Positions 1 to 64,000 of a stretch of 64,000 bases of DNA are shown here, piece after piece (position 1 is the first letter of the stretch; each line of letters begins with the position of its first letter). The notes under the pieces were generated by a model. The model made no database searches, was not told the origin of the DNA, and saw only the letters and a program-made list of their open reading frames with translations. The stretch lies in the NCBI RefSeq assembly GCF_029961185.1, contig NZ_JASBQQ010000013.1, positions 16,915 to 80,914 of the forward strand. Direction: 5' to 3'. This DNA comes from Albidovulum aestuarii. GTDB lineage: Bacteria; Pseudomonadota; Alphaproteobacteria; Rhodobacterales; Rhodobacteraceae. A program made the translations under genes and the position numbers.

Positions 1-164
1 TTGCCGGGCGCGCTGTGCTGGAAAACCGCAGCCATCCGGCAAAATCAAAAAGTGGCGATGCTAAGGTGGTCATCTCGGGTTCTCCCCTGCGCTCGTTCTG
101 TCCTGACGTTACCTCGCTCTCTATTTCGCTGGTATCGGTGCTGTCGTTGTGTTGTTCTTCATTT

Positions 165-1052
165 ATGAAGAACGCTTTTCGCGACTGGTCTAATGTCCGC
201 TACTTTCTCGCGGTCTTCCGCGAGGGTTCGACATTGGCCGCATCGCGCAAGCTGGGCGCGGCGCAGCCGACGGTCGCGCGGCGCATCGATGCGCTGGAGC
301 GCGAATTGGGACTGGTCCTGTTCGAGCGCGAGACACGGGGGTTTCGCCCGACAGCACTGGCGCGGGCACTTTTGCCGCAGGCTGAGGCCATCGAGAAAGC
401 GGCAGAGGGTTTTGAGGAAAAAGCCGCGGATCTGACGCGGTCACGGCCGATCCGCATCACAGCGCCGGGAGCCAATTTCTCGCCCCGCATGCAGCGGATA
501 ATCTACGATTTCACCGTGGCCAATCCCGGTGTCGGATTTGAGTTCATCCAGACGACGAAAGTTCTGGACCTTGCCGCCGGCGAGGCCGACGTTGCACTCA
601 GGCTTACGACAAAGGCGCCCGAACCCGATCTTATCTGCCGCAAGATAAGCGTCGCACGATACGCGGTTTACGGATCGCGTGCCTACGCCGCAAAAAGGCG
701 TTTGCCGATGAGCGAGGCCGATTTGAAGGGCCATCGCTTCGTGGTCTATCGGCCCGATCCGACGCCGCGTCCAAACGAAGCGTGGCTGCTGCAATTCATC
801 ACACCGGACCAGATCGTTGGCGCGTTTGCAGAGTTCGCTCTTATGCGGGAAGCGGTCACCAATGGACAGGGACTGGGCCTTCTGAACGTCAAGCATTCAG
901 AACCGGACGACAACCTGATCCGCTGCTTCGATCCGGTCGAGGCGCTTACGCAGGATCACCTTCTGCTGGTGTCGCCGGAAGCGTACCGACGCCCGGAAGT
1001 GAAGAAGTTCATCAAGTTTTTTGCCCCGCGTTATGCGTCGATTTTCAAGTGA
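165..1052 (+). CDS. LysR-family transcriptional regulator
   Basis: The protein has 295 aa, the usual LTTR length. The N-terminal winged helix-turn-helix covers about residues 8-66 (motif TLAASRKLGAAQPTVARRI), followed by a linker helix and a periplasmic-binding-like effector domain from about residue 90. The reading frame stays open back to position 15, but the ATG at 165 begins exactly at the family's conserved N-terminus, so I chose it. The gene converges on puuD with a 12-bp gap, and no strong terminator is visible between them. Its target is not evident. The family call is safe; the ligand is unknown. Confidence 0.88.
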   Translation: MKNAFRDWSNVRYFLAVFREGSTLAASRKLGAAQPTVARRIDALERELGLVLFERETRGFRPTALARALLPQAEAIEKAAEGFEEKAADLTRSRPIRITAPGANFSPRMQRIIYDFTVANPGVGFEFIQTTKVLDLAAGEADVALRLTTKAPEPDLICRKISVARYAVYGSRAYAAKRRLPMSEADLKGHRFVVYRPDPTPRPNEAWLLQFITPDQIVGAFAEFALMREAVTNGQGLGLLNVKHSEPDDNLIRCFDPVEALTQDHLLLVSPEAYRRPEVKKFIKFFAPRYASIFK

Positions 1053-1064
1053 TTGCAGCCGCGG

Positions 1065-2300
1065 CTAGCCATCGCCCCGTGTGACGCCGCGATACCAGGC
1101 GACGATCTTGGCGCGTTCCGCAGGCTCGATGAACGAGGCATTCGCGGGCGGCATGGCGTGGCTGACCCCGGCCTGAAGGTAAATCTCGCGCGCCTGCGTT
1201 GCGATCTGTTCGCGGGTTTCGAGGATCACGCCCTTCGGCGCCCATGGAATACCCTCGAAGAAGGGTTCCGAAGCGTGGCACATAGAGCAGCGGCCAAGGA
1301 CGATGCTTTCGACCTCTTCGAAATCTCCCGCCGCCGCAAAGCGCTGGGCGGTGTGGCTGAGTTTCGCCTCGCCCTCGGCCTCGGCGCGGAAGAGGGGTGC
1401 GGTGGAGAGCCATGCGATGAGGAGGAAGAGCAGCACAGTCGCGATCCAGGTCCAGGTCGGGCTGCCTGCACGCGCATGCTGGGTGTTGAACCAGTGCCGG
1501 ATCGTGACCCCCATCAGGAAGACGAGACTGGCGATCAGCCAGTTGTTCTCGGTGGCAAAGGCCAGCGGATAGTGGTTCGACAGCATCATGAAGATGACGG
1601 GCAGGGTCAGGTAGTTGTTGTGGGTCGAGCGCAGCTTGGCGATCTTGCCGTATTTCGGGTCGGGCGTGCGGCCGGCGATCAGGTCCGCGACCACGACCTT
1701 CTGGTTCGGGATAATCACCATGAACACGTTCGCCGACATGATCGTCGCGGTGATCGCGCCGAGGTGCAGAAGTGCCGCGCGGCCCGAAAAGACCTGCGTG
1801 TAGAACCACGCCAGCGCCACGAGGATGATGTAGAGGAGCACCATTAACGTGGTGGGACTCTCGCCGAGTTTCGACTTGCAGAGCGTGTCATAGATCAGCC
1901 AGCCCACCGCCAGCGAAGCGAGTGAGATGAGGATCGCCTGCCAGACCGGGATGTCGAGCACGTTTGGATCGACCAGATAAAGGTCGGCCCCGAGGTAGTA
2001 GACGAGGCACAGCAGCGCGAAGCCCGAAAGCCAGGTCGCATAGCTTTCCCATTTGAACCAGATCAGGTCGCCCGGCATCTTCTCGGGCGCCACGAGGTAT
2101 TTCTGGATGTGGTAGAAGCCGCCGCCATGGACCTGCCATTCCTCGCCGTCCGCGCCGCTCTCCAGATTGCGGTCGCGGTGCAGACCAAGGTCGAGCGCGA
2201 TGAAATAAAACGACGAGCCGATCCATGCGATCGCGGTGATCACATGTAGCCAGCGCACGGCGAATTCCAGCCAGTCGGCCAGCACGATGAAGTCGTACAT
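1065..2300 (-). CDS. puuD: Urate hydroxylase PuuD (membrane urate oxidase with cytochrome c domain)
   Basis: This 411-aa protein begins with a multi-spanning membrane domain (about eight hydrophobic segments, residues 8-310, with conserved His and Trp such as HNN and RHWFNTQHA) and ends with a cytochrome c domain. That domain has a haem motif CSMCH at residues 338-342 and a likely Met ligand near residue 383 (SHAMPP). PuuD proteins oxidise urate to 5-hydroxyisourate at the inner membrane and pass electrons to the respiratory chain through the fused cytochrome. A LysR gene starts 123 bp away on the other strand and may control it. No other purine-catabolism gene is adjacent; a transthyretin-like gene lies 27 kb away but lacks the HIU-hydrolase signature. 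Confidence 0.9.
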   Translation of the reverse strand: MYDFIVLADWLEFAVRWLHVITAIAWIGSSFYFIALDLGLHRDRNLESGADGEEWQVHGGGFYHIQKYLVAPEKMPGDLIWFKWESYATWLSGFALLCLVYYLGADLYLVDPNVLDIPVWQAILISLASLAVGWLIYDTLCKSKLGESPTTLMVLLYIILVALAWFYTQVFSGRAALLHLGAITATIMSANVFMVIIPNQKVVVADLIAGRTPDPKYGKIAKLRSTHNNYLTLPVIFMMLSNHYPLAFATENNWLIASLVFLMGVTIRHWFNTQHARAGSPTWTWIATVLLFLLIAWLSTAPLFRAEAEGEAKLSHTAQRFAAAGDFEEVESIVLGRCSMCHASEPFFEGIPWAPKGVILETREQIATQAREIYLQAGVSHAMPPANASFIEPAERAKIVAWYRGVTRGDG

Positions 2301-2423
2301 CCCGCTCTCTCCCTCACGGTCCCAGTGCAGATGACGCTATACCGAAGCGCATTCCCCTGATAATCCTTAGAATAACTGAAAACTTTCAATCATTGCCGAA
2401 TAATGTCGGGTGAGGGGACGGCG

Positions 2424-3374
2424 ATGGCCTATGTGAACAATATCAAGATGTTCGTGCGGGTCTTCGAGCTTGGCTCCATGTCGGCAGCCGCGCGGGATCA
2501 GCGTACATCGCCGGCCGTCGCCTCGGCTCGGATCGCGGAACTGGAGAAACATCTCGGTGTCAGGCTGTTCAACCGCACGACGCGGCGCCTTCAGCCGACG
2601 GAGAACGGTCGGCTTTTCTATGAAGGCGCACGCAAGGTGCTGGAGGCGATCGACGATGCCGAAGCGGCGGTCATGGCCTCCACGCAGAACCTGCGGGGGA
2701 CTGTGTTCGTTGCTGCGCCCCTGGGTGTGGGGCGCCGGTTCATCGCGCCGCATGTGCCGGAGTTCAAGGACGCCTATCCCCAGATCGACGTGCGCCTGCG
2801 CCTGTCGGACCGCAAGATCGACGTGATCGGCGAGGGGCTCGACATGGCGTTCCATCTCGGACTGCTGGAGGATTCGACACTGAAGATGCGTCTGATCGCC
2901 GAATGCCCGCGTATCCTTTGCGCGGCGCCTGCCTATATCGCGGCGCGGGGCGATCCGGAGACGGGCGAGCGGTTGATTGGCGAGAAGCACGACTGCCTGA
3001 ACCTGCGCTTTCCCGGTGCGCCGGAATTCCAATGGGCCCTGCTGACACCGGACGGGCTGAAACGATTCGAGGTCGCGGGGCCATTCGAGACCGATGACGG
3101 CGATGTGCTGACCGGCTGGGCGCTCGACGGGCGCGGCATCGTGATGAAGCCGATATTTGAGGTCGCCGACTATCTGCGTGACGGTCGGCTGGTGCCGGTC
3201 GTGCGGGATACGCCGCCTGTGCCGGTGCAACTGACATGCCTGACGCAGCATCGCCGTTTGCGCGACCCAAAGATCCGCGCCTTCACCGATTTCATCATCG
3301 AGAAATGCCGTGCGGAACTGACCAAGGCGATGCAGGGGATCACGCTCACTGACCTTTCGGTCAAACCCACGTGA
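2424..3374 (+). CDS. LysR-family transcriptional regulator
   Basis: This is a 316-aa LTTR with its HTH at about residues 8-62 (SMSAAARDQRTSPAVASARI) and an effector domain of the CrgA/DsdC-like PBP2 type. A GAGGGG Shine-Dalgarno lies 7 nt before the ATG at 2424; an in-frame ATG at 2403 would add seven residues and has no better site. The gene is divergent from puuD across 123 bp, the standard arrangement for an LTTR and its target, so I infer, without direct evidence, that it regulates puuD. Confidence 0.88.
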   Translation: MAYVNNIKMFVRVFELGSMSAAARDQRTSPAVASARIAELEKHLGVRLFNRTTRRLQPTENGRLFYEGARKVLEAIDDAEAAVMASTQNLRGTVFVAAPLGVGRRFIAPHVPEFKDAYPQIDVRLRLSDRKIDVIGEGLDMAFHLGLLEDSTLKMRLIAECPRILCAAPAYIAARGDPETGERLIGEKHDCLNLRFPGAPEFQWALLTPDGLKRFEVAGPFETDDGDVLTGWALDGRGIVMKPIFEVADYLRDGRLVPVVRDTPPVPVQLTCLTQHRRLRDPKIRAFTDFIIEKCRAELTKAMQGITLTDLSVKPT

Positions 3375-3460
3375 AACCGCCCGAATCCCGGTTGCTCACG
3401 CGCCCGCTCCGTTGAACTGTACGCTCCGTCCCAAAAGCCGGGACGATCCCGGAGGGCATG

Positions 3461-4387
3461 ATGGACATTCTCAACGACATTCTCGATACGCTCGATCTGC
3501 GCGGTGCCCTCTATTTCCGTACCGATTTCACCGGACCCTGGGCGGTCAGGGTGCCGGAATTCGGGTCGGCCGCGCGTTTCCATCTGGTCATGCAGGGGCA
3601 GTTGCATGTGAAGACCGCTTGCGGGGCGGAACTGACGCTCGGTCCCGGTGATCTGGTCATGATCCCGAAGGGCTGGTCCCACGTGCTGGCCGATGCGCCG
3701 GGGCGGCGTGCGCCGGAGCTGGAGACGGTGTTGGAGGCCGTGGGCTATGACGGGCAGGGGGTTTTGCGCGTCGGTGACGGTGATCCCACAGCCTCGACCC
3801 AGATGCTCTGCGGCCATTTTACTTTCCGCGAACGGGCCGATCACCCGATCCTGCGGGCGCTGCCCGACCACATCCTGATCACTGCCGCGATGAGGCTTCG
3901 TGAGCCCCTGCTGGACGAAATGCTGCGGCTTGCAGCGCGCCGCGCCTTTGCCGACCGGCTGGGATCGGAGGCGGCGATCACGCGGCTCTCCGAGATCGTC
4001 TTCATCGAGGTGCTTCGCGCGGGGATCGGCCAGTCGCCCGAACTCATGGGCCTTATGGAGGCGTTCCGCGACCGGCAGATCGGCAAGGCGCTGGAACTGA
4101 TCCACCGCGACCCCGACAAGGGCTGGACTGTGGAGAGCCTCGCCTCCGAGGTGGCGATGTCGCGCTCGCGCTTTGCCGAAAGGTTCAGCCAGCTCGTCGG
4201 GGTGGGGCCGATGACCTATCTTTCGGACTGGCGGCTGCAAAAGGCGCTGGCGCTGCTGGAACGCTCGCAGTCCACGGTGCAGGAAATTGCGGGCAAGGCG
4301 GGCTATTCGTCGCCCGCAGCCTTCACACGAGCCTTCGCCGGAAAGTTCGGGCTGGCACCCACGGAGTATCGCCGCCGGGCAGCCTGA
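3461..4387 (+). CDS. AraC-family transcriptional regulator with N-terminal cupin
   Basis: The protein has 308 aa. An N-terminal AraC-type cupin (about residues 10-180) carries the cupin motif GDLVMIPKGWSH. The C-terminal double HTH (about residues 205-305) shows the usual AraC signature SRSRFAERFSQLVGVGPMTY and, in the second helix pair, AGYSSPAAFTRAFAGKFGLAP. GGAGG at 3451-3455 fits a start at 3461 (ATGGAC) better than the ATG directly before it at 3458. It follows the LysR gene in the same direction after an 86-bp gap and converges on the TetR gene. The family suggests a small-molecule-responsive activator; the target is unknown. Confidence 0.88.
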   Translation: MDILNDILDTLDLRGALYFRTDFTGPWAVRVPEFGSAARFHLVMQGQLHVKTACGAELTLGPGDLVMIPKGWSHVLADAPGRRAPELETVLEAVGYDGQGVLRVGDGDPTASTQMLCGHFTFRERADHPILRALPDHILITAAMRLREPLLDEMLRLAARRAFADRLGSEAAITRLSEIVFIEVLRAGIGQSPELMGLMEAFRDRQIGKALELIHRDPDKGWTVESLASEVAMSRSRFAERFSQLVGVGPMTYLSDWRLQKALALLERSQSTVQEIAGKAGYSSPAAFTRAFAGKFGLAPTEYRRRAA

Positions 4388-4392
4388 CCTGC

Positions 4393-4956
4393 TTACGTCA
4401 GCAGCAGCGCCGCGATTTCCTTCGCCCGCTCGGCGGCCTTCAGATCGCGCGAGACATGAGCCGTGGCCATTGCACCCTCGAACAAGATCTGCAGTTTCTG
4501 TCCGACATCCTTGGGATTGGACACCTTCGCCGCACGGGCAAGATCTTCGTAGAACGCGGCGACCAGCCGTTTGTGCGTTGCTGCGTGCTGGAAGACCGGG
4601 TTCATCACGCCGCCGGTTTCGGGATATTCGGCGGCGGCGGCAACGAATGGGCAGCCGAAGAAAGTGTCGGCCCTGATCCATTCGCCCAAGAGGTCGAAGG
4701 TCGCGAGGATCTTATCGCTTGGCGTGCCATTGGTGGCCTCTGCGCGGGTGCGGAGCGCATCGCGTTCCTCTTCATCGACAGCATCGAGCACAGCGACGAT
4801 CAGGTCTTCTTTCGATTTGAAGTGGCGGTAAAGCGTTGTCTTCGCGACGCCCGTCTCGGCGACGATCTGGTCGATCCCGGTGGCGTGGCAGCCGTTGCGG
4901 TTGAACAACTCTTCCGCGACGGAAAGGATATGGGCCCGTATGTTGCTGCGCTTCAC
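4393..4956 (-). CDS. TetR/AcrR-family transcriptional repressor
   Basis: The protein has 187 aa. The N-terminal TetR HTH covers residues 6-55 (GIDQIVAETGVAKTTLYRHF), followed by a helical ligand domain with a Cys/Phe-rich stretch (DTFFGCPFVAAAAEYPE) like that of YxaF/LmrA-type regulators. I start it at GTG 4956 because AGAGGAAGAG lies directly upstream; the frame stays open to 5016 but has no ribosome-binding site there. Its upstream region carries an imperfect ACAGA/TCTGT inverted repeat and, in the promoter of the divergent small gene, a perfect 16-bp palindrome. I infer autoregulation and control of the divergent transcript. Confidence 0.9.
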   Translation of the reverse strand: MKRSNIRAHILSVAEELFNRNGCHATGIDQIVAETGVAKTTLYRHFKSKEDLIVAVLDAVDEEERDALRTRAEATNGTPSDKILATFDLLGEWIRADTFFGCPFVAAAAEYPETGGVMNPVFQHAATHKRLVAAFYEDLARAAKVSNPKDVGQKLQILFEGAMATAHVSRDLKAAERAKEIAALLLT

Positions 4957-4974
4957 GTCTCTTCCTCTATCGCT

Positions 4975-5015
4975 ACAGATTCGTTTCTGTCGGTTTCGTC
5001 GTCTGTTTGTAAACA
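4975..5015. promoter_or_regulatory. Candidate TetR-type operator half-sites in the repressor leader
   Basis: Two inverted repeats lie just upstream of the GTG of the TetR gene. One is ACAGATTCGTTTCTGT at 4975-4990, with arms ACAGA/TCTGT like those of the perfect palindrome at 5089. The other is TGTTTGTAAACA at 5004-5015, with arms TGTTT/AAACA. Their position in the leader or promoter of the repressor gene suits autoregulation. This is inference from symmetry only. Confidence 0.45.
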
Positions 5016-5080
5016 ACTACTTTTGGGAATAGAAAAAAGTCCAATAGTTTTCAGTAAAATACACGCGTTTGCGAGAAATG

Positions 5081-5132
5081 TTGACTTCGATACAGATCTG
5101 TATCATTAGATAAAACGATACCGACCTGTGTC
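5081..5132 (+). promoter_or_regulatory. Promoter with palindromic operator in the spacer
   Basis: TTGACT (5081-5086) and ATTAGA (5105-5110) form a plausible -35/-10 pair with an 18-bp spacer facing the gene at 5184. The spacer holds the perfect 16-bp palindrome GATACAGATCTGTATC (5089-5104). A degenerate copy, GATACCGACCTGTGTC, follows at 5117-5132 with three mismatches, 28 bp on. An operator between -35 and -10 is the classic layout for TetR-family repression, and a TetR gene is divergently encoded next door. Confidence 0.6.
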
Positions 5133-5183
5133 TTCAATTCAGTAGGTCGGAACCTTATCAACCCTCTCGCCGGAGAGTGCATG

Positions 5184-5384
5184 ATGCGCTTCAGATCGTT
5201 TTTTCGGAAAAGCCTCGTCGACGTGGTTGTCGTCATTGCCCTGTTCGCGATCGTCGAAACCGTGGCCTCTGTGATTCTGTTCTCGCGGCCGGCTTCGGCC
5301 GGTTCCACTCATGCTCTGTCGTCGATCTTTGCGGATCGTCCCGGAGTGTTTGCATCGGGTCCCGCAATACCCCCGTCCCCTTGA
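5184..5384 (+). CDS. Small single-pass membrane protein, function unknown
   Basis: This 66-aa ORF has a basic N-terminus (RFRSFFRKS), one strongly hydrophobic segment at about residues 12-34 (VDVVVVIALFAIVETVASVILF) and a Pro-rich tail. GGAGAG at 5172-5177 sits at good distance from the ATG at 5184; an ATG at 5181 is also possible. It is the first ORF behind the palindrome-containing promoter, and the DUF4142 and cupredoxin genes follow in the same direction. I do not recognise the family. Support comes from the ribosome-binding site, the membrane segment and the position, so it is a moderate call. Confidence 0.5.
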   Translation: MRFRSFFRKSLVDVVVVIALFAIVETVASVILFSRPASAGSTHALSSIFADRPGVFASGPAIPPSP

Positions 5385-5404
5385 TCGAGGGTCCCGAAGC
5401 GCTC

Positions 5405-5453
5405 AGGGTTTCTCTGTCGCGGGTTGCAGCAAGTTCCGCGACAGAGAAACCCT
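5405..5453 (+). promoter_or_regulatory. Perfect 18-bp stem-loop before the DUF4142 gene
   Basis: AGGGTTTCTCTGTCGCGG (5405-5422) and its exact complement (5436-5453) are separated by a 13-nt loop. The structure ends 17 bp before the ATG at 5471 and just before the AGGAG ribosome-binding site. No T-run follows, so it is not a canonical intrinsic terminator. It could be an attenuator, a processing or stabilising hairpin in a polycistronic RNA, or a protein-binding inverted repeat. Confidence 0.6.
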
Positions 5454-5470
5454 AACTTCAGGAGATCACG

Positions 5471-5992
5471 ATGATCCGTCAAACCATGTTCGCCGTCGCG
5501 CTTGCGGCGGTTACCCCGGCTATTGCCCAAGACCAGATGAACGACCTTCAGATCGCCCACACCGCCTATACGGCAGGGCAGCTTGATATCCGCTATGCGC
5601 ACCTCGCTCTGGCCATTTCCGAAAACGACGCCGTGCGCGCCTTTGCCGAGACGATGATCCGCGACCACACGGCGGTGAACGAGTCGGCTGTTGCGCTGAT
5701 CACCGAACTGAACGTCACGCCCGAGGACAACGACCTGAGCCGCGCGCTGGTCGAGGGCGCTGCCGCCAAGCGGGCGGAATTCATGGCTTTGTCCGGCAAT
5801 GACTTCGACTGTGCCTATGCCGCGAATGAGCTTGGCTACCATCAGGTCGTCAATCAGACGGTTGAGGGAAAGTTCATCCCATGGGCGACGGTTGAGCCGC
5901 TGAAGGCGCTTCTGTCGGATGCGCTGGTGACCTTCAAGGTGCATGAAGGCCATGCCGAAGAGATGGTCGCGGGGCTGCAATGCGCGTCCTGA
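5471..5992 (+). CDS. DUF4142-family secreted protein
   Basis: The protein has 173 aa with a signal peptide (residues 1-19, cleavage after AIA). It is an all-helical ferritin-like domain typical of DUF4142, with conserved stretches such as FAETMIRDHTAVNESA and a C-terminal HEGHAEEM. Members are periplasmic and of unknown biochemical function; several sit near stress or copper genes. AGGAG lies 7 nt upstream of the ATG. The gene overlaps the next one, a cupredoxin, by 13 nt, so the two are probably translated together and may cooperate in the periplasm. Confidence 0.85.
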   Translation: MIRQTMFAVALAAVTPAIAQDQMNDLQIAHTAYTAGQLDIRYAHLALAISENDAVRAFAETMIRDHTAVNESAVALITELNVTPEDNDLSRALVEGAAAKRAEFMALSGNDFDCAYAANELGYHQVVNQTVEGKFIPWATVEPLKALLSDALVTFKVHEGHAEEMVAGLQCAS

Positions 5993-6339
5993 GCGACGCA
6001 ACCCGGCGCCGGTTCGGCCTCCTGATGGGGGCCGGGCTGGTGGCGCCTCTGGTGGTGCGGAAGGCCGCAGCACATGACGGGCCGCATATGATCGAAGCTG
6101 GGATCGAGGGCTTCGCCTTCGTTCCCGACCGGCTGGAGATCCGCGCGGGCGATACCGTGCGTTGGACCAACCACGACATCGCGCCCCATACAGCGACGGA
6201 CAAGGCAGGCGGCTGGGATACCGGCCGGATCGCAAAGGGTGAGAGCGCCGAAGTCACTTTCGAAGCACCGGGTGCCTACACGGTCTTCTGTCGTTATCAT
6301 CCGAACATGGTCGCCGAAATCGTGGTTGAAGCCACGTGA
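5980..6339 (+). CDS. Cupredoxin-domain (plastocyanin/amicyanin-like) periplasmic protein
   Basis: This 119-aa blue-copper-fold protein begins with a Tat-like signal (RRRFGLLMGAGLVAP). The copper ligands can be read: His in APHTAT, and Cys, His and Met in the C-terminal loop FCRYHPNM. This arrangement matches small amicyanin/pseudoazurin-like electron carriers. The start overlaps the DUF4142 gene by 13 nt. It probably acts in periplasmic electron transfer or copper handling; its redox partner is not evident. The neighbouring FAD-protein gene converges, ending 1 bp beyond. Confidence 0.87.
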   Translation: MRVLSDATRRRFGLLMGAGLVAPLVVRKAAAHDGPHMIEAGIEGFAFVPDRLEIRAGDTVRWTNHDIAPHTATDKAGGWDTGRIAKGESAEVTFEAPGAYTVFCRYHPNMVAEIVVEAT

Positions 6340-6340
6340 C

Positions 6341-7531
6341 CTACGGAAAATCCCGCCCGGCAATGGGCGGGATCAGATCGCCCCGGACCAGCCGTGACAG
6401 GAGAGCGGGCATCGGCGGTATGTGCGACAGCGGCACCAGAAGATGATCGCGGATCAGAGGTGGGACGCTGCTGTCGGACTGATATTGCGGAGTCAATCCC
6501 CGGCTCATCGCCTGATAGAGGCGCACATGCCAGCGGCGCATGGCGCCGTATGCGGCCAGGGGGTTGTCGGCGTCCGAAGCGAGAGCCTCAGACAAGGCCA
6601 GTGCATCCAGAAGGGCCATGTTCGCGCCCTGCCCGAGCTGGGGCGAGGCACGGTGGGCGGCGTCCCCGATATGAACGATACCCTCACCCCACGACTGCCG
6701 GAGCGTTCCATGGGAATACCGGGCAGGCACCATGTCGTCGTGGTTCCGGATCGTTTCGAGGAACGGCGCGAAATCGGGCCAGAACGCTGTGACTTCCGCC
6801 TTCCAGTCCGCAAGCGGACGCTCGCGCCATGTCTGAAGATCGCGCCGCGGCAGCGACCAGAATATTGCGGCGAGTGGCCGGTCCTGTCCGGGCAGGTGGC
6901 CGAGCGGCATGATTCCGGCCATCTTTTCGGCGCGCAGATAGCGTTGACTGAGCCGGTCTGCCGGCAGGTTGGTCTTTGGCCACGGCACCGTACCCCAGAT
7001 CGCACCATAGGGCAGCGGTTTTGCCGTGAGGGGCGAGAGTGCGGATCCCGCACCCGCCGCGTCGACCACCAGCGCGAAGGGGCCGAAGCGGCGACGATCC
7101 GTCGTCACCAGTTCGCGCCCGGACGTGCCCCCCGGTGCTTCGGCGATTGCAGCCGATGTCACGATCGGAACACCTTGTGCCCGCGTCGCCTCATGGAGCG
7201 CGTGAAAGAGGCTCGCCCGGTGAATGGCGAGCCCGAACAGATCGCCACCTTCCTGCCCATAGCGCACGTCGAGGATCGCCTTGCCGCTTCGCGCTTCGTG
7301 GCCAAGCATGCGCCAGATTGGCGCGCCATGCGTCCGGGCGGCGCTGCCCACGCCGATCCGGTCGAGAACGGCAAGGCCGACGGGCTGGATCACCAACCCC
7401 GACCCAACCGGGCGCGGCGCCTCGAACCGGTCGAAAATCGTGACCTTTGGGCCGCGGGAGGCGAGCAGGGCTGCCGCGGCCAGCCCGCCGATCCCCGCGC
7501 CGACGATGGCGATGGGGCCGCAGACGGTCAC
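6341..7531 (-). CDS. FAD-dependent monooxygenase (UbiH/PHBH-like)
   Basis: The protein has 396 aa. The N-terminal dinucleotide-binding motif is AIVGAGIGGLAAAALL. The second FAD motif IGDAAHRASPQLGQGANMALLDA lies near residue 285-305, as in aromatic-ring hydroxylases. I start at GTG 7531 because its GTGA overlaps the stop of the upstream globin gene; the frame is open to 7621 but that lies inside the globin gene. The substrate is unknown. Coupling to a truncated haemoglobin suggests shared expression and perhaps oxygen or NO chemistry, which is inference. Confidence 0.85.
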   Translation of the reverse strand: MTVCGPIAIVGAGIGGLAAAALLASRGPKVTIFDRFEAPRPVGSGLVIQPVGLAVLDRIGVGSAARTHGAPIWRMLGHEARSGKAILDVRYGQEGGDLFGLAIHRASLFHALHEATRAQGVPIVTSAAIAEAPGGTSGRELVTTDRRRFGPFALVVDAAGAGSALSPLTAKPLPYGAIWGTVPWPKTNLPADRLSQRYLRAEKMAGIMPLGHLPGQDRPLAAIFWSLPRRDLQTWRERPLADWKAEVTAFWPDFAPFLETIRNHDDMVPARYSHGTLRQSWGEGIVHIGDAAHRASPQLGQGANMALLDALALSEALASDADNPLAAYGAMRRWHVRLYQAMSRGLTPQYQSDSSVPPLIRDHLLVPLSHIPPMPALLSRLVRGDLIPPIAGRDFP

Positions 7532-7935
7532 CGCAGCTTCGGGATGCCGCCCGGCAAGGTTTCGCGTTCGACGACGCCGTAACGCAGGCCGCGGCCGATC
7601 CGGTGGGCGAGGGCGGACCATGCCGCGGCGGTTTCGGGCCGGAGTTCGCGCTTCAGCACGGAATCGAAGAGCCCGAGCCAGGGGTCGAACATGCCGGGAC
7701 GGACATTGCCGGCCCGCTGATGAACCTCAAGCGGATTGCCGTCATAGCTCCGCTCGTACAGGATCGCATTGCGCCAGAAGCCCGCGATCTTTGCCTCATG
7801 AGAGGTCCAGTCGGTGACATGAGCGGCGAAGACCGGGCCGAGCCCGGGGTGTTCGCGGATCGCCGCATAGAAGGTCGCGACGACGCGGTCGATTTCCTCC
7901 GGTGTCACCTCAAAACGCGGGGGCAATGTGGTCAT
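7528..7935 (-). CDS. Group III truncated haemoglobin
   Basis: The protein has 135 aa. It carries the trHb-III pattern: FY at positions 22-23 in helix B, proximal His at residue 72 (LEVHQRAG), the W-R pair in GFWRNAIL, and the LFDSVLKREL segment. AAAGGAG lies 6 nt before the ATG at 7935; the frame stays open upstream but without a site. The stop overlaps the start of the FAD-monooxygenase gene (GTGA). Group III globins are linked to microaerobic and NO conditions in other bacteria. Cytosolic. Confidence 0.87.
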   Translation of the reverse strand: MTTLPPRFEVTPEEIDRVVATFYAAIREHPGLGPVFAAHVTDWTSHEAKIAGFWRNAILYERSYDGNPLEVHQRAGNVRPGMFDPWLGLFDSVLKRELRPETAAAWSALAHRIGRGLRYGVVERETLPGGIPKLR

Positions 7936-8144
7936 CGCGGCTCCTTTCGCCCGATCCTTGCGGCACAGGCCGGGGCGATGCAAGCGACGGGATGCCGCGC
8001 CAACCGGAATGTGGCCCAAGGGCCTTGCGTTTGGAGATGTGGCGATGACCGGCTACCATGGCCGAAGGAGGACTTCCCGGGGTTACCTTCAGTATTTGGC
8101 GCGGCACCGGGAAATGCTGACGCCAAAGCAGAAGGGGAACGGCT

Positions 8145-9017
8145 ATGACGGATATCTCAGTCATCGGATTGGGGGCGATGGGATCGGCGCTGGCGCGCGC
8201 GCAGTTGAAGGCGGGCCGGTCGGTCACGGTCTGGAACCGGAGCCCGGAAAAGGCGGCGCCGCTTGGGGCGGATGGCGCCGTCGTCGCCGACACTGCCGCC
8301 GAGGCCATCGCGGCGAGCCCGGTCACGATCACCTGCGTGAAGTCGCATCCCCAGACCATCGACGTGTTGCGAAACGCCTCGAACGCACTGCCGGGCAGGA
8401 CAATCATCGAACTGTCGACCGGCGGTGCGGAGGAAGCCGAGGAACTGGCGCGGTTCCTTGAAGGCGCGGGCGCCGAATGGATGGTGGGCATCATCAACGC
8501 ATACCCGCACATGATCGGTGGCGAAGAGACCGTGCTTTCGGTGGTCGGCACCGAGGCGCAGTGGAAGGCGCATGGCCCGATCATCAAGGCCATGGGCGGT
8601 GCGTCGGTCCATGTGGGTGATCAGGCGGGCATGCTCGCGGCTTTGTTTGCGGCCCTCTTCACCGTGCGTCAGGGCTTTATGTGGGGCATGATCTATGGCG
8701 CGCTGGCCTGCAATAAGGCGGGCATTACGATGCAGATGTTTTCCGATCTGGTGCCGATCTCGATGGGCATGATGAAGCCCTATTACGACTACTTCGCAAC
8801 GACCGCGCCCGGCGCCAATTACGACGACCCACCCGCCACGATGCGCACCTATGCTGCGGCTTTGGAGGATGTGCTGTCGAGCTTCGAGGCGCTCGGCGCC
8901 CGCGATGAACTGCCGCGGCTTTTCGTCGACATGGCCCATAAGGGCATAGCGGCGGGGCTGGAGGACAAGGCGCTGACCGCTGTAATTGATGTTCTCGACA
9001 AAGACGGCCCTGACTGA
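8145..9017 (+). CDS. NAD(P)-dependent oxidoreductase, imine reductase / beta-hydroxyacid dehydrogenase superfamily
   Basis: The protein has 290 aa. The N-terminal Rossmann domain begins SVIGLGAMGSALARA and has the NADP-preferring WNRSPEKA loop after the second strand. A long C-terminal helical domain forms the dimer in this family. The lack of the strict 3-hydroxyisobutyrate dehydrogenase lysine motif and the IRED-like segments (NAYPHMIGGEETVL, MRTYAAALEDVL) point to an imine-reductase-type member. It stands alone between divergent and convergent neighbours. The substrate is unknown. Confidence 0.82.
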   Translation: MTDISVIGLGAMGSALARAQLKAGRSVTVWNRSPEKAAPLGADGAVVADTAAEAIAASPVTITCVKSHPQTIDVLRNASNALPGRTIIELSTGGAEEAEELARFLEGAGAEWMVGIINAYPHMIGGEETVLSVVGTEAQWKAHGPIIKAMGGASVHVGDQAGMLAALFAALFTVRQGFMWGMIYGALACNKAGITMQMFSDLVPISMGMMKPYYDYFATTAPGANYDDPPATMRTYAAALEDVLSSFEALGARDELPRLFVDMAHKGIAAGLEDKALTAVIDVLDKDGPD

Positions 9018-9047
9018 ACTCCAACGACCGATTCCGAACCGCCGCCT

Positions 9048-9686
9048 TCATTCGTCGTAAAGGCGGTTTTCTTCGTTGCCACGCATTGCCGCTTCCATAT
9101 CGTCCAGTGACCGATCCAGCTTCGCGTGTTCGATCAGCGCCTCGGCATAGGTCGGAAGCCCTTCTCCCGACACCGCCTTTTCCGGTTGCCAAAGACCCGA
9201 GCGGATGACCGCCTTGCCGCAGTGATAGAACGCCTCCTCCACTCCGACGAGGATCGCGAATTCCGGCACCCGCCCGTTGATCGTCATCGTCTCGCGCAGG
9301 GCCAGGTCCCGCACGATCCGGGCGGAACCGTTGACCCGCACCACTTCGCGCCGGTTCGGCACCATGAACATCAGCGCGATGCGGCCCGTCTCGAGAATGT
9401 TGGCGAAGGTGTCGAATCGGTGGTTGCCGGGCCGGTCGGGAATCGCGAGTGTCTTTTCGTCCACGACCTTCACGAAGCCCGCCGGGTCCCCCTTCGGTGC
9501 AACATCGGCGTGGCCGTGGCGGTCATGGGTGCCGATCGTCACGAAGGGTGAACGCTCGATCCATGCCCGTACGAGCGGGTCGATATGGTCGATGATCTTG
9601 CCGGTCTGGGAGGCAAATTCGTCGGGGATGACCGCCCGGACCTCGTCCACGCTCGTGATGACGTCTGTGGGTTCGTAAGGGGTCAT
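9048..9686 (-). CDS. Pyridoxamine 5'-phosphate oxidase-family FMN protein (MSMEG_1061-like)
   Basis: The protein has 212 aa. The split-barrel flavoprotein fold is shown by SPFVTIGTHDRHGHADVAPKGDPAGF, by LAIPDRPGNHRFDTFANIL (FMN phosphate contacts), and by the C-terminal GLWQPEK. This matches the PPOX-class subfamily described from Mycobacterium MSMEG_1061, not PdxH itself. AAAGGAGG lies 7 nt before the ATG at 9686. It probably reduces a small cofactor or electrophile with NAD(P)H; the substrate is unknown. It is divergent from ileS across 175 bp. Confidence 0.85.
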   Translation of the reverse strand: MTPYEPTDVITSVDEVRAVIPDEFASQTGKIIDHIDPLVRAWIERSPFVTIGTHDRHGHADVAPKGDPAGFVKVVDEKTLAIPDRPGNHRFDTFANILETGRIALMFMVPNRREVVRVNGSARIVRDLALRETMTINGRVPEFAILVGVEEAFYHCGKAVIRSGLWQPEKAVSGEGLPTYAEALIEHAKLDRSLDDMEAAMRGNEENRLYDE

Positions 9687-9770
9687 GCGGACACCTCCTT
9701 TACCTCCGGGCGTATGGGAATTATAGCACGGGCGCATGATGTGTCTGCACCACGGGATACGAATTACGAA

Positions 9771-9797
9771 CCCGGCGCTCTGAGAAGAGACGCCGGG
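9771..9797 (+). other. Strong hairpin in the ileS upstream region
   Basis: CCCGGCGCTCT (9771-9781) pairs with AGAG-A-CGCCGGG (9786-9797) around a GAGA loop, with one bulged A. It lies 65 nt before the ileS ATG. No T-tract follows and no T-box features are seen. It may be a leader structure or chance. Confidence 0.4.
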
Positions 9798-9861
9798 CAA
9801 AGGTGTTCGAGATTTCGCACCGCCCCTCGATCAGAATTGACCTTCCGAAGGACCGCCAGAA

Positions 9862-12819
9862 ATGTGCGCCGATACGACAGACACGACCCCCGACTACCGT
9901 AACACCGTTTTCCTGCCCGAAACTGATTTCCCGATGCGTGCGGGGCTTCCGCAGCGCGAGCCGGAATGGCTTGCCCGCTGGGAAAGGATCGGCATCTATG
10001 ACCGCCTGCGCGAAAAGCAGGGTCGTGCACCCTTCACGCTGCATGATGGACCGCCCTATGCCAACGGCCACCTTCATATCGGCCACGCGCTGAACAAGGT
10101 GCTGAAGGACATGGTTGTCCGCAGCCAGCAGATGATGGGCAAGGACGCCCGTTACGTGCCGGGCTGGGATTGCCACGGCCTGCCCATCGAATGGAAAATC
10201 GAGGAGCAGTACCGCCAGAAGGGCCTGAACAAGGACGACGTCGATGTCGTTGCCTTCCGCCAGGAATGCCGCAAGTTCGCCGAGGGCTGGATCGACATCC
10301 AGCGCGAGGAGTTCAAGCGCCTTGGCGTGACCGGCAACTGGCCCGATCCGTACCTGACGATGGACTACCACGCCGAGGCGGTCATCGCGGGCGAGTTCCT
10401 GAAATTCCTGATGAACGGCACGCTCTATCAGGGATCGAAGCCCGTGATGTGGTCGCCGGTCGAAAAGACCGCGCTCGCCGAGGCCGAGGTCGAGTATCAC
10501 GACCATACGAGCCATACGATCTGGGTGCGGTTTCCGGTTCAGAGCTTAACGCAAAAGAGCTTGGTGCTTGTGCCTAAGCCTGGAGATGGTAATCGCCCGT
10601 TCCAGCTTCTCGAAAAAGCTTCAGTTGTAATCTGGACAACGACCCCTTGGACAATTCCGCAGAACCGTGCGGTCGCGTTTAACCCGGAACTCGCCTACTC
10701 TCTGTACGAGATCGAAGAAGTTCTTGAAGGCAGTAACTGTGAAGTCGGCGAGGTTGTCATCCTCTCGAGTTCTAGAGCGCAGGATGCGTTCGCGGCGGCA
10801 AAGGTGACAAAGGCTAGTGAGTTGGCGACTGTTACCGAGGGAACTCTTGAGGGCATGACCCTCGCCCACCCCCTCCGCGGCGTCGACGGCGCGAACGGCG
10901 AATGGGATTACGACGTTCCGATGCTGCCCGGCGACCACGTCACTGACGAAGCGGGCACCGGTTTTGTCCATACCGCCCCGAGCCATGGTGACGACGACTA
11001 TCAGCTTGGCCTGAAATACGGGCTGCCCATGACCTACAACGTCATGGAGGATGGTTCTTACCGCAAGGATCTACCCATCTTCGGCGGTGAGGCGATCATC
11101 AATGCCGATGGCAAGGAAGGCCCGGCCAATGTCTCGGTGATCAAGAACCTCGCCTGGGCGGGTAAGCTTTTTGCCAAGGGCAAGGTCAAGCACAGCTACC
11201 CCCATAGCTGGCGCTCCAAGGCGCCGCTGATCTACCGCAACACGCCGCAATGGTTTGTGGCCATCGACGCAAAGCTTGACGACGGCATGGGCGACTATGG
11301 CGACACGATCCGCGCCCGCGCGCTCAAGTCAATCGACGAGTTGGTCACCTGGACACCGAAGACCGGCCGCAACCGCCTGCATTCGATGATCGAGGCGCGG
11401 CCCGACTGGGTTCTGTCGCGCCAGCGCGCCTGGGGTGTGCCGCTGACCTGTTTCGTGAAGAAGGGGGCAAAGCCCACCGACGAGGGCTTCCTCCTCCGCG
11501 ATCCGGCCGTCAATGCCCGCATCGTCGCCGCCTTCGAGGAAGAGGGCGCGGACGTCTGGTACAAGGACGGGTTCAAGGCGCGGGTTCTGGGCAATGACTA
11601 TGACCCCGAGGCCTATGAACAGGTCTTCGACGTTCTGGATGTCTGGTTCGATTCAGGCTCCACCCATGCCTTCGTCCTGCGCGACCGCAAAGACGGGACC
11701 AAGGACGGCATCGCCGATCTTTACCTTGAAGGCACCGACCAGCATCGGGGTTGGTTCCATTCGTCGATGCTGCAGGCCTGCGGCACCAAGGGCCGCGCGC
11801 CCTATCATGGCGTCCTGACCCATGGTTTCACGCTGGACGAGAAGGGCATGAAGATGTCCAAATCGCTCGGCAACACCATCGTGCCCGAGGAGGTCGTCAA
11901 ACAATACGGCGCCGATATCCTCAGGCTCTGGGTGGCGCAGACCGACTATACGGTCGACCAGCGGATCGGGCCCGAGATTCTGAAGGGGACGGCGGACAGC
12001 TACCGCCGGTTGCGCAATACGATGCGCTTCCTGCTGGGCAACCTCGCCGGGTTCAGCGACGCTGAAAAGGTCGCGCCTGCCGGCATGCCGGAACTGGAAC
12101 GCTGGGTGCTGCACCGTCTGGCCGAACTCGACCATACGGTTCGCAAGGGCTATGCGAAATACGATTTCCAAGGTGTGTTCCAGACCCTCTTCACCTTCTG
12201 CACCGTGGACCTGTCGGCCATCTATTTCGACATCCGCAAGGACGCGCTTTACTGTGATGCCGAAGGCAGCCTGACGCGCCGGTCGGCGCGGACGGTGCTG
12301 GATCTTCTCTTCCACCGGCTCGCAACATGGCTCGCGCCGATCCTCGTCTTCACGATGGAGGACGTGTGGCTGTCGCGCTTCCCCGGTGATGCGTCCTCGG
12401 TCCATCTGGAGGATATGCCTGAGACGCCGGGCGACTGGCTGGATGAACCGCTTGCCCAGAAATGGGAGAAGATCCGCCGCGTCCGCCGGGTGGTGACGGC
12501 GGCTTTGGAGGTGCAGCGCACCGCCAAGGTCATTGGTGCCTCGCTGGAAGCGGCCCCTGTGGTGCATGTCGAGGATGCCGACACGCTGAAGGCCCTGCAA
12601 TCGGTGCCCTTCGCCGATATCTGCATCACCTCCGGTATCAGCCTGACCGGCGATCCGGTGCCGAACGAGGCGTTCCGCCTGCCCGAAGTGCCGGGCGTCG
12701 GCGTAGTGTTCGAAACCGCCGAGGGCGAGAAATGCCAGCGCTGCTGGAAGATCCTGCCCGATGTCGGATCGCACGGCCACGCGGGCACATGCCACCGCTG
12801 CGACGAGGCGCTTGGCTGA
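9862..12819 (+). CDS. ileS: Isoleucyl-tRNA synthetase
   Basis: This 985-aa class I aminoacyl-tRNA synthetase charges tRNA-Ile. The HIGH signature is at residues 72-75 (NGHLHIGHALNK), KMSKS at 664-668, and the editing-domain motif TTTPWTIP in CP1. The C-terminus has a CXXC...CXXC zinc site (CQRCW and CHRCD). Length and zinc finger fit the common bacterial type. Codons between about 10535 and 10855 (residues 225-331) differ sharply from the rest: many TTA, GGA, AGT, ACT, CCT and AGA, and lower GC. The reading frame is intact and conserved motifs persist. This suggests internal replacement by recombination. Confidence 0.97.
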   Translation: MCADTTDTTPDYRNTVFLPETDFPMRAGLPQREPEWLARWERIGIYDRLREKQGRAPFTLHDGPPYANGHLHIGHALNKVLKDMVVRSQQMMGKDARYVPGWDCHGLPIEWKIEEQYRQKGLNKDDVDVVAFRQECRKFAEGWIDIQREEFKRLGVTGNWPDPYLTMDYHAEAVIAGEFLKFLMNGTLYQGSKPVMWSPVEKTALAEAEVEYHDHTSHTIWVRFPVQSLTQKSLVLVPKPGDGNRPFQLLEKASVVIWTTTPWTIPQNRAVAFNPELAYSLYEIEEVLEGSNCEVGEVVILSSSRAQDAFAAAKVTKASELATVTEGTLEGMTLAHPLRGVDGANGEWDYDVPMLPGDHVTDEAGTGFVHTAPSHGDDDYQLGLKYGLPMTYNVMEDGSYRKDLPIFGGEAIINADGKEGPANVSVIKNLAWAGKLFAKGKVKHSYPHSWRSKAPLIYRNTPQWFVAIDAKLDDGMGDYGDTIRARALKSIDELVTWTPKTGRNRLHSMIEARPDWVLSRQRAWGVPLTCFVKKGAKPTDEGFLLRDPAVNARIVAAFEEEGADVWYKDGFKARVLGNDYDPEAYEQVFDVLDVWFDSGSTHAFVLRDRKDGTKDGIADLYLEGTDQHRGWFHSSMLQACGTKGRAPYHGVLTHGFTLDEKGMKMSKSLGNTIVPEEVVKQYGADILRLWVAQTDYTVDQRIGPEILKGTADSYRRLRNTMRFLLGNLAGFSDAEKVAPAGMPELERWVLHRLAELDHTVRKGYAKYDFQGVFQTLFTFCTVDLSAIYFDIRKDALYCDAEGSLTRRSARTVLDLLFHRLATWLAPILVFTMEDVWLSRFPGDASSVHLEDMPETPGDWLDEPLAQKWEKIRRVRRVVTAALEVQRTAKVIGASLEAAPVVHVEDADTLKALQSVPFADICITSGISLTGDPVPNEAFRLPEVPGVGVVFETAEGEKCQRCWKILPDVGSHGHAGTCHRCDEALG

Positions 12820-12901
12820 CACGCGTCGGATATCCGGATCGGTCCTTCGGCCGGTCCGGATACCCCTTGAACCTGTGCCCGGACGGAGGCACCTTCATGC
12901 C

Positions 12902-13351
12902 ATGCCAGACCTCAGTGTCGACACACCCTATGGCCGCCTGACTCTCACCGAGGAGAACGGCGAACTCGCGCGCGTCCGCTGGGGCGGCGAGGGCGGCGAC
13001 AGGACCGATGTCCTCACCGACGCGGCGGCCCAGCTTGCGGACTACTTCGCCGGCAGCCGCCGGACCTTTGACCTGCCCATCGCCATCCGTCCGGGCCTTC
13101 AGGGCGAGGTCATGCGGGCGATGGTCGCCATCCCCTTCGGTGAAACGCGGACCTATGGCGATCTGGCCAAGGCGCTGGCTGTGCCCGCGCAGGCTATTGG
13201 ACAGGCCTGTGGCGCCAACCCGATCCCGGTCATCGTGCCCTGCCATCGCATCCTCGGCGCGACCGGCTTGGGAGGGTTTTCCGCACCCGGCGGGGTCGAG
13301 ACAAAGGTGGCGTTGCTCCGGCATGAGGGGGCAGCGTCCCTGCTTCTCTGA
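12902..13351 (+). CDS. ogt: Methylated-DNA--[protein]-cysteine S-methyltransferase (Ogt type)
   Basis: This 149-aa suicide DNA-repair protein removes O6-alkyl groups from guanine. The alkyl-acceptor motif PCHR is at residues 113-116 (Cys114), with the DNA-binding stretch IPFGETRTYGDLAKAL upstream. It has no Ada DNA-binding extension. The chosen ATG follows GGAGG by about 14 nt; the frame is open further upstream into the end of ileS. It lies 82 bp behind ileS in the same direction and could be cotranscribed. Confidence 0.9.
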   Translation: MPDLSVDTPYGRLTLTEENGELARVRWGGEGGDRTDVLTDAAAQLADYFAGSRRTFDLPIAIRPGLQGEVMRAMVAIPFGETRTYGDLAKALAVPAQAIGQACGANPIPVIVPCHRILGATGLGGFSAPGGVETKVALLRHEGAASLLL

Positions 13352-13713
13352 CCGCCCGTTTCACCACTTCGGAACTTGGGCACCTGAAGCCGCTTTCGTA
13401 GGCAGCGCGCGGGTTTTGGCCGGGTCGGCTATGCTGCCGGTGACGTTCAACGTGATTGATGGCCCCTTCGTTTCGGCGACGGACGGCAGGAACCGGACGC
13501 TTTGCCGATACCTTGCCCGGGCTGGGCAACGTGATTGTTCGTCAGACGTCGCGCTCTTCCGTATACAGAAGGGCCCTTGCTCCAACGGCAACTTCACTCT
13601 GATCGAGTTCGGCGGTCATCCTTCATCCAGGAACCCGGCATCTGGGAACGCTTGGCCGATATGGTGACGTGACGCGTGGTACGGCGGCGCGCTGCCTCAA
13701 ACTGGCTGGCGTT
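13352..13713. other. Intergenic stretch without supported gene
   Basis: This is about 360 bp between the alkyltransferase gene and the end of the ABC operon on the other strand. Open frames on both strands show no ribosome-binding site, start or recognisable motif. No clear terminator hairpin with a T-run was found for either convergent gene. I see nothing functional here. Confidence 0.5.
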
Positions 13714-15732
13714 TCAAAGCGCCTCGCGCGGGATGTGACAGCGGATGGCGTGGCCGTGTCCGTCGTCCTGCCATGGCGGCGTCTCGGTGTCGCATTGCGG
13801 GCCGATCTTGCGCGGACAACGGCGCTGGAACGGGCAGCCGCGGGCCGGCGGCGACAGCTCCACGATGTCGGCGGCCGAGAGGGTGGGTACGGTGTCCGGG
13901 TCGGGTTCCAGCACCGCGCCGAGCAGGACCTCCGTATAGGGATGCGACGGTGCCGCATAGACAGCGGCGGCCGGCCCGATCTCGCAAAGACGTCCCTGAT
14001 AAAGGACGGCGACACGGTCAGACAGGGCGCGCACCACTGCGAGGTCGTGACTGACGAAGACATAGGCCGTGTTGCGGCTGCGCCGGAGTTGATCGAGAAG
14101 ATCGAGCACCGCCGCCTGAACCGAAACATCCAGCGCGGACGTCACCTCGTCGCACAGCACAAGGTCCGGTTCCGCTGCAAAGGCGCGGGCCACGGCAACG
14201 CGTTGCTTTTCCCCTCCTGACAACTGGCTCGGTAACCTGTCCATGTAATGAGCACCCAGACGAACGCTTTCCAGAAGGTCTTCGATACGCTGACGCAGCG
14301 CCTCTCCGGACAGGCCGAAGTAAAGCTTCAGCGGTTGCGCGAGGATCTCGGCGATGGTCTGGCGCGGGTTGAGACTTTCGTCAGGGTTCTGGAAGATAAG
14401 CTGCACGCGACGCAACTGATCGGGGCGGCGGGTATCGACGAGTGGCGGCAGCACCCCGTCGCCTGCCAGTTCGATGCGCCCGCCTGCAGGCGGCAACAGA
14501 CCGGCCACCGCCTTCAGGATCGTGGATTTTCCTGATCCGCTTTCGCCGACAAGGCCAAGCGTTTCGCCCTTTTCCAGTTCGATGGTGATTCCGTCCACTG
14601 TTGGTGTCGTGGCAGGTTTTCGGCCAAGGATCTGATCGAGAAAACCCGGACGCGCATAGCTTATCGACAGATCGCCCAGCGACAGGATGGCGTCCTCGGC
14701 AATCACACGCGGATCGGCATCGGCAGGCGACCGGGTGGGCAGGCTGTCCGCCCGGTCGGCATGGTGGCACCTGACGCGGGCACCGGAGGGCACCGTCGCG
14801 AGCGCGGGGCGGGACGTGCGGCAAACGTCGGTTGCGATCGCGCAGCGGTCGACAAAGGCGCACCCGTCGCCGGCCTTCCCGGGCGGTGGCGGACGGCCTT
14901 CGAGCGCCATCGGCAGGCGCGCGTCCGTCAGTTTCGGAATCGACGCGAGCAGACCCCGTGCATAGGGATGTGCGGGATTGCGCAGGACCTCGCGCACCGG
15001 GCCTTCCAGCACGGCCTCCCCCGCATACATCACAACCACCCTGTCGCAGACCCGTGCAATGGCGCCAAGGTCGTGGCTGACATAGACCATCGCCATCCCG
15101 GTCTCGGCGGCAAGGTCGCGCAGAAGTTCAAGGATATGCGCCTGCGTTGTGACATCGAGGCCGGTCGTGGGCTCGTCGAGCAAGAGCGCCTCAGGTTCGC
15201 CCGCGAGAGCCATCGCGATCGCTGCGCGCTGCTGTTGACCGCCCGAAAGCTCGTGCGGATAGCGCCCTGCGATGGCCGAGGGATCGGGCAGGCGTACCTG
15301 CTCGAGCAACTGGACGACGCGGGCAGAATGTTCGGCTTCCGGAAGTTTGGAATGAAGCCTCAACGCCTCGGACAACTGCGCGCCGATCTTCAGCGTCGGG
15401 GTCAGGGACTGGCCGGAATTTTGCGGGATGAGTGCGAGGCGGCCACCGCGTATCCCCTCCAGTTCCTTTCGGCTCAGCGTGAACATGTCGAGACCGGCAA
15501 AGTGCGTCCCGCCGCCAATCACCCGCAGCCCCCGCTTCAGATAGCCCATCATGGCGAGTGCCAGCGTCGACTTGCCCGAACCGCTTTCCCCGACGAGGCC
15601 AAGGCTTTCGCCGCGCCGCACCGCGAGGTCGATGTTGCGCAATACGGGCAGCGTATGGCCAGCGCGGCCGGTAAAACCGACGGAAAGGTCACGGACCTGG
15701 ATGAGGGGCTCTTTAGTCACCATATCCTTCAT
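13714..15732 (-). CDS. Peptide ABC transporter, fused dual ATP-binding protein (DppD-DppF type)
   Basis: The 672-aa protein holds two complete ABC ATPase domains. The first has Walker A GESGSGKST at 49-56, signature LSGGQQQR and Walker B LLLDEPTTGLD. The second has Walker A around residue 393, signature LSGGEKQR and Walker B LVLCDEVTSALD. Each is followed by an oligopeptide/dipeptide C-terminal extension with the Cys-rich RCAIATDVCR or RCPRKIGPQCD element. It energises import by the adjacent permeases. Its ATG overlaps the permease stop by 1 nt (TGATG), so translation is coupled. Confidence 0.92.
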   Translation of the reverse strand: MKDMVTKEPLIQVRDLSVGFTGRAGHTLPVLRNIDLAVRRGESLGLVGESGSGKSTLALAMMGYLKRGLRVIGGGTHFAGLDMFTLSRKELEGIRGGRLALIPQNSGQSLTPTLKIGAQLSEALRLHSKLPEAEHSARVVQLLEQVRLPDPSAIAGRYPHELSGGQQQRAAIAMALAGEPEALLLDEPTTGLDVTTQAHILELLRDLAAETGMAMVYVSHDLGAIARVCDRVVVMYAGEAVLEGPVREVLRNPAHPYARGLLASIPKLTDARLPMALEGRPPPPGKAGDGCAFVDRCAIATDVCRTSRPALATVPSGARVRCHHADRADSLPTRSPADADPRVIAEDAILSLGDLSISYARPGFLDQILGRKPATTPTVDGITIELEKGETLGLVGESGSGKSTILKAVAGLLPPAGGRIELAGDGVLPPLVDTRRPDQLRRVQLIFQNPDESLNPRQTIAEILAQPLKLYFGLSGEALRQRIEDLLESVRLGAHYMDRLPSQLSGGEKQRVAVARAFAAEPDLVLCDEVTSALDVSVQAAVLDLLDQLRRSRNTAYVFVSHDLAVVRALSDRVAVLYQGRLCEIGPAAAVYAAPSHPYTEVLLGAVLEPDPDTVPTLSAADIVELSPPARGCPFQRRCPRKIGPQCDTETPPWQDDGHGHAIRCHIPREAL

Positions 15733-16619
15733 CACACCGGGGCTTTCTGTGCGCGGTCGATGCCAAGCGCCTTGGCCAGCGCGTCGGCTGTCAGATTGAT
15801 GCCGATGATCAGCGAGGAGAGCCCGATTACCGGTGCCAGCACACCCCAGGGCGCGAAGGACATGAAGCCACGCGCATCGGCGATCATCAGCCCCCAGTCC
15901 GGTGTCGGTGGCGAGACGCCGAAGCCGAGGAACGACAGCGATGAGAAGGCGAGCAGCATCCAAGACCAGCGCATCGCGCCCTCGACGAGAAGCGCGTCGC
16001 GAACATTGGGCAGAAGCTCGCGCTGGATGATCGTCATGCGCCCGTGGCCCCGCGCCCGGGCGGCCTGAATAAAGTCGCGGGCGACCACATCATGGGTCGC
16101 CGCGCGGGCGATACGGATCACGGGAATGCCGTAGAAGAAGGCGAGCGTCGGGATCAGCACCTCGATCCCGGTGCCGAACGTGACGATCAGCACCAGCATC
16201 TTGAGAATCCACGGCAGCGACAGGAAGGCATCGACGACCCGCATCAGCACGTCGTCGAGCCGCCCGCCGACGAGCCCGAAAAAGATGCCAACGAACCCGC
16301 CCCAAAGCACGGCAATGGGCGTCGCGATGCCGGTGACAAGGATCGCCTCGCGACCGCCGAGAAGCGTGCGGCTGAACGTGTCACGGCCCAGATGGTCGGT
16401 GCCGAACCAATGGGCGCCGGACGGCGCCTGCATCATCAGGTTCGCATCCACCGCCTTGTAATCATAGGGCGCGAGCCACGGCCCGAAGATCGCGAGGAAC
16501 AGGTGGAACGTCACCAGCGCGAGGCCGATCGCGCCCGAGGGCCGCGAAGTGATATCGGCGATCACGCCAAGGAAACGTGACGCGACGGAGGGACGGGCAT
16601 TGGTGGATGCAACGGCCAT
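15732..16619 (-). CDS. Peptide ABC transporter permease (DppC type)
   Basis: The 295-aa inner-membrane protein has about six hydrophobic segments. It carries the OppC/DppC N-terminal element (HWFGTDHLGRDTFSR) and the cytoplasmic EAA loop (AARARGHGRMTIIQRELLP) that contacts the ATPase. It is the third gene of the operon: its start overlaps the upstream permease stop (TGATG) and its stop overlaps the ATPase start. It works with the DppB-type partner and the binding protein to import peptides or similar solutes. Confidence 0.92.
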   Translation of the reverse strand: MAVASTNARPSVASRFLGVIADITSRPSGAIGLALVTFHLFLAIFGPWLAPYDYKAVDANLMMQAPSGAHWFGTDHLGRDTFSRTLLGGREAILVTGIATPIAVLWGGFVGIFFGLVGGRLDDVLMRVVDAFLSLPWILKMLVLIVTFGTGIEVLIPTLAFFYGIPVIRIARAATHDVVARDFIQAARARGHGRMTIIQRELLPNVRDALLVEGAMRWSWMLLAFSSLSFLGFGVSPPTPDWGLMIADARGFMSFAPWGVLAPVIGLSSLIIGINLTADALAKALGIDRAQKAPV

Positions 16620-17578
16620 CAGCCCTTCCTCATGTGCAATGTCCGCAGCCGGGGATTGGCGATCATGGTCAGAAGGTCGGCGGCGAGGTTCACGCCGACA
16701 TAGACCGAGGCGATGATCAGGGCGATCGCCTGCGTCACCGGCAGGTCACGGTCAGAGATGGAGTCGATCATCATCCTGCCCAGACCCGGATAGTTGAACA
16801 CAGTCTCGATCACGACGACACCGCCCAGAAGCCAGGCGATGGTCAGCGCCACGACGTTGATCGCGGGCAAAAGCGCATTGGGCAGGACATGCCGGAAGAC
16901 GATGCGCCAGTACGGCACGCCCTTCAGTGTCGCCATCTGTGCGTAATCCGATGCCATCGCTTCGATCACCGAGGACCGCACCGTGCGCAGGATATGCGCG
17001 GTCATGACGAAGGTCAGGACCATCATCGGCAGGAAAATTTCCGGAAAGAATTCCGATATCGGGGCGTTGGCCGAGGTCAGGACAATGCCAGGTATCCAGC
17101 CAAGCCAGACCGAGAAGATCAGGATGAGGAGCGTGGCTGAAACAAATTCCGGGATCGTCATCGCACCGATCGCGATCGTGGAGATCGTCAGGTCGACCAT
17201 CCGGTCGCGCCAGAGCGCGGCGACCACACCGAGAAAGAGCGCGAGCGGGATGCCTGCGAGCATGGCGCAGGAGGCGAGAAGCAGAGTGTTGCGAAGGCGA
17301 TAGCCGACCAGTTCGGTGATCTGTTTCTGCCCATTGGCGGACACGCCGAGATCGCCGGTTACGGCACCGGCGGCCCATTCAAGATAGCGCTCGGTCGCGG
17401 GCCGGTTCAGTCCCAGTTCCTGTCGGCAGTTTTCCAGAAGCTGCCCCTGCGCCTCGCGTTCAAGGAAGGCCGTGCAGGCATCGCCCGGCAGGATTTCGAC
17501 CCCGGCGAAGATGATGAGCGACACGAGAAAGACAGTGATCGCCCCCAGCGCCAGCCGCCGGATGAGCATTCTGAGCAT
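16619..17578 (-). CDS. Peptide ABC transporter permease (DppB type)
   Basis: The 319-aa inner-membrane protein is typical of DppB/OppB. It has an N-terminal membrane segment (LALGAITVFLVSLIIF), a long periplasmic loop, then five further segments and the EAA loop (YAQMATLKGVPYWRIVFRHVLP). I start at 17578, where GGAGAT precedes the ATG; the frame is open 14 codons further but has no site. It sits 69 bp behind the binding-protein gene and overlaps the next permease by one base. Confidence 0.92.
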   Translation of the reverse strand: MLRMLIRRLALGAITVFLVSLIIFAGVEILPGDACTAFLEREAQGQLLENCRQELGLNRPATERYLEWAAGAVTGDLGVSANGQKQITELVGYRLRNTLLLASCAMLAGIPLALFLGVVAALWRDRMVDLTISTIAIGAMTIPEFVSATLLILIFSVWLGWIPGIVLTSANAPISEFFPEIFLPMMVLTFVMTAHILRTVRSSVIEAMASDYAQMATLKGVPYWRIVFRHVLPNALLPAINVVALTIAWLLGGVVVIETVFNYPGLGRMMIDSISDRDLPVTQAIALIIASVYVGVNLAADLLTMIANPRLRTLHMRKG

Positions 17579-17647
17579 CGGGATATCTCCGCATGACAAG
17601 GCCGGAGCGCGGTTCGACACGCCCCGGCCATTGAAGCTGTCAGGCCG

Positions 17648-19132
17648 TCATTCGTCCACGGTGATCTTGTACCAGCGGATCGACATGTTCTCGACCGGGT
17701 CGAGGTTCTTTACCCGCGACGTTGCACCGATGAGCTTGGTCACGTGATAGGGGATGAGCGTGCCTGCGGTTTCCTGCAGATGCTCCTGCGCCTTCACATA
17801 GATCGCCCTGCGCTTGTCGAAGTCGAGCTCGCGCCGCGCCTCCGCCAGCATAGCGTCGAAGCCGTCATCCTTGTAGTAGCTCTCGTTCCACTTGGCGGTC
17901 GAAAGGTAGATTTCGTGCAACGCCTGATCCGCCGGCCGCTCGTTCCAGCGGGTCATCACCGCGTCCTTTTTCATCCAGACTTCGGACCAGAAGCCGTCGG
18001 TCGGAACCTGCACGATGTTGACGCGGATGCCAGCCTCGGCTGCCTGCGCCTGATAGGCTTCGGCCATTGCCGGCCATGTCGCCTCCAGCGTCGCAACGTG
18101 GACATCGACGTCGATCCCGTCAGGGAAGCCCGCCTCTGCCAGAAGCGCCTTCGCACCTTCGATATCTTGCGGGCAAGACAGGTCGGCCCGGTACTGATCG
18201 GCAGGTCCGACCGGCGTATCGCAGGCGACGGTGCCGTTGCCGCCTTCAACCAGCGCAAGCAGACCGTCGCGGTCGGCGGCCATACGCATGGCTTTTCGGA
18301 CTCGCGGATCGGAGAAGGGTTCCACATCCGTCCGGAAGACGATGCCGCGCCAGTTCCCGGTCGGGACTTCCTGAATGTAGAACTTGTCCGAGCCATCAAA
18401 CATCACACGCTGCTGCGGGGTGATCCCGCTTTCCATGTCGATCTGACCGCCAAGCAGCGCCTGAAGCCGCGCCTGTGCGTCAGGAATGCCGATGATTTCC
18501 ATCCGCTCGACGCCCGGCGGGCCTTCGAAGTAGTCCGTGTTGGCGACGACGACGGTCGTGCCCTGCGGATCGAATTTCTCCAGCTTAAAGGGGCCCGTTC
18601 CGATGCCCGTCGTCGCGATGGTGTCGCCCGAGCCATCGGGGATCATCCGCAGCCGGTAGTCCATGAGCTGGAGCGGCATGTCGGCAAAGGGCGTGTCGAG
18701 CGTCAGTTTCACCGTCATCGGATCGACGGCCTCGACTCCAGTAATCATCTTCACGGCCGAGCGGGCAGGGCTGTCGCCATCAGGGTCGAGTACCCGGTTC
18801 AGCGAATAAACCACATCGGCCGCATCGAAGTCCGATCCGTCATGGAACTTCACACCCTCGCGCAGCGTCAATGTCCAGACCGTCGCGTCCTCATTCGCCT
18901 CCCAGCTTGTTGCCAGATCAGGTGAAGGCTTGCCCTCCATGTCCGGCCGTACAAGGCGGCTCATCAGCTTCTCGGTGATCTGGAAGATGCGGCCCTTGGA
19001 AATCGGGTCGAGGCTTGACTGATCGCCGAAGCCATATTCATGCGCCTGCCGGAACGTGCCCTTCGGCTCGGCAAGTGCCGTTCCGGTCAGAGCAAGAGCG
19101 GCCACGCATGCCGATGCCAGTAGTCTTTTCAT
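17648..19132 (-). CDS. Peptide ABC transporter substrate-binding protein (SBP family 5)
   Basis: The 494-aa periplasmic protein has a signal peptide at residues 1-21 (MKRLLASACVAALALTGTALA). It shows the SBP_bac_5 signature near residue 60-110 (LATSWEANEDATVWTLTLRE, then VKFHDGSDFDAADVVYSLNR). GGAGGAGG lies just upstream of the ATG at 19132. As first gene of a four-gene operon it sets the specificity of the importer: peptides are the family default, but opines, nickel or glutathione are also possible. A divergent S51 peptidase gene supports peptides. Confidence 0.92.
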   Translation of the reverse strand: MKRLLASACVAALALTGTALAEPKGTFRQAHEYGFGDQSSLDPISKGRIFQITEKLMSRLVRPDMEGKPSPDLATSWEANEDATVWTLTLREGVKFHDGSDFDAADVVYSLNRVLDPDGDSPARSAVKMITGVEAVDPMTVKLTLDTPFADMPLQLMDYRLRMIPDGSGDTIATTGIGTGPFKLEKFDPQGTTVVVANTDYFEGPPGVERMEIIGIPDAQARLQALLGGQIDMESGITPQQRVMFDGSDKFYIQEVPTGNWRGIVFRTDVEPFSDPRVRKAMRMAADRDGLLALVEGGNGTVACDTPVGPADQYRADLSCPQDIEGAKALLAEAGFPDGIDVDVHVATLEATWPAMAEAYQAQAAEAGIRVNIVQVPTDGFWSEVWMKKDAVMTRWNERPADQALHEIYLSTAKWNESYYKDDGFDAMLAEARRELDFDKRRAIYVKAQEHLQETAGTLIPYHVTKLIGATSRVKNLDPVENMSIRWYKITVDE

Positions 19133-19381
19133 TCGGTCCTCCTCCCTGTTTTCGACCAGCCTTTCCGGCCAGCCACCGGACGCGCCGGTTTGGACGAATG
19201 CTCCCCGCCGCGCACCCAAGGTGACAAGCGACAAAAATCCGGATCATGGATAAAGAAAATGTCATGTGAAACGGATTGAAAGAGTATCAGCGGACAGCGT
19301 CGTTCCGGCAAATAGCATTCCTTCACCGAAGCATTTGCAAAAGCTATGGTCCGGGGCGAAACCGGCAATGTATGAAACGGC

Positions 19382-20071
19382 ATGCAGACGGGTCAGATCA
19401 AAGCAGTGCTGTCCGGCGGGGGCGGCGTCACGCACGGGACCGACCCGGCGCTGGAGGCGTTCCTTGTTTCCCTGCTCGGCGACAGGCCCTGCATCGGCTA
19501 TCTGGGAACCGCGAATGGGGACAACCCTGAAAGGCTCGATCGCGTGTACCGCCGCTTTGACAAGTTGGGCGCGGAGGTCAGGCACCTTCCGTTACGGGCT
19601 ACGGCGGATGAGGCCGGGCAATGGGCGCGCGGTCTCGACGCAATCTATGTCGGTGGCGGTCAAACCGAACGGATGCTGCGAACCTGGCGCGAGACCGGGA
19701 TCGACCGGGTTCTCAGCGATGCAGCCAAGCGTGGTATCGTCATGAGCGGTGTCAGCGCGGGTGCGGTTTGTTGGTTCGACTACGCATTTTGGGATGGGGC
19801 GGGAACGGGGTTCCGACCGCTTGAAGGCCTGGGTGTCATTGCTGGCAGTTGCTGCCCGCACTTCACGACCGAGCCGGAACGCGCGGCCGCCTATCGGGCG
19901 CATGTCGCGGATGGTCGAATCCCGGCGGGCTATGCGATCGGGGATGGTGCCGCGCTGGTCCTGTCGGGCGTGAACGTCGCCAAAGCCTGCATTGCCCGGC
20001 CGGGTTCAGGTGTCTGGAAAGCCGAGCGCGTGGCAGGCGATGCCCGGTTGACGCCGCTATCGTCAGCCTGA
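19382..20071 (+). CDS. Peptidase S51 / PepE-like (type 1 glutamine amidotransferase-like fold)
   Basis: This 229-aa protein has the S51 nucleophile elbow GVSAGA with Ser125, and the preceding strand YVGGGQTERML. A conserved His follows in CCPHF. S51 enzymes (aspartyl dipeptidase, cyanophycinase) cleave Asp-containing dipeptides in the cytosol. The gene is divergent from the peptide ABC importer across 249 bp, so import followed by hydrolysis is a reasonable inference. No clear Shine-Dalgarno precedes the ATG. The 3' end overlaps the convergent LysR gene by 9 nt. Confidence 0.82.
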   Translation: MQTGQIKAVLSGGGGVTHGTDPALEAFLVSLLGDRPCIGYLGTANGDNPERLDRVYRRFDKLGAEVRHLPLRATADEAGQWARGLDAIYVGGGQTERMLRTWRETGIDRVLSDAAKRGIVMSGVSAGAVCWFDYAFWDGAGTGFRPLEGLGVIAGSCCPHFTTEPERAAAYRAHVADGRIPAGYAIGDGAALVLSGVNVAKACIARPGSGVWKAERVAGDARLTPLSSA

Positions 20072-20962
20072 CTGCATCGCGGCCGCCTCTGCCACGATCC
20101 AGTCGCAGACAGCCCGGATTTCAGGCGTCTGTCGCGCGTTGGGGCGGGTCAGAAGGTGATAGGCCCGCTCAGGATGCAGATCTGTTTCAAATGGCCGGGC
20201 CAGTCGCCCCGCATCGATATCCGATTGCATGAAGGGAAAAATCCCAAGTGCAACGCCCTGACCTTCGAGTGCGGCCTGCGCCACGACATTACTGTCGGTG
20301 ACAATCGTTTCTTCGAGGAACTTCAGGCCCGGAACACCGGCCAGCTTCAGCCATACCTGCCACTCTCCACGGTCCTGCTGGTGAATGACCGGATAGCGGG
20401 CGAGATCGGCGGGGTCATTAAGCCCACCGAACCGTTCGATGAGCGTCGGCGCGGCAATCGGCGCATAGGTGATACGGAAGAGGGATCGCGCCTCAACTCC
20501 AGGCCAGTCGCCCACACCCCAGTCTATTGCAACCTGCGAGGGCATGCTTTCGATTCCGGTAATACGGGGGGCGTGCTGAAGAACGAGTTCGATCTTTGGG
20601 TTCTGCGCCCTGAACCTTCCCAGCCTCGGGATCAGCCAGCGTGCACCAAAGATAGGACCGACCGCTAGCGCGACCGACTTTGTCGGAGTCTGGATATGCG
20701 CATCGATCTCGTCCCGGATTTCGGAAAAGGCACGTGCAAGCACGCCCGCCAGCGAACGGCCGGCATCGGTCAGGACGACGGCGCGTGTTTTTCGCACGAA
20801 AAGCTGCACACCCCAGTCGCGTTCAAGCTGGCGGATCTGGTTGGACACGGTCGTGGCGCTGACGCAAAGCTCATCGGCTGCGTCTTTGAAACTCAATCGC
20901 CGTGCCGCCGCCTCGAAAGTGCGCAATGCAGTCAGCGGCAGGCGGCGGGTGGGAATGGCCAC
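20063..20962 (-). CDS. LysR-family transcriptional regulator (GcvA-like)
   Basis: This 299-aa LTTR of the GcvA/AmpR-like branch begins with PTRRLPLTALRTFEAAARRLSF, with an HTH through about residue 65 (DAADELCVSATTVSNQIRQL). GTG at 20962 is chosen because GGAGG lies 7 nt upstream; an upstream in-frame ATG at 21001 has no site. It is divergent from the MttB-family gene across about 150 bp and so is the likely regulator of the catabolic set 21110-25594. Its 3' end overlaps the S51 peptidase gene. Confidence 0.88.
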   Translation of the reverse strand: MAIPTRRLPLTALRTFEAAARRLSFKDAADELCVSATTVSNQIRQLERDWGVQLFVRKTRAVVLTDAGRSLAGVLARAFSEIRDEIDAHIQTPTKSVALAVGPIFGARWLIPRLGRFRAQNPKIELVLQHAPRITGIESMPSQVAIDWGVGDWPGVEARSLFRITYAPIAAPTLIERFGGLNDPADLARYPVIHQQDRGEWQVWLKLAGVPGLKFLEETIVTDSNVVAQAALEGQGVALGIFPFMQSDIDAGRLARPFETDLHPERAYHLLTRPNARQTPEIRAVCDWIVAEAAAMQSG

Positions 20963-21109
20963 GTCAATCCTCCGTAGATGAAGCAAGATTATTTTATCCA
21001 TGCGGGTTTGAATAGTCACTTGTCGCGATCCCGGACCGCAGGAAATGCTGGATGCAAATGATGCGCGTTCGGGGTCCGGGTTTTGCAGAACGATATTGCC
21101 GATAGCGAA

Positions 21110-22630
21110 ATGAGGGCCGCGCGCCGCGCACGGCGAGGGCGCGACAGCGCACCGCGCGTGCGGGCATCGACCGAGGTTGACGGGGGCAGATACAAGCCGC
21201 TGTCGAACGCAGATATCGAACGGATCCATCTTGCCACGCTCGACATTCTCGCCAATGTCGGTATGTCGGAAGCCCCTGATATCGTGTCAGAAACCGTCGT
21301 CGCAGCGGGCGGCGCCATTGCGGCGGACGGGCGGCTTGTTTTCCCGCCCGCCCTGGTCACAGCAGCACTTGATGATCTCAACCGGCCCCTGACACTGCCC
21401 GCCCGCAATACTGCCGACGACCTGTGCCTGTCAGGCCGTCGGGTCTATGTCGGCTCGGGTGGCGCGGCTCCGTTGATTGTCGATCTGGAGACCGATACCT
21501 ACCGGCCATCCACTCTCCGAGATCTCTTTGACGCCGCGCGCATGGTGGATGCTCTGGAAAACGTCCATTTCTTCTCACGCTCGGTCGTGGCGCGCGACGT
21601 GGAGGGGCTTGAGGCGCTCGACATCAACACGGCTTTTGCCTCGCTCGCCGGGACGTCGAAACATGTGATGGTCGCGGCGCACGATCCCGCGCATGTCCGT
21701 GCCATCGGGCGCATGTGCCACCTGATTGCCGGATCGGAGGAAGCGTTTCGGGCACGCCCCTTCCTGTCGCTGAACATCAACCATGTCGTACCGCCGCTGC
21801 GCTACTCTGAAGAGGCCTGCGCCGTCCTGGCGGAGGCTGTGCGGCAGGGTATCCCGGCCCATGTCAACACTTTCGGCCAGATGGGCGCGTCCAGCCCAGT
21901 GACGATCGCCGGTTGCGTCGCCCAGACCGTTGCTGAAACACTGGCGGGTGTGATCTTTGCCTGGGCGCTCGACCCATCCGCCAAGGTCGTGTTCGGGGTG
22001 CGACCCATGGTGACCGACCTGCGCACCGGCGGCATGGCTGGGGGTGCGGGGGAACAGGCTTTGCTGACCGCGGCGGTTGTGCAGATGGTTCAGCACTATG
22101 GCCTGCCGAATTCGACCATCGCTGGCGCGACCGACAGCAAGATATCCGACGCGCAGAGCGGCTATGAGAAATGCCTCTCGGTGAACCTCGCGGCGCAGAC
22201 CGGCGCCAACATGATCACCCAGGCCTGCGGCATGCAGGCCGGGCTGATGGGATGTTCGTTCGAGAGCTATGTCATCGACAATGAGATGCTCGGGGCGATC
22301 CTTCGCTCTATGGCGCCGATCGAGGTCAGCGCAGCCACCCTGTCGCCCGAGATGATCGGCGAGGTCGTGCGCGGAGAGGGGCATTTCCTCGGCCATTCCG
22401 ACACGCTTGCGCGGATGCAGACCGACTTTCTGTACCCCCGGCTCGCCGACCGGCGCGACCCTGAGGAATGGCAGGCGGCGGGTGCTCCGGAGATCCGGCA
22501 ACCCGCGAAGGCGCGGGCCCGGGAAATTCTCGACACACACTTCCCCTCGCCGATACCGGCCGATATCGAGGCTGCGATCCGGGCAGAGTTCGATATTCGC
22601 CTTCCCGAAAGCACCATGAGGCCGAAATGA
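21110..22630 (+). CDS. Trimethylamine methyltransferase (MttB) family protein, non-pyrrolysine
   Basis: The 506-aa protein begins with a basic Arg-rich tail (MRAARRARRGRDSAPR) and then GGRYKPLSNADIERIH, the family's usual N-terminus. The TIM-barrel core includes ATDSKISDAQSGYEK and QACGMQAGLMGCSFESYVID. No internal TAG interrupts the frame, so it lacks pyrrolysine, like the MtgB-type glycine-betaine methyltransferases. Such enzymes move a methyl group from a quaternary or tertiary amine to a corrinoid protein; none is encoded nearby. A TTG start at 21083 is possible. Its stop overlaps the next gene (ATGA). Confidence 0.85.
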   Translation: MRAARRARRGRDSAPRVRASTEVDGGRYKPLSNADIERIHLATLDILANVGMSEAPDIVSETVVAAGGAIAADGRLVFPPALVTAALDDLNRPLTLPARNTADDLCLSGRRVYVGSGGAAPLIVDLETDTYRPSTLRDLFDAARMVDALENVHFFSRSVVARDVEGLEALDINTAFASLAGTSKHVMVAAHDPAHVRAIGRMCHLIAGSEEAFRARPFLSLNINHVVPPLRYSEEACAVLAEAVRQGIPAHVNTFGQMGASSPVTIAGCVAQTVAETLAGVIFAWALDPSAKVVFGVRPMVTDLRTGGMAGGAGEQALLTAAVVQMVQHYGLPNSTIAGATDSKISDAQSGYEKCLSVNLAAQTGANMITQACGMQAGLMGCSFESYVIDNEMLGAILRSMAPIEVSAATLSPEMIGEVVRGEGHFLGHSDTLARMQTDFLYPRLADRRDPEEWQAAGAPEIRQPAKARAREILDTHFPSPIPADIEAAIRAEFDIRLPESTMRPK

Positions 22631-23559
22631 AGATCTCCATCATCGGCGCAGGCGCTATGGGGTCGGTCTATGCCGCGCTTTTCGCCGAGGCGGAGCACGA
22701 CGTTGTTGTCGTAGACCCCTGGCGGGACCACGTGGACGCGATCAACCGCGATGGATTGCGGCTGTCGGGGGCAAGTGGCGACCGCATGATCCACGGAATT
22801 CGCGCTACGGGCGATGCGGCAGAGACCGAAGGGTCGGGATTGTTTGTCCTCGCCACAAAGGCGAGCGCCGTGGGCGAAGCCGCCCGGACGATCAAACCCC
22901 ACGCAGGCGGCGCCGTAATCCTGACAATCCAGAATGGATTGGGTGCCGCCGAACGGATCGGCGCGCATATGGACACCACCAACGTGTTGCTCGGCGTCGC
23001 CGATGGGTTCGGGGCGTCGATGAAGGGGCCGGGTCACGCCCATCATAATGCGATGAAACTGATCCGCGTCGGCGAGATCGGTGGCGGGCTCACGCAGCGG
23101 TTGGAACATTTGGCTGGGATCTGGCGCGGCGCGGGGTTCAACGTGAAAGCGTATCCCGACATCCGCCAGCTGATCTGGGAAAAGTTCCTGTGCAATGTGA
23201 CGTTCTCGGCCCCCTGCGCGGTCTTCGACCGGACGCTGGGCGAGTTGATGTCGGAGCCCGACCTTTGGGCTATCGCGACCGGTTGCACGAGAGAGGCGCA
23301 TGAAGCGGGGATTGCCGAGGGCGTTGCATTCACCTTCGACGACCCTGTTGCCTATGTCACGGCGTTTGGTCAATCCATGCCCGAGGCGCGCCCCTCGCTG
23401 GCGCTTGACCACCGGGCGGGCAAACTCTCAGAAATCGACGCCATCAATGGGATGGTTCCTGTGGTGGCGGCCCGTCACGGGTTGACAGCCCCCTATAATC
23501 AGACGCTTTCCGCCGTCATCCGGGCGCGCGAAGCTGAATTCGGCAAGGTCGGGCCGTGA
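22627..23559 (+). CDS. Ketopantoate reductase-family (PanE/ApbA-like) oxidoreductase
   Basis: The 310-aa protein has the Rossmann motif IIGAGAMGSVYAALFAEA at the N-terminus and KASAVGEAARTI plus ILTIQNGLGAAERI, as in PanE. The C-terminal helical domain holds the catalytic-type Lys in WEKFLCNV. Coordinates overlap both neighbours by 4 nt (ATGA upstream, GTGA downstream), so it belongs to a tightly coupled operon. In that setting a 2-oxo or 2-hydroxy acid other than ketopantoate is the likelier substrate; that is inference from context. Confidence 0.85.
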   Translation: MKISIIGAGAMGSVYAALFAEAEHDVVVVDPWRDHVDAINRDGLRLSGASGDRMIHGIRATGDAAETEGSGLFVLATKASAVGEAARTIKPHAGGAVILTIQNGLGAAERIGAHMDTTNVLLGVADGFGASMKGPGHAHHNAMKLIRVGEIGGGLTQRLEHLAGIWRGAGFNVKAYPDIRQLIWEKFLCNVTFSAPCAVFDRTLGELMSEPDLWAIATGCTREAHEAGIAEGVAFTFDDPVAYVTAFGQSMPEARPSLALDHRAGKLSEIDAINGMVPVVAARHGLTAPYNQTLSAVIRAREAEFGKVGP

Positions 23560-24692
23560 CCTTGGAAATGCCGAAGGCCGCGGTAACACCAACGAGATCT
23601 AAACTGGAGTTCCGTGGTGCGCATCTCAGCCTCCCGGCAGATGACGCCACAGCGCGGCTTGAGGGCATTTTCCGGGCGCTCGGCTCCACCGAGCATATCG
23701 CAGAAGAGGTGGCGGCGCATCTTGTCGATGCGAATCTTTGTGGCGTCGAAAGTCATGGTGTCGTGCGCGCGCTGCAATATGCGGGACAGTTTCGTTCGGG
23801 CTACATGCGAGCAGGTGTCGAGCCCATTGTTAAGGAGAGTGGAGCAGGCAGGCGCGAGGTCGACGGACAGGGCGGAATCGGCATCCCGGCGATGCAGATG
23901 GCCTTTGACGAAGGGTGCAGGCTGGCGCGTGCAACGGGCGTTGCCGCGCTCGCCGTCAGGAATGTGGGTCACACGGGTCGGCACGGCGCCTTTGCCGAAG
24001 CGGCGGCAAATGAGGGGATGCTGACCTTCCTGATGGGCGGCGGCAACCGTCAGACCTGGCGGCAGGTCGCACCGCATGGTGGCCGCAAGGCGCTGTTGCC
24101 GACAAATCCGTGGTGCATCGGTATTCCGGGCGGGGCGCGGGGACCCGTCGTGCTCGATTTTGCGACGTCCAAAATCGCCGGTGGCTGGATATACGCGGCA
24201 CACTCTGCGGGCGCTCTCTTGCCTGAGGGATGTGTGATCGACCGTGACGGCAACCCGACCCGCGATCCGGAGGATTATTTCGCTGGCGGCGCGATCCTGC
24301 CTTCTGGGGAACATAAGGGCTACGGCCTTGCTCTCATGGCGGAACTGATCGCCGAAGCAATGCTGGGCCCGGTGACCGCTGAGGCGAACTGGCTGCTGAT
24401 CGTGATTGATGCGACGCGCTTTCGCGACACGCTCGGGATGGCCCGGACGGCAGAAGAAATCCTTGCCGAACTGCGTCACTGCCCGCCCGCGCCGGGGTTT
24501 TCCTCAGTGGATATTCCTGGCGAAAGGGAGCGTGCCCATCACGCGACGTCGAAAGGACGGATATCGGTGCCCGAAGCCACCTGGGCACAGATTGGCGATC
24601 TCGCCCGATCTCTCGGTCTTGCTTGGGAAGACCGAAATTCGACTGAGGCATATCCGCCCATGCCGGACGCGCCAGACATTACGAAGGAATAA
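23556..24692 (+). CDS. Ldh-family (malate/L-lactate/ureidoglycolate-type) NAD(P) dehydrogenase
   Basis: The 378-aa protein belongs to the MDH2/Ldh_2 family: ESHGVVRALQY near residue 65, NVGHTGRHGAFAEAAA with a conserved His, TNPWCIGIPGG, VLDFATSKIAGG and LPSGEHKGYGLALMAELI. Enzymes of this family oxidise 2-hydroxyacids such as malate, L-lactate, sulfolactate or ureidoglycolate with NAD(P). It starts at GTG 23556, overlapping the previous stop (GTGA). The next gene follows after 2 bp. The exact substrate cannot be told. Confidence 0.86.
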   Translation: MTLEMPKAAVTPTRSKLEFRGAHLSLPADDATARLEGIFRALGSTEHIAEEVAAHLVDANLCGVESHGVVRALQYAGQFRSGYMRAGVEPIVKESGAGRREVDGQGGIGIPAMQMAFDEGCRLARATGVAALAVRNVGHTGRHGAFAEAAANEGMLTFLMGGGNRQTWRQVAPHGGRKALLPTNPWCIGIPGGARGPVVLDFATSKIAGGWIYAAHSAGALLPEGCVIDRDGNPTRDPEDYFAGGAILPSGEHKGYGLALMAELIAEAMLGPVTAEANWLLIVIDATRFRDTLGMARTAEEILAELRHCPPAPGFSSVDIPGERERAHHATSKGRISVPEATWAQIGDLARSLGLAWEDRNSTEAYPPMPDAPDITKE

Positions 24693-24694
24693 CG

Positions 24695-25594
24695 ATGAAG
24701 ATTGCGAGCTTCCTTTTCGAAGATGAACCCCAGTACGGGCTCGTCGATGGGGACAGATTGCATCCGGTATCCGGCAATTTCCGGCAGCGATTTCCGTCCT
24801 TGCGCGCGGTTCTTGCTGCCGGACGGCTGGACGAACTTTCCGCCGACGCGAGACGACAGAAGGCGCTTTCCTTCGAGGCGGTCACCTTTCTGCCACCGCT
24901 GCCGGATGCCGCGCGCGTGATCTGCGTCGGCATCAATTATCCCAAACGCTATCCGCTTGATGCGAATGTGGGTCGGCCGGAAAACATTATCCTGTTCGCG
25001 AAGCTGCCGGGAACCCTTCTTGGACACGGCGACACGCTGGACATCCCGCAAGGCGAGGCCGCAGAGACGTTTGACTATGAAGGCGAAATCGCCGTCGTTA
25101 TCGGCCGACAGGGGCGTCACATTTCAGCCGATAAGGCGCACGAATACATTGCTGGCTTCACTGCCTTCAACGATGGTTCGGTGCGCGGGTGGCAGAAGCA
25201 TTCTGTCCATGCCGGAAAGAACTTTGCCGGTTCCGGCGCCTGCGGCCCGTGGATTGTGACAGCCGATGAGATTGACGTGCCCGAGGCGATGACGGTGACA
25301 ACGCGCCTCAATGGTCAGGTTGTCCAACACGCTCCGGCAACCGAGATGTTCTTCTCGATCCCCGAGGTCATCGCCTACGTCTCGCATCTGACGCCAATCG
25401 AACCCGGAGATATCATCGCGATGGGATCGCCGGACGGGTCCGGCGGCAGCCGGGTTCCTCCGCGATTCCTAAGGGATGGTGACGTATTGGAGATTGAAGT
25501 TTCGGGCGTCGGCACGCTCGTGAACAGGATCGGCACGGGACAGGAGAAAGTTGCTGCCGGATGGCAGACCGACATTGCCGGAAAGGGTTGCTGA
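24695..25594 (+). CDS. Fumarylacetoacetate hydrolase (FAH)-family protein
   Basis: The 299-aa protein shows the FAH metal-site pattern: YEGEIAVVIGRQGRHIS gives the acidic ligands, followed by FTAFNDGSVRGWQKHS and GKNFAGSGACGPWIV. The C-terminal part has TPIEPGDIIAMGSPDGSGG. Family members cleave C-C bonds of acyl-pyruvates or act as hydratases or decarboxylases in catabolic pathways. AAGGAAT precedes the ATG at good spacing. It is last in the four-gene set begun by the MttB-family gene. Confidence 0.9.
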   Translation: MKIASFLFEDEPQYGLVDGDRLHPVSGNFRQRFPSLRAVLAAGRLDELSADARRQKALSFEAVTFLPPLPDAARVICVGINYPKRYPLDANVGRPENIILFAKLPGTLLGHGDTLDIPQGEAAETFDYEGEIAVVIGRQGRHISADKAHEYIAGFTAFNDGSVRGWQKHSVHAGKNFAGSGACGPWIVTADEIDVPEAMTVTTRLNGQVVQHAPATEMFFSIPEVIAYVSHLTPIEPGDIIAMGSPDGSGGSRVPPRFLRDGDVLEIEVSGVGTLVNRIGTGQEKVAAGWQTDIAGKGC

Positions 25595-25672
25595 CCCTCA
25601 CTCCCGATATATAGCCTTCTCAAATACATTCGACCGATGCATTCTGCTTTCGCAATTGAAACGAGGATCAGG

Positions 25673-26596
25673 ATGAACATCCGTCAACTGGAAGCGTTCC
25701 GCGCGACCATGCAGTGCGGCTCAATCACCGCCGCGGCAGAGGCCCTGCACATTTCGCAGCCGAGCGTCAGCCGACTGATTGCCGATCTCGAACACTCCGT
25801 CGGTTTTGCGCTGTTTCTGAGAACCGGCCGGGGTCTGACACCAACAGACGAGGCGCATCGTTTCCATCAATCGGTCGAAGGCATGTTCATCGGCGTGTCT
25901 CGTCTGCGGGAAACGGCGGAAGCTATCCGCACTACGACCGGAGGTATGATCTCCATCGGCGTGATCCAGTCCATTGCCACGCTGGAGCTTCCCAAGGCCG
26001 TGCGTGCCATCCATGAGCGATATGACGATGCCCGCTTCATGATCCAGAGTCGCAATACTCCGGCGATCCTCGACGCGCTTCAGGCACATCAGCTCGACCT
26101 AGGTGTCGTCGGCCGACAGCCGCCCTATGTCGGGGTCGAAGTGATCGCCGAAACGGCGGCGCCCTATGTATGCCTTTTGCCCGAAGACCACCCGCTGCGC
26201 GATGCGCAAGGACCACTTGATCTTGAAGATCTGACTGAGACCGAGACATTCATTACCACGGGCGACGCTTACCCGGACGAGATGATGGGGATCGACCGGG
26301 CGCTGTTCCGCCGCCTGAAGGCGCGGTCGCGGATTTCAGCCGCGAACCTGCCCGTCGCTGCGGCTCTGGTCCGCGAAACCGGCGCGATCGCCATCGCGGA
26401 TCCGTTCTCTGCCGAACAGGCCGTGCGCATGGGGGGCGTCGTGTTCAGACCGATCCGGCAGGCGTTGAGTTATCATATTGCCATCGTGTGTCGGGCACGC
26501 GACCGGTTACCGCGACCTGCGCGTGAGTTCGTCGAGGTCCTGAGCAAACAGATTCAGGAGCGCAGCGAAGCAGTCGCGCGATACGCGGAACGCTGA
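25673..26596 (+). CDS. LysR-family transcriptional regulator (CysB/CynR-like)
   Basis: The 307-aa LTTR begins MNIRQLEAFRATMQCGSITA, with an HTH to about residue 60 (EALHISQPSVSRLIADLE). The effector domain resembles the group with FMIQSRNTPAILDALQAHQLDLGVV. AGGA lies 5 nt before the ATG at 25673; twelve further upstream codons are open. It sits between the two catabolic gene sets, facing the second one, and may regulate one or both. Confidence 0.88.
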   Translation: MNIRQLEAFRATMQCGSITAAAEALHISQPSVSRLIADLEHSVGFALFLRTGRGLTPTDEAHRFHQSVEGMFIGVSRLRETAEAIRTTTGGMISIGVIQSIATLELPKAVRAIHERYDDARFMIQSRNTPAILDALQAHQLDLGVVGRQPPYVGVEVIAETAAPYVCLLPEDHPLRDAQGPLDLEDLTETETFITTGDAYPDEMMGIDRALFRRLKARSRISAANLPVAAALVRETGAIAIADPFSAEQAVRMGGVVFRPIRQALSYHIAIVCRARDRLPRPAREFVEVLSKQIQERSEAVARYAER

Positions 26597-26718
26597 AGCG
26601 GCGAAGGAACCTCCATAGCTTTTTCGGATGATCGGTGCCGATTATTGCATTGGAGGCAATCCATGCGCGCATCTTAGACTTTGAAGCAGCGGATGCGGAT
26701 GGATGGTCCTTCGTTAAG

Positions 26719-27909
26719 ATGACAGGCTTCTCTGGCAAGGCAAAGGGATCGCGCATTCACTGCGCCGCCGACGCCCGCCGACTTGCTCAGCTGAGACTGC
26801 CAAGGCTTGTGTTTGATTTTGTTGACGGCGCAACCGGGCGCGAAGTCGGCGCGCACAAGAATGCGACGGCCTTCGACCAGATCGAGCTGACGCCTAGGGT
26901 CATGGTGCCGACAGATGGCCGCAATCTCTCGACGGAGATTTTCGGACGGACCTTCAACTGCCCATTCGGAATAGCCCCGATGGGCATGTGCAACCTCATC
27001 TGGCCCGGAGCGGATGGGATGCTTGCCCGCCTGGCAAAGAGCCGCGACATCCCGCTCGGCGTGTCGTTCGCCTCTTCCACCACGCTTGAAGAAATGCGGG
27101 ATTGGGCAGGCCCCAATGCCTGGTTCCAGCTCTATGTGCAAGGTGAGGCGGATGCCGCCCTTGCCATGGCCGAACGCGCATCAAAAGCGGGCTACGAGGT
27201 GCTGGTCCTGACCGTCGATGTGCCGCAAGTGTCGCGCCGGGTCAGGGACCTGAACAACGGGTTCACTGTGCCTTTCCGGATCGGCGCGCGGCAGTTCCTC
27301 GATTTTGCGGCTCACCCTCGCTGGGCTCTGGCCACATTGCGGCACGGGTCGCCTGTGCCGCAGAATTTTCGGGGGAGCACAGGCTTTGATCGAACTGCAA
27401 GCCGCGCCGGAGCTGATTGGACCTTCCTGAAGCGTCTTCGTGACGCATGGCCGGGCACGCTTGTAGTCAAGGGCGTGATGTCGGCCGAAGATGCTCTGCG
27501 TATTCGCAACGCAGGGGCAGATGCTGTATGGGTGTCCAACCACGGCGGTCGGCAACTGGATGCGGCACCCCCGGCGATCTCGGTACTGCCCCACATCCGC
27601 AGAGCGGTCGGACCTGACTATCCGCTTATCTTCGACAGCGGAATCCGTCAGGGCGAGGATGTCGTCAGGGCGCTGGCGCTAGGCGCAAATTTTGTAATGC
27701 TCGGCCGACCCGTCCTCTATGCAATCGGCGCAGAGGGCGAAGCTGGCCTGACCGCTTATCTCGACGCGCTCCAAGACGAGCTAGAAATCGCGATGGCCCA
27801 GCTTGGCCTTTCGGATGTCAACCAGATCAACCGGGCAGTGATTGCCGATACTGATGAAACACCGTCTGATCGGGCACCAACAGGCCTAAAGCTCGCGGCG
27901 CGCACATAA
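26719..27909 (+). CDS. FMN-dependent alpha-hydroxyacid dehydrogenase (LldD/mandelate dehydrogenase family)
   Basis: The 396-aa TIM-barrel flavoprotein shows FDFVDGATGRE at the N-terminus, the FMN and substrate elements IAPMGMCNLIWPGADG, LTVDVPQVSRRVRD and LVVKGVMSAEDAL, and the catalytic loop SNHGGRQLD, where His is the base. It oxidises an (S)-2-hydroxyacid to the 2-oxoacid, giving electrons to quinone or oxygen. The ATG at 26719 fits the family N-terminus; a GTG at 26635 would add 28 residues. A ThDP enzyme gene follows 18 bp later, an arrangement resembling the mandelate pathway (dehydrogenase then decarboxylase). Confidence 0.9.
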   Translation: MTGFSGKAKGSRIHCAADARRLAQLRLPRLVFDFVDGATGREVGAHKNATAFDQIELTPRVMVPTDGRNLSTEIFGRTFNCPFGIAPMGMCNLIWPGADGMLARLAKSRDIPLGVSFASSTTLEEMRDWAGPNAWFQLYVQGEADAALAMAERASKAGYEVLVLTVDVPQVSRRVRDLNNGFTVPFRIGARQFLDFAAHPRWALATLRHGSPVPQNFRGSTGFDRTASRAGADWTFLKRLRDAWPGTLVVKGVMSAEDALRIRNAGADAVWVSNHGGRQLDAAPPAISVLPHIRRAVGPDYPLIFDSGIRQGEDVVRALALGANFVMLGRPVLYAIGAEGEAGLTAYLDALQDELEIAMAQLGLSDVNQINRAVIADTDETPSDRAPTGLKLAART

Positions 27910-27927
27910 CAAGAAGAGGCAGCTTTG

Positions 27928-29658
27928 ATGGCGACAGAGACGAAGCTGAGGGGGGGCGCGCTATTGGCGCGGGCGCTCAAGGAGAAGGGGGCGGAGCATG
28001 TCTTCACACTCGCCGGAGGGTTCTGCAACCCGGCGCTGGAAGGCTTCATGGAATGCCAGATGCCGGTCATCAACTGCCCGCACGAACAGGTCGCCGGACA
28101 TCTTGCCGATGGACACACACGCATCACGCGGAAACCCGCGATCTGTCTGGTCGGGCCGGAAGGCTTCGCCAATGCCGTGCCCGCAATGCTCGAGGCGATG
28201 GGTGAACGCAGCCCGGTGATCTTCGTCACGGGGTCTTCGACGCTGAAACGGCAGGGTGCGGGCGGGTTCAAGGAAATCGACGACGTCGCGATCGCGGCAC
28301 CCCTCTGCAAATACTCGGCCCGGATCACCGATGGCACCCGGATTGGTGAGTTCGTGGACCGCGCCTGGACGGCGGCAACCACGGGCTATCCCGGCCCGGT
28401 GCACCTGTCTCTGCCGGTCGACATAATGTTCTCGTCCTACCCGGAGGATGCAGGGCGCGAGGAACGCCCGTTCCGGCGCGACGCGCGTCCGTTGCCCCGG
28501 GCGTGGCCCGACCCGACCGGATTGGCGCGGGTTCTGGACTTTGTAGGAAGGGCCGAGCGGCCGGTGATCATCGGCGGCCACGGTGTCTGGTGGTCGCGCG
28601 GCGAGGCGAAACTTGCCGAGGTCGCGGCAAAACTCCGCATTCCGGTCTTCAACGTGCCTTATCACACAAAACTGTTGGGGGAAGACTGCGAGGCGATGAT
28701 GGGTCTCGCTGATTTCCACCAGTACCACCCCTCCAAGCCAGCCATTCACGAGGCCGATCTGGTTCTTATGATCGGCGGACGGCTCGACAATCAGATGAAC
28801 TTCGGCAATCCCCCCTTCTTTCCGGCTGGCCAGACGCTTATCTGCGTGAACGGAAGCCATGAGGAGCTTGAATACAACCGCGCCGCCGATGACGTCCTTT
28901 TGTCTGATCCCGGCGCCTTTCTGGAGGCACTGGCGGGCGTCGGGCGGTCATGGCCGGACTGGTTCGACCTGCAAAAGAAACGGCGCTCGGACTGGGTCTC
29001 TGAATGGTCGAACCACATCGCCGGTGAGACCCGCCAGGACGAGGCCGAAGGCAACAAGATGCACCCGCTTCAGATGTCACTCGACGTTCAGGCGGCGATG
29101 GCGGATGGCGACTGGCTGGTCTTCGATGGTGGCAATACGCATTTCTGGTCCGAGATCGCCGTCAACATAGCGGGTGCAAGGGGGCGACGGTTGGGCGGCA
29201 TCCTGCATCCGGGCAATTATTCGCTGCTCGGCGTCGGCGTCAGCTTTGCGCTGTCGGCCAAGGCCACGCATCCCGACCGGAATGTGGTGCTGATCACCGG
29301 GGACGGCGCATTCCTGTCCGGCGGCCTGTCGATCGAGGCGGCATTTCAGGAACAGTTGCCGATCACGGTGGTGGTCGACAACAACGGCGGGCTCGACTGC
29401 ATCAGCCAGCAGCAGGAACGGCTCTTCGCCTCGGGCAAGCATTTCGCCACGGATTTCCGCGACATTCCGTTTCATACGATGTTCGAGGGACTCGGTGGCC
29501 ATGGTGAACTTGTGACCCGACGCTCGGAACTGGCCCCGGCACTGGCGCGGGCGATGGCGTCGGGCAAGACCGCCTGCGTCAACGTGAAATGCAGAGGTGT
29601 GATCAGTCCGATCGTGGCGGCCACGTCGGACAAGCGGGACAAGGCATCCATCGAATGA
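27928..29658 (+). CDS. Thiamine diphosphate-dependent enzyme (acetolactate synthase/decarboxylase-like)
   Basis: The 576-aa protein has the three-domain ThDP layout. The N-terminal domain has the catalytic Glu in CPHEQVAGHLADGH (near residue 51). A middle domain begins RPVIIGGHGVWWS. The C-terminal ThDP-binding motif GDGAFLSGGLSIEAA...VVDNN is at about 457-486. Likely reactions are decarboxylation or carboligation of a 2-oxoacid, or 2-hydroxyacyl-CoA cleavage. It follows the 2-hydroxyacid dehydrogenase, whose 2-oxo product would suit it. Its stop overlaps the next start (ATGA). Confidence 0.88.
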   Translation: MATETKLRGGALLARALKEKGAEHVFTLAGGFCNPALEGFMECQMPVINCPHEQVAGHLADGHTRITRKPAICLVGPEGFANAVPAMLEAMGERSPVIFVTGSSTLKRQGAGGFKEIDDVAIAAPLCKYSARITDGTRIGEFVDRAWTAATTGYPGPVHLSLPVDIMFSSYPEDAGREERPFRRDARPLPRAWPDPTGLARVLDFVGRAERPVIIGGHGVWWSRGEAKLAEVAAKLRIPVFNVPYHTKLLGEDCEAMMGLADFHQYHPSKPAIHEADLVLMIGGRLDNQMNFGNPPFFPAGQTLICVNGSHEELEYNRAADDVLLSDPGAFLEALAGVGRSWPDWFDLQKKRRSDWVSEWSNHIAGETRQDEAEGNKMHPLQMSLDVQAAMADGDWLVFDGGNTHFWSEIAVNIAGARGRRLGGILHPGNYSLLGVGVSFALSAKATHPDRNVVLITGDGAFLSGGLSIEAAFQEQLPITVVVDNNGGLDCISQQQERLFASGKHFATDFRDIPFHTMFEGLGGHGELVTRRSELAPALARAMASGKTACVNVKCRGVISPIVAATSDKRDKASIE

Positions 29659-29975
29659 CAGCCACGATTTCCACTCATGTTCTGAACGGGGCGGATGGCA
29701 CCCATTCAAGCGGCGTCGCCGTTCGGCTGATCAATCTGACGACGGGCGCAACCCTCTTCGAAGAGAAGACCGATAGCGGCGGGCGACTGTCGCACCAGGT
29801 CGATTTGACTGGCCTCAACTCAATGGACCGCTACGAGCTGAGTTTCGCGACGCGCGCGGGAGCCATGGAGGAGATCGCACTGCGCTTCGTCATGCCAGAT
29901 CCCGAGGGCCGCTACCACATGCCAGTGATCCTGTCGCCCAATGCCGCTTCCTTCTGGTGGTCTGTTCCGGAGTGA
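29655..29975 (+). CDS. Transthyretin-like / hydroxyisourate hydrolase-family protein
   Basis: The 106-aa protein starts TATISTHVLNGADGTHSSGVAVRL, close to the HIU-hydrolase N-terminus with its active-site His (STHVL). An Arg in DSGGRL and a His in GRYHMPVILSP match the other catalytic positions. However, the C-terminal tetrapeptide YRGS that marks true HIU hydrolases is absent; the protein ends SFWWSVPE. It may therefore hydrolyse another cyclic amide or act otherwise. It overlaps the ThDP gene (ATGA) and is followed after 4 bp by the DmdA-like gene. Confidence 0.8.
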   Translation: MTATISTHVLNGADGTHSSGVAVRLINLTTGATLFEEKTDSGGRLSHQVDLTGLNSMDRYELSFATRAGAMEEIALRFVMPDPEGRYHMPVILSPNAASFWWSVPE

Positions 29976-29979
29976 TCCC

Positions 29980-31089
29980 ATGACCGACGGTCTGAACTTC
30001 TCCCGCCGCCTGCGCCGCACACCCTATACCGGACGTGCCGAAGCCGCCGGGGTGCGCGGCTTTTCCGTCGTCAATCACATGCTGCTGCCCAAGGCCTACG
30101 CCCGGTCGGTCGAGGAGGATTACTGGCATCTGCGCGAGCATGTGCAGATCTGGGACGTTGCCTGCCAGAGGCAGGTTCAGATCGAAGGGCCGGACGCCAC
30201 CCGGCTTGTGCAATGGATGACCCCGCGCGACATCGGGCGGGCGAAGGTCGGCGATTGCCTTTACGTACCGATTACCGACGAGTCTTCGGGACTGATCAAC
30301 GACCCGGTTCTCCTGAAGCTCGCGGAGGACCGGTTCTGGCTCTCCATCGCAGACAGCGACCTCCTGCTCTACGCCAAGGGACTGGCGATCGGGCGCGGCA
30401 TGAACGTCCGGATCGAGGAACCGGATGTATCGCCGCTCGCCGTTCAGGGGCCGAAGGCGGAGGCAGTGATGGCGGACCTCTTCGGCGAACACATCCGCGA
30501 GATCGGTTTCTTCAAGTTCGCCTGGGTCGAGTTCAAAGGCACGCGCCAACTGATCGCGCGGTCCGGCTATTCAAGGCAGGGCGGGTTCGAGATCTACCTG
30601 CAGGGCGCCCACTTTGGCCCCGCACTCTGGGACGCCATCTGGGAGGCGGGACAACTATACGACATCGCGCCAGGCTGCCCGAACCTTATCGAGCGGATCG
30701 AGGGTGGGCTGCTCTCTTACGGCAACGAGATGACACGCGAGAACAATCCGCTCGAGATCGGATTGAGCAAGTACTGCACACTTGACGAATCCATCGAGTA
30801 TATAGGCCGGGATGCGCTTCAGCGCATTGCCGCCCAAGGCATTACCCGCAAAATTCGGGGTGTTGTTTTCGATGGTGGTCGCTGTCCGACCTGCGCGGAA
30901 CCGTGGCCGTTGATGTCGGACGGTCGCCAGATTGGTCAAATCACGTCGGCAGTCTGGTCACCGAGGCGGGATGCGAACGTTTCACTGGCGATGGTAAATC
31001 ACGGATTCTGGGACCATGGCCAGATGATTACGGTTCAGGTCAGCGATGGTTCACACCGAAATGGTTGGATCGCGAACCTTCCGATGTAA
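29980..31089 (+). CDS. DmdA-like tetrahydrofolate methyltransferase (DMSP demethylase / GcvT family)
   Basis: The 369-aa protein of the aminomethyltransferase (GcvT) fold closely follows DMSP demethylase DmdA: SRRLRRTPYTGRAEAAGVRG, NHMLLP, HVQIWDVACQRQVQI, DVSPLAVQGPKAE, RSGYSRQGGFEIYL, ERIEGGLLSYGNEMTREN. DmdA transfers a methyl group from dimethylsulfoniopropionate to tetrahydrofolate. dmdB, dmdC and dmdD are not adjacent, and the context (ThDP, 2-hydroxyacid enzymes) differs, so a related methylated substrate is possible. GGAG lies 7 nt before the ATG. It is the last gene of this set. Confidence 0.82.
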   Translation: MTDGLNFSRRLRRTPYTGRAEAAGVRGFSVVNHMLLPKAYARSVEEDYWHLREHVQIWDVACQRQVQIEGPDATRLVQWMTPRDIGRAKVGDCLYVPITDESSGLINDPVLLKLAEDRFWLSIADSDLLLYAKGLAIGRGMNVRIEEPDVSPLAVQGPKAEAVMADLFGEHIREIGFFKFAWVEFKGTRQLIARSGYSRQGGFEIYLQGAHFGPALWDAIWEAGQLYDIAPGCPNLIERIEGGLLSYGNEMTRENNPLEIGLSKYCTLDESIEYIGRDALQRIAAQGITRKIRGVVFDGGRCPTCAEPWPLMSDGRQIGQITSAVWSPRRDANVSLAMVNHGFWDHGQMITVQVSDGSHRNGWIANLPM

Positions 31090-31342
31090 ACACAACTGCG
31101 CAAGGCGCGGACCGGACCACTTTCAATTCGGATATCTTGTTCAGGCAACACGACGATCCGTGCCACGCCGTTTAGCTGTTCGACCTCCGGACCCGAATGG
31201 AGCCCGTACCATCCACCCGGGTGGAACGGACGTGCGGACGGCCGGAGCCGGAACTCAATCACAAAAATCGCGTAGAATCCTCCGCTGCACCTGCCCAGAT
31301 TGTGGGTGCGCATAGTTTCACGGACTAGATACTTGATTTTGG

Positions 31343-31418
31343 TGGTGAGCCCGACAGGATTCGAACCTGTGACCCACTGATTAAAAGTCAGTTGCTCTAC
31401 CAACTGAGCTACGGGCCC
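31343..31418 (-). tRNA. tRNA-Lys (anticodon TTT)
   Basis: A full cloverleaf of 76 nt can be drawn on the minus strand. The acceptor GGGCCCG pairs with CGGGCTC (one G-T pair), the D arm is GCTC/GAGC, the anticodon stem ACTGA/TCAGT encloses CTTTTAA with anticodon TTT, and the T arm is ACAGG/CCTGT with TTCGAAT. The discriminator is A and CCA is encoded. It lies between the DmdA-like gene and dapF. Confidence 0.97.
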
Positions 31419-31515
31419 ATCACAGGGCGCCTCTTTAGGAAGCTCGCCAGAGGCGGTCAAGAGCAAAAGCAAGCGCCACTGGCAAAAACCTTTGCCCGGG
31501 CGTATATGGCACGCC

Positions 31516-32355
31516 ATGAAGGACAATCGCCCCTCTGACGGCCTTGCATTCATGAAGATGCATGGTGCCGGCAATGACTTCGTGGTCATCGACTCACGGG
31601 GGCGTTCGCCTGTGACCACGGCCGCACTGGCGGCGGCACTTGGCGACCGGCACCGGGGAGTGGGTTTCGACCAGCTGGCCGAGATTCGCGATGCAGATGG
31701 AGCCGACTTCGCTCTCGATTTCTGGAATTCAGATGGCAGCCGGGCGGGGGCGTGTGGTAATGCCTCGCGCTGCGTGGCCGATCACGTGATGGCGGGGCTA
31801 GGCCTCGATGCCGTCAGCTTCGTGACCGAGCGCGGGCGGCTGGGCGCGGTGCGCCGCGCCGACGGGCTGGTCAGCGTCAATATGGGTGCGCCGATCCTCG
31901 ACTGGCAGGGTGTGCCGCTGGCTGAAGAAGCCGACCTTCTGCATTTGCCGGTTCCGGGCGATCCGGCGGCGGTTGGCATGGGCAATCCGCATTGCGTGTT
32001 CTTCGTCGCCGATGCCGAGGCAGTTGATCTTCCGAAAGAGGGTTCGGCGATGGAACACCATCCGCTGTTCCCGAAGGCAACGAATGTCGAATATGCGAGT
32101 GTGACCGGCACCGACCGCCTGCGCATGCGGGTCTGGGAACGCGGCGCGGGTATCACGCTGGCCTGCGGATCGGGCGCCTGCGCCACCGCCGTTGCGGCGC
32201 ATCTGCGTGGCCTGACGGGCCGCCATGTGGTCCTCGATCTCGACGGCGGTACGCTGGAGATCGACTGGCGCGAGGATGGAGTCTGGATGACCGGCCCTGC
32301 GGCGCATGTGTTCGATGGCTGGCTGACGCCTGATTTCATCGCCGCCCATCCATGA
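31516..32355 (+). CDS. dapF: Diaminopimelate epimerase
   Basis: This 279-aa cytosolic enzyme converts LL- to meso-diaminopimelate for lysine and peptidoglycan. The two active-site cysteines are visible in GACGNASRC (N-terminal half) and [10 protein letters not shown] (C-terminal half), with [12 protein letters not shown] at the start. GNGARC is altered to GNASRC, a mild variation. The ATG at 31516 fits the family start. Its stop overlaps mtaB (ATGA), an arrangement that couples the two genes. Confidence 0.95.
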
Positions 32356-33605
32356 AGCCACCGGTCTTTTCCACCCTCGGCTGCCGTCTCAACGCCTACG
32401 AGACGGAAGCGATGAAGGAACTGGCGGCGAAAGCCGGAATCGAGGGCGCGGTCGTGGTGAATACCTGCGCCGTGACGGCCGAAGCTGTGCGCAAGGCCAA
32501 GCAGGAGATCCGCAGGCTCCGCCGCGAAAATCCGGATGCGACGCTCATCGTGACCGGGTGCGCCGCGCAGACTGAACCTGAAACCTTCGCGGCCATGCCG
32601 GAGGTCACGAAGGTCGTCGGCAATACCGAGAAGATGCAGGCGCAAACATGGGCCGCGCTCCGGGCGCCCGATCTGATCGGCGAGACCGAGCGTGTCATGG
32701 TCGACGACATCATGTCCGTCACCGAAACCGCCGGGCATCTCATCGACGGTTTCGGCCGCCACCGCGCCTATGTGCAGGTCCAGAACGGCTGCGATCACCG
32801 CTGCACCTTCTGCATCATTCCTTACGGGCGCGGCAATTCCCGCTCCGTTCCTGCCGGGGTCGTGGTCGACCAGATCAAAAGGCTGGTGGACAAGGGGTTC
32901 CTCGAGGTTGTCCTGACCGGGGTTGACCTGACCTCATGGGGGGCAGACCTGCCCAGCCAGCCGCGCCTCGGCGATCTTGTCCTGCGCATCCTGCGGCTGG
33001 TGCCGGACCTCGCGCGGCTCCGCATCTCCTCGATCGATTCGATCGAAGCGGATGAGAACCTGATGCAGGCCATCGCGACCGAGCCGCGCCTGATGCCGCA
33101 TCTTCACCTCTCGCTTCAGCACGGCGACGACCTGATCCTGAAGCGTATGAAGCGCCGCCACCTGCGCGATGACGCGATCCGTTTCTGCGAAGAGGCGCGG
33201 CGCCTTCGCCCCGACATGGTCTTCGGCGCCGATATCATCGCCGGTTTTCCGACCGAGACCGAGGCGATGTTCGACAATTCCCTGAAGCTTGTAGAGGATT
33301 GCGGCCTCACCTTCCTCCATGTCTTCCCCTATTCCCGGCGCGACGGCACGCCCGCCGCCCGCATGCCGCAGGTCAGGGGACCCGCTGTCAAGGACCGCGC
33401 GGCCCGCCTCCGCGCCGCAGGAGAGACGGCCCTTGCCCGCCACCTCGACGCACAACAGGGCCTGAGCCACTGCATCCTCACGGAAGGCCCCCGCCTAGGC
33501 CGGACCGAGCAATTCACCGAAGTTTCATTCGCCAGCGATCAACCGGAAGGCACGCTCGTCACAGCCACGATTATGGGCCATGACGGTATTCGGCTGACCG
33601 CCTGA
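32352..33605 (+). CDS. mtaB: tRNA (N6-threonylcarbamoyladenosine(37)-C2)-methylthiotransferase MtaB
   Basis: This 417-aa radical-SAM methylthiotransferase acts on t6A37 of tRNA. The N-terminal UPF0004 domain starts [16 protein letters not shown] with further cluster cysteines ([17 protein letters not shown]). The radical-SAM cluster motif CDHRCTFC uses Cys147, Cys151 and Cys154. GCRLNAYE distinguishes MtaB from MiaB and RimO. It overlaps dapF by 4 nt. Confidence 0.94.
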
Positions 33606-33620
33606 TTTAGGTCATCCCGG

Positions 33621-33634
33621 CTGATTTGAATCAG
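33621..33634 (+). promoter_or_regulatory. FNR/CRP-type box upstream of first small cytochrome c gene
   Basis: CTGATTTGAATCAG is a 14-bp inverted repeat with arms CTGAT and ATCAG, matching the FNR consensus TTGAT-N4-ATCAA in 8 of 10 positions. Its centre is 73 nt before the ATG at 33701. A similar box occupies nearly the same place before the paralogous gene at 34436. Confidence 0.6.
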
Positions 33635-33700
33635 AATCACGCCTCCGGAAGCGTGTCACGATCTCCTTGGAAACCGGTCGCTCATAAGGGGGAGAGCATC

Positions 33701-34108
33701 ATGTCTAGAGTTGCTGAAATCGTGTCCGTTATCACCGCACTTGGATTAACCGCCGGTATCGCGGCGGCGCAGGACGCAGAGATTGGGAAAACGCTCTACG
33801 ATGATTATTGCGCGGCTTGCCACGGTGCAGGAGCGCAAGGTGACGGCGACATGGCCAATCTGATGACCATACCCGCACCGAACCTCACGCTTCTCGCGAA
33901 CAACAACGATGGCGAATTTCCGATGCTGCAAGTGCTTCACATAATCGATGGTCGGACCGGAGTTCGTGCGCATGGCGGTGCCATGCCCGTCTTCGGCAAG
34001 GTGTTCGCTTCGAGTGAGATGGGACCTGCCAATCCTTACGGGTCCGTGCTTGAGGTTCGCGGACGCGTTCTGTCGCTTGCTATGTATCTGGAATCGCTTC
34101 AGAAATAG
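33701..34108 (+). CDS. Small periplasmic cytochrome c (first of a tandem pair)
   Basis: The 135-aa protein has a signal peptide to about residue 23 (ITALGLTAGIAAAQ), haem-attachment motif CAACH at residues 37-41 and a probable Met ligand in GGAMPVFG. It is a class I cytochrome c that would carry electrons in the periplasm; its partner is unknown. GGGGAGAG precedes the ATG. The gene at 34436 encodes a close paralogue, sharing NNDGEFPML, HIIDGRTG and LSLAMYLES. The FNR-type box upstream suggests oxygen- or NO-responsive control. Confidence 0.87.
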   Translation: MSRVAEIVSVITALGLTAGIAAAQDAEIGKTLYDDYCAACHGAGAQGDGDMANLMTIPAPNLTLLANNNDGEFPMLQVLHIIDGRTGVRAHGGAMPVFGKVFASSEMGPANPYGSVLEVRGRVLSLAMYLESLQK

Positions 34109-34435
34109 AACCATCACCAGAGAAACGCCTACCATTTCTCTGTTCTGCGCACATCCGGCGGTGGTAAGGCGAGTTTGCCGATGCCATTGCCGGATTCTGT
34201 ACGCGTGTGCTGCTGAAATGCAAATTGCGGGTTCAGGACCTGCACATCACCTTGATGCCAGCTATGGTCGTTCTAGCGAGAAAACCGCTTTTGGGTCGCT
34301 AAGAGCGCGGCTCCGTCGTTGCGGGGTCGTCGCGTGAAAAAGCGGCGGGTCTTGGAGTGTGATTCAGATCAACCGCGCCTCATATCTCGCCGCTAGCATC
34401 TGCCCATGGAGACGCGCATCCTTGGGGAGAAGCTC
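34109..34435. promoter_or_regulatory. Intergenic region with FNR-type box before second cytochrome c gene
   Basis: This is about 330 bp with no supported ORF. At 34359-34372, GTGATTCAGATCAA (reverse: TTGATCTGAATCAC) matches the FNR consensus in 9 of 10 half-site positions. It is centred 70 nt before the ATG at 34436, and TAGCAT at 34394-34399 could be the -10 of a class II FNR promoter. The rest shows no recognisable element. Confidence 0.6.
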
Positions 34436-34846
34436 ATGAAGAATACAAAAGGGATGACTGTTGCTTGCCTGGCATTCGCGGTTTTGGGTGGCGGGAATGC
34501 TGCAGGACAAAGTGCTGACGTCGGACATGACATCTATACCCAGTATTGCGCGACCTGTCATGGCGAAGCAGCCGATGGCCGGGGACCGCTTACAGAGTTG
34601 ATGACAGTTAAGGTTGCGGATCTTACGCAACTCGCGGCCAACAACGATGGCGAGTTTCCCATGCTGAAGGTGATCCATATCATTGATGGGCGGACCGGAT
34701 TACGCGGGCATGGCGGGCCCATGCCGACTTATGGCCGGATATTCACCGAAGAGACGGCGGGGCAAGTCGGAAACTACGGTGCGGTTCTGGCGACCCGAGG
34801 TCGGATCCTGTCGCTCGCGATGTATCTCGAGTCGATCCAGAAGTAG
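34436..34846 (+). CDS. Small periplasmic cytochrome c (second of a tandem pair)
   Basis: The 136-aa protein has a signal peptide ending near residue 24 (VLGGGNAAGQ), haem motif CATCH at residues 38-42 and Met ligand in GGPMPTYG. It is clearly paralogous to the preceding cytochrome and of nearly equal length. GGGGAGAAG lies just upstream of the ATG at 34436; an upstream in-frame ATG at 34406 has no site. It has its own FNR-type box, so both copies are likely induced together. A strong hairpin at 34854-34878 ends the unit. Confidence 0.87.
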   Translation: MKNTKGMTVACLAFAVLGGGNAAGQSADVGHDIYTQYCATCHGEAADGRGPLTELMTVKVADLTQLAANNDGEFPMLKVIHIIDGRTGLRGHGGPMPTYGRIFTEETAGQVGNYGAVLATRGRILSLAMYLESIQK

Positions 34847-34853
34847 CCCGACC

Positions 34854-34878
34854 CGCAGCGGCGCTGGTCGCCGCTGCG
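34854..34878 (+). terminator. Stem-loop terminator between convergent cytochrome c and ribH genes
   Basis: CGCAGCGGCG and CGCCGCTGCG form a perfect 10-bp stem with loop CTGGT, followed by TTCGCCTTT. It lies in the 47-bp gap between the convergent stops and could serve both directions; the T-rich tail is modest. Confidence 0.6.
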
Positions 34879-34893
34879 TTCGCCTTTGACACA

Positions 34894-35328
34894 TCAGGCG
34901 GCAAGACTTTCGCGGGTTCGCCCGATCATCATCGCCGCCTCTGCCGCTTCGCGCCCTTTCTGAACGAAATGCGCGCGGTAGATCGCGTTGTGATGCGCCG
35001 TTTCCTGATACTGATGTGGGGTCAGCGAGACCGAGAGGACGGGAACGCCGGTATCGAGCCCGGCGCGCATCAGCCCGTCCACCACCGCCTGGGCCACGAA
35101 ATCGTGCCGGTAGATGCCGCCATCGACGACGAAGGCCGCAGCGGCTACCGCCGCGTAACGGCCAGAACCCGCAAGATCGCGTGCCAGAAGCGGCATTTCG
35201 AAGGCGCCGGGCACGTCGAAAACGTCGATCCGGTCGGCGGGAATGACCTCGCTGAACCCGACCAGCGCCTGATCGACGATATCGGCATGCCAGTTGGCCT
35301 TGATGAAAGCATAACGGGTGTGTGTCAT
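34894..35328 (-). CDS. ribH: 6,7-dimethyl-8-ribityllumazine synthase (RibH2 type)
   Basis: The 144-aa protein performs the penultimate riboflavin step. It shows the lumazine-synthase motifs DVPGAFEMPLLA, AAAFVVDGGIYRHDFVAQAVVDGL and PVLSVSLTPHQYQETAHH. It resembles the second, decameric isoenzyme of Brucella and Mesorhizobium more than housekeeping RibH1, which has GA(I/V)IRGETPHF. AAAGGAG precedes the ATG at 35328. An FMN riboswitch lies about 80 nt upstream in the leader, so expression is expected to fall when FMN is abundant. No other rib gene is adjacent. Confidence 0.92.
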   Translation of the reverse strand: MTHTRYAFIKANWHADIVDQALVGFSEVIPADRIDVFDVPGAFEMPLLARDLAGSGRYAAVAAAAFVVDGGIYRHDFVAQAVVDGLMRAGLDTGVPVLSVSLTPHQYQETAHHNAIYRAHFVQKGREAAEAAMMIGRTRESLAA

Positions 35329-35408
35329 CTGGTGATCTCCTTTCGTGAACGACACGTCACCCAAGGCGATCACGGGCGAGAACCGCCCCCGAAGGGCGGC
35401 TCGCGCAC

Positions 35409-35545
35409 GTTCTCTTCCATCCGGACTGTCACCGTCGGCCCCGGCCTCTCACCGGGTCTGCTGACCCCCAGCTTTCGCCGGGGCGCTCGCGGGCTCGGGG
35501 TTTCCCCCATACCGCCGGTGGGGAATTGCACCCCGCCCTGAGAAC
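35409..35545 (-). promoter_or_regulatory. FMN riboswitch (RFN element) controlling ribH
   Basis: Read on the minus strand, the leader starts GTTCTCAGGGCGGGGTGCAA, continues TTCCCCACCGGCGGT and ends ACAGTCCGGATGGAAGAGAAC, the highly conserved RFN aptamer parts. The closing stem is GTTCTC/GAGAAC. A GC-rich hairpin at 35383-35399 (arms CCGCCC/GGGCGG) directly after the aptamer is the probable expression platform; no T-run follows, so it may act on translation. Confidence 0.95.
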
Positions 35546-35586
35546 GAGGTGCAGCTTGCCAGAGCCCGGGACCATCGACAAGGGCG

Positions 35587-36213
35587 TCATCCCTTGGCGC
35601 AGGCCATGATTGCGGTCGCGTCCGGTTCTTCACAAAGATCGAGAAATATTACGAGCGGCACCCGGCACGGTCGCCGCAGCGCGTCCACGGTGCCGGACAT
35701 GACGGTGATTCGCCCCCTCGCCGCAAGCGACGCGATCCGGCTCCTGCTGAGGCCGAGCCCCTCGGCCAGAATCCGATCCCGGCGCGGTACAACCGTCCCC
35801 GCCGGGTCGAGCCGGATCGTCAGCATGGGCGTAGCCGCAGGGTCAGAGGCAACGATCCTCCGGCGGACCGACACGCCGTCCGCCTCGTCTATTTGTCGGG
35901 TGAACCGGCGCAGGGTGCTGCGATCCCGGGCGAGATGCTGCAGCACCTCCGGGTCGTTGGACTGGAACGCCTGCAACTGGCCGGGTGGCAGTGCATCGGC
36001 TCTCCGGCGTTCAAAGACCGGCCGGTTCCAGGTGGCGTCGCAGGTTTCGCAGCGATAGATGAGCCAGCCGTCAAGCAATCGCCCGTTGGCGTTGAGCCGC
36101 GCCTTGCCGGAGAACGCAAACGCGCGTTGCGCGCCGCAGGCGGCGCAACGCAGCCAGGGCCGTGGGGCGGCGCCGGGCAGCACGGTCCAGTGGACCGTAA
36201 GATGAAGGGACAT
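35587..36213 (-). CDS. DUF1062 domain-containing protein
   Basis: The 208-aa protein begins SLHLTVHWTVLPGAAPRPWLRC. It has paired Cys (CAACG, CETCDATW) suggesting a zinc ribbon, then the conserved stretches SGKARLNANGRLLDGW and WNRPVFERR, followed by a C-terminal half with an S4-like element (LGLSRSRIASLAARGRI). This matches DUF1062, function unknown. An upstream ATG at 36243 is possible. It ends 42 bp before the FMN riboswitch in the same orientation, so its transcript may run into the ribH leader. Confidence 0.85.
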   Translation of the reverse strand: MSLHLTVHWTVLPGAAPRPWLRCAACGAQRAFAFSGKARLNANGRLLDGWLIYRCETCDATWNRPVFERRRADALPPGQLQAFQSNDPEVLQHLARDRSTLRRFTRQIDEADGVSVRRRIVASDPAATPMLTIRLDPAGTVVPRRDRILAEGLGLSRSRIASLAARGRITVMSGTVDALRRPCRVPLVIFLDLCEEPDATAIMACAKG

Positions 36214-36596
36214 TCCGTCGATACCTTCCGCAAAGAAGCGCATCGGACTTGAAAGGACGCGGGCAGGCGGTGCGAATAGCGGGAAGAGACGGGACCATAC
36301 CCCTGCATTGGAGATGCGGGGTCATCGACAGCCGGACCGGTCTCAGTCAGCCACCCGATAAGCGCATAAGTCCCGCGCCGGATCGGCAGGGGAGGGCAGG
36401 TGAAGCCTGTTGAGACCGGGCGTTACGACGGCAAGTCGAGCCTCGCGGGTTGTCGCTCTTCCAGGCAATGGAATAGCAAATAGCTTCACTCCGATAAAGA
36501 CGTTCTGGTCAGAGAGCGGGCTTGACATCAGCGGTGGGCTTCTCATCTCCTGAAAGGGCGCGGCCCGAACGACCGCACCCGAGGAGGGAGGCTCCG
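36214..36596. other. Intergenic stretch between divergent genes
   Basis: This is about 380 bp without a credible gene. It must hold the promoters of the divergent DUF1062 gene and of the small-protein gene at 36597. TTGACA at 36522-36527 could be a -35 box for the latter, but no good -10 follows at the right distance. No repeat or RNA motif was recognised. Confidence 0.45.
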
Positions 36597-36875
36597 ATGC
36601 CACTGCCACTTGCCCCTGTCGCTGGGTTTGCCATCCGCTACGGCACCGTGGCGCTTGTCGCCTACGGCGTTCGCAAGGCGCTGCGTAAGGGCCGCACCGA
36701 CCAGCGCGCTGAGGACGCGCTGGACGACATGGATGAAGGCGTCGCGGTGCACCGTCCGGGTGATCGCGGCCAGACCAACGCCGCCGCCCGGTTCCGCCGG
36801 GTGATCCGCTGGGACGATACGGCCATTGAAATCGACGCGGCCGCGCTTGGCCGTTTCCGGGTGCGGAAAGTGTAA
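36597..36875 (+). CDS. Conserved small hypothetical protein
   Basis: The 92-aa protein has a hydrophobic N-terminal helix (PLPLAPVAGFAIRYGTVALVAYGV) followed by a charged helix (RKALRKGRTDQRAEDALDDMDEG) and an Arg-rich end. GGAGGGAGG precedes the ATG at 36597. It looks membrane-associated. I do not recognise a family. It lies 9 bp before the GST gene and probably shares its transcript with GST and LysE. Confidence 0.7.
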   Translation: MPLPLAPVAGFAIRYGTVALVAYGVRKALRKGRTDQRAEDALDDMDEGVAVHRPGDRGQTNAAARFRRVIRWDDTAIEIDAAALGRFRVRKV

Positions 36876-36884
36876 GGAAACAGA

Positions 36885-37493
36885 ATGCGGCTCTATCATT
36901 CGCCGACGACGCCTTACGGGCGCAAGGTCATAGTGCTTCTTCACGAAACCGGGCAGGCAGGCGATGTGGAGGTCATATCCTCTGGCGGCACTCCTCTTGA
37001 TCCGGGCAACCAGCCACTTGGGGTCAATCCTCTGGGTAAGATCCCCGCGCTAGAACCCGGCGACGGGACTGCGATCTACGACAGCCGGGTCATCTGCCGC
37101 TATCTCGATGAACGGGCAGGCGGCAAACTCTACCCACCCGCGCCGCACCTGTGGCAGACCCTGACGCTTGAGGCGACAGCAGACGGTATTCTGGAAGCTG
37201 CCCTGCTCATGGTCTACGAATCGCGGCTGAGGCCCGAGGACATCCGGTTCCAGCCATGGGTCGAAGGCCAATGGGCCAAGATCGCCCGCGCGCTCGATGC
37301 GCTGGAGGATCGGTGGATGGACCACTTGAACGGTCCCCTGGACATGGGCCAGATCGCGGTGGCCTGCGCGCTCGGTTATCTCGACTTCCGCCACGGTGCC
37401 CGCAACTGGCGGGAAGGACGGGCGGAACTGTCGACATGGTATAATGCCTTCTCGCGGCGTCCGTCCATGAAGGCGACCGAGCCCGCCGGGTGA
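36885..37493 (+). CDS. Glutathione S-transferase family protein
   Basis: The 202-aa protein has the N-terminal thioredoxin-like GST domain, residues 1-78 (MRLYHSPTTPYGRKVIVLLHE; the cis-Pro segment NPLGKIPAL; DSRVICRYLDE), and a helical C-terminal domain ending in GARNWREGRAELSTWYNAFSRRPS. Ser6 or Thr8 is the probable thiol-activating residue. AAGGAAAC precedes the ATG. Its stop overlaps the LysE gene (GTGA). The substrate is unknown. Confidence 0.88.
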   Translation: MRLYHSPTTPYGRKVIVLLHETGQAGDVEVISSGGTPLDPGNQPLGVNPLGKIPALEPGDGTAIYDSRVICRYLDERAGGKLYPPAPHLWQTLTLEATADGILEAALLMVYESRLRPEDIRFQPWVEGQWAKIARALDALEDRWMDHLNGPLDMGQIAVACALGYLDFRHGARNWREGRAELSTWYNAFSRRPSMKATEPAG

Positions 37494-38128
37494 GCCTGCC
37501 ACTTGCGCCGTTCCTGACGGTCTGGGCGGTGCTGGCGCTGAACATCGCCTCGCCGGGGCCGAACGTATTGAACACGATCACCACCGCCATGGGATCGGGC
37601 CGCGCGGCCGGGCTCGCATCGGCCGCCGCTGTGGCGGTGGGGGTCGGGATCTGGTGTGTCGGCATGACATTTGGCATGGCGGCACTCTTCCTCGCTTTGC
37701 CTTCTACACGCGCGATCCTGACGCTGATCGCCATTTGCCTGCTTCTGTGGTTCGCAACACGCTATCTGTGCGCGGCGTGGCAAGGCTGGCGCGGCAACGG
37801 CAAGAAGCTGGCCGGTCGATCGGGATTGTCGCTTCGCGCCTCGTTCCTGCGGTCGCTTTCGGTGAATGCGCTCAATCCCAAGGCGCTGACCACCTGGGTG
37901 TTGATTCTCACGCTCTTTCCCGTGGCCCGCGCCGGGGCGGGAGATATCGCGTTGCTTTGCGCCGGGGCGTCTGCCATCGCCTTCGCCATACACGCTGCCT
38001 ACGCCGTCACTTTTTCTACGGCCCCAGCTGCGCGCGCTTACCTGAAGGCCGCACCCGCCATCAACGCCACAGTCGGCCTCTTTTTCACCGGGTTCGCGAT
38101 CAAGCTGGCAGTGGGTCTTTTGTCCTGA
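37490..38128 (+). CDS. LysE/RhtB-family amino-acid or metabolite exporter
   Basis: The 212-aa inner-membrane protein has about six hydrophobic segments and the LysE signature SPGPNVLNTITTAMGSGRAAGLASA near residue 22. It also has SLRASFLRSLSVNALNPKALTTW, the conserved NPK loop. It starts at GTG 37490, overlapping the GST stop. It exports amino acids or related compounds; the substrate is not predictable. Confidence 0.88.
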   Translation: MSLPLAPFLTVWAVLALNIASPGPNVLNTITTAMGSGRAAGLASAAAVAVGVGIWCVGMTFGMAALFLALPSTRAILTLIAICLLLWFATRYLCAAWQGWRGNGKKLAGRSGLSLRASFLRSLSVNALNPKALTTWVLILTLFPVARAGAGDIALLCAGASAIAFAIHAAYAVTFSTAPAARAYLKAAPAINATVGLFFTGFAIKLAVGLLS

Positions 38129-38133
38129 TTGCT

Positions 38134-38535
38134 TCAGAACCAGATATCGGCAACGCACTTGCCATCCGGCGGCAGGTCGTCGAACGTCGTGAGCCCATCG
38201 AAGCGCTGAAGGGGAATCGCCGCAACCGTTTCGGGCTCTGATAGCCGAACATTGACCGCGATGCGGCGGCGGCCGTCAGCACCGGGTTTGCGACCTCGCC
38301 AATGGGTGACGCAGCCGCAGGTCAGACAGAAATGAAAGGAAAGATCGCCGCCGGGACGTTCGTAGCCCCTATGCGTCCGCGGCATTGCATGCACCACCAC
38401 GCCCTCGTTTTCATATCCATAGATCCAGAGGGTGCCATAGCGCTGACAGGCCGTGCAATTGCAGGCTGTGGCGGCGCCCGGCTGGCCCTCATAGGTCCAC
38501 CGCACGGCGCCGCAATGGCATGACCCTTCGAGCAT
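38134..38535 (-). CDS. GFA-family (glutathione-dependent formaldehyde-activating enzyme / CENP-V) protein
   Basis: The 133-aa zinc protein has the cysteine pattern of the family: GSCHCGAVRW, CNCTACQRYG and CLTCGCVTHW. The canonical Gfa enzyme forms S-hydroxymethylglutathione, but most small homologues are uncharacterised. It is convergent with the LysE gene, 5 bp apart. Confidence 0.88.
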   Translation of the reverse strand: MLEGSCHCGAVRWTYEGQPGAATACNCTACQRYGTLWIYGYENEGVVVHAMPRTHRGYERPGGDLSFHFCLTCGCVTHWRGRKPGADGRRRIAVNVRLSEPETVAAIPLQRFDGLTTFDDLPPDGKCVADIWF

Positions 38536-38828
38536 GATCGCTCCTTTGTCACGACGCGCGGACAGTGACCGCCATCAGAGCACGGCCGACCCGTCTCTCA
38601 AACACAAAAGCGCAGGGAATCACCTTGGGTTGCCCCTATCGGCACCTTTCTGCCCGTGACTTTTTCGCCGCCACTCTGCGTCTACAGTGTCGCAGAGCCC
38701 CTGATGCGCCCGATTGTCCGCTGGACGGGCTTGAATTTGGCCGCTAATAACCGCCCGGGAAGGCTGCGGGCAACTGCGGCCCATTCGTCGCAGGACCGGC
38801 CCGCCGGTCGAAGAAGGGAGAAAGTTTC

Positions 38829-39392
38829 GTGTCCCAAGCTGAAGACCACGCAGGCACCCGGAGGGATTTCCTCTATTATGCCACCGCTGGCGCCGGGGCG
38901 GTCGCGGGCGGCGCCGCCGTCTGGACCCTCGTCGATCAGATGAATCCATCCGCCGATGTTCAGGCGCTGTCGTCGATCTTCGTCGACATCTCGGGCGTCG
39001 AGGTGGGCACGCAGCTGACCGTCAAATGGCGCGGCAAGCCGGTTTTCATCCGCCGTCGCACCCAGGAAGAGATTGACGCGGCCCGCGCGGTTCCGCTGGC
39101 CGATCTGGTCGATCCGGCAGCCGAGAATGCCAACAAGGGCGCCGAGGCCGATGCGTCGGACGAAAACCGCACTTTGGACGAAGCCGGCGAATGGCTGGTG
39201 ATGATGGGCGTCTGCACCCATCTGGGTTGTGTGCCGCTGGGCGACGGTGCGGGTGATTTCGGCGGCTGGTTCTGCCCCTGCCACGGCTCGCACTACGACA
39301 CTGCCGGCCGGATCCGCAAAGGTCCTGCGCCGACCAACCTGCCGGTGCCGGTCGCGGCCTTCACCGACGAAACCACGATCAAGCTGGGCTGA
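38829..39392 (+). CDS. petA: Ubiquinol-cytochrome c reductase Rieske iron-sulfur subunit
   Basis: The 187-aa protein starts at GTG with AGGGAGAAAG upstream. An uncleaved Tat-type membrane anchor ([20 protein letters not shown]) is at residues 10-30. The [2Fe-2S] ligands are in CTHLGC (about 128-133) and CPCHGS (about 151-156). It oxidises ubiquinol at the Qo site and passes electrons to cytochrome c1. It is the first gene of petABC; a promoter is expected within the 293-bp gap upstream. Confidence 0.96.
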
Positions 39393-39404
39393 GGGGGCTA
39401 GAAA

Positions 39405-40727
39405 ATGGCTGGTATTCCGCACGACCATTATGAGCCCAAGACGGGCTTTGAGCAGTGGCTTCACCGCCGCCTGCCGATCGTGAGCCTGGCTTACGACACG
39501 TTGATGATCCCGACACCGAAGAACCTGAACTGGTGGTGGATCTGGGGCATCGTCCTTGCTTTCTGCCTTGTTCTGCAGATCGCGACCGGCATCGTCCTCG
39601 CGATGCACTACACGCCGCATGTCGATCAGGCCTTCAAGTCGGTCGAACATATCATGCGCGACGTGAATGGCGGCCACATGCTGCGCTACATTCACGCGAA
39701 CGGCGCGTCCTTGTTCTTCCTTGCCGTTTATATCCACATCTTCCGCGGCCTCTTCTACGGCTCGTACAAGGCCCCGCGGGAAATCACCTGGATCGTCGGC
39801 ATCCTGATCTTTGTCGCCATGATGGGCACCGCCTTCATGGGCTATGTGCTTCCCTGGGGCCAGATGTCGTTCTGGGGAGCCACGGTTATCACCGGCCTCT
39901 TCGGCGCGATCCCGGGCATCGGTGAGCCGATCCAGACCTGGCTTCTGGGCGGACCGGCGGTGGACAATGCCACGCTGAACCGCTTCTTCTCGCTGCACTA
40001 CCTCCTGCCCTTCGTGATCGCGGCGCTGGTCGCCGTCCACATCTGGGCCTTCCACACCACGGGCAACAACAACCCGACCGGTGTTGAGGTGCGTCGTGGT
40101 TCGAAAGCGGAAGCCGAGAAGGACACGCTGCCCTTCTGGCCCTATTTCGTGATGAAAGACCTCTTCGCGCTGGGCGTGGTTCTGGTCGTCTTCTTCGCCA
40201 TCGTCGGCTTCATGCCGAACTACCTTGGCCATCCCGACAACTACATCGAGGCGAACCCGCTGGCGACGCCCGCGCATATCGTGCCGGAATGGTACTTCCT
40301 GCCCTTCTACGCGATCCTGCGCGCCTTTACCTCGGATGTCTGGGTCGTGATGCTGACGAACTGGGTGACCTTCGGCATCGTTGACGCCAAGTTCTTCGGC
40401 GTGCTGGCGATGTTCGGTGCGATCGCGGTCATGGCCATCGTGCCGTGGCTCGACACCTCGAACGTGCGTTCTGGTCAGTACCGGCCGATGTTCCGCTGGT
40501 GGTTCTACCTGCTGATCGTCGACTTCGTCGTTCTGATGTGGTGCGGCGCGATGCCGGCCGAGCCGCCCTACTCGATCATCTCGCTGATCGGGGCCGCCTA
40601 CTGGTTCGCCTATTTCCTCGTGATCCTGCCGCTTCTGGGCGTGATCGAGAAGCCGACAACCCCGCCGGCGACGATCGAGGATGACTTCAACGCGCATTAC
40701 GGCGCAAAAAGCACTCCGGCCGAGTGA
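39405..40727 (+). CDS. petB: Cytochrome bc1 complex, cytochrome b
   Basis: The 440-aa protein has eight membrane segments. Two His pairs ligate haems bL and bH ([20 protein letters not shown] and [20 protein letters not shown]), and the Qo-site [13 protein letters not shown] motif is present. A GGGGCTAG-like ribosome-binding region lies in the 12-bp gap behind petA. Length fits the Rhodobacter protein. Confidence 0.97.
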
Positions 40728-40746
40728 GCGGAAAGGATTGATTGAG

Positions 40747-41535
40747 ATGCTGAGAAAAATCGCAATCGCGGCCGTTTCCGTCCTCGCCCTGTCGGGCGCG
40801 GCCTTTGCGGCCGGTGGCGGAGAGCAGCATATCGAGGATGTGGACTTCTCGTTTGAAGGCCCGTTCGGGAAATATGACGAGCACCAGCTGCAGCGTGGCC
40901 TGCAGGTCTATACCGAGGTCTGCTCGGCCTGCCACGGCATGAAGTTCGTGCCGATCCGGTCGCTCTCGGACGAAGGCGGCCCGCATCTGCCGGAAGACCA
41001 GGTGCGCGCCTACGCCAAGCAGTTCACCGCCATCGACAGGGATACGGGCGAAGAGCGTGAGGCAACGCCGAACGACTTCTTCCCGAAATCCGCGCTGGAG
41101 AACGCGCCGGACCTGAGCCTGATGGCCAAGGCCCGTGCCGGGTTCCACGGGCCCTATGGCTCGGGGATCAATCAGTTCTTCAAGGGCATCGGTGGGGCGG
41201 AATACATCTATTCGATCCTTACCGGCTATACCGGCCATGAGATCGAACAGGTCGGCACGACGTTCTATGAGAACACCGCCTTCCCAGGCGGCCTGATCGC
41301 GATGAACCCGCCCTTGTCGGATGGCCAAGTCGAATATGCCGATGGGCATGAAGCGACAGTCCATCATATGGCCGAGGACGTGTCTGCTTTCCTGATGTGG
41401 GCGGCCGAGCCGAAGATGATGGCGCGCAAGCAGGTCGGCTTTGTCGGCGTGCTGTTCCTCGGGCTGCTGACGGTGCTTCTGTACCTTACCAACAAGCGGA
41501 TCTGGGCGCCCCACAAGGGCAAGAAACAGGCCTGA
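40747..41535 (+). CDS. petC: Cytochrome bc1 complex, cytochrome c1
   Basis: The 262-aa protein has a signal peptide to about residue 22 ([11 protein letters not shown]), haem motif CSACH at 59-63, the Met-ligand region in [14 protein letters not shown] and a C-terminal membrane anchor ([18 protein letters not shown]) ending in a basic tail. The ATG at 40747 begins the signal peptide and lies 19 bp after petB. A GC-rich terminator follows. Confidence 0.96.
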
Positions 41536-41590
41536 TCACCGGAGCCGGGGGCGCTGCCCCCGGAACATTTCGGGCAAGATGAAGATAGGA

Positions 41591-41618
41591 CGCGCCTTTC
41601 GGGGCGCGTTTTTCTTTT
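41591..41618 (+). terminator. Rho-independent terminator of petABC
   Basis: CGCGCC (41591-41596) pairs with GGCGCG (41603-41608) and is followed by TTTTTCTTTT. It lies 55 bp after the petC stop. An additional GC-rich hairpin (CCGGGGGC/GCCCCCGG) lies just before it, near 41545-41565. Confidence 0.85.
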
Positions 41619-41628
41619 GCGGGGAAGG

Positions 41629-42618
41629 TTACCGCACCTTCAGGACGATCTTGCCAATATGTCCCGAGCTTTCGATGCGCCGGTGCGCCTCGGCGGCCTG
41701 ATCGAGCGGGAATTCCGAATCCATCACTGGTGCGAGGCGTCCGCCTTCGATCAGGGGCCAGACATGGGCGCGGAGTTCCGCCGCGATCCTTGCCTTGGCG
41801 AGGTCACTTTGAGGCCTGAGCGTGGAGCCGGTGATGGTCTGGCGCTTCATCATCATCGGCGCGAAGTTGATCTCGGCCTTCGGGCCTTGCAGGAAGGCGA
41901 TCTGAACCAGCCGCCCGTCCTCGGCCAGCGCCCTCAGGTTGCGCGCGATATAGTCGCCACCGACCATGTCGAGGATCACATCCGCGCCGCCCTCCGCCTT
42001 CACGATTTCGACGAAATCCTCCTCGCGGTAGTTGATGGCCCGCTCAGCGCCGAGGTCCTTGCAGGTCGCGCATTTCTCGGCCGAGCCCGCGGTGGTGAAG
42101 ACACGTGCACCAAGGGCCGCGGCGATCTGGATCGCCGTCGTGCCGATGCCGGAGGACCCGCCATGGACGAGGAAGACCTCGCCCGCCTTGAGGCCGCCGC
42201 GGATGAAGACATTGGACCAGACCGTGTAGCAGGTCTCGGGCAGGCAGGCGGCCTCGCGCAGATTCATGCCCTTCGGGATCGGCAAAGCATGGGCGGCCGG
42301 GGTCACGACATATTCGGCATAGCCGCCGCCGGGCAGGAGCGCGCAGGCCTCGTCGCCGACCGTCCAGCCGGACACATCCGGACCCAAGGCCGCGACCCGG
42401 CCCGAAGCCTCCAGCCCCGGCAGGGGCGAGGCGGAGGGCGGCGGGGCATAGGCGCCCGCGCGTTGCAGCGCGTCGGGCCGGTTGACGCCTGCCCAGTGGA
42501 CCTCGATCAGGATCTGGCCGGGGCCCGGTGCGGGTACGGGCACCTCGACCGGGGTCAGCACCTCCGGCCCACCCGGTTTGGATATTTCGATCGCCCGCAT
42601 CGTCTCTGGCAGCGTCAT
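41629..42618 (-). CDS. NAD(P)H:quinone oxidoreductase, zinc-independent MDR family
   Basis: The 329-aa medium-chain reductase has an N-terminal GroES-like domain (VEVHWAGVNRPDALQRAG) and a Rossmann domain with FLVHGGSSGIGTTAIQIA at about residues 145-165. It carries no structural zinc-site cysteines. It is similar to quinone oxidoreductases of the PIG3/TP53I3 class. Its start overlaps the COQ9 stop (ATGA), suggesting coexpression, and the neighbour's role in ubiquinone fits a quinone-related activity. Confidence 0.9.
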   Translation of the reverse strand: MTLPETMRAIEISKPGGPEVLTPVEVPVPAPGPGQILIEVHWAGVNRPDALQRAGAYAPPPSASPLPGLEASGRVAALGPDVSGWTVGDEACALLPGGGYAEYVVTPAAHALPIPKGMNLREAACLPETCYTVWSNVFIRGGLKAGEVFLVHGGSSGIGTTAIQIAAALGARVFTTAGSAEKCATCKDLGAERAINYREEDFVEIVKAEGGADVILDMVGGDYIARNLRALAEDGRLVQIAFLQGPKAEINFAPMMMKRQTITGSTLRPQSDLAKARIAAELRAHVWPLIEGGRLAPVMDSEFPLDQAAEAHRRIESSGHIGKIVLKVR

Positions 42619-43319
42619 GCGCCCTCCTTGCCCGTCATCCGTCCCGGCAGGTCGTCGGGTGCGCCGGATGGAGCCCGAACCCGCTCAAGTACCTTCATCG
42701 GTCCGGCCAGAACCCGACCCAGAACCGGATTGTCCCGCACCTGCGCCTTGAACTTCTCGAACCGCATCACATCCTCGATCCGGCGGTCGAGGAACTCCCA
42801 TGTCGCCGTATGCCCCTCGCTGTCGTCGCCCATCCAGTAGAGGACGACCGAGGAATAGACCGCAGAGAGTGTCGCGCGTTTGGAATACCAGTTGATGTCG
42901 TCCGACGTATCGCCAAGGGCGCGCCAGATCGCATCCACCGTGCCCCATACAAGCGAGGCGCCTGTCGCGGCATTCTGCGGCAACGCGAAGAGCGCCGCGC
43001 CGCGTCGCACGAGTTCCCGGTCCGCCCCTTCAAGGCGCAGCCGGACGGCCAAAGCCACGCGGTCGCGGAATCGCAGCGTGGCGAGATCTTGGCCCTGAAG
43101 CGCGGCCAACATCGCCGCGTCGTCTGCCTTGTGATAGGCAACCGCAAGGTCGAGCGCAGCGCGCGGGAAGATGGCGCGGGCAAGATCGGGGGAGATGCCG
43201 GTATCCTCGCAGGCCGCACGGAACGTGGCGTCGGACCAGCCGTCGAAGACCGCGTGGTCAAGGGCGGCCGCCATCAGCCGTTCCTTCGCCAAACCGATAT
43301 CGAAGCCCTTGTTTTCCAT
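42615..43319 (-). CDS. COQ9 family ubiquinone biosynthesis protein
   Basis: The 234-aa all-helical, TetR-like-fold protein has the COQ9 C-terminal segment: DTSDDINWYSKRATLSAVYSSVVLYWMGDDSEG. The NWYSKR stretch is diagnostic of the family. In mitochondria COQ9 presents quinone intermediates to COQ7; alphaproteobacteria keep a homologue. It overlaps the quinone oxidoreductase gene by 4 nt. Confidence 0.92.
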   Translation of the reverse strand: MENKGFDIGLAKERLMAAALDHAVFDGWSDATFRAACEDTGISPDLARAIFPRAALDLAVAYHKADDAAMLAALQGQDLATLRFRDRVALAVRLRLEGADRELVRRGAALFALPQNAATGASLVWGTVDAIWRALGDTSDDINWYSKRATLSAVYSSVVLYWMGDDSEGHTATWEFLDRRIEDVMRFEKFKAQVRDNPVLGRVLAGPMKVLERVRAPSGAPDDLPGRMTGKEGA

Positions 43320-43425
43320 GACATGCCTCCGCCCATCACCCCATAGACAAAAGCCGGGGCCTTTGCTATAGGGGCGCCTCCTGCAACTGATTGCAACTCT
43401 AACTTAGGAAGGTGGTGACAACCAC

Positions 43426-43632
43426 ATGCAGGTCAGCGTTCGCGACAACAACGTCGAACAGGCGCTTCGTGCTCTGAAGAAAAAACTTCAGCGCGAAGGG
43501 GTTTTCCGTGAAATGAAGCTCAAGCAGCATTTCGAGAAACCCTCCGTCAAGAAAGCGCGCGAGAAGGCCGAGGCCATCCGCCGTGCCCGCAAACTGGCAC
43601 GCAAGAAGGCCCAGCGCGAAGGCGCTCTCTGA
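43426..43632 (+). CDS. rpsU: 30S ribosomal protein S21
   Basis: The 68-aa basic protein begins [20 protein letters not shown], followed by [14 protein letters not shown] and a Lys/Arg-rich tail, as in all S21 proteins. AGGAAGGTGG lies upstream of the ATG. It is transcribed alone and followed by a hairpin plus T-run at 43678-43705. Confidence 0.97.
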
Positions 43633-43677
43633 GGCGACTGGAACAGCTGGCGGGGGCAACCCCGCAAAGACGATCAA

Positions 43678-43705
43678 CCCCCGCGGCTTGCCACGGGGGT
43701 TTTTC
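43678..43705 (+). terminator. Rho-independent terminator after rpsU
   Basis: CCCCCGCGG (43678-43686) pairs with CCACGGGGG (43691-43699) with one C-A mismatch and a 4-nt loop, followed by TTTTTC. It lies 46 bp after the rpsU stop. Confidence 0.85.
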
Positions 43706-43727
43706 ATTTTCGCATCAGATAGAAATA

Positions 43728-43747
43728 GGGGCACCGGGTGGCGCCCC
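43728..43747 (-). terminator. Hairpin after leuB, probable terminator
   Basis: On the minus strand GGGGC and GCCCC (with inner CC/GG pairs) form a stem and are followed by TATTTCT. It lies 21 bp beyond the leuB stop. The T-tail is short, so the call is moderate. Confidence 0.5.
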
Positions 43748-43768
43748 TTCAAATTCAGTCGCGGCGTG

Positions 43769-44878
43769 TCAACCGAGCGAGGCGTCCAGCGCCTTGACAA
43801 CAGCGTCGCCCATTTCGCTTGTCGAGACGGGCTTGCCACCCTCCGGCCCCATCAGGTCGGCCGTGCGCAGACCCGAGGCCAGAACCGCCTCGATGGCGCC
43901 TTCCAGCCGGTCGGCTTCGGTTCCCTGATCGAAGGAATAGCGCAAAGCCATCGCGAAGGAGAGGATGCAGGCGATCGGGTTCGCCTTTCCTTGGCCAGCA
44001 ATGTCGGGGGCCGAGCCATGGACGGGTTCATAAAGCGCCTTGGGGCGGCCATTGGCCATCGGCGCGCCGAGCGAGGCGGAGGGCAGCATGCCCAGAGAGC
44101 CGGTCAGCATCGCGGCACAGTCCGAAAGGATGTCGCCGAAGAGGTTGTCGGTGACGATCACGTCGAACTGCTTCGGCCAACGGCAGAGCTGCATCGCGCC
44201 GGCGTCGGCATACATGTGGGAAAGTTCGACCTCGGGGTATTCCTCGTCATGCACCTTCTGCACGACCTCGCGCCAGAGGATGCCCGATTCCATCACATTG
44301 GCCTTCTCCATTGAGCAGACCTTGTTGTTCCGCCGCTTCGCGAGTTCAAAGGCCGACCGCGCGACGCGGGCAATCTCGGATTCAGTGTATCGCTGGGTGT
44401 TGATGCCCACGCGCTCATTGCCTTCGGTGAAGATGCCACGCGGTTCGCCGAAATAGACGCCCGAGGTCAGTTCGCGGACGATCATGATGTCGAGACCCGC
44501 CACCACATCGCGCTTGAGCGACGAGAAGTCGGCCAGCGCGTCGAAGCACTGGGCCGGGCGCAGGTTGGAGAAGAGGTCCATTTCTTTGCGGATGCGCAGC
44601 AGGCCGCGCTCAGGCTTTACCGCGAAATCCAGGTTGTCGTATTTCGGCCCGCCAACCGCACCCAGCAGGACCGCGTCCGCCGCCTGCGCCTTGGCCAGCG
44701 CCTCGTTCGTCAGGGGTACGCCATGGGCGTCATAGGCCGCGCCGCCGATCAGGTCTTCTGTGACATCGAATTTGAGCCCGCGTTTCGCGCCGAACCAGTC
44801 GATGATCTTGCGGACCTCGGCCATGACTTCGGGGCCGATCCCGTCGCCGGGCAGGATGAGGATGGAAGGATTGGCCAC
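43769..44878 (-). CDS. leuB: 3-isopropylmalate dehydrogenase
   Basis: The 369-aa NAD-dependent enzyme oxidises 3-isopropylmalate in leucine synthesis. Visible elements: [23 protein letters not shown] and [12 protein letters not shown] (substrate Arg); [12 protein letters not shown] (metal-binding Asp); and [19 protein letters not shown] 44878 is used because AAGGAG lies just upstream; the frame stays open beyond. leuD and leuC are 3-5 kb away on the same strand, with other genes between. Confidence 0.96.
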
Positions 44879-45136
44879 GTCGGGGCTCCTTAGCCGTTGA
44901 ATTGGATCAAGGGCTCGCCTAGCCAATGCCCGCCGCAGGGTCAAGCAAAGGGCGCGTGCCATGCTCGAATTTCGCGCGTTTTTTTAGATATCCCGATACC
45001 GTGTTATACTGAAATGGGAGCGCGTCGGTCATCCGCGACGTATTCAAACAAGAAGACGCGGATCGGCAAAGTTCGAGGCGGTATTTCAACTGGGATCTGG
45101 CTTGTCGAGCGGAACAAGCGGAACCAGGAGGATGAG

Positions 45137-45574
45137 ATGAACTCGACAAAGACCGTACTTTCCGGCGCGGCTGTATTTGTTTTCGGGATACTCGTCGGAC
45201 AAATCAATATCGCAACCGTGGCGGCGCAGGAGGCCTATCCGACGGATAATGTCGGCATCGGAATCACGCAGTTGGGCGTAGTGCCCGAGGACTCCATGAT
45301 CCGGCAAATTGGTACCGATGGCTATTTCCTGCAATTGCGTCTGGCGACGCTGGAACCCGGTGGTCATGTCGCCCGGCACCAGCACGACAAACGCCCGGGT
45401 CTGGTCTACACTCTGGAAGGCTCTTGGACAGAAGGGCGATCGGATGGCGAAACCGAATACCCTGCTGGACAGGAAATCGCCCTCGTCGAAGCCGCCGATA
45501 CGGATCACTGGTTTTACAACAGAGGCGATGAGCCGGTAACGGTAATAATTTGCGACATGGGGCTCGCCCAATAG
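45137..45574 (+). CDS. Secreted or anchored cupin-domain protein
   Basis: The 145-aa protein has an N-terminal hydrophobic signal or anchor (VLSGAAVFVFGILVGQINIATVAAQ, residues 7-31) and one cupin barrel. The metal motif HVARHQHDKRPGLVYTLEGSWTEG is followed by YPAGQEIALVEAADTDHWFYNRGDEPVTVI. AGGAGG precedes the ATG. TATACT at 45005-45010 might be a -10 box. The function is unknown. It stands alone between leuB and the nuclease gene; codon use is less GC-rich than its neighbours. Confidence 0.8.
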   Translation: MNSTKTVLSGAAVFVFGILVGQINIATVAAQEAYPTDNVGIGITQLGVVPEDSMIRQIGTDGYFLQLRLATLEPGGHVARHQHDKRPGLVYTLEGSWTEGRSDGETEYPAGQEIALVEAADTDHWFYNRGDEPVTVIICDMGLAQ

Positions 45575-45680
45575 CAAAGGCGCGACGTACAAATATGTCG
45601 TTCAGATGAGTTGGTTGCCCGAAGTCTCGGACGCGCGGGTTTGTCGTGTCGCAAAATCCGGTCTTTGTTGGCACTCCGGC

Positions 45681-46883
45681 TCACTGCGCTTCTATATCGA
45701 CCCAGACGAGGCGGTGGCGCGAAGCAGCCTCTACCGTCGGTGCGCTGATGCTGTCCGGTTTGGGCCACCATATGCCCGACCCAACGATCCGAAGATCGGC
45801 GGAGGGCAGAACGTAGTCCACACGGAGATTGCCGGGGCCCGGGTCGTCGGGCCAGTCAGCGGTGTCGAGCGATGGGTCGCCGCGATGTGCCTTGTTCGCC
45901 CCCCCCTGACGGGTCGCCTGCGTGCCGCCGACGCTGTTCGGCAGCGGGTCGTGAAAGCGTAGGTCGGACAGCAGCGACAAGAGCGCCTCGGGCCGTCCAT
46001 CGCCATCGACCGGGTCTAGATTGGCGTCGCCAAGCAGGACCATCGGCGGCTCGGGGGTAGGGGCGCTTAGCGCTCCGTCAAGAAGCCGAGTCCAGAACGC
46101 AGCCTCATCGTGGTTACGTCTGCCGTTGCGGTCTTCCGGCCCGTCAAAGACCGGCGGCGTGGCATACCAGCAGAGAAGCGTCAGCCGCGCGCCGTCAGGC
46201 ATAACGATCGGCACTGCCCAATGTCCCGTCGTCGACAGGCGTTGAATCTCCATCACCTCTTCCGTCAGGCCCGCCCCACCGATCAGTGCGCCGGGCAGGT
46301 CGCGCCAGAGGGTATCCGAATAGTCGGCGACGTCCTCCTCGACGATGGGCAGGCGTGACAGGATTGCCATTCCATCCGCCCCCGCGAAACGCCCGTAGCC
46401 CTGAGCGTCGCCGGGCCCGCCGGTTTTGCCATCGCCGTCGAGGTCCAGACCTGTAGCCCGGCCGGTATTCGGCCGAAGAGCAAAGCGGTAGGGGTATTCG
46501 GCGTCCAAAGCCGAGAGCCGGTCGGCCAGGGCCGCAAGGGCCAGACCATCGAGATCGTAGTCGAACCCGGTCAGGAGGATAACGTCAGGCGCCGCGCCCG
46601 CGATCACGTCCGTGACCGCCATCACCTGCTTGTCCTTGCCCGACAGGATGTCGCGCAGCAAGAGACCGGGTCCTTTGCGGTTCAGATCGACATTGTAGGT
46701 GGCGATGCGCAGCGTTTCAGCGGCCGACGGTCCCGCCGCCAGCAGGGCTGCCAGGATCAGGCCGGCACCAGCTCCGCGTCGGACGATGCCGCGCTGCTGC
46801 GCTTGCGCTTCTCTGCAATCATGCCCGCAATCCGGCCCATCGCGATGCCGCGCATGAAGAGGGAAGCAGGAAGGAAAGCCCAT
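45681..46883 (-). CDS. Endonuclease/exonuclease/phosphatase-family protein, exported
   Basis: The frame encodes up to 400 aa. The EEP fold is shown by LRIATYNVDLNRKG, PPMVLLGDANLDPVDGDG (metal and catalytic Asp-Asn), LRVDYVLPSADL and the final SRHRLVWVDIEA (catalytic His). A signal-like stretch (GLILAALLAAGPSAAE) near residue 41 suggests export. The start is unclear: the only ATG is at 46883, deep inside the upstream gene, and no ATG or GTG lies nearer the signal, so a CTG start near 46760 is possible. It is coupled to the upstream membrane-protein gene. Confidence 0.8.
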   Translation of the reverse strand: MGFPSCFPLHARHRDGPDCGHDCREAQAQQRGIVRRGAGAGLILAALLAAGPSAAETLRIATYNVDLNRKGPGLLLRDILSGKDKQVMAVTDVIAGAAPDVILLTGFDYDLDGLALAALADRLSALDAEYPYRFALRPNTGRATGLDLDGDGKTGGPGDAQGYGRFAGADGMAILSRLPIVEEDVADYSDTLWRDLPGALIGGAGLTEEVMEIQRLSTTGHWAVPIVMPDGARLTLLCWYATPPVFDGPEDRNGRRNHDEAAFWTRLLDGALSAPTPEPPMVLLGDANLDPVDGDGRPEALLSLLSDLRFHDPLPNSVGGTQATRQGGANKAHRGDPSLDTADWPDDPGPGNLRVDYVLPSADLRIVGSGIWWPKPDSISAPTVEAASRHRLVWVDIEAQ

Positions 46884-47596
46884 GCGGTCATCATCCAGAT
46901 CAGCGTTTGCGGGCTTTCCAGCGTCACCGGCGAAAAGGCGAGTGACGCGAGTTTGACCGCGGCAGGGATAATGAACGGCAGAAGGAAGCCGAGTGCAATG
47001 TTGAACCGCGAATCCCGTTGAAGGCGACTGACCACATCGCCGCCGGTCGTCGGATCGAAGGTCGGCAGGTTGATCCAGACATTGAAGCTGCCCATACGGT
47101 TGGGCCAGCCAATGAGCCGCATGGAGATCACGAAGAAAATCAGCGTGAGGAGCGATATGACATAGGCAATACCCGATGTCGTGCGCACGAGGATCATGTG
47201 TTCAAGGCTCATCCCGTCGGGAAGCATCAGCACAACCAGCCGGACCGGGCTGTAGGGCACGTCGATAACGGCACCGATACGGTTGCCGATGGCCTCGACA
47301 AAGGTGGTCAGGGTCGTCGGGGCGGCCTGGCCGCGCACGATGGTCGACAGGACCAGAACGGTCACGAACAGCGACAGGAAGCGCAGGCGGTTGAAGGGAG
47401 GTGCGTCTCGGAACTCCACAAGGCCGGGATAGGTGGAGGCATATTCGAAGAAGGTGAGCGCGGCGGCAAAGAGCGCGACCAGCGCCACAATCTGGGTCGT
47501 ATCGGACGACACACCGGGAAGCATGAGCGACGGCGTTGCGATCAGCACAACGATCAGCAATGCCCTGACAACCGCTCCGGTGAGCTGCGAAAACAC
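46757..47596 (-). CDS. Membrane protein of unknown function
   Basis: The 279-aa protein has about six hydrophobic segments (for example ALLIVVLIATPSLMLPG, IVALVALFAAALTFFEYA, LTLIFFVISMRLIGW, FNIALGFLLPFIIPAAVKLA). GTG 47596 is chosen for GAGGGG at 9-nt spacing; ATGs at 47632 and 47665 are also open. I do not recognise a named family. It overlaps the exported nuclease-family gene and is likely cotranscribed with it. Confidence 0.72.
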   Translation of the reverse strand: MFSQLTGAVVRALLIVVLIATPSLMLPGVSSDTTQIVALVALFAAALTFFEYASTYPGLVEFRDAPPFNRLRFLSLFVTVLVLSTIVRGQAAPTTLTTFVEAIGNRIGAVIDVPYSPVRLVVLMLPDGMSLEHMILVRTTSGIAYVISLLTLIFFVISMRLIGWPNRMGSFNVWINLPTFDPTTGGDVVSRLQRDSRFNIALGFLLPFIIPAAVKLASLAFSPVTLESPQTLIWMMTAWAFLPASLFMRGIAMGRIAGMIAEKRKRSSAASSDAELVPA

Positions 47597-47826
47597 GTCC
47601 CTATTCCCCTCGCATGGCCGGAACCGGTTCATTGCCGAATCTCTGGTCCAACGCGGGCTCGCCATCAGCGGCGAACTGCCTCATCGTGACCGAGCATGCG
47701 CGCAATTCCGCCTCCCCATCAACTTTGGGTTAAGGTTAATGCTGGCAATAAGGCGTTTTCGTGGAAGAACTGGTGCGGCTTTGCATCAATTTCTGCGCAA
47801 AATTCCGCCGAATGACCTAACGGAAA

Positions 47827-47849
47827 GGGCCGCCCGGCAGGGGCGGCCC
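47827..47849 (-). terminator. Hairpin after leuD, probable terminator
   Basis: GGGCCGCCC and GGGCGGCCC form a perfect 9-bp stem with a 5-nt loop. On the minus strand it is followed by TTTCCGTT. It lies 24 bp beyond the leuD stop. Confidence 0.65.
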
Positions 47850-47872
47850 AATATATTGTGGTTTGAATTGTG

Positions 47873-48478
47873 TCAGACCCAAGGCCGAGCCTGAGCTGCC
47901 TCATTTTCGAACCGGTCGATGGCAGGCGCTTTTTCGAGCGTCAGGCCGATGTCATCGAGGCCATTCAGGAGGCAGTGCTTGCGGAACGAATCGACTTCGA
48001 ATCCAAAGCTTTGCCCGTCGGAGGTGGTCACGGTCTGCGCCTCAAGATCCACCGTCATCCGGGCGTTCGCGCCCTTGCGGGCATCTTCCATCAGGATATC
48101 GACCTGCTCTTGCGGCAGGACGATCGGCAGGATGCCGTTCTTGAAGCAGTTGTTGAAGAAGATGTCGGCGAAGCTCGTGGAGATGACGCAGCGGATGCCG
48201 AAATCGAGAAGCGCCCAGGGGGCGTGTTCGCGGCTTGATCCGCAGCCGAAATTGTCACCGGCCACAAGGATCTCGGCATTGCGGTAGGCAGGCTGGTTCA
48301 GCACGAAGTCCGGAATTTCCTTGCCGTCCTGGGTAAAGCGCATCTCGTCAAAGAGATTGGCGCCAAGACCGGACCGCTTGATCGTCTTCAGGAACTGCTT
48401 GGGGATGATCATGTCGGTGTCGATATTGACCAAGGGCATCGGCGCAGCGATCCCGGTCAGGGTGGTGAACTTGTCCAT
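47873..48478 (-). CDS. leuD: 3-isopropylmalate dehydratase small subunit
   Basis: The 201-aa swivelling domain of isopropylmalate isomerase shows [20 protein letters not shown], the conserved [17 protein letters not shown] and [18 protein letters not shown]. It pairs with LeuC to isomerise 2- to 3-isopropylmalate. It follows leuC after 86 bp and is ended by a hairpin at 47827-47849. Confidence 0.97.
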
Positions 48479-48564
48479 CGGTTCTGGTCCTTATTCGGTG
48501 GCGGGCACCCGTCCCGTTTCGGTATGGCCTGCGTATGGCATCCGTCGGGACAGGGCGCGCGCTG

Positions 48565-49983
48565 TCATACCGTTTCGTTCATCATCTCGCGCACATCGGT
48601 CAGGTGACCGGTGACCGCCGCCGCCGCCGCCATTGCGGGGCTCATCAGGTGGGTGCGTCCGCCCCGGCCCTGACGGCCCTCGAAGTTGCGGTTGGACGTG
48701 GCTGCGCAGCGTTCACCCGGCGAGAGCTGGTCGGGGTTCATCGCCAGACACATCGAGCAGCCCGCGAGCCGCCATTCGAAGCCTGCGTCGAGGAAGATCT
48801 GCGCCAGCCCCTCTTCCTCGGCCTGCGCCCGCACAAGGCCTGAGCCCGGCACGACCATGGCCCGCATGCCGTCCTTGATCTTCTTGCCCTTCAGGATTGC
48901 CGCCGCGGCCCGCAGATCCTCGATCCGGCCATTGGTGCAGGAGCCGATGAAGACCGTGTCGATCTTGATGTCGGTGAGCTTCTGCCCCGGCTTCAGGCCC
49001 ATATAGTCAAGCGAGCGCTGCGCCGCCTCGACCTTGCCGCCCTTGAAATCCTCGGGGTTCGGCACCGTACCGGTGATCGGCAGCACGTCCTCGGGCGAGG
49101 TCCCCCAGGTTACGACCGGGGCGATATCCTCGCCCTTCAAGGTCACGACCTTGTCGAAATGCGCGCCCTCGTCGGTCTTGAGCGTTTTCCACCAGGTCAT
49201 CGCCGCTTCCCACTGCGCGCCCTTGGGCGCGTGGGGGCGGCCCTTCACATATTCGAAGGTCTTCTCATCCGGCGCGATCAGGCCCGCGCGGGCGCCGCCC
49301 TCGATCGCCATGTTGCAGACGGTCATGCGGCCTTCCATCGAAAGGTCGCGGATCGCCTCGCCGCAATATTCGATGACATAGCCGGTGCCGCCGGCGGTGC
49401 CGGTCGCGCCGATCACCGACAGCGTGATGTCCTTGGCGGTCACGCCCGGACGCAGCTTGCCGGTGATCTCCACCTTCATGTTCTTAGACTTCTTCTGGAT
49501 CAGCGTTTGCGTCGCCAGAACATGCTCCACCTCGGACGTCCCGATTCCGTGGGCGAGTGCCCCGAAGGCGCCGTGGGTCGCGGTGTGGCTGTCGCCGCAG
49601 ACCACGGTCATGCCCGGCAGGGTCCAGCCCTGTTCGGGACCGACGATATGAACGATGCCCTGACGGATGTCGGAGACGGGATAGTAATGCACGCCGAATT
49701 CCTTGGCGTTCTTGTCGAGCGCCTCGACCTGAATGCGGCTTTCCTCAGTCATGGTCGCGGCATTGGCCCGGTCGAGCGTGGTGGGCACGTTGTGGTCGGG
49801 CACCGCGATGGTCTTTTCAGGTGCGCGCACGGTGCGGCCGGTCATGCGCAGGCCTTCGAAGGCCTGAGGCGACGTCACCTCATGCACGAGGTGGCGGTCG
49901 ATATACAGAAGGCAGGTGCCATCGTCCTGGGTATCGACGACATGGGCATCCCAGATCTTGTCATAGAGGGTCTTGGGGGACAT
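48565..49983 (-). CDS. leuC: 3-isopropylmalate dehydratase large subunit
   Basis: The 472-aa aconitase-superfamily subunit starts [16 protein letters not shown]. The [4Fe-4S] ligands can be read in [12 protein letters not shown] and [31 protein letters not shown] is also diagnostic. It forms leuCD with the downstream small subunit. The 225-bp upstream region shows no obvious leader peptide or attenuator. Confidence 0.97.
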
Positions 49984-50208
49984 CGGTCCTCTCCGGTTTT
50001 GTGGAATCCAAAAGGCGACAGGAAGGGGTCCCGATCAAAGTCGGGCCAGCACCGTCATCGTCGCGCCGAAGAACCGCCAGGGCAGACGCGCACGATCATC
50101 CATGTCGAAAATCCGTTTCATGGCGTTGCAGATACACCGCCGCCCTGAGTCCCGCAAGGCCGACAACATTCCGCGCCGCGACTGCGCGCGTCGCCCGAAC
50201 ATGCCGGA

Positions 50209-50664
50209 TCAGGTGATTGCTTCCAGCCGTTCCTTTGACATTTCGCCCGGCACGATGGTGATCGGGATCGGCAGGCTTCCCGAATTCTTCGACATCTGCG
50301 TCACCAGGGGCCCCGGGCCACCCTTTTCGGTGCCCGCGCCGAGAACGAGAACGCCGATCTCGGGGTCTTCGTTGACCTGGGCGAAGATCTCGTTCATCGC
50401 CTCGCCCTCACGGATCACCAGTTCCGGCTCGATCCCCTGCCGGTCGCGCATCCATTTTGCGAAAACCTCGTAATGCGCCTCAATCCGTTCGCGCGCCTCG
50501 GCGCGCATGATGTCGGCCACGCCGATCCAGTGCTGAAACTCCTCGGGCGGGATCACCGAAAGAATCGTCACCCCCGCACCGGTATGCGCGGCACGAAGTG
50601 CTGCATAGCGCATCGCATTCAGGCATTCGCGGCTGTCATCGAGAACCACAAGAAACTTACGCAT
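50209..50664 (-). CDS. Universal stress protein (UspA) family
   Basis: The 151-aa protein has FLVVLDDSRECLNAMRYAALRAAHTGAGVTIL at the N-terminus and the nucleotide-binding end VLVLGAGTEKGGPGPLVTQM...PITIVPG, slightly different from the classic G-2X-G-9X-G(S/T). It is a cytosolic stress protein of uncertain role. It stands alone, divergent from the polysaccharide genes. Confidence 0.88.
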   Translation of the reverse strand: MRKFLVVLDDSRECLNAMRYAALRAAHTGAGVTILSVIPPEEFQHWIGVADIMRAEARERIEAHYEVFAKWMRDRQGIEPELVIREGEAMNEIFAQVNEDPEIGVLVLGAGTEKGGPGPLVTQMSKNSGSLPIPITIVPGEMSKERLEAIT

Positions 50665-50826
50665 GAAACTCCCCCGTCAGGCCGCGCGATCATGGCGTGT
50701 CATGCCGCCCGAGGCAATCCTTGGCGTGACCGGCGATCCCAACCTTCACGGGGGCTTCGCTCGGGGCGACACTGGTGTTATGCCGGATATATGGTCAAGG
50801 CGACCGGCGTATCGTCAGGAAAAAAC

Positions 50827-51729
50827 ATGCCGCAAGCCACGGCGAACACATCCGGATGCACTGAAAAGGTGCTGGTTGTCGGGGGAACCGGGCGGCTTGG
50901 CGGGTTGCTTCGGCTGGCCTGGGCGCGCCGGGGCCGAGAAGGGCTGATCTGGCAATCGCGGAGCGGAGGCGGGGATGCCGTTTTCGACCCTCTCTCTGAT
51001 CCGGTCGGATACGCGCGGGCCGCCACCGGCGCCGATGTCATCATCAATCTCGCGGGAACGACCGGAGGCGATCCTGCCGTGCTGGCGCAAAATCGTGATC
51101 TGGCGCTCGCTGCGGTCGCGGCGGCACAGGCGACGGGTGTGCCCCATGTTTTTCTGTCGTCCAGCGCAGCTGTCTACGGACGCGGTTTAACGGGTACCCA
51201 CGAAGATGCCGAAGTCGCGCCGGTTTCGCCCTATGGCCGGGCCAAGCGGGATATGGAGGAAGCCGTCCTAGACCGTGCCGTTGCTCTCGGCGTCACCTGT
51301 CTCAGAATCGGCAATGTTGCCGGGGCGGACCAGTTGCTGGGGCAGCAACATTCCGACGGGCCGCAGATGCTCGATATCTGCGCTGACGGGAGGGGCCCGC
51401 GGCGCAGCTATGTCGGCCCGCAAGCGCTTGCCGCGATGATTGACCGGATGATCGGCGCGGTCCGCGCTGGCCGCCGTCTGCCGGATCGGCTCAACGTCGC
51501 GCTTGAAGGGGCGGTGAGCATGGATAGCTTGCTGGAGGCTGACGGCAGGGTTTGGGCACCGCGCCCAGCACAAGCGATGACGATTGCCGACCTTTGTCTC
51601 GACACGACACTGCTGGGGCGGGTCATTGGTCGGCCTGCGCGGGCCGATGCAGGTGCGATTGTCGCCGATCTGAGAGAACTGATGCCGCGGGAGCACGCGC
51701 GCCCGGCCGGTCTGCGGAGCCGGGCATGA
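50827..51729 (+). CDS. NAD-dependent epimerase/dehydratase family protein
   Basis: The 300-aa short-chain (extended) dehydrogenase has the NAD motif LVVGGTGRLGGLLRLAW near residue 15, HVFLSSSAAVYGRG and the YGRAK active-site motif (SPYGRAKRDMEEAV). AGGAAAAAC precedes the ATG at 50827; another in-frame ATG lies at 50791. Its stop overlaps the sugar transferase gene (ATGA), so it likely supplies or modifies a nucleotide sugar for that enzyme. Confidence 0.85.
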   Translation: MPQATANTSGCTEKVLVVGGTGRLGGLLRLAWARRGREGLIWQSRSGGGDAVFDPLSDPVGYARAATGADVIINLAGTTGGDPAVLAQNRDLALAAVAAAQATGVPHVFLSSSAAVYGRGLTGTHEDAEVAPVSPYGRAKRDMEEAVLDRAVALGVTCLRIGNVAGADQLLGQQHSDGPQMLDICADGRGPRRSYVGPQALAAMIDRMIGAVRAGRRLPDRLNVALEGAVSMDSLLEADGRVWAPRPAQAMTIADLCLDTTLLGRVIGRPARADAGAIVADLRELMPREHARPAGLRSRA

Positions 51730-52358
51730 CGGTCTGGAAACGGGTATTCGACCTGCTCCTGGTGCTGCTGCTTCTGCCGGTGTTCTGCGCGATAGCGGCT
51801 GTGGTCGCTTTCTTGGTTTTCGTTCTGGACGGCCGCCCAATTCTCTACGGCGCGGAACGGATGCAGACGCCGACCCGCGCTTTTACGCTCTGGAAGTTCC
51901 GGACCATGCGCGCGGTCGCCAAAGATTCAGGTGTATCCGGCGGCGACAAGGAAAGCAGGGTCACACCGCTGGGCCGCATTTTGCGACGTCTTCGCCTGGA
52001 TGAACTGCCACAATTGTTCAATATTTTGTCGGGCGATATGAGCTTCGTCGGCCCTCGTCCACCGCTGAGGGTTTATGTCGAGGCGTTCCCTGGGCTCTAT
52101 GCCGACGTTTTGCGGGCGCGACCCGGCGTAACGGGCCTTGCCTCTGTCCTCTATCACCGGCGTGAAGAAAAGCTCCTCGCCGCGTGCAGAACCGCCGCCG
52201 AAACCGATCATGTCTATCGCACACGCTGCATCCCGATCAAAGCCCGCCTCGACATCCGCTATCTGCGGCACCGGTCGCTGTGTCTCGATCTTGTCGTATT
52301 GGGCAGAACCATCCGGTCGGTCGTTGAGGCGCTGATCGAGTTCCGGGTCGTCCGGTAG
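51726..52358 (+). CDS. Undecaprenyl-phosphate sugar phosphotransferase (bacterial sugar transferase)
   Basis: The 210-aa monotopic enzyme starts surface-polysaccharide repeat synthesis by moving a sugar phosphate to the lipid carrier. It has an N-terminal membrane helix (FDLLLVLLLLPVFCAIAAVVAFLVF) and the catalytic motifs LWKFRTMR, RLRLDELPQLFNIL and SFVGPRPPL. It has only the small catalytic unit, not the five-helix WcaJ form. It overlaps the epimerase gene by 4 nt. Confidence 0.92.
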   Translation: MTVWKRVFDLLLVLLLLPVFCAIAAVVAFLVFVLDGRPILYGAERMQTPTRAFTLWKFRTMRAVAKDSGVSGGDKESRVTPLGRILRRLRLDELPQLFNILSGDMSFVGPRPPLRVYVEAFPGLYADVLRARPGVTGLASVLYHRREEKLLAACRTAAETDHVYRTRCIPIKARLDIRYLRHRSLCLDLVVLGRTIRSVVEALIEFRVVR

Positions 52359-52510
52359 CCGGGTGGATATTCGCCGATAGTTTGATCAACGGTATCTGGC
52401 CCTTGCCGACAGTCGCGGGAACGGCGAAGAAAGGGGCGGCGGGACTCAACCATAGGCCGAGTTCCGCGGGTTCAAACTAATGAGCAGTCAATGGTACGGA
52501 TGAAGAAAGC

Positions 52511-54427
52511 ATGACGTGGGCCAGGCTCGTGTTGTCGCTGACACCTGCCCGCAAGCGGGCGGTGTTCATCGCGGCAGATATGGCGATGATCCCGGTTGCC
52601 TATGTGTGTGCTTTCGCAGTTTTCAACAGTACATTTGCGCCGCTCAAGGAGGTCGCGCACAACGCCACGCTTCTGCTGATGCTGTGTTCAGTTGCCCCGT
52701 TGCTGTCCATCGGACTCGGTGTCCCGGACTTTCGCCTCAAGGATCTTGGTCGCCCGGTTGTCGGGCGGCTTGCGGTATTCTCCGCTCTGCTTGGTTATGT
52801 GGCCTATGTATTTGCCTCGGTTGGCGAGCTTGGTATCCGCCCCGGCTATCATATCGTGTTCAGCCTGACCTATCTTGCGCTGATCGGGGGCTGCCGGGTC
52901 GTCATGCTTCACCTTCTGCTTTCGATTTATCGTAAAAGTGCATCCGTAACGCGGGTACTGATCTATGGCGCGGGCCAGGCCGGCATGGCGCTTGCTGCGT
53001 CCTTGCGTGGACGCGACGACATCTTTCCCGTTGCTTTTGTCGATGACAATGCGGCCCTCAACGGATTGGTCGTGGCGGGTCTGCCTGTCTTTCCGGGCAG
53101 GTCGCTCGACGAGGTTGCAGTCCGGCTGCGGGCCAGTCGGGCGATCCTCGCGATGCCTTCAGCTTCCGCACATCGGCAGAGTTTTCTGTCGCGTCGACTG
53201 AAGCGGCTTGGTCTTGAGGTGCAGACTGTTCCCGCTTTCTCACAACTTATAGGCGATGAGGGGCTGGTCGAACGGTTGGTGCCGGTCTGCGTGCAATCCC
53301 TGATGAGCCGTGACGCGGTCGAAGGTCCGGCATTGGCTGCGGAATGTCGCGCGTACCGTGGAGCCAGCGTTCTGGTGACCGGCGCCGGAGGGACGATCGG
53401 TCTGGAACTGTGCCGTCAGGTCCTGGCTTGCGGACCCCGCACGCTTGTCCTTTTCGAGTTGAACGAGTTGGCCCTTTATGCGGCCGAGCGGGAAATGCAG
53501 CTCTTATCTGACGGCGCCGTCGAGGTCGTGCCCGTTCTGGGATCGGTCTGCGATGCCACCCTTGTGGCAAGAACGCTTCGGTCGCAGGCTGTCGATACCG
53601 TTCTGCACGCCGCTGCCTACAAACACGTCCCGTTGGTCGAACTGAATCCGGCTGCGGGCCTTGCCAATAATACGTTGGGCACCGCGACGATGGCGCAATG
53701 TGCGCGGGATGCCGGGGTCGGGCGTTTCGTTCTGATTTCTTCGGATAAGGCGGTTCGCCCGGTCAACGTCATGGGCATGTCCAAACGTCTTGCCGAATTG
53801 GTGGTTCAGGACCTTGCTACCCGTTGCGGGCAGACCCGGTTCTCGATTGTCCGCTTCGGCAATGTCCTGGGATCATCGGGCTCGGTCCTGCCGCTCTTTC
53901 AGGACCAGATCGCAAGCGGTGGTCCCGTCACCCTGACGGATGAGCATGTCTCACGGTATTTCATGACCATCGAGGAGGCTGTCGGCCTGGTGCTTCGGGC
54001 AGGCAGTTTTGGTAAAGGTGGTGAGGTCTTCGTCCTCGACATGGGCGAACCTGTACGTATCCTTGATCTTGCGCGGCGGTTGATCCTTGCTTCGGGCCAT
54101 TCCGTTCGCGATGCGGATAATCCGGACGGAGACATCGAAATCGTGACGACCGGCCTGCGCCCGGGGGAAAAGCTTCATGAAGAATTGACGGTGTCGGACA
54201 AGATATCCGGCACAGCGCATCCCAAGATCGCGGTCGTACACGAACCCATTCTGTCCGAAATCGAGATGGCTGCGGTCCTGAGGGATTTGCGCGAGGCGCT
54301 GCATGCCGACGATGACACCGCCCTTTGCACTGCTGCGCGCTACTGGGTCCACGAGCGCGATGTAGCGGTTCCGGAGCGGAGATCGGAACGGTTTCCCACA
54401 GGTGCAGCACCAATAGCGGCGAACTAG
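52511..54427 (+). CDS. CapD/WbpM-family nucleoside-diphosphate-sugar dehydratase/epimerase
   Basis: The 638-aa membrane-bound protein has about four membrane segments in residues 15-130, a first Rossmann-like domain (VLIYGAGQAGMALAASL) and the catalytic dehydratase domain from about residue 285. That domain shows VLVTGAGGTIGLELCRQVL, HAAAYKHVPLVELNP, SSDKAVRPVNVMGMSKRLAEL, where Met replaces the usual Tyr as in WbpM, and TTGLRPGEKLHEEL. It makes a 4-keto-6-deoxy sugar precursor. It follows the sugar transferase in the same direction. Confidence 0.92.
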   Translation: MTWARLVLSLTPARKRAVFIAADMAMIPVAYVCAFAVFNSTFAPLKEVAHNATLLLMLCSVAPLLSIGLGVPDFRLKDLGRPVVGRLAVFSALLGYVAYVFASVGELGIRPGYHIVFSLTYLALIGGCRVVMLHLLLSIYRKSASVTRVLIYGAGQAGMALAASLRGRDDIFPVAFVDDNAALNGLVVAGLPVFPGRSLDEVAVRLRASRAILAMPSASAHRQSFLSRRLKRLGLEVQTVPAFSQLIGDEGLVERLVPVCVQSLMSRDAVEGPALAAECRAYRGASVLVTGAGGTIGLELCRQVLACGPRTLVLFELNELALYAAEREMQLLSDGAVEVVPVLGSVCDATLVARTLRSQAVDTVLHAAAYKHVPLVELNPAAGLANNTLGTATMAQCARDAGVGRFVLISSDKAVRPVNVMGMSKRLAELVVQDLATRCGQTRFSIVRFGNVLGSSGSVLPLFQDQIASGGPVTLTDEHVSRYFMTIEEAVGLVLRAGSFGKGGEVFVLDMGEPVRILDLARRLILASGHSVRDADNPDGDIEIVTTGLRPGEKLHEELTVSDKISGTAHPKIAVVHEPILSEIEMAAVLRDLREALHADDDTALCTAARYWVHERDVAVPERRSERFPTGAAPIAAN

Positions 54428-54512
54428 GCAACGCCCGGTTCGTCTCCTAGCGCCAACATGATCCACCGATCGCGCATGTCTTGAGGGTGCGGCGTGCTTG
54501 ATACGTCAGCCA

Positions 54513-54697
54513 ATCTCAATTGTTGTCACCACTGGTCTTCGGCCCGGCGAGACGCCGCACGAGGTGCCGTTAGCTGACGGGAATGTCTTAACCATTGCGA
54601 ATTCCCATATGGCTAAGACGGCTCTGCCGACATCATGGAGCGGCGCCTGCGCGCAATGCACGCGACATTCGAATCGCATTCGTGGTGGCGGACGTAA
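54513..54697 (+). pseudogene. Decayed C-terminal fragment of a second CapD-like gene
   Basis: The translation around 54513-54570 (IVVTTGLRPGETPHEVPL) repeats the conserved C-terminal motif of the intact gene just upstream (IVTTGLRPGEKLHEELTV). It has no N-terminal part or start. After about 54600 the similarity fades, and a second frame reads IMERRLRAMHATFE up to a stop at 54695-54697, which could be the original end after a frameshift. I infer a remnant of a paralogue. The rest of the 363-bp gap (54428-54790) shows no other feature. Confidence 0.6.
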
Positions 54698-54790
54698 CGG
54701 CCGGGATTGATACACCATGACCCAAGCTTCTGGACTCAGATGCTGAGAGGTGACAGATGTGGTGCGAACGAAATCGGTTAGTTGCTAAGC

Positions 54791-55243
54791 ATGTTTGGTA
54801 AAAGTCGGCGCAGCTCGTCCGCCTTTCACTTTGCCAAACTGGCCTTTCTGGCGCCAGCTTGGCTGGCAGGTTTGGCGCCTGCTATGGGGAACGAATCCAG
54901 ATTTGAGCTCGGCGTAACGTGCCGCCACGGCGGCGTCTCTGGATATGTGTCGGCCGAGCTTTGTACCCTATTTCAGGATCGGCTCGCCCTTGCATTTCCT
55001 CGCCACAGGATCGTGCCAGACCCCAGCAAGGGAGAAATAGACTGTAGCGCCGATCTTATCATTCTTCGGTCCGGATCGTCCCGGACCGAGGCCCAGATCA
55101 TCTGGCGGACGAAAACGGAAAGTATGGTTGGACCGCTGCTTGGCACGGCGGTCGCTGACAAAGATATTGATACCAATGATCTCGCGCTTTTTTTTGACTT
55201 GTTGATTGTCCAGACACCCCCGCCGGAAGGATTTTTGAAATAG
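54791..55243 (+). CDS. Hypothetical exported protein
   Basis: The 150-aa protein has a signal-like N-terminus (AKLAFLAPAWLAGLAPAMG, residues 15-33) and a mature part with two Cys (TCRHGG, ELCTLF) plus CSAD. No family is recognised. A TTG at 54782 would add three residues. It lies between the CapD remnant and the RTX gene and could be a small accessory secreted protein. No clear ribosome-binding site is seen. Confidence 0.55.
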   Translation: MFGKSRRSSSAFHFAKLAFLAPAWLAGLAPAMGNESRFELGVTCRHGGVSGYVSAELCTLFQDRLALAFPRHRIVPDPSKGEIDCSADLIILRSGSSRTEAQIIWRTKTESMVGPLLGTAVADKDIDTNDLALFFDLLIVQTPPPEGFLK

Positions 55244-55351
55244 CGCTGGTGGAAGTGGCGTTTCTTTCGCACTCGGGACGCTGTTAGTCCGATGTGAAGG
55301 TTCTTGGAGCAAAGTGCGCCTGCCCCATTGTCCAGGGCGGGATGAAGACAC

Positions 55352-57997
55352 GTGACAAATCTTATACATACCGGGACATTTCTGGGTGCGCCGCTGATAT
55401 TTCCCGTTGGCGCCAGCGAGATCACTACGACCGGTTCAGGTTCGTCCTTGCGGGTGGCCATCGTCGATTACGGTGTTGGAGTAACGACCGTGTTCAACGT
55501 CGTCTCCGGTGCGATCGGTAGTGTTGTTGGGCAAAGCAGCCACTCCAATGCGCGCACCGCTATCTCGACCGGTGGTTTTAGCGGAACGGTTCTGACCGAT
55601 ACAGTGACGGCCGTTCTCGCCGGCGGCCCAGGCGGATCCGTCTCCGCCTACCTAACCGCCGGGGCTAATTTCGACCAGAAGGTCGAGCTTGCATCGCTCG
55701 CAATCGGTGGGCAGACATTCCTGTTCGCAGCCGCGTGCGGCGGATCCGGGTTCTCTGTCCTCAATGTGCAATCGGGCGCCAGTCTGACGCTGGTCGCGGA
55801 TGTGGCCGATACGGTCTATACCTATGCGTCCGGCATAGCGTCGCTCGCGACCGTACAGATTGGCACGCGGAGTTTTGTCTTTTGCGGCTCTGCAACAGAA
55901 AGCGGCATTAGCGTTTATGAAGTGGCATCGAACGGGACTCTCAGCACGGTCGATTCAGTCGGGACAGGTCAGCTTGTTTCGACGGAAGGGGTAACGGACC
56001 TTGCGATCGCAAGTGTCGACGGCGTGTCCTATCTTGTTGGTGCCTCTGCAGTAAGTTCAAGTCTGACGGTCTTCGAAATAGCAGCAGATGGCTATCTGAC
56101 GCCGGTCGATCACGTGGTGGACGATCTGGCGACACGGTTCCAAGGTGTGTCTGTCATGGACGTGGCCACCGTGAGCGGCCGCGTTTACGTCGTCGCGGCG
56201 GGAAGCGATGGCGGTCTGACGCTTTTGACGCTGCTGCCGGGCGGGCAACTATTGCACCTGCAAAGCCTCGCTGACACTGCAACATCCGTACTGTCAAACA
56301 TCTCAGCAATACGCATCGTCCCGGTTGGACCTGAGCTTCAGGTATTCGTCACCTCGGCCAGCGAGGCAGGAATGTCGATGTTCCGGATCGATCTCTCGAG
56401 TTTGGGAGTAACGATGACCGGATCGATCACCCAACTGACCGGGACATCGAAGGATGATGTGCTCGTCCAGGTTTCCGGAAACGCTATCCTGTCGGGGGGA
56501 GCCGGTGCTGATGTGCTTCGCGACGGCACCGGAGCGGACCAGCTTCATGGCGGGGCAGGGGCCGACACCTTCATTTTGGTCGCCGATGGGGTCGCCGATG
56601 TCATCATGGATTTTGAGCTTGGAAAGGACCGGATCGACCTGTCGTTGCTACCCTATCTGCGCAACGTGAACCAGCTCACCATCACGCCGATCGCGGGCGG
56701 GGCGACGATCCTTTATGGAAGCGAGCTACTGACCGTTCTAACCGTTGATGGCCGATCACTGACGGTTCAGGATTTTTCGACCTTCGATCTCTTGAATCTG
56801 ACGCGGTTTCCGGTTGCCCGCGCAACGCCAAGAGCAGTTTGGCATGGAACGGCGCTCGACGACACGCTCTTGGGAACATCGGACGATGAGTTGTTCGTCG
56901 GGCTTGAAGGCAATGACGTCTTTGTCGGCGGAGGTGGCGCTGATGAGTTCGACGGAGGATCGGGATTTGATATCGTGGATTACTCCACTGAAATTGCGCC
57001 TGTCACGATCGACCTGATGTCGCTGCCTCAGAATGCGGGGGCGGCGCCAGGAGATATTTTCGTGTCGATCGAGGGGGTCATCGGAACATCGGGAAACGAC
57101 ATCGTCCGTACCGACAATGCGCACAATCAGCTTTGGGGCGGAGACGGCCATGACTTTCTTGATGGCCGGGGTGGTCACGACACGATCTGCGGCGGACTCG
57201 GCAACGACTCGATACTCGGGCGAGATGGGGACGACGTGCTCAATGGCGACGACGGGAACGACATCATCTCAGGTTCCCTGGGTAACGATCTCATCTATGG
57301 CGGCGGCGGAAATGATGAAATCGGCGGAGGTGATGGAACGGACACGATCTATGGCGGTTCGGGCAACGACGTGATCGGTTCCGGTTCAGGCCGTGATCTG
57401 ATCGACTGCGGGCTTGGCAATGACATCGCTAGCGGAGGCTGGGGGCACGACACTCTTTTCGGCGGACCGGGGAAAGATAATCTCGCGGGTAGCTACGACA
57501 ACGACTTAGTAACCGGAGAGGCGGGTGACGACAGTCTAGGTGGCGGCGACGGCGACGACACCTTGGACGGGGGGAGCGGGAACGACCTTATCGGTGGCGG
57601 GCCGGGAAACGACTTAATACTTGGCGGCGATGGTGACGATTTTCTGGGTGGCGCAGACGGGGACGATCAGATGTTCGGTGGCGCCGGCAACGATACGCTG
57701 AACGCCGGCGCTGGGAACGATGAACTCGACGGTGGGATAGGTGCGGACACATTCGTGTTCGCAGAATACGCGAGTGGCGAGGTTGACATAATCGTAGGCT
57801 TTGAGGATGGCCTGGATATGTTGCGGTTCCTCAATCTGCCGGGGACAAGTGCTGCTGATAAATTTACGGCACTGACGATCGAGATTGTCTGGGACGGATC
57901 GGAATACGTTGCCGAAGCGAGCTATGTCGGACACGCGATCCGGCTTCCCGGAATCGGGCCCGGGCAACTCGATTTTGATGATTTCGTTTTCTTCTAG
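55352..57997 (+). CDS. RTX calcium-binding repeat protein, probably secreted by a type I system
   Basis: The 881-aa acidic protein has a GTG start. Residues 1-370 form repeated strands with SxLTVFEIAADGYLTPVD-like blocks, resembling a beta-propeller. RTX nonapeptides (GGxGxDxLx) follow in three blocks: about 380-405, 505-550 and, the largest, about 578-800 with some 19 repeats. The end (DTFVFAEYASGEVDII, then QLDFDDFVFF) matches C-terminal RTX secretion regions common in Rhodobacterales. No catalytic domain is recognised. No type I secretion genes lie in the window. Confidence 0.88.
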   Translation: MTNLIHTGTFLGAPLIFPVGASEITTTGSGSSLRVAIVDYGVGVTTVFNVVSGAIGSVVGQSSHSNARTAISTGGFSGTVLTDTVTAVLAGGPGGSVSAYLTAGANFDQKVELASLAIGGQTFLFAAACGGSGFSVLNVQSGASLTLVADVADTVYTYASGIASLATVQIGTRSFVFCGSATESGISVYEVASNGTLSTVDSVGTGQLVSTEGVTDLAIASVDGVSYLVGASAVSSSLTVFEIAADGYLTPVDHVVDDLATRFQGVSVMDVATVSGRVYVVAAGSDGGLTLLTLLPGGQLLHLQSLADTATSVLSNISAIRIVPVGPELQVFVTSASEAGMSMFRIDLSSLGVTMTGSITQLTGTSKDDVLVQVSGNAILSGGAGADVLRDGTGADQLHGGAGADTFILVADGVADVIMDFELGKDRIDLSLLPYLRNVNQLTITPIAGGATILYGSELLTVLTVDGRSLTVQDFSTFDLLNLTRFPVARATPRAVWHGTALDDTLLGTSDDELFVGLEGNDVFVGGGGADEFDGGSGFDIVDYSTEIAPVTIDLMSLPQNAGAAPGDIFVSIEGVIGTSGNDIVRTDNAHNQLWGGDGHDFLDGRGGHDTICGGLGNDSILGRDGDDVLNGDDGNDIISGSLGNDLIYGGGGNDEIGGGDGTDTIYGGSGNDVIGSGSGRDLIDCGLGNDIASGGWGHDTLFGGPGKDNLAGSYDNDLVTGEAGDDSLGGGDGDDTLDGGSGNDLIGGGPGNDLILGGDGDDFLGGADGDDQMFGGAGNDTLNAGAGNDELDGGIGADTFVFAEYASGEVDIIVGFEDGLDMLRFLNLPGTSAADKFTALTIEIVWDGSEYVAEASYVGHAIRLPGIGPGQLDFDDFVFF

Positions 57998-58102
57998 AAT
58001 TCGATTCTATTAGGCGAGTTTTGGTTTTGCCGCGCTGGTAAACGGTGGTCGGGCGCGAATATTTGAACTATAATTTGGTCTAATTCCATTTGTAGGTGAT
58101 GA

Positions 58103-59080
58103 ATGACCGTTTTCGGCAAGCAGGTTCGCGACGCCGCAAGCTCTGTTGTGCCAACGGCATGTCATGTCGTTATCGTTATGGCCATTCGCGATGGCAGAAG
58201 CTGTTTGCCGCAGCAACTTGAAAGTATCCGCGCCCAGAGCCATCGAGATTGGTCGCTGATTGCAAGTGATGATGGATCGAGCGACGGCAGCGACGACATC
58301 GTTGCCAACTTTGCGTCCCGGATCGCGGAGAATGCGGTGCTAAGGCTTCAGGGACCCTGTCGTGGCTACGCTGAAAACTTCCTGTCTATCCTGCGCAGGC
58401 TTCCGAAAGATCAGTTCTGGATCGCATTCTCCGATCAGGATGACGTATGGAAACCTGATCGACTAGAACGCGGTATCCTGGCCTTGCGCAATCTGCCTGA
58501 GAATGTTCCTGCGCTTTATTGCGGTCGGACGTGGATTACCGATCATGACTTAAAACCGCTGCGCTTGTCGGCCGCGCGACCTCGCCCTCCAAGTTTTCGC
58601 AACGCACTTGTTCAGAACATTGCAGCTGGCAATACAATTCTTCTGAATCCTGCCGCATCCCGCCTTGTCCGCGACGCAGCGCATGAGGCTGGCGAGGTTA
58701 TTGCTCACGACTGGTGGACATATCAGCTCGTAACAGGTGCAGGCGGCACAGTGGTGCACGACGATGAGCCAACGGTGCTCTATCGTCAGCATGAAGCGAA
58801 CCAGATCGGGGCGAATGACGACTTCCGAGCACGTCTACGCCGGGTTCACATGATTCTGTCGGGTGAATACCGGCGCTGGAACGATGTTAATTGCGCTGCC
58901 CTGAATGCGTCTGCCCATCGCTTGACAGCAGAGCATCGTTCGATACTTGCCGATTTTGACGCTATACGAAGCGCATCCCTCTTTCGTCGGTTAAACGGGG
59001 TGGCGCGGCTGGGCCTTTACCGACAGTCGCGACTAAGCACCGCCGCAATTTGGGTATCAGCGATCCTGCGTCGCCTTTGA
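58103..59080 (+). CDS. Glycosyltransferase family 2 protein
   Basis: The 325-aa protein has the GT-A fold: VIVMAIRDGRSCLPQQLESIRAQSHRDWSLIASDDGSSDGS at the N-terminus and the diphosphate/metal motif SDQDDVW near residue 112. It resembles rhamnosyltransferases acting on surface polysaccharides. GTAGGTGATG precedes the ATG. It follows the RTX gene and converges on the sulfotransferase-like gene, 7 bp apart. Confidence 0.9.
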   Translation: MTVFGKQVRDAASSVVPTACHVVIVMAIRDGRSCLPQQLESIRAQSHRDWSLIASDDGSSDGSDDIVANFASRIAENAVLRLQGPCRGYAENFLSILRRLPKDQFWIAFSDQDDVWKPDRLERGILALRNLPENVPALYCGRTWITDHDLKPLRLSAARPRPPSFRNALVQNIAAGNTILLNPAASRLVRDAAHEAGEVIAHDWWTYQLVTGAGGTVVHDDEPTVLYRQHEANQIGANDDFRARLRRVHMILSGEYRRWNDVNCAALNASAHRLTAEHRSILADFDAIRSASLFRRLNGVARLGLYRQSRLSTAAIWVSAILRRL

Positions 59081-59087
59081 TGCGAAG

Positions 59088-59906
59088 CTATTGTGCTGGA
59101 GCCTCGACATCAAAACCAAAGGTCGCCTTAAGTTGCTGTGCCTGCCGGTCAAACAGTTCCGTCACGAGAGCCCGACGTTCCACCGTCTTGCCGTCATCCG
59201 GTAGACCGGTCTTTTTGAAAGCCTCGCGAAACATCTCTCGGACATTGTCTGGCGCGATCGATCGGTCAGCGATGGCATGGGCAATGCGATCGCAGTCCTC
59301 CATGCGTAATGATGGATTTGTCACGTCTCGCGGGACTCTCCAGTCGATTTCCGCAGCATTGAGAAACGGTTCAAGGGAGGGCCGGATGGCCGTGTGACGA
59401 GCGATTATGGGGCGCTTCGGTGCCACCTGTTTCGCCCATTCAACAAGAAAACCCGCCGTGTTTATCACCTTGCGGCGCGCCTGTGCAAAATTCGCAAAAT
59501 CCTGCCCGTCATATGCCTCGCGCTTTGCGAGGTATGTCTCGAAGTACTGTTTCATGAACTGAGAATAGTCGCCGAAGACAACATCGCTGAATGGGCGCAG
59601 AAATGCGAGGACTATGAGATCGGTTCCCGTTCCCACCACAAATCTGGTGAGTGCTTCTCCGCTTTCCGGACGTGACAGCAGGTCCTCGTGAGAAAGGATC
59701 ACAGTATCTGCGTTTTCAAACATTGCTTCGAACACCGAGGAATCGAGCTTGCCGATTTCAGCAGCGTTGCCTGGATGCTTGTCGCCGTTATGTGGGTAGT
59801 TGACGCCTGCAGCCGAAAGGCTGGCGCTGTTGCGCAGCATGACGCGCTGGAGATACGTTGATCCGCATTTCGGTGCACCGATGTGAAGGACGACCCTGCG
59901 GCTCAT
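59088..59906 (-). CDS. Sulfotransferase-like P-loop protein
   Basis: The 272-aa protein begins VVLHIGAPKCGSTYLQRVML, the 5'-phosphosulfate loop pattern of PAPS-dependent sulfotransferases. A possible 3'-phosphate-binding segment is LIVLAFLRPFSDVVFGDYSQF. The rest is poorly conserved. Its start overlaps the stop of the glycosyltransferase at 59903 (ATGA). The likely role is sulfation of the polysaccharide made by its neighbours; this is inference. Confidence 0.75.
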   Translation of the reverse strand: MSRRVVLHIGAPKCGSTYLQRVMLRNSASLSAAGVNYPHNGDKHPGNAAEIGKLDSSVFEAMFENADTVILSHEDLLSRPESGEALTRFVVGTGTDLIVLAFLRPFSDVVFGDYSQFMKQYFETYLAKREAYDGQDFANFAQARRKVINTAGFLVEWAKQVAPKRPIIARHTAIRPSLEPFLNAAEIDWRVPRDVTNPSLRMEDCDRIAHAIADRSIAPDNVREMFREAFKKTGLPDDGKTVERRALVTELFDRQAQQLKATFGFDVEAPAQ

Positions 59907-62203
59907 GGGTGATCAACCTGAACAAGACGCCGATTTAGTTCGAGGGAAATCTTTGAAACGACCTCATCGAGCGGATCGCCGATCCGGCGCAAATCGATCT
60001 GCCTTTCTTCCTCGCTGACTGGACCACTATTCCAGGCCTTGCGCAGCGCGGCCACCAACGATTCGACCGATGCATCGGCTGAAACAATAGACGGACAAAG
60101 GACGCTGAGATCCTTGGTCGCGAAGCCGTTGGTAACCACGCGCGCGCCAGCTGCGGCCATCTCGATTGGCGGGTGGCTGGGATGGGGAGACAACATGAGT
60201 GAAAGGCCCACATCTATTTCAGACAAGTAATTGGGATACGCGTCCCAAGGTATCTTCCCAAGACTTTTTAGAATGATTGAATTTGGGAGCCGTACGGAGT
60301 TGTGTTTCAGCCCGATGGAGACGAGTTCGACGTCGTCGTCCCTAAGCCCTTCTTCCTCTATGAATTTTGCCAGTACCTCGATTGCCATGGAGAACATGTT
60401 TCGCGGCACTTCCGGGCGACCGTAGAGTGCAAGCCTGCGCCGAGTTGACCGCAATGTTGACGCAGAGTGCGCGAAACGCGTCACGTCAATCGAGGGGTGG
60501 AAGACCCAAGCGTCGGGCGTTGCAAACGCGAAACCCTGTTCAGCGAAGTGGTCGCGTAGAAGCGTCGTATTGAAAATGGGGCGGAAGTCCATTTCGTAGC
60601 TCGCCTTGGCGTCGGCGAATTCACTGCCCCACGCATAAAATGCCGGTTCGTAGTCTTGAATGAGATACAAAAACTGCGACTGGTGAAATCCATGGCTTCG
60701 TATGGCCTTTTGGGCGACGTATGCCGTCCACCATGCCGTCGCAATGAATGCATCGTCGCGATGCATTTCGATTGTCCGACGGGTCACGCCGCATACCAGC
60801 GTGATCCGCTCGGCTGATCCATTGGCGCATGTACGCTCCTGCAGACGTGCCAGAATGAAGTCGCGGGAAACACCGGTTGATGAAATCGGAAGATCGGTCG
60901 CTACGAAACGGACGTCATGCCCACGTTCTGCCAGTCCCAAGCCAATGTCGATCGCTGTGACAATACCAGCGAATATCTCGGTTGGATTGAGCGTTGGGAC
61001 GAGTACATTGACAGCTGGGCGGTCGGACGAGAACTCAGGTTGCCACCTAAGCAGTTTGCGCTGGTCAATGATACCGGTATACGAGGATGCGACACGCTCA
61101 GGTGACTGCTCGCTGCGGCGGTCGCCGGGAGGTAGGCCCGGCGATAAACTGTAGAGCCGGTTGTCGAAACTCGTGACCGCCTCGGTGAGGCCGTCGCCAA
61201 GTGCGCGGCGGACGGACCAAACGACGCGGCCTGTGGCGATCACGGAGAATGTCGCGGCCGTGAGCGCGAGATCACGATGACCCGCCAATAGGAGTCTGAC
61301 GGCATCCAGACCATGCGCCCCGGCTCCTCTAAGCCGATTCAGGTATGGCTTCAGCGGCAATAGCTTTTCGCCGTCGCCCTCGGCTTCTTTCGCCGCGATT
61401 ACCTCGTGCATGCGCAGAACGACCGATTTTGCGAGATATCGTGCCAGCCCGTAAGAGGCAGCCTCGCGCCGCAGCCAAGTCAGTGACGGCTGAAAAAAAG
61501 CTGAACCGCTGCTTCGATCCACGGCGCCGATTGCGTTCGTTCCGTGCTGACGGTAGTCGACCAACGGTTCGTCGATGAGATGCACGCCGCCCGAGCAGTG
61601 AGCTATCAATCCCAACCAGAGATCATGATAAAAATGGACGCCGCTTTGCGCGGGCAGCGGAAGGGCGATTTCAACTAGCCGTCGGCGCATCAGGACCGTC
61701 ATGCCGGTGACCGTGTTACGATAAAGGGAATCTCTCAGCCTCGGCCTCTTCTGGCGCTTTTCATAAGCGAACATGGAAGGGTGCAGAACTTCATCATCCT
61801 GACCTATGAGACGGGCATCGCTGTGCACGAGATCGGCGTTACTTTCCCGTATCGCCGTGACGCCTTTTGACAATCGGTCCCGCCGCCAGATGTCGTCCTG
61901 ATCGCTCAACGCGAAAAGTGTATCCGGGCCGGAAAAGCTCAAAGCCTCCTGAAGGCCGACTTCAAATGCACGTACGGCATCGAGCGGTGCCGGTGGCACG
62001 AGTATCCGGTAGTTGAGCCCCGCCGTGTCTGCCAGTGTTCGGACAAGTAGTTCCGACGTTTGGTCGGCAATGACGAACAGCACATTGACATCCAAATGGT
62101 CCTGTTTCGCGATGGACCCGATCTGTTTTTGGAGGAATGTCTCATGCGGCCGAAACACAGCCATGACGACGCAGACAGTCGGTGAGGTAAGATCACAGGT
62201 CAA
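59903..62203 (-). CDS. Two-domain glycosyltransferase (GT2 plus WsaF-like GT4)
   Basis: The 766-aa protein joins two transferases. Residues 5-270 are a GT2 domain (VCVVMAVFRPHETFLQKQIGSI; ALSDQDDIWRRDRLSKGV). Residues 400-755 are a GT-B domain like rhamnosyltransferase WsaF (VNVLVPTLNPTEIFAG; LIQDYEPAFYAWGSEFADAKASY; SPHPSHPPIEMAAAGARVVTNG). Such fusions add two sugars in one polypeptide. It is the first gene of the pair with the sulfotransferase-like gene. A 202-bp gap separates it from the divergent serralysin gene. Confidence 0.87.
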   Translation of the reverse strand: MTCDLTSPTVCVVMAVFRPHETFLQKQIGSIAKQDHLDVNVLFVIADQTSELLVRTLADTAGLNYRILVPPAPLDAVRAFEVGLQEALSFSGPDTLFALSDQDDIWRRDRLSKGVTAIRESNADLVHSDARLIGQDDEVLHPSMFAYEKRQKRPRLRDSLYRNTVTGMTVLMRRRLVEIALPLPAQSGVHFYHDLWLGLIAHCSGGVHLIDEPLVDYRQHGTNAIGAVDRSSGSAFFQPSLTWLRREAASYGLARYLAKSVVLRMHEVIAAKEAEGDGEKLLPLKPYLNRLRGAGAHGLDAVRLLLAGHRDLALTAATFSVIATGRVVWSVRRALGDGLTEAVTSFDNRLYSLSPGLPPGDRRSEQSPERVASSYTGIIDQRKLLRWQPEFSSDRPAVNVLVPTLNPTEIFAGIVTAIDIGLGLAERGHDVRFVATDLPISSTGVSRDFILARLQERTCANGSAERITLVCGVTRRTIEMHRDDAFIATAWWTAYVAQKAIRSHGFHQSQFLYLIQDYEPAFYAWGSEFADAKASYEMDFRPIFNTTLLRDHFAEQGFAFATPDAWVFHPSIDVTRFAHSASTLRSTRRRLALYGRPEVPRNMFSMAIEVLAKFIEEEGLRDDDVELVSIGLKHNSVRLPNSIILKSLGKIPWDAYPNYLSEIDVGLSLMLSPHPSHPPIEMAAAGARVVTNGFATKDLSVLCPSIVSADASVESLVAALRKAWNSGPVSEEERQIDLRRIGDPLDEVVSKISLELNRRLVQVDHP

Positions 62204-62405
62204 TGCAAAGCTCTGTACAGACAGGCGAGGGTAAAGAGGTTCCTATTGCAACAACAAGACCTAGTGCAACCAGCGAGTTTACTGACGGCTCCTCAAGACG
62301 CGACGCATCGCCGATCCGGTCGCAATTTCCAGCTGTGCCATTTTATTGTCAAAAAGGGTGGATAGCGTCGCCGAGATTCCGCCTTGGACCTTAACTGTTG
62401 CGCGA

Positions 62406-64000
62406 ATGGATACGAATTTGCCGAATAACCTCTCATCATTGCAAATGGCGCCCCTTTCCTCGACGGCGCCTCAAACGACACCGATGTCCGGCTTCCTCCC
62501 TTCCGCGCAGTTCGTCGAAGTTGGCGATGCCGCCGCGAACACAAGCACTAGTTACACGATGTCGGTCGGCGATACGTTCAGCGGGGCTGTGAGTGGGTCC
62601 GGCGATGTCGACTGGGTTCGCGTCAATCTGGTCGCGGGTCAGACATATGTGTTCACTGTCTGGGGTACCGGCGGTGAGACGGCCGGATTGGATGACACAA
62701 TACTCTCGCTGTACAACAGTTCCGGCACGCTGATCAGCGTCAATGACGACGTGCAGCCGGCCGTCGGAAACCTCTTTTCGCAGATCACTTACACGCCGAC
62801 GACGAGCGGCACCTACTATCTGGGTGCTGCCGCCTTCGGGAGCGAGACCGGGACCTACACCCTGCAGGCGGCAACCAACGTCTACACGTTGGATCAGGTC
62901 GTGACGCAGCTGACCGATTTCGGCTGGGGGATTCCGGTGCCGATTGCACATGATGAGCGCACCGGCGACACAATGACCGTTAACCTGACCGCCCTGACAG
63001 CAGCGGGCCAGCAGCTTGCGACATGGGCGCTTGAGGCGTGGACGGTCGCCACCGGCATCACGTTCGTGCAAGGCACCACCGGCGCCGATATCATTTTCGA
63101 CGACAACCAGTCCGGCGCCTTCGCAGGCCCGACTAGTTACAGCCCGATCACCGGTACAATCTTTCAGGCCTCTGTAAATGTGTCTACGAACTGGCTGGCG
63201 TCGTATGGCACGACGCTCGACAGCTACTCGTTCCTGACTTACCTGCACGAGATCGGTCACGCGCTTGGGCTTGTCCATGCCGGCGCATACAACGGGACTG
63301 CCAGCTTCCCGTCCAGCGCGACGTTCCTGAACGACAGCTACCAGATGACGGTGATGTCGTATTTCAGTGTGGCCGACAACACCTACATCAGCGGCACTGA
63401 CGCGAGCCCGGTAACGCCGATGATCGCAGACATCGCGGCTGTGGAGTATCTCTACGGAACGACTGCGGCAGCCCATGCGGGTGATACGACCTGGGGTGCG
63501 AACTCTAACGTTGGTGGATATCTCGGGACGTTGTTTGGTTATCTTTTCGATGGTGTAACCCGCAATCCTTCGGTTTATGGGGGCGGCCCGGTGTCGCTCA
63601 CCGTACATGACAGCAGCGGATCGGACACAATCGACCTGAGCACAACGACTGCCGCGAACCGGGTCGATCTGGCTGAGGAAGCAATATCAGATGTTGCAGG
63701 ACTGTTCGGCAACATGGTCATCGCGCGGGGGACGGTGATCGAGAATCTTCTGTCCGGGTCCGGCAATGACACTTTGTCAGGCAACGCGGTTGCGAATCGC
63801 ATCGAAGCCGGGTCCGGGCATGACGTTGTCCGGGGATTCGACGGCAACGACCGCCTGGATGGTGAGGACGGCAACGACACGATCATGGGCGGGATCGGCA
63901 ATGACGCGATCCTCGGTCGTGCTGGCAACGATCTGCTTTACGGCGAGAACGGCAATGACAACATCGCGGCCTCGGACGGCAATGACACGGTCTATGGCGG
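62406..64000 (+). CDS. Serralysin-type RTX metalloprotease with PPC domain (cut by window end)
   Basis: The frame from ATG 62406 stays open to the window end (531 codons seen). An N-terminal pre-peptidase-C-type beta domain spans about residues 45-155 (GDVDWVRVNLVAGQTYVF; SGTYYLGAAAFGSETGTY). The M10 catalytic zinc motif HEIGHALGLVH is at 281-291 and the Met-turn MSYF at 317. RTX repeats start near residue 450 (GSGNDTLSG, GEDGNDTIMGGIGNDAI) and run on past the end. These are secreted calcium-stabilised proteases exported by type I systems. An inner ATG at 62484 is also possible; the ribosome-binding site is weak. Confidence 0.9.
   Translation, partial: MDTNLPNNLSSLQMAPLSSTAPQTTPMSGFLPSAQFVEVGDAAANTSTSYTMSVGDTFSGAVSGSGDVDWVRVNLVAGQTYVFTVWGTGGETAGLDDTILSLYNSSGTLISVNDDVQPAVGNLFSQITYTPTTSGTYYLGAAAFGSETGTYTLQAATNVYTLDQVVTQLTDFGWGIPVPIAHDERTGDTMTVNLTALTAAGQQLATWALEAWTVATGITFVQGTTGADIIFDDNQSGAFAGPTSYSPITGTIFQASVNVSTNWLASYGTTLDSYSFLTYLHEIGHALGLVHAGAYNGTASFPSSATFLNDSYQMTVMSYFSVADNTYISGTDASPVTPMIADIAAVEYLYGTTAAAHAGDTTWGANSNVGGYLGTLFGYLFDGVTRNPSVYGGGPVSLTVHDSSGSDTIDLSTTTAANRVDLAEEAISDVAGLFGNMVIARGTVIENLLSGSGNDTLSGNAVANRIEAGSGHDVVRGFDGNDRLDGEDGNDTIMGGIGNDAILGRAGNDLLYGENGNDNIAASDGNDTVYG

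What the first reader, a model, noticed from the sequence alone, without database searches (positions are those of the whole stretch)
20063..31089. Undescribed catabolic gene set combining MttB-like, DmdA-like, 2-hydroxyacid dehydrogenase and ThDP enzymes
Two LysR-linked, tightly overlapping gene sets contain two methyltransferase families with different acceptors (corrinoid for MttB, tetrahydrofolate for DmdA), three oxidoreductases for 2-oxo or 2-hydroxy acids, an FAH hydrolase, a ThDP enzyme and a transthyretin-like protein. No corrinoid protein or Dmd partner is nearby. I know no named pathway with this content. A methylated onium or amine compound with a 2-hydroxyacid moiety, demethylated and then oxidised and decarboxylated, is a working hypothesis.
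Basis: partly seen in the sequence, partly recalled or inferred. Interest (0 to 1): 0.72.

Follow-up and report, generated by a model that had tools for sequence, protein, structure and literature searches.

The report
Marine sulfonium hydroxy-acid breakdown genes
A gene set that recurs in many, mostly marine, bacteria is predicted to break down a sulfur-methylated hydroxy acid, likely a relative of the algal compound DMSP, and would be a so far undescribed route to the gas methanethiol.

Summary
The genes are there and more than chance. They form two separable modules. (1) Core: lysR2, FMN 2-hydroxyacid dehydrogenase, ThDP enzyme, transthyretin-like protein, DmdA-like methyltransferase. In the best 80 loci found by the ThDP protein (75-85% identity), 74 have the transthyretin-like gene, 64 the DmdA-like gene, 57 the FMN gene. 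(2) mttB-panE-(ldh2)-fah, near S51 and an SBP5 ABC transporter, joins in 16 of 80 and also occurs in a genome without the core.

The DmdA-like protein is not the ordinary DMSP demethylase. It forms its own clade (support 0.99), keeps the folate residues, and has Val where every other DmdA that I read has Tyr32. The sulfur clue is methanethiol oxidase: near the core in 11 of 80 loci, and in 35 of 37 core-bearing genomes tested against 37 of 115 relatives without the core.

Best reading (inferred): a dimethylsulfonium 2-hydroxy acid, best candidate DMSHB, is demethylated to MTHB, oxidised to MTOB, decarboxylated to methional, and ends as methanethiol. Substrate, transthyretin-like step and module 2 remain unproven. 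My paper searches found no description.

The parts
13717..15963 (-). ABC transporter ATPase, oligopeptide type (two ABC domains)
   Evidence: Pfam ABC_tran 192.5 bits, oligo_HPY; family recurs beside the core
16622..17620 (-). ABC transporter permease
   Evidence: Pfam BPD_transp_1 117.3 bits
17648..19234 (-). ABC transporter binding protein, SBP_bac_5
   Evidence: Pfam 284.9 bits; 20 of 80 core loci at >=65% identity
19382..20071 (+). peptidase S51 family protein
   Evidence: Pfam 105.0 bits; 16 of 80 core loci
20063..21001 (-). lysR1, GcvA-like LysR regulator, divergent from mttB
   Evidence: Pfam HTH_1 and LysR_substrate; nearest NCBIfam model GcvA, below its cut-off (255.7 of 288); start from the HTH position
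21083..22630 (+). mttB-like methyltransferase (start TTG 21083 or ATG 21110)
   Evidence: Pfam MTTB 379.8 bits; below the cut-off of the pyrrolysine TMA enzyme (349.7 of 525)
22627..23559 (+). panE/apbA-like 2-oxoacid reductase
   Evidence: TIGR00745 213.2 bits, cut-off 141.35
23556..24692 (+). Ldh_2 family 2-hydroxyacid dehydrogenase
   Evidence: Pfam 284.8 bits
24695..25594 (+). fumarylacetoacetate-hydrolase family protein
   Evidence: Pfam 197.8 bits
25673..26596 (+). lysR2, LysR regulator of the core
   Evidence: Pfam; 45 of 80 core loci
26635..27909 (+). FMN-dependent 2-hydroxyacid dehydrogenase (core)
   Evidence: Pfam FMN_dh 409.1 bits; PDB: two long L-lactate oxidase entries first (275.2 and 261.0 bits, four stretches each), then 6bfg (S)-mandelate dehydrogenase 258.9, glycolate oxidases from 192.1 down; 57 of 80
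27925..29658 (+). ThDP enzyme, predicted 2-oxoacid decarboxylase (core; TTG 27925 or ATG 27928)
   Evidence: three TPP domains; no cut-off reached among the 25 listed of 51 NCBIfam matches, best 270.8 of 587; nearest PDB 2-hydroxyacyl-CoA lyase/oxalyl-CoA decarboxylase 209.8 bits
29655..29975 (+). transthyretin-like (HIU-hydrolase fold) protein (core)
   Evidence: Pfam 44.0 bits on the longer ORF; AlphaFold2 pLDDT 91.6; Foldseek to HIU hydrolases, E about 1e-6; 74 of 80
29980..31089 (+). DmdA-like THF-dependent methyltransferase of the Val32 clade (core)
   Evidence: NF009133 563.3 bits; tree and diagnostic residues

Best explanation
The five-gene core (lysR2, FMN dehydrogenase, ThDP enzyme, transthyretin-like protein, DmdA-like methyltransferase) is a conserved cassette of mostly marine bacteria that likely breaks down a methylated-sulfur 2-hydroxy acid, with 4-dimethylsulfonio-2-hydroxybutyrate (DMSHB) as the best candidate. 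Proposed order, all steps inferred: the substrate enters by the neighbouring SBP5 ABC or TRAP transporter. The DmdA-like enzyme would move one S-methyl group to tetrahydrofolate (DMSHB to MTHB, 4-methylthio-2-hydroxybutyrate). The FMN enzyme would oxidise the 2-hydroxy acid to the 2-oxo acid (MTOB). The ThDP enzyme, with the transthyretin-like protein as partner, would decarboxylate it to methional. General enzymes would take methional to MMPA and methanethiol, and methanethiol oxidase would finish the job. Shown here: the gene content, its conservation, the separate DmdA-like clade with folate residues kept and an altered neighbouring motif, and the association with methanethiol oxidase. The mttB-panE-ldh2-fah module is a separable second module that probably feeds on a related methylated compound through a shared corrinoid protein.
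For: Conserved cassette: the best 80 of 524 ThDP relatives, 75-85% identity; by tblastn 74 have TTR, 64 the DmdA-like gene, 57 FMN, 45 lysR2. Co-occurrence: in a class sample of 385 genomes the ThDP gene is in 6; of 18 DmdA-family hits I read 15, and the 5 of Val type are all beside ThDP and TTR, the 10 of Tyr type are not. In a family sample of 120, ThDP is in 5, all 5 with an adjacent DmdA-family hit and all 5 with a second one elsewhere, so the cassette copy does not replace the ordinary enzyme. Clade: 79 of 127 sequences, monophyletic, support 0.997, Val 79/79 against Tyr 48/48; 83 of 141, support 0.994; after removing repeats Val in 70 of 70 distinct clade sequences and Tyr in 57 of 57 others. 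Folate-side residues kept: E204 and Y206 in 83/83 and 57/57. Sulfur: methanethiol oxidase within the fetched stretch in 11 of 80 loci; the 8 full-length copies have the three cysteine motifs of the cluster 1 enzymes, two of which were shown to consume methanethiol (PMC10936201, section 9 and passages). This genome's own copy, on another contig, has the same three (GWNACS, HTIHC, GGDCS). Genome level: 35 of 37 core-bearing genomes tested against 37 of 115 without the core (p = 5e-12). Core-bearing genomes with no ordinary DmdA hit still have it in 13 of 14, against 11 of 71 core-less genomes without DmdA. Three of those 14 have no DmdA hit at all at the threshold used (L040, L045, L047), as expected if they start from the thioether MTHB.
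Against: No enzyme assay, and the substrate is inferred. The cassette has no aldehyde dehydrogenase and no DmdB. The acyl-CoA dehydrogenase and enoyl-CoA hydratase that recur nearby (13 and 10 of 80) are, for the one copy of each compared, nearest to 2pg0 and long-chain acyl-CoA dehydrogenases and to 3myb and ECHDC3; no row named DmdC or DmdD is among the best 60. I recall, without a call, that algal DMSHB is the D form, whereas FMN 2-hydroxyacid enzymes act on L forms. The methanethiol oxidase of this genome is not near the cassette. Two core-bearing genomes have none (L080, L083). Only 33 of the genomes behind the 80 loci were given to that call, chosen by me mainly for long contigs; they span several families while the comparison set is one family, so kinship is not controlled. 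Methanethiol oxidase also goes with ordinary dmdA. 16 of 80 loci lack the DmdA-like gene (two of them, L038 and L042, end soon after TTR), and one of 6 class genomes with ThDP (G516) has none. Two Val-type genes, L153 (contig end) and L157, have no ThDP within 1.5 kb. A tryptophan that PMC7487153 calls key for DMSP is Tyr in 82 of 83 clade sequences, but also in 49 of 57 others (numbering matched by me), so it does not tell the two apart. The transthyretin-like step has no chemical role in this scheme.
Confidence: 0.4

Rival explanations
1. The FMN and ThDP (with TTR) pair is an oxidative decarboxylation system that turns DMSHB itself into DMSP (by way of 4-dimethylsulfonio-2-oxobutyrate and the aldehyde), that is, the missing bacterial DMSHB decarboxylase, and the DmdA-like enzyme acts on one of these sulfonium intermediates.
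For: The enzyme for this step is unidentified in Labrenzia aggregata and DsyGD is called the only known one (PMC11306096, passages). A Labrenzia sp. (L010) carries two ThDP-TTR copies, one beside FMN and one beside a GlcD-type oxidase, and its genome has a single DmdA hit, of Tyr type.
Against: L010 is not L. aggregata, and that strain was not searched. In 64 of 80 loci a demethylase gene is in the locus, and methanethiol oxidase is linked, which favours breakdown.
Confidence: 0.15
2. Nitrogen version: the substrate is a quaternary or tertiary amine with a 2-hydroxy acid part; MttB takes the first methyl, the DmdA-like enzyme a later one.
For: MttB-family proteins act on betaines in marine bacteria (PMC12478193). 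All 16 loci with mttB also have the DmdA-like gene. GcvT-family relatives include amine demethylases such as TMAO demethylase (127.8 bits).
Against: 64 of 80 core loci show no mttB. The DmdA-like protein is nearest SAR11 DmdA in the PDB (372.8 bits) and keeps the RSG-aromatic-S-x-QGG motif in nearly all copies (aromatic 83 of 83, Q 81 of 83). Methanethiol oxidase enrichment is unexplained.
Confidence: 0.15
3. A second, ordinary DMSP demethylase that happens to lie in an operon for oxidation of a common 2-hydroxy acid such as lactate or glycolate.
For: The protein passes NCBI's DMSP demethylase cut-off (563.3 of 410), public sources name several relatives DMSP demethylase, and the two top PDB rows for the FMN enzyme are L-lactate oxidases.
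Against: Separate clade with fixed substitutions. All 5 family genomes with the cassette already carry another DmdA. ThDP-TTR and DmdA-like stay together across alpha- and gammaproteobacterial loci.
Confidence: 0.15
4. Purine-like route: the transthyretin-like protein is a 5-hydroxyisourate hydrolase and the set degrades a methylated purine or hydantoin.
For: Same fold as HIU hydrolases and the HIU-hydrolase part of allantoin synthase; H8, R44 and H88 invariant in 12 aligned copies; an Ldh_2 enzyme related to ureidoglycolate dehydrogenase, below its cut-off.
Against: 42.3 bits against a cut-off of 87.45; no purine gene among the recurrent neighbours that I identified; the motif DGTH and a W-x-S end replace the usual ones (the usual ones are recalled, not from a call).
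Confidence: 0.04

Closest known systems
DMSP demethylation pathway (DmdA, then DmdB, DmdC, DmdD/AcuH, then methanethiol oxidase)
   Same: DmdA-family THF methyltransferase with folate residues kept; methanethiol oxidase associated
   Different: Own DmdA clade with Val for Tyr32; FMN, ThDP and TTR enzymes in the operon; no DmdB/C/D-type partner seen in the cassette
DMSP synthesis by transamination (MTOB, MTHB, DMSHB, DMSP)
   Same: The proposed steps run partly the same intermediates backwards
   Different: Catabolic; by family the cassette enzymes differ from the methyltransferases known there (DsyB, DsyGD), which is recalled and read from PMC11306096 passages, not tested by search
Mandelate-type route (FMN 2-hydroxyacid dehydrogenase followed by ThDP 2-oxoacid decarboxylase)
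   Same: Same two-enzyme logic (recalled); the FMN enzyme scores higher to mandelate dehydrogenase than to glycolate oxidase in PDB hits
   Different: Transthyretin-like and methyltransferase partners; sulfur context
MtgBCD glycine betaine demethylase of marine bacteria (PMC12478193)
   Same: MttB-family module with a corrinoid partner encoded elsewhere
   Different: This MttB lies with panE, ldh2 and fah; substrate unknown

Membership tests
DMSP demethylase DmdA | NCBI model NF009133 over its cut-off | tested here: met
   563.3 bits, cut-off 410
DMSP demethylase DmdA | tetrahydrofolate-binding residues | tested here: met
   E204 and Y206 in 83 of 83 clade sequences; their role taken from PMC7487153 (alignment numbers 178 and 180, passages; the shift of 26 is my inference)
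DMSP demethylase DmdA | falls inside the DmdA clades with their fixed residues | tested here: not met
   separate clade, Val for Tyr32 in 79 of 79 against Tyr in 48 of 48; 70 of 70 against 57 of 57 distinct sequences; I did not place the published clades A-E in the tree
DMSP demethylase DmdA | makes MMPA from DMSP | not testable with these tools
   needs an assay
5-hydroxyisourate hydrolase | NCBI model TIGR02962 over its cut-off | tested here: not met
   42.3 bits, cut-off 87.45
5-hydroxyisourate hydrolase | transthyretin fold with catalytic His, Arg, His | tested here: met
   fold; H8, R44, H88 invariant in 12 copies; that these are the catalytic residues is recalled
MttB superfamily / MtgB | Pfam PF06253 over cut-off | tested here: met
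   379.8 bits, cut-off 25
MttB superfamily / MtgB | pyrrolysine trimethylamine enzyme (TIGR02369) | tested here: not met
   349.7 bits, cut-off 525
MttB superfamily / MtgB | corrinoid partner in the genome | tested here: met
   one B12-binding_2 match on another contig; that the two proteins work together is not shown
[quoted passage not shown]
   all three in the 8 full-length neighbour copies; the 4 fragments (from L047, L048, L069) show the motifs that their stretch covers, with GGNCT in one; motifs from PMC10936201
Acetolactate synthase, oxalyl-CoA decarboxylase and other named ThDP enzymes | a curated NCBIfam cut-off | tested here: not met
   best 270.8 of 587 among the 25 listed of 51 matches

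The most novel reading that the evidence does not exclude
Marine bacteria carry a second sulfonium demethylation pathway, parallel to the DmdA pathway, that starts from DMSHB (or its thioether MTHB) instead of DMSP, uses a re-specialised DmdA clade, and yields methanethiol without passing through DMSP; its FMN-ThDP-transthyretin trio is also the long-missing bacterial DMSHB/MTOB oxidative decarboxylase.
Probability: 0.25. Interest if true: 0.82.

Novelty: new variant of a known kind. Interest (0 to 1): 0.62.

Why it matters
If right, a share of the genes now counted as dmdA in marine data sets would not act on DMSP, and methanethiol would have a second source from DMSP precursors. [quoted passage not shown] The clade has a simple sequence mark (Val for Tyr32), so existing dmdA counts could be re-examined at once.

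Tried and rejected
DmdC/DmdD link: the acyl-CoA dehydrogenase and enoyl-CoA hydratase near the cassette looked like DmdC and DmdD at first; PDB comparison of one copy of each put them with other acyl-CoA dehydrogenases and with 3myb/ECHDC3, so I dropped that identification.

Confounding by ordinary DMSP demethylation: methanethiol oxidase goes with dmdA in the family sample (26 of 44 core-less genomes with dmdA, 11 of 71 without). I therefore compared only genomes without an ordinary DmdA hit (13 of 14 against 11 of 71). The calls give no completeness for the 14, so an ordinary dmdA may have been missed, and hits under the threshold (E 1e-118) are not counted.

Counting traps: 14 of the 16 Val-type loci come from the same cassettes already found by the ThDP search, so their adjacency is no independent test; searches are. 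The Fisher test on the class sample treats 3 unread lower DmdA hits, and anything below the threshold, as not Val type. In the family sample I read 30 of 55 hits through the loci (L108-L137; 29 from core-less genomes), all Tyr type; the rest of the core-less ones were not read. G001 and G125 proved to be one genome and are counted once.

Plasmid carriage: no match to ThDP (E 1e-100) or TTR (E 1e-8) in 72,556 plasmid records. Literature: no description of this gene set in searches (listings only, plus the passages cited), in a library of open-licence papers. The DmdA structure paper is not held, so I could not check whether Tyr32 lines the DMSP pocket. The SAR92 DmdA-like protein without activity (PMC10746254, section 8 and passages) is described there as GcvT-like, so it is unlikely to be this clade.
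Full report
What is in the sequence. Two LysR genes go with two operons: mttB-panE-ldh2-fah (21083-25594) and FMN dehydrogenase-ThDP-transthyretin-like-dmdA-like (26635-31089), with 4-bp overlaps at mttB/panE, panE/ldh2 and ThDP/TTR. Upstream, on the other strand, lies an oligopeptide-type ABC transporter (binding protein 17648-19234), and between it and lysR1 an S51 peptidase gene. A tRNA-Lys gene (31343-31418, -) follows the last gene.

Is it a unit? One scan of 84,980 species' genomes with the ThDP protein gave 524 relatives, of which the best 80 loci, 75-85% identical, were kept. By their record titles they come from Rhodobacteraceae/Paracoccaceae, Rhizobiaceae, Kiloniella and other alphaproteobacteria, SAR116, and gammaproteobacterial Granulosicoccaceae, Oceanospirillaceae and others; that most of these live in the sea is my knowledge of the groups, not a result. 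By tblastn, 74 have the transthyretin-like gene, 64 the dmdA-like gene, 57 the FMN gene, 45 lysR2, 16 mttB, 13 panE, 8 fah, 6 ldh2, 16 S51 and 20 the SBP5 gene; many contigs are short, so these are lower bounds. The order varies (inversions, separate blocks), yet the partners stay together. The core seems to be fed in several ways: loci without dmdA-like carry a GlcD-type FAD oxidase and a TauD dioxygenase with a Tct transporter (L010, L031), two PhyH oxygenases (SAR116, L076 and L077), or a Mo oxidoreductase with domains as in DMSO/TMAO reductases (L014, L079) (Pfam was run on one member per family).

The mttB module is separable. An mttB orthologue (E <= 1e-140) is in 14 of 120 family genomes. 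Five are at 57% identity or more; two of them, G036 and G056, have no ThDP gene, and G036 shows S51, lysR1, mttB, panE and fah in a row. Within the 80 core loci, all 16 with mttB also have dmdA-like. So the two modules are frequent neighbours without being one obligatory unit. The lack of a corrinoid gene nearby is expected: in marine bacteria MttB-family proteins work with a separate MtgC and MtgD (PMC12478193, section 5 and passages), and this genome has one B12-binding_2 protein and ten MttB-family genes.

The DmdA-like protein. It is 46.0% identical to SAR11 DmdA and 48.9% to the other high-scoring DmdA of the same genome. In a tree of 127 sequences the cassette proteins form one clade (79 sequences, support 0.997). 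At SAR11 residue Tyr32, just before the conserved Asn-His, all 79 have Val and all 48 others Tyr; Tyr29 to Phe (74 of 79), Thr30 to Ser (76 of 79) and Asp250 to Glu (79 of 79) go with it. A larger tree (83 of 141) gives the same (0.994). Without repeats the counts are 70 of 70 Val and 57 of 57 Tyr. Folate-side residues are kept (roles from PMC7487153 passages, with numbering matched by me). The residue that the same paper calls key for DMSP (Trp) is Tyr in 82 and Phe in 1 of 83 clade sequences, and Tyr in 49 and Trp in 8 of 57 others, so it does not separate the two. I read the pattern as folate chemistry kept and methyl donor changed; that is inference, as I could not map Tyr32 onto the pocket.

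Independent co-occurrence. In 385 genomes drawn from the class, ThDP is in 6. Of 18 DmdA-family hits, 15 were read: 5 Val type, all beside ThDP and TTR; 10 Tyr type, none. The sixth ThDP genome (G516) has no DmdA hit. In 120 genomes of the family, ThDP is in 5, each with an adjacent DmdA-family hit and a second one elsewhere. So the cassette is patchy and its parts travel together. Two Val-type genes in core-bearing genomes (L153 at a contig end, L157) have no ThDP within 1.5 kb.

The sulfur link. An SBP56-family gene lies in 11 of 80 loci (1.34 Mb in all, where about 0.4 would be expected from one or two copies per 4-Mb genome, my estimate). The 8 full-length copies carry the three cysteine motifs of cluster 1 methanethiol oxidases, two of which were shown to consume methanethiol (PMC10936201, section 9 and passages). 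The window's own genome has one SBP56 gene, far from the cassette (591 bits), with the same three motifs. At genome level 35 of 37 distinct core-bearing genomes have SBP56 (34 of 36 after merging G001 and G125, plus G000), against 37 of 115 core-less family genomes; p = 5e-12. One search was given 33 genomes behind the 80 loci, picked mainly for long contigs, and the 4 other core-bearing family genomes; the core-bearing genomes of the class sample were not tested. For the high-scoring type (600 bits or more) my hand count is 27 of 36 against 9 of 115. Ordinary DmdA does not explain it all: 13 of 14 against 11 of 71 among genomes without such a hit. Three core-bearing genomes (L040, L045, L047) have no DmdA hit at the threshold and still have the oxidase. 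Kinship is not controlled in these comparisons.

The other enzymes. For the FMN protein the two top PDB rows are long L-lactate oxidase entries with four matched stretches (275.2 and 261.0 bits); then come (S)-mandelate dehydrogenases (258.9, 223.3) and, lower, glycolate oxidases (192.1 and less). A 2-hydroxy acid larger than glycolate is thus plausible. The ThDP protein reaches no cut-off among the 25 NCBI families listed and is nearest to 2-hydroxyacyl-CoA lyases and oxalyl-CoA decarboxylases. The transthyretin-like protein has the HIU hydrolase fold with invariant His8, Arg44 and His88 in 12 copies and a conserved W-x-S end, but fails the HIU hydrolase model.

Mechanism. The simplest compound with a removable S-methyl, a 2-hydroxy acid and a methanethiol end is DMSHB, with MTHB as its demethylated form. 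[quoted passage not shown] The chain DMSHB, MTHB, MTOB, methional, MMPA, methanethiol uses each core enzyme once, except that the transthyretin-like protein has no assigned step. I put 0.4 on a methylated-sulfur 2-hydroxy acid with DMSHB/MTHB as best candidate. Against it stand the recalled D-configuration of algal DMSHB, the absence of an aldehyde dehydrogenase and of DmdB in the cassette, and the lack of any assay.

Novelty. Known enzyme families in an undescribed combination, with a separate DmdA clade: a new variant of a known kind. I found no account of it in seven paper searches of an open-licence library only.

Noticed in passing
G000:C23:305784-306851 (L102:9728-10909, -): A third DmdA-family protein (375 bits, under the cut-off) has nearby a 290-aa ORF that looked like a cyanophycinase (S51) and a 934-aa ORF that looked like a cyanophycin synthetase, both judged by eye only; the S51 family also sits beside the window's cassette.
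   Followed up: no
L010:3068-12087: A Labrenzia species carries two ThDP-TTR pairs in one locus, one beside a GlcD-type oxidase and TauD dioxygenase, the other beside lysR2 and the FMN enzyme.
   Followed up: partly
L076 and L077 (SAR116): ThDP-TTR follows two PhyH-family oxygenases and precedes a protein with NuoF-like domains, as in NAD-linked formate dehydrogenases (that likeness is recalled).
   Followed up: no
L011, L025, L031, L078, L084, L085, L088: The methanethiol oxidase gene forms a recurrent block with a 2Fe-2S ferredoxin and a CoA-binding protein, in some loci also with a rhodanese and a thiolase.
   Followed up: partly
window 31343-31418: A tRNA-Lys gene (TTT) lies right behind the cassette; whether the cassette is an island inserted there was not tested.
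   Followed up: no
G000 (whole genome): Ten MttB-family genes but a single B12-binding_2 corrinoid protein, as expected if many substrate modules share one MtgC.
   Followed up: partly
L014:15268-17577 and L079:5791-8127: A molybdenum oxidoreductase with domains as in DMSO/TMAO reductases next to the core hints that a sulfoxide may be another entry substrate.
   Followed up: no
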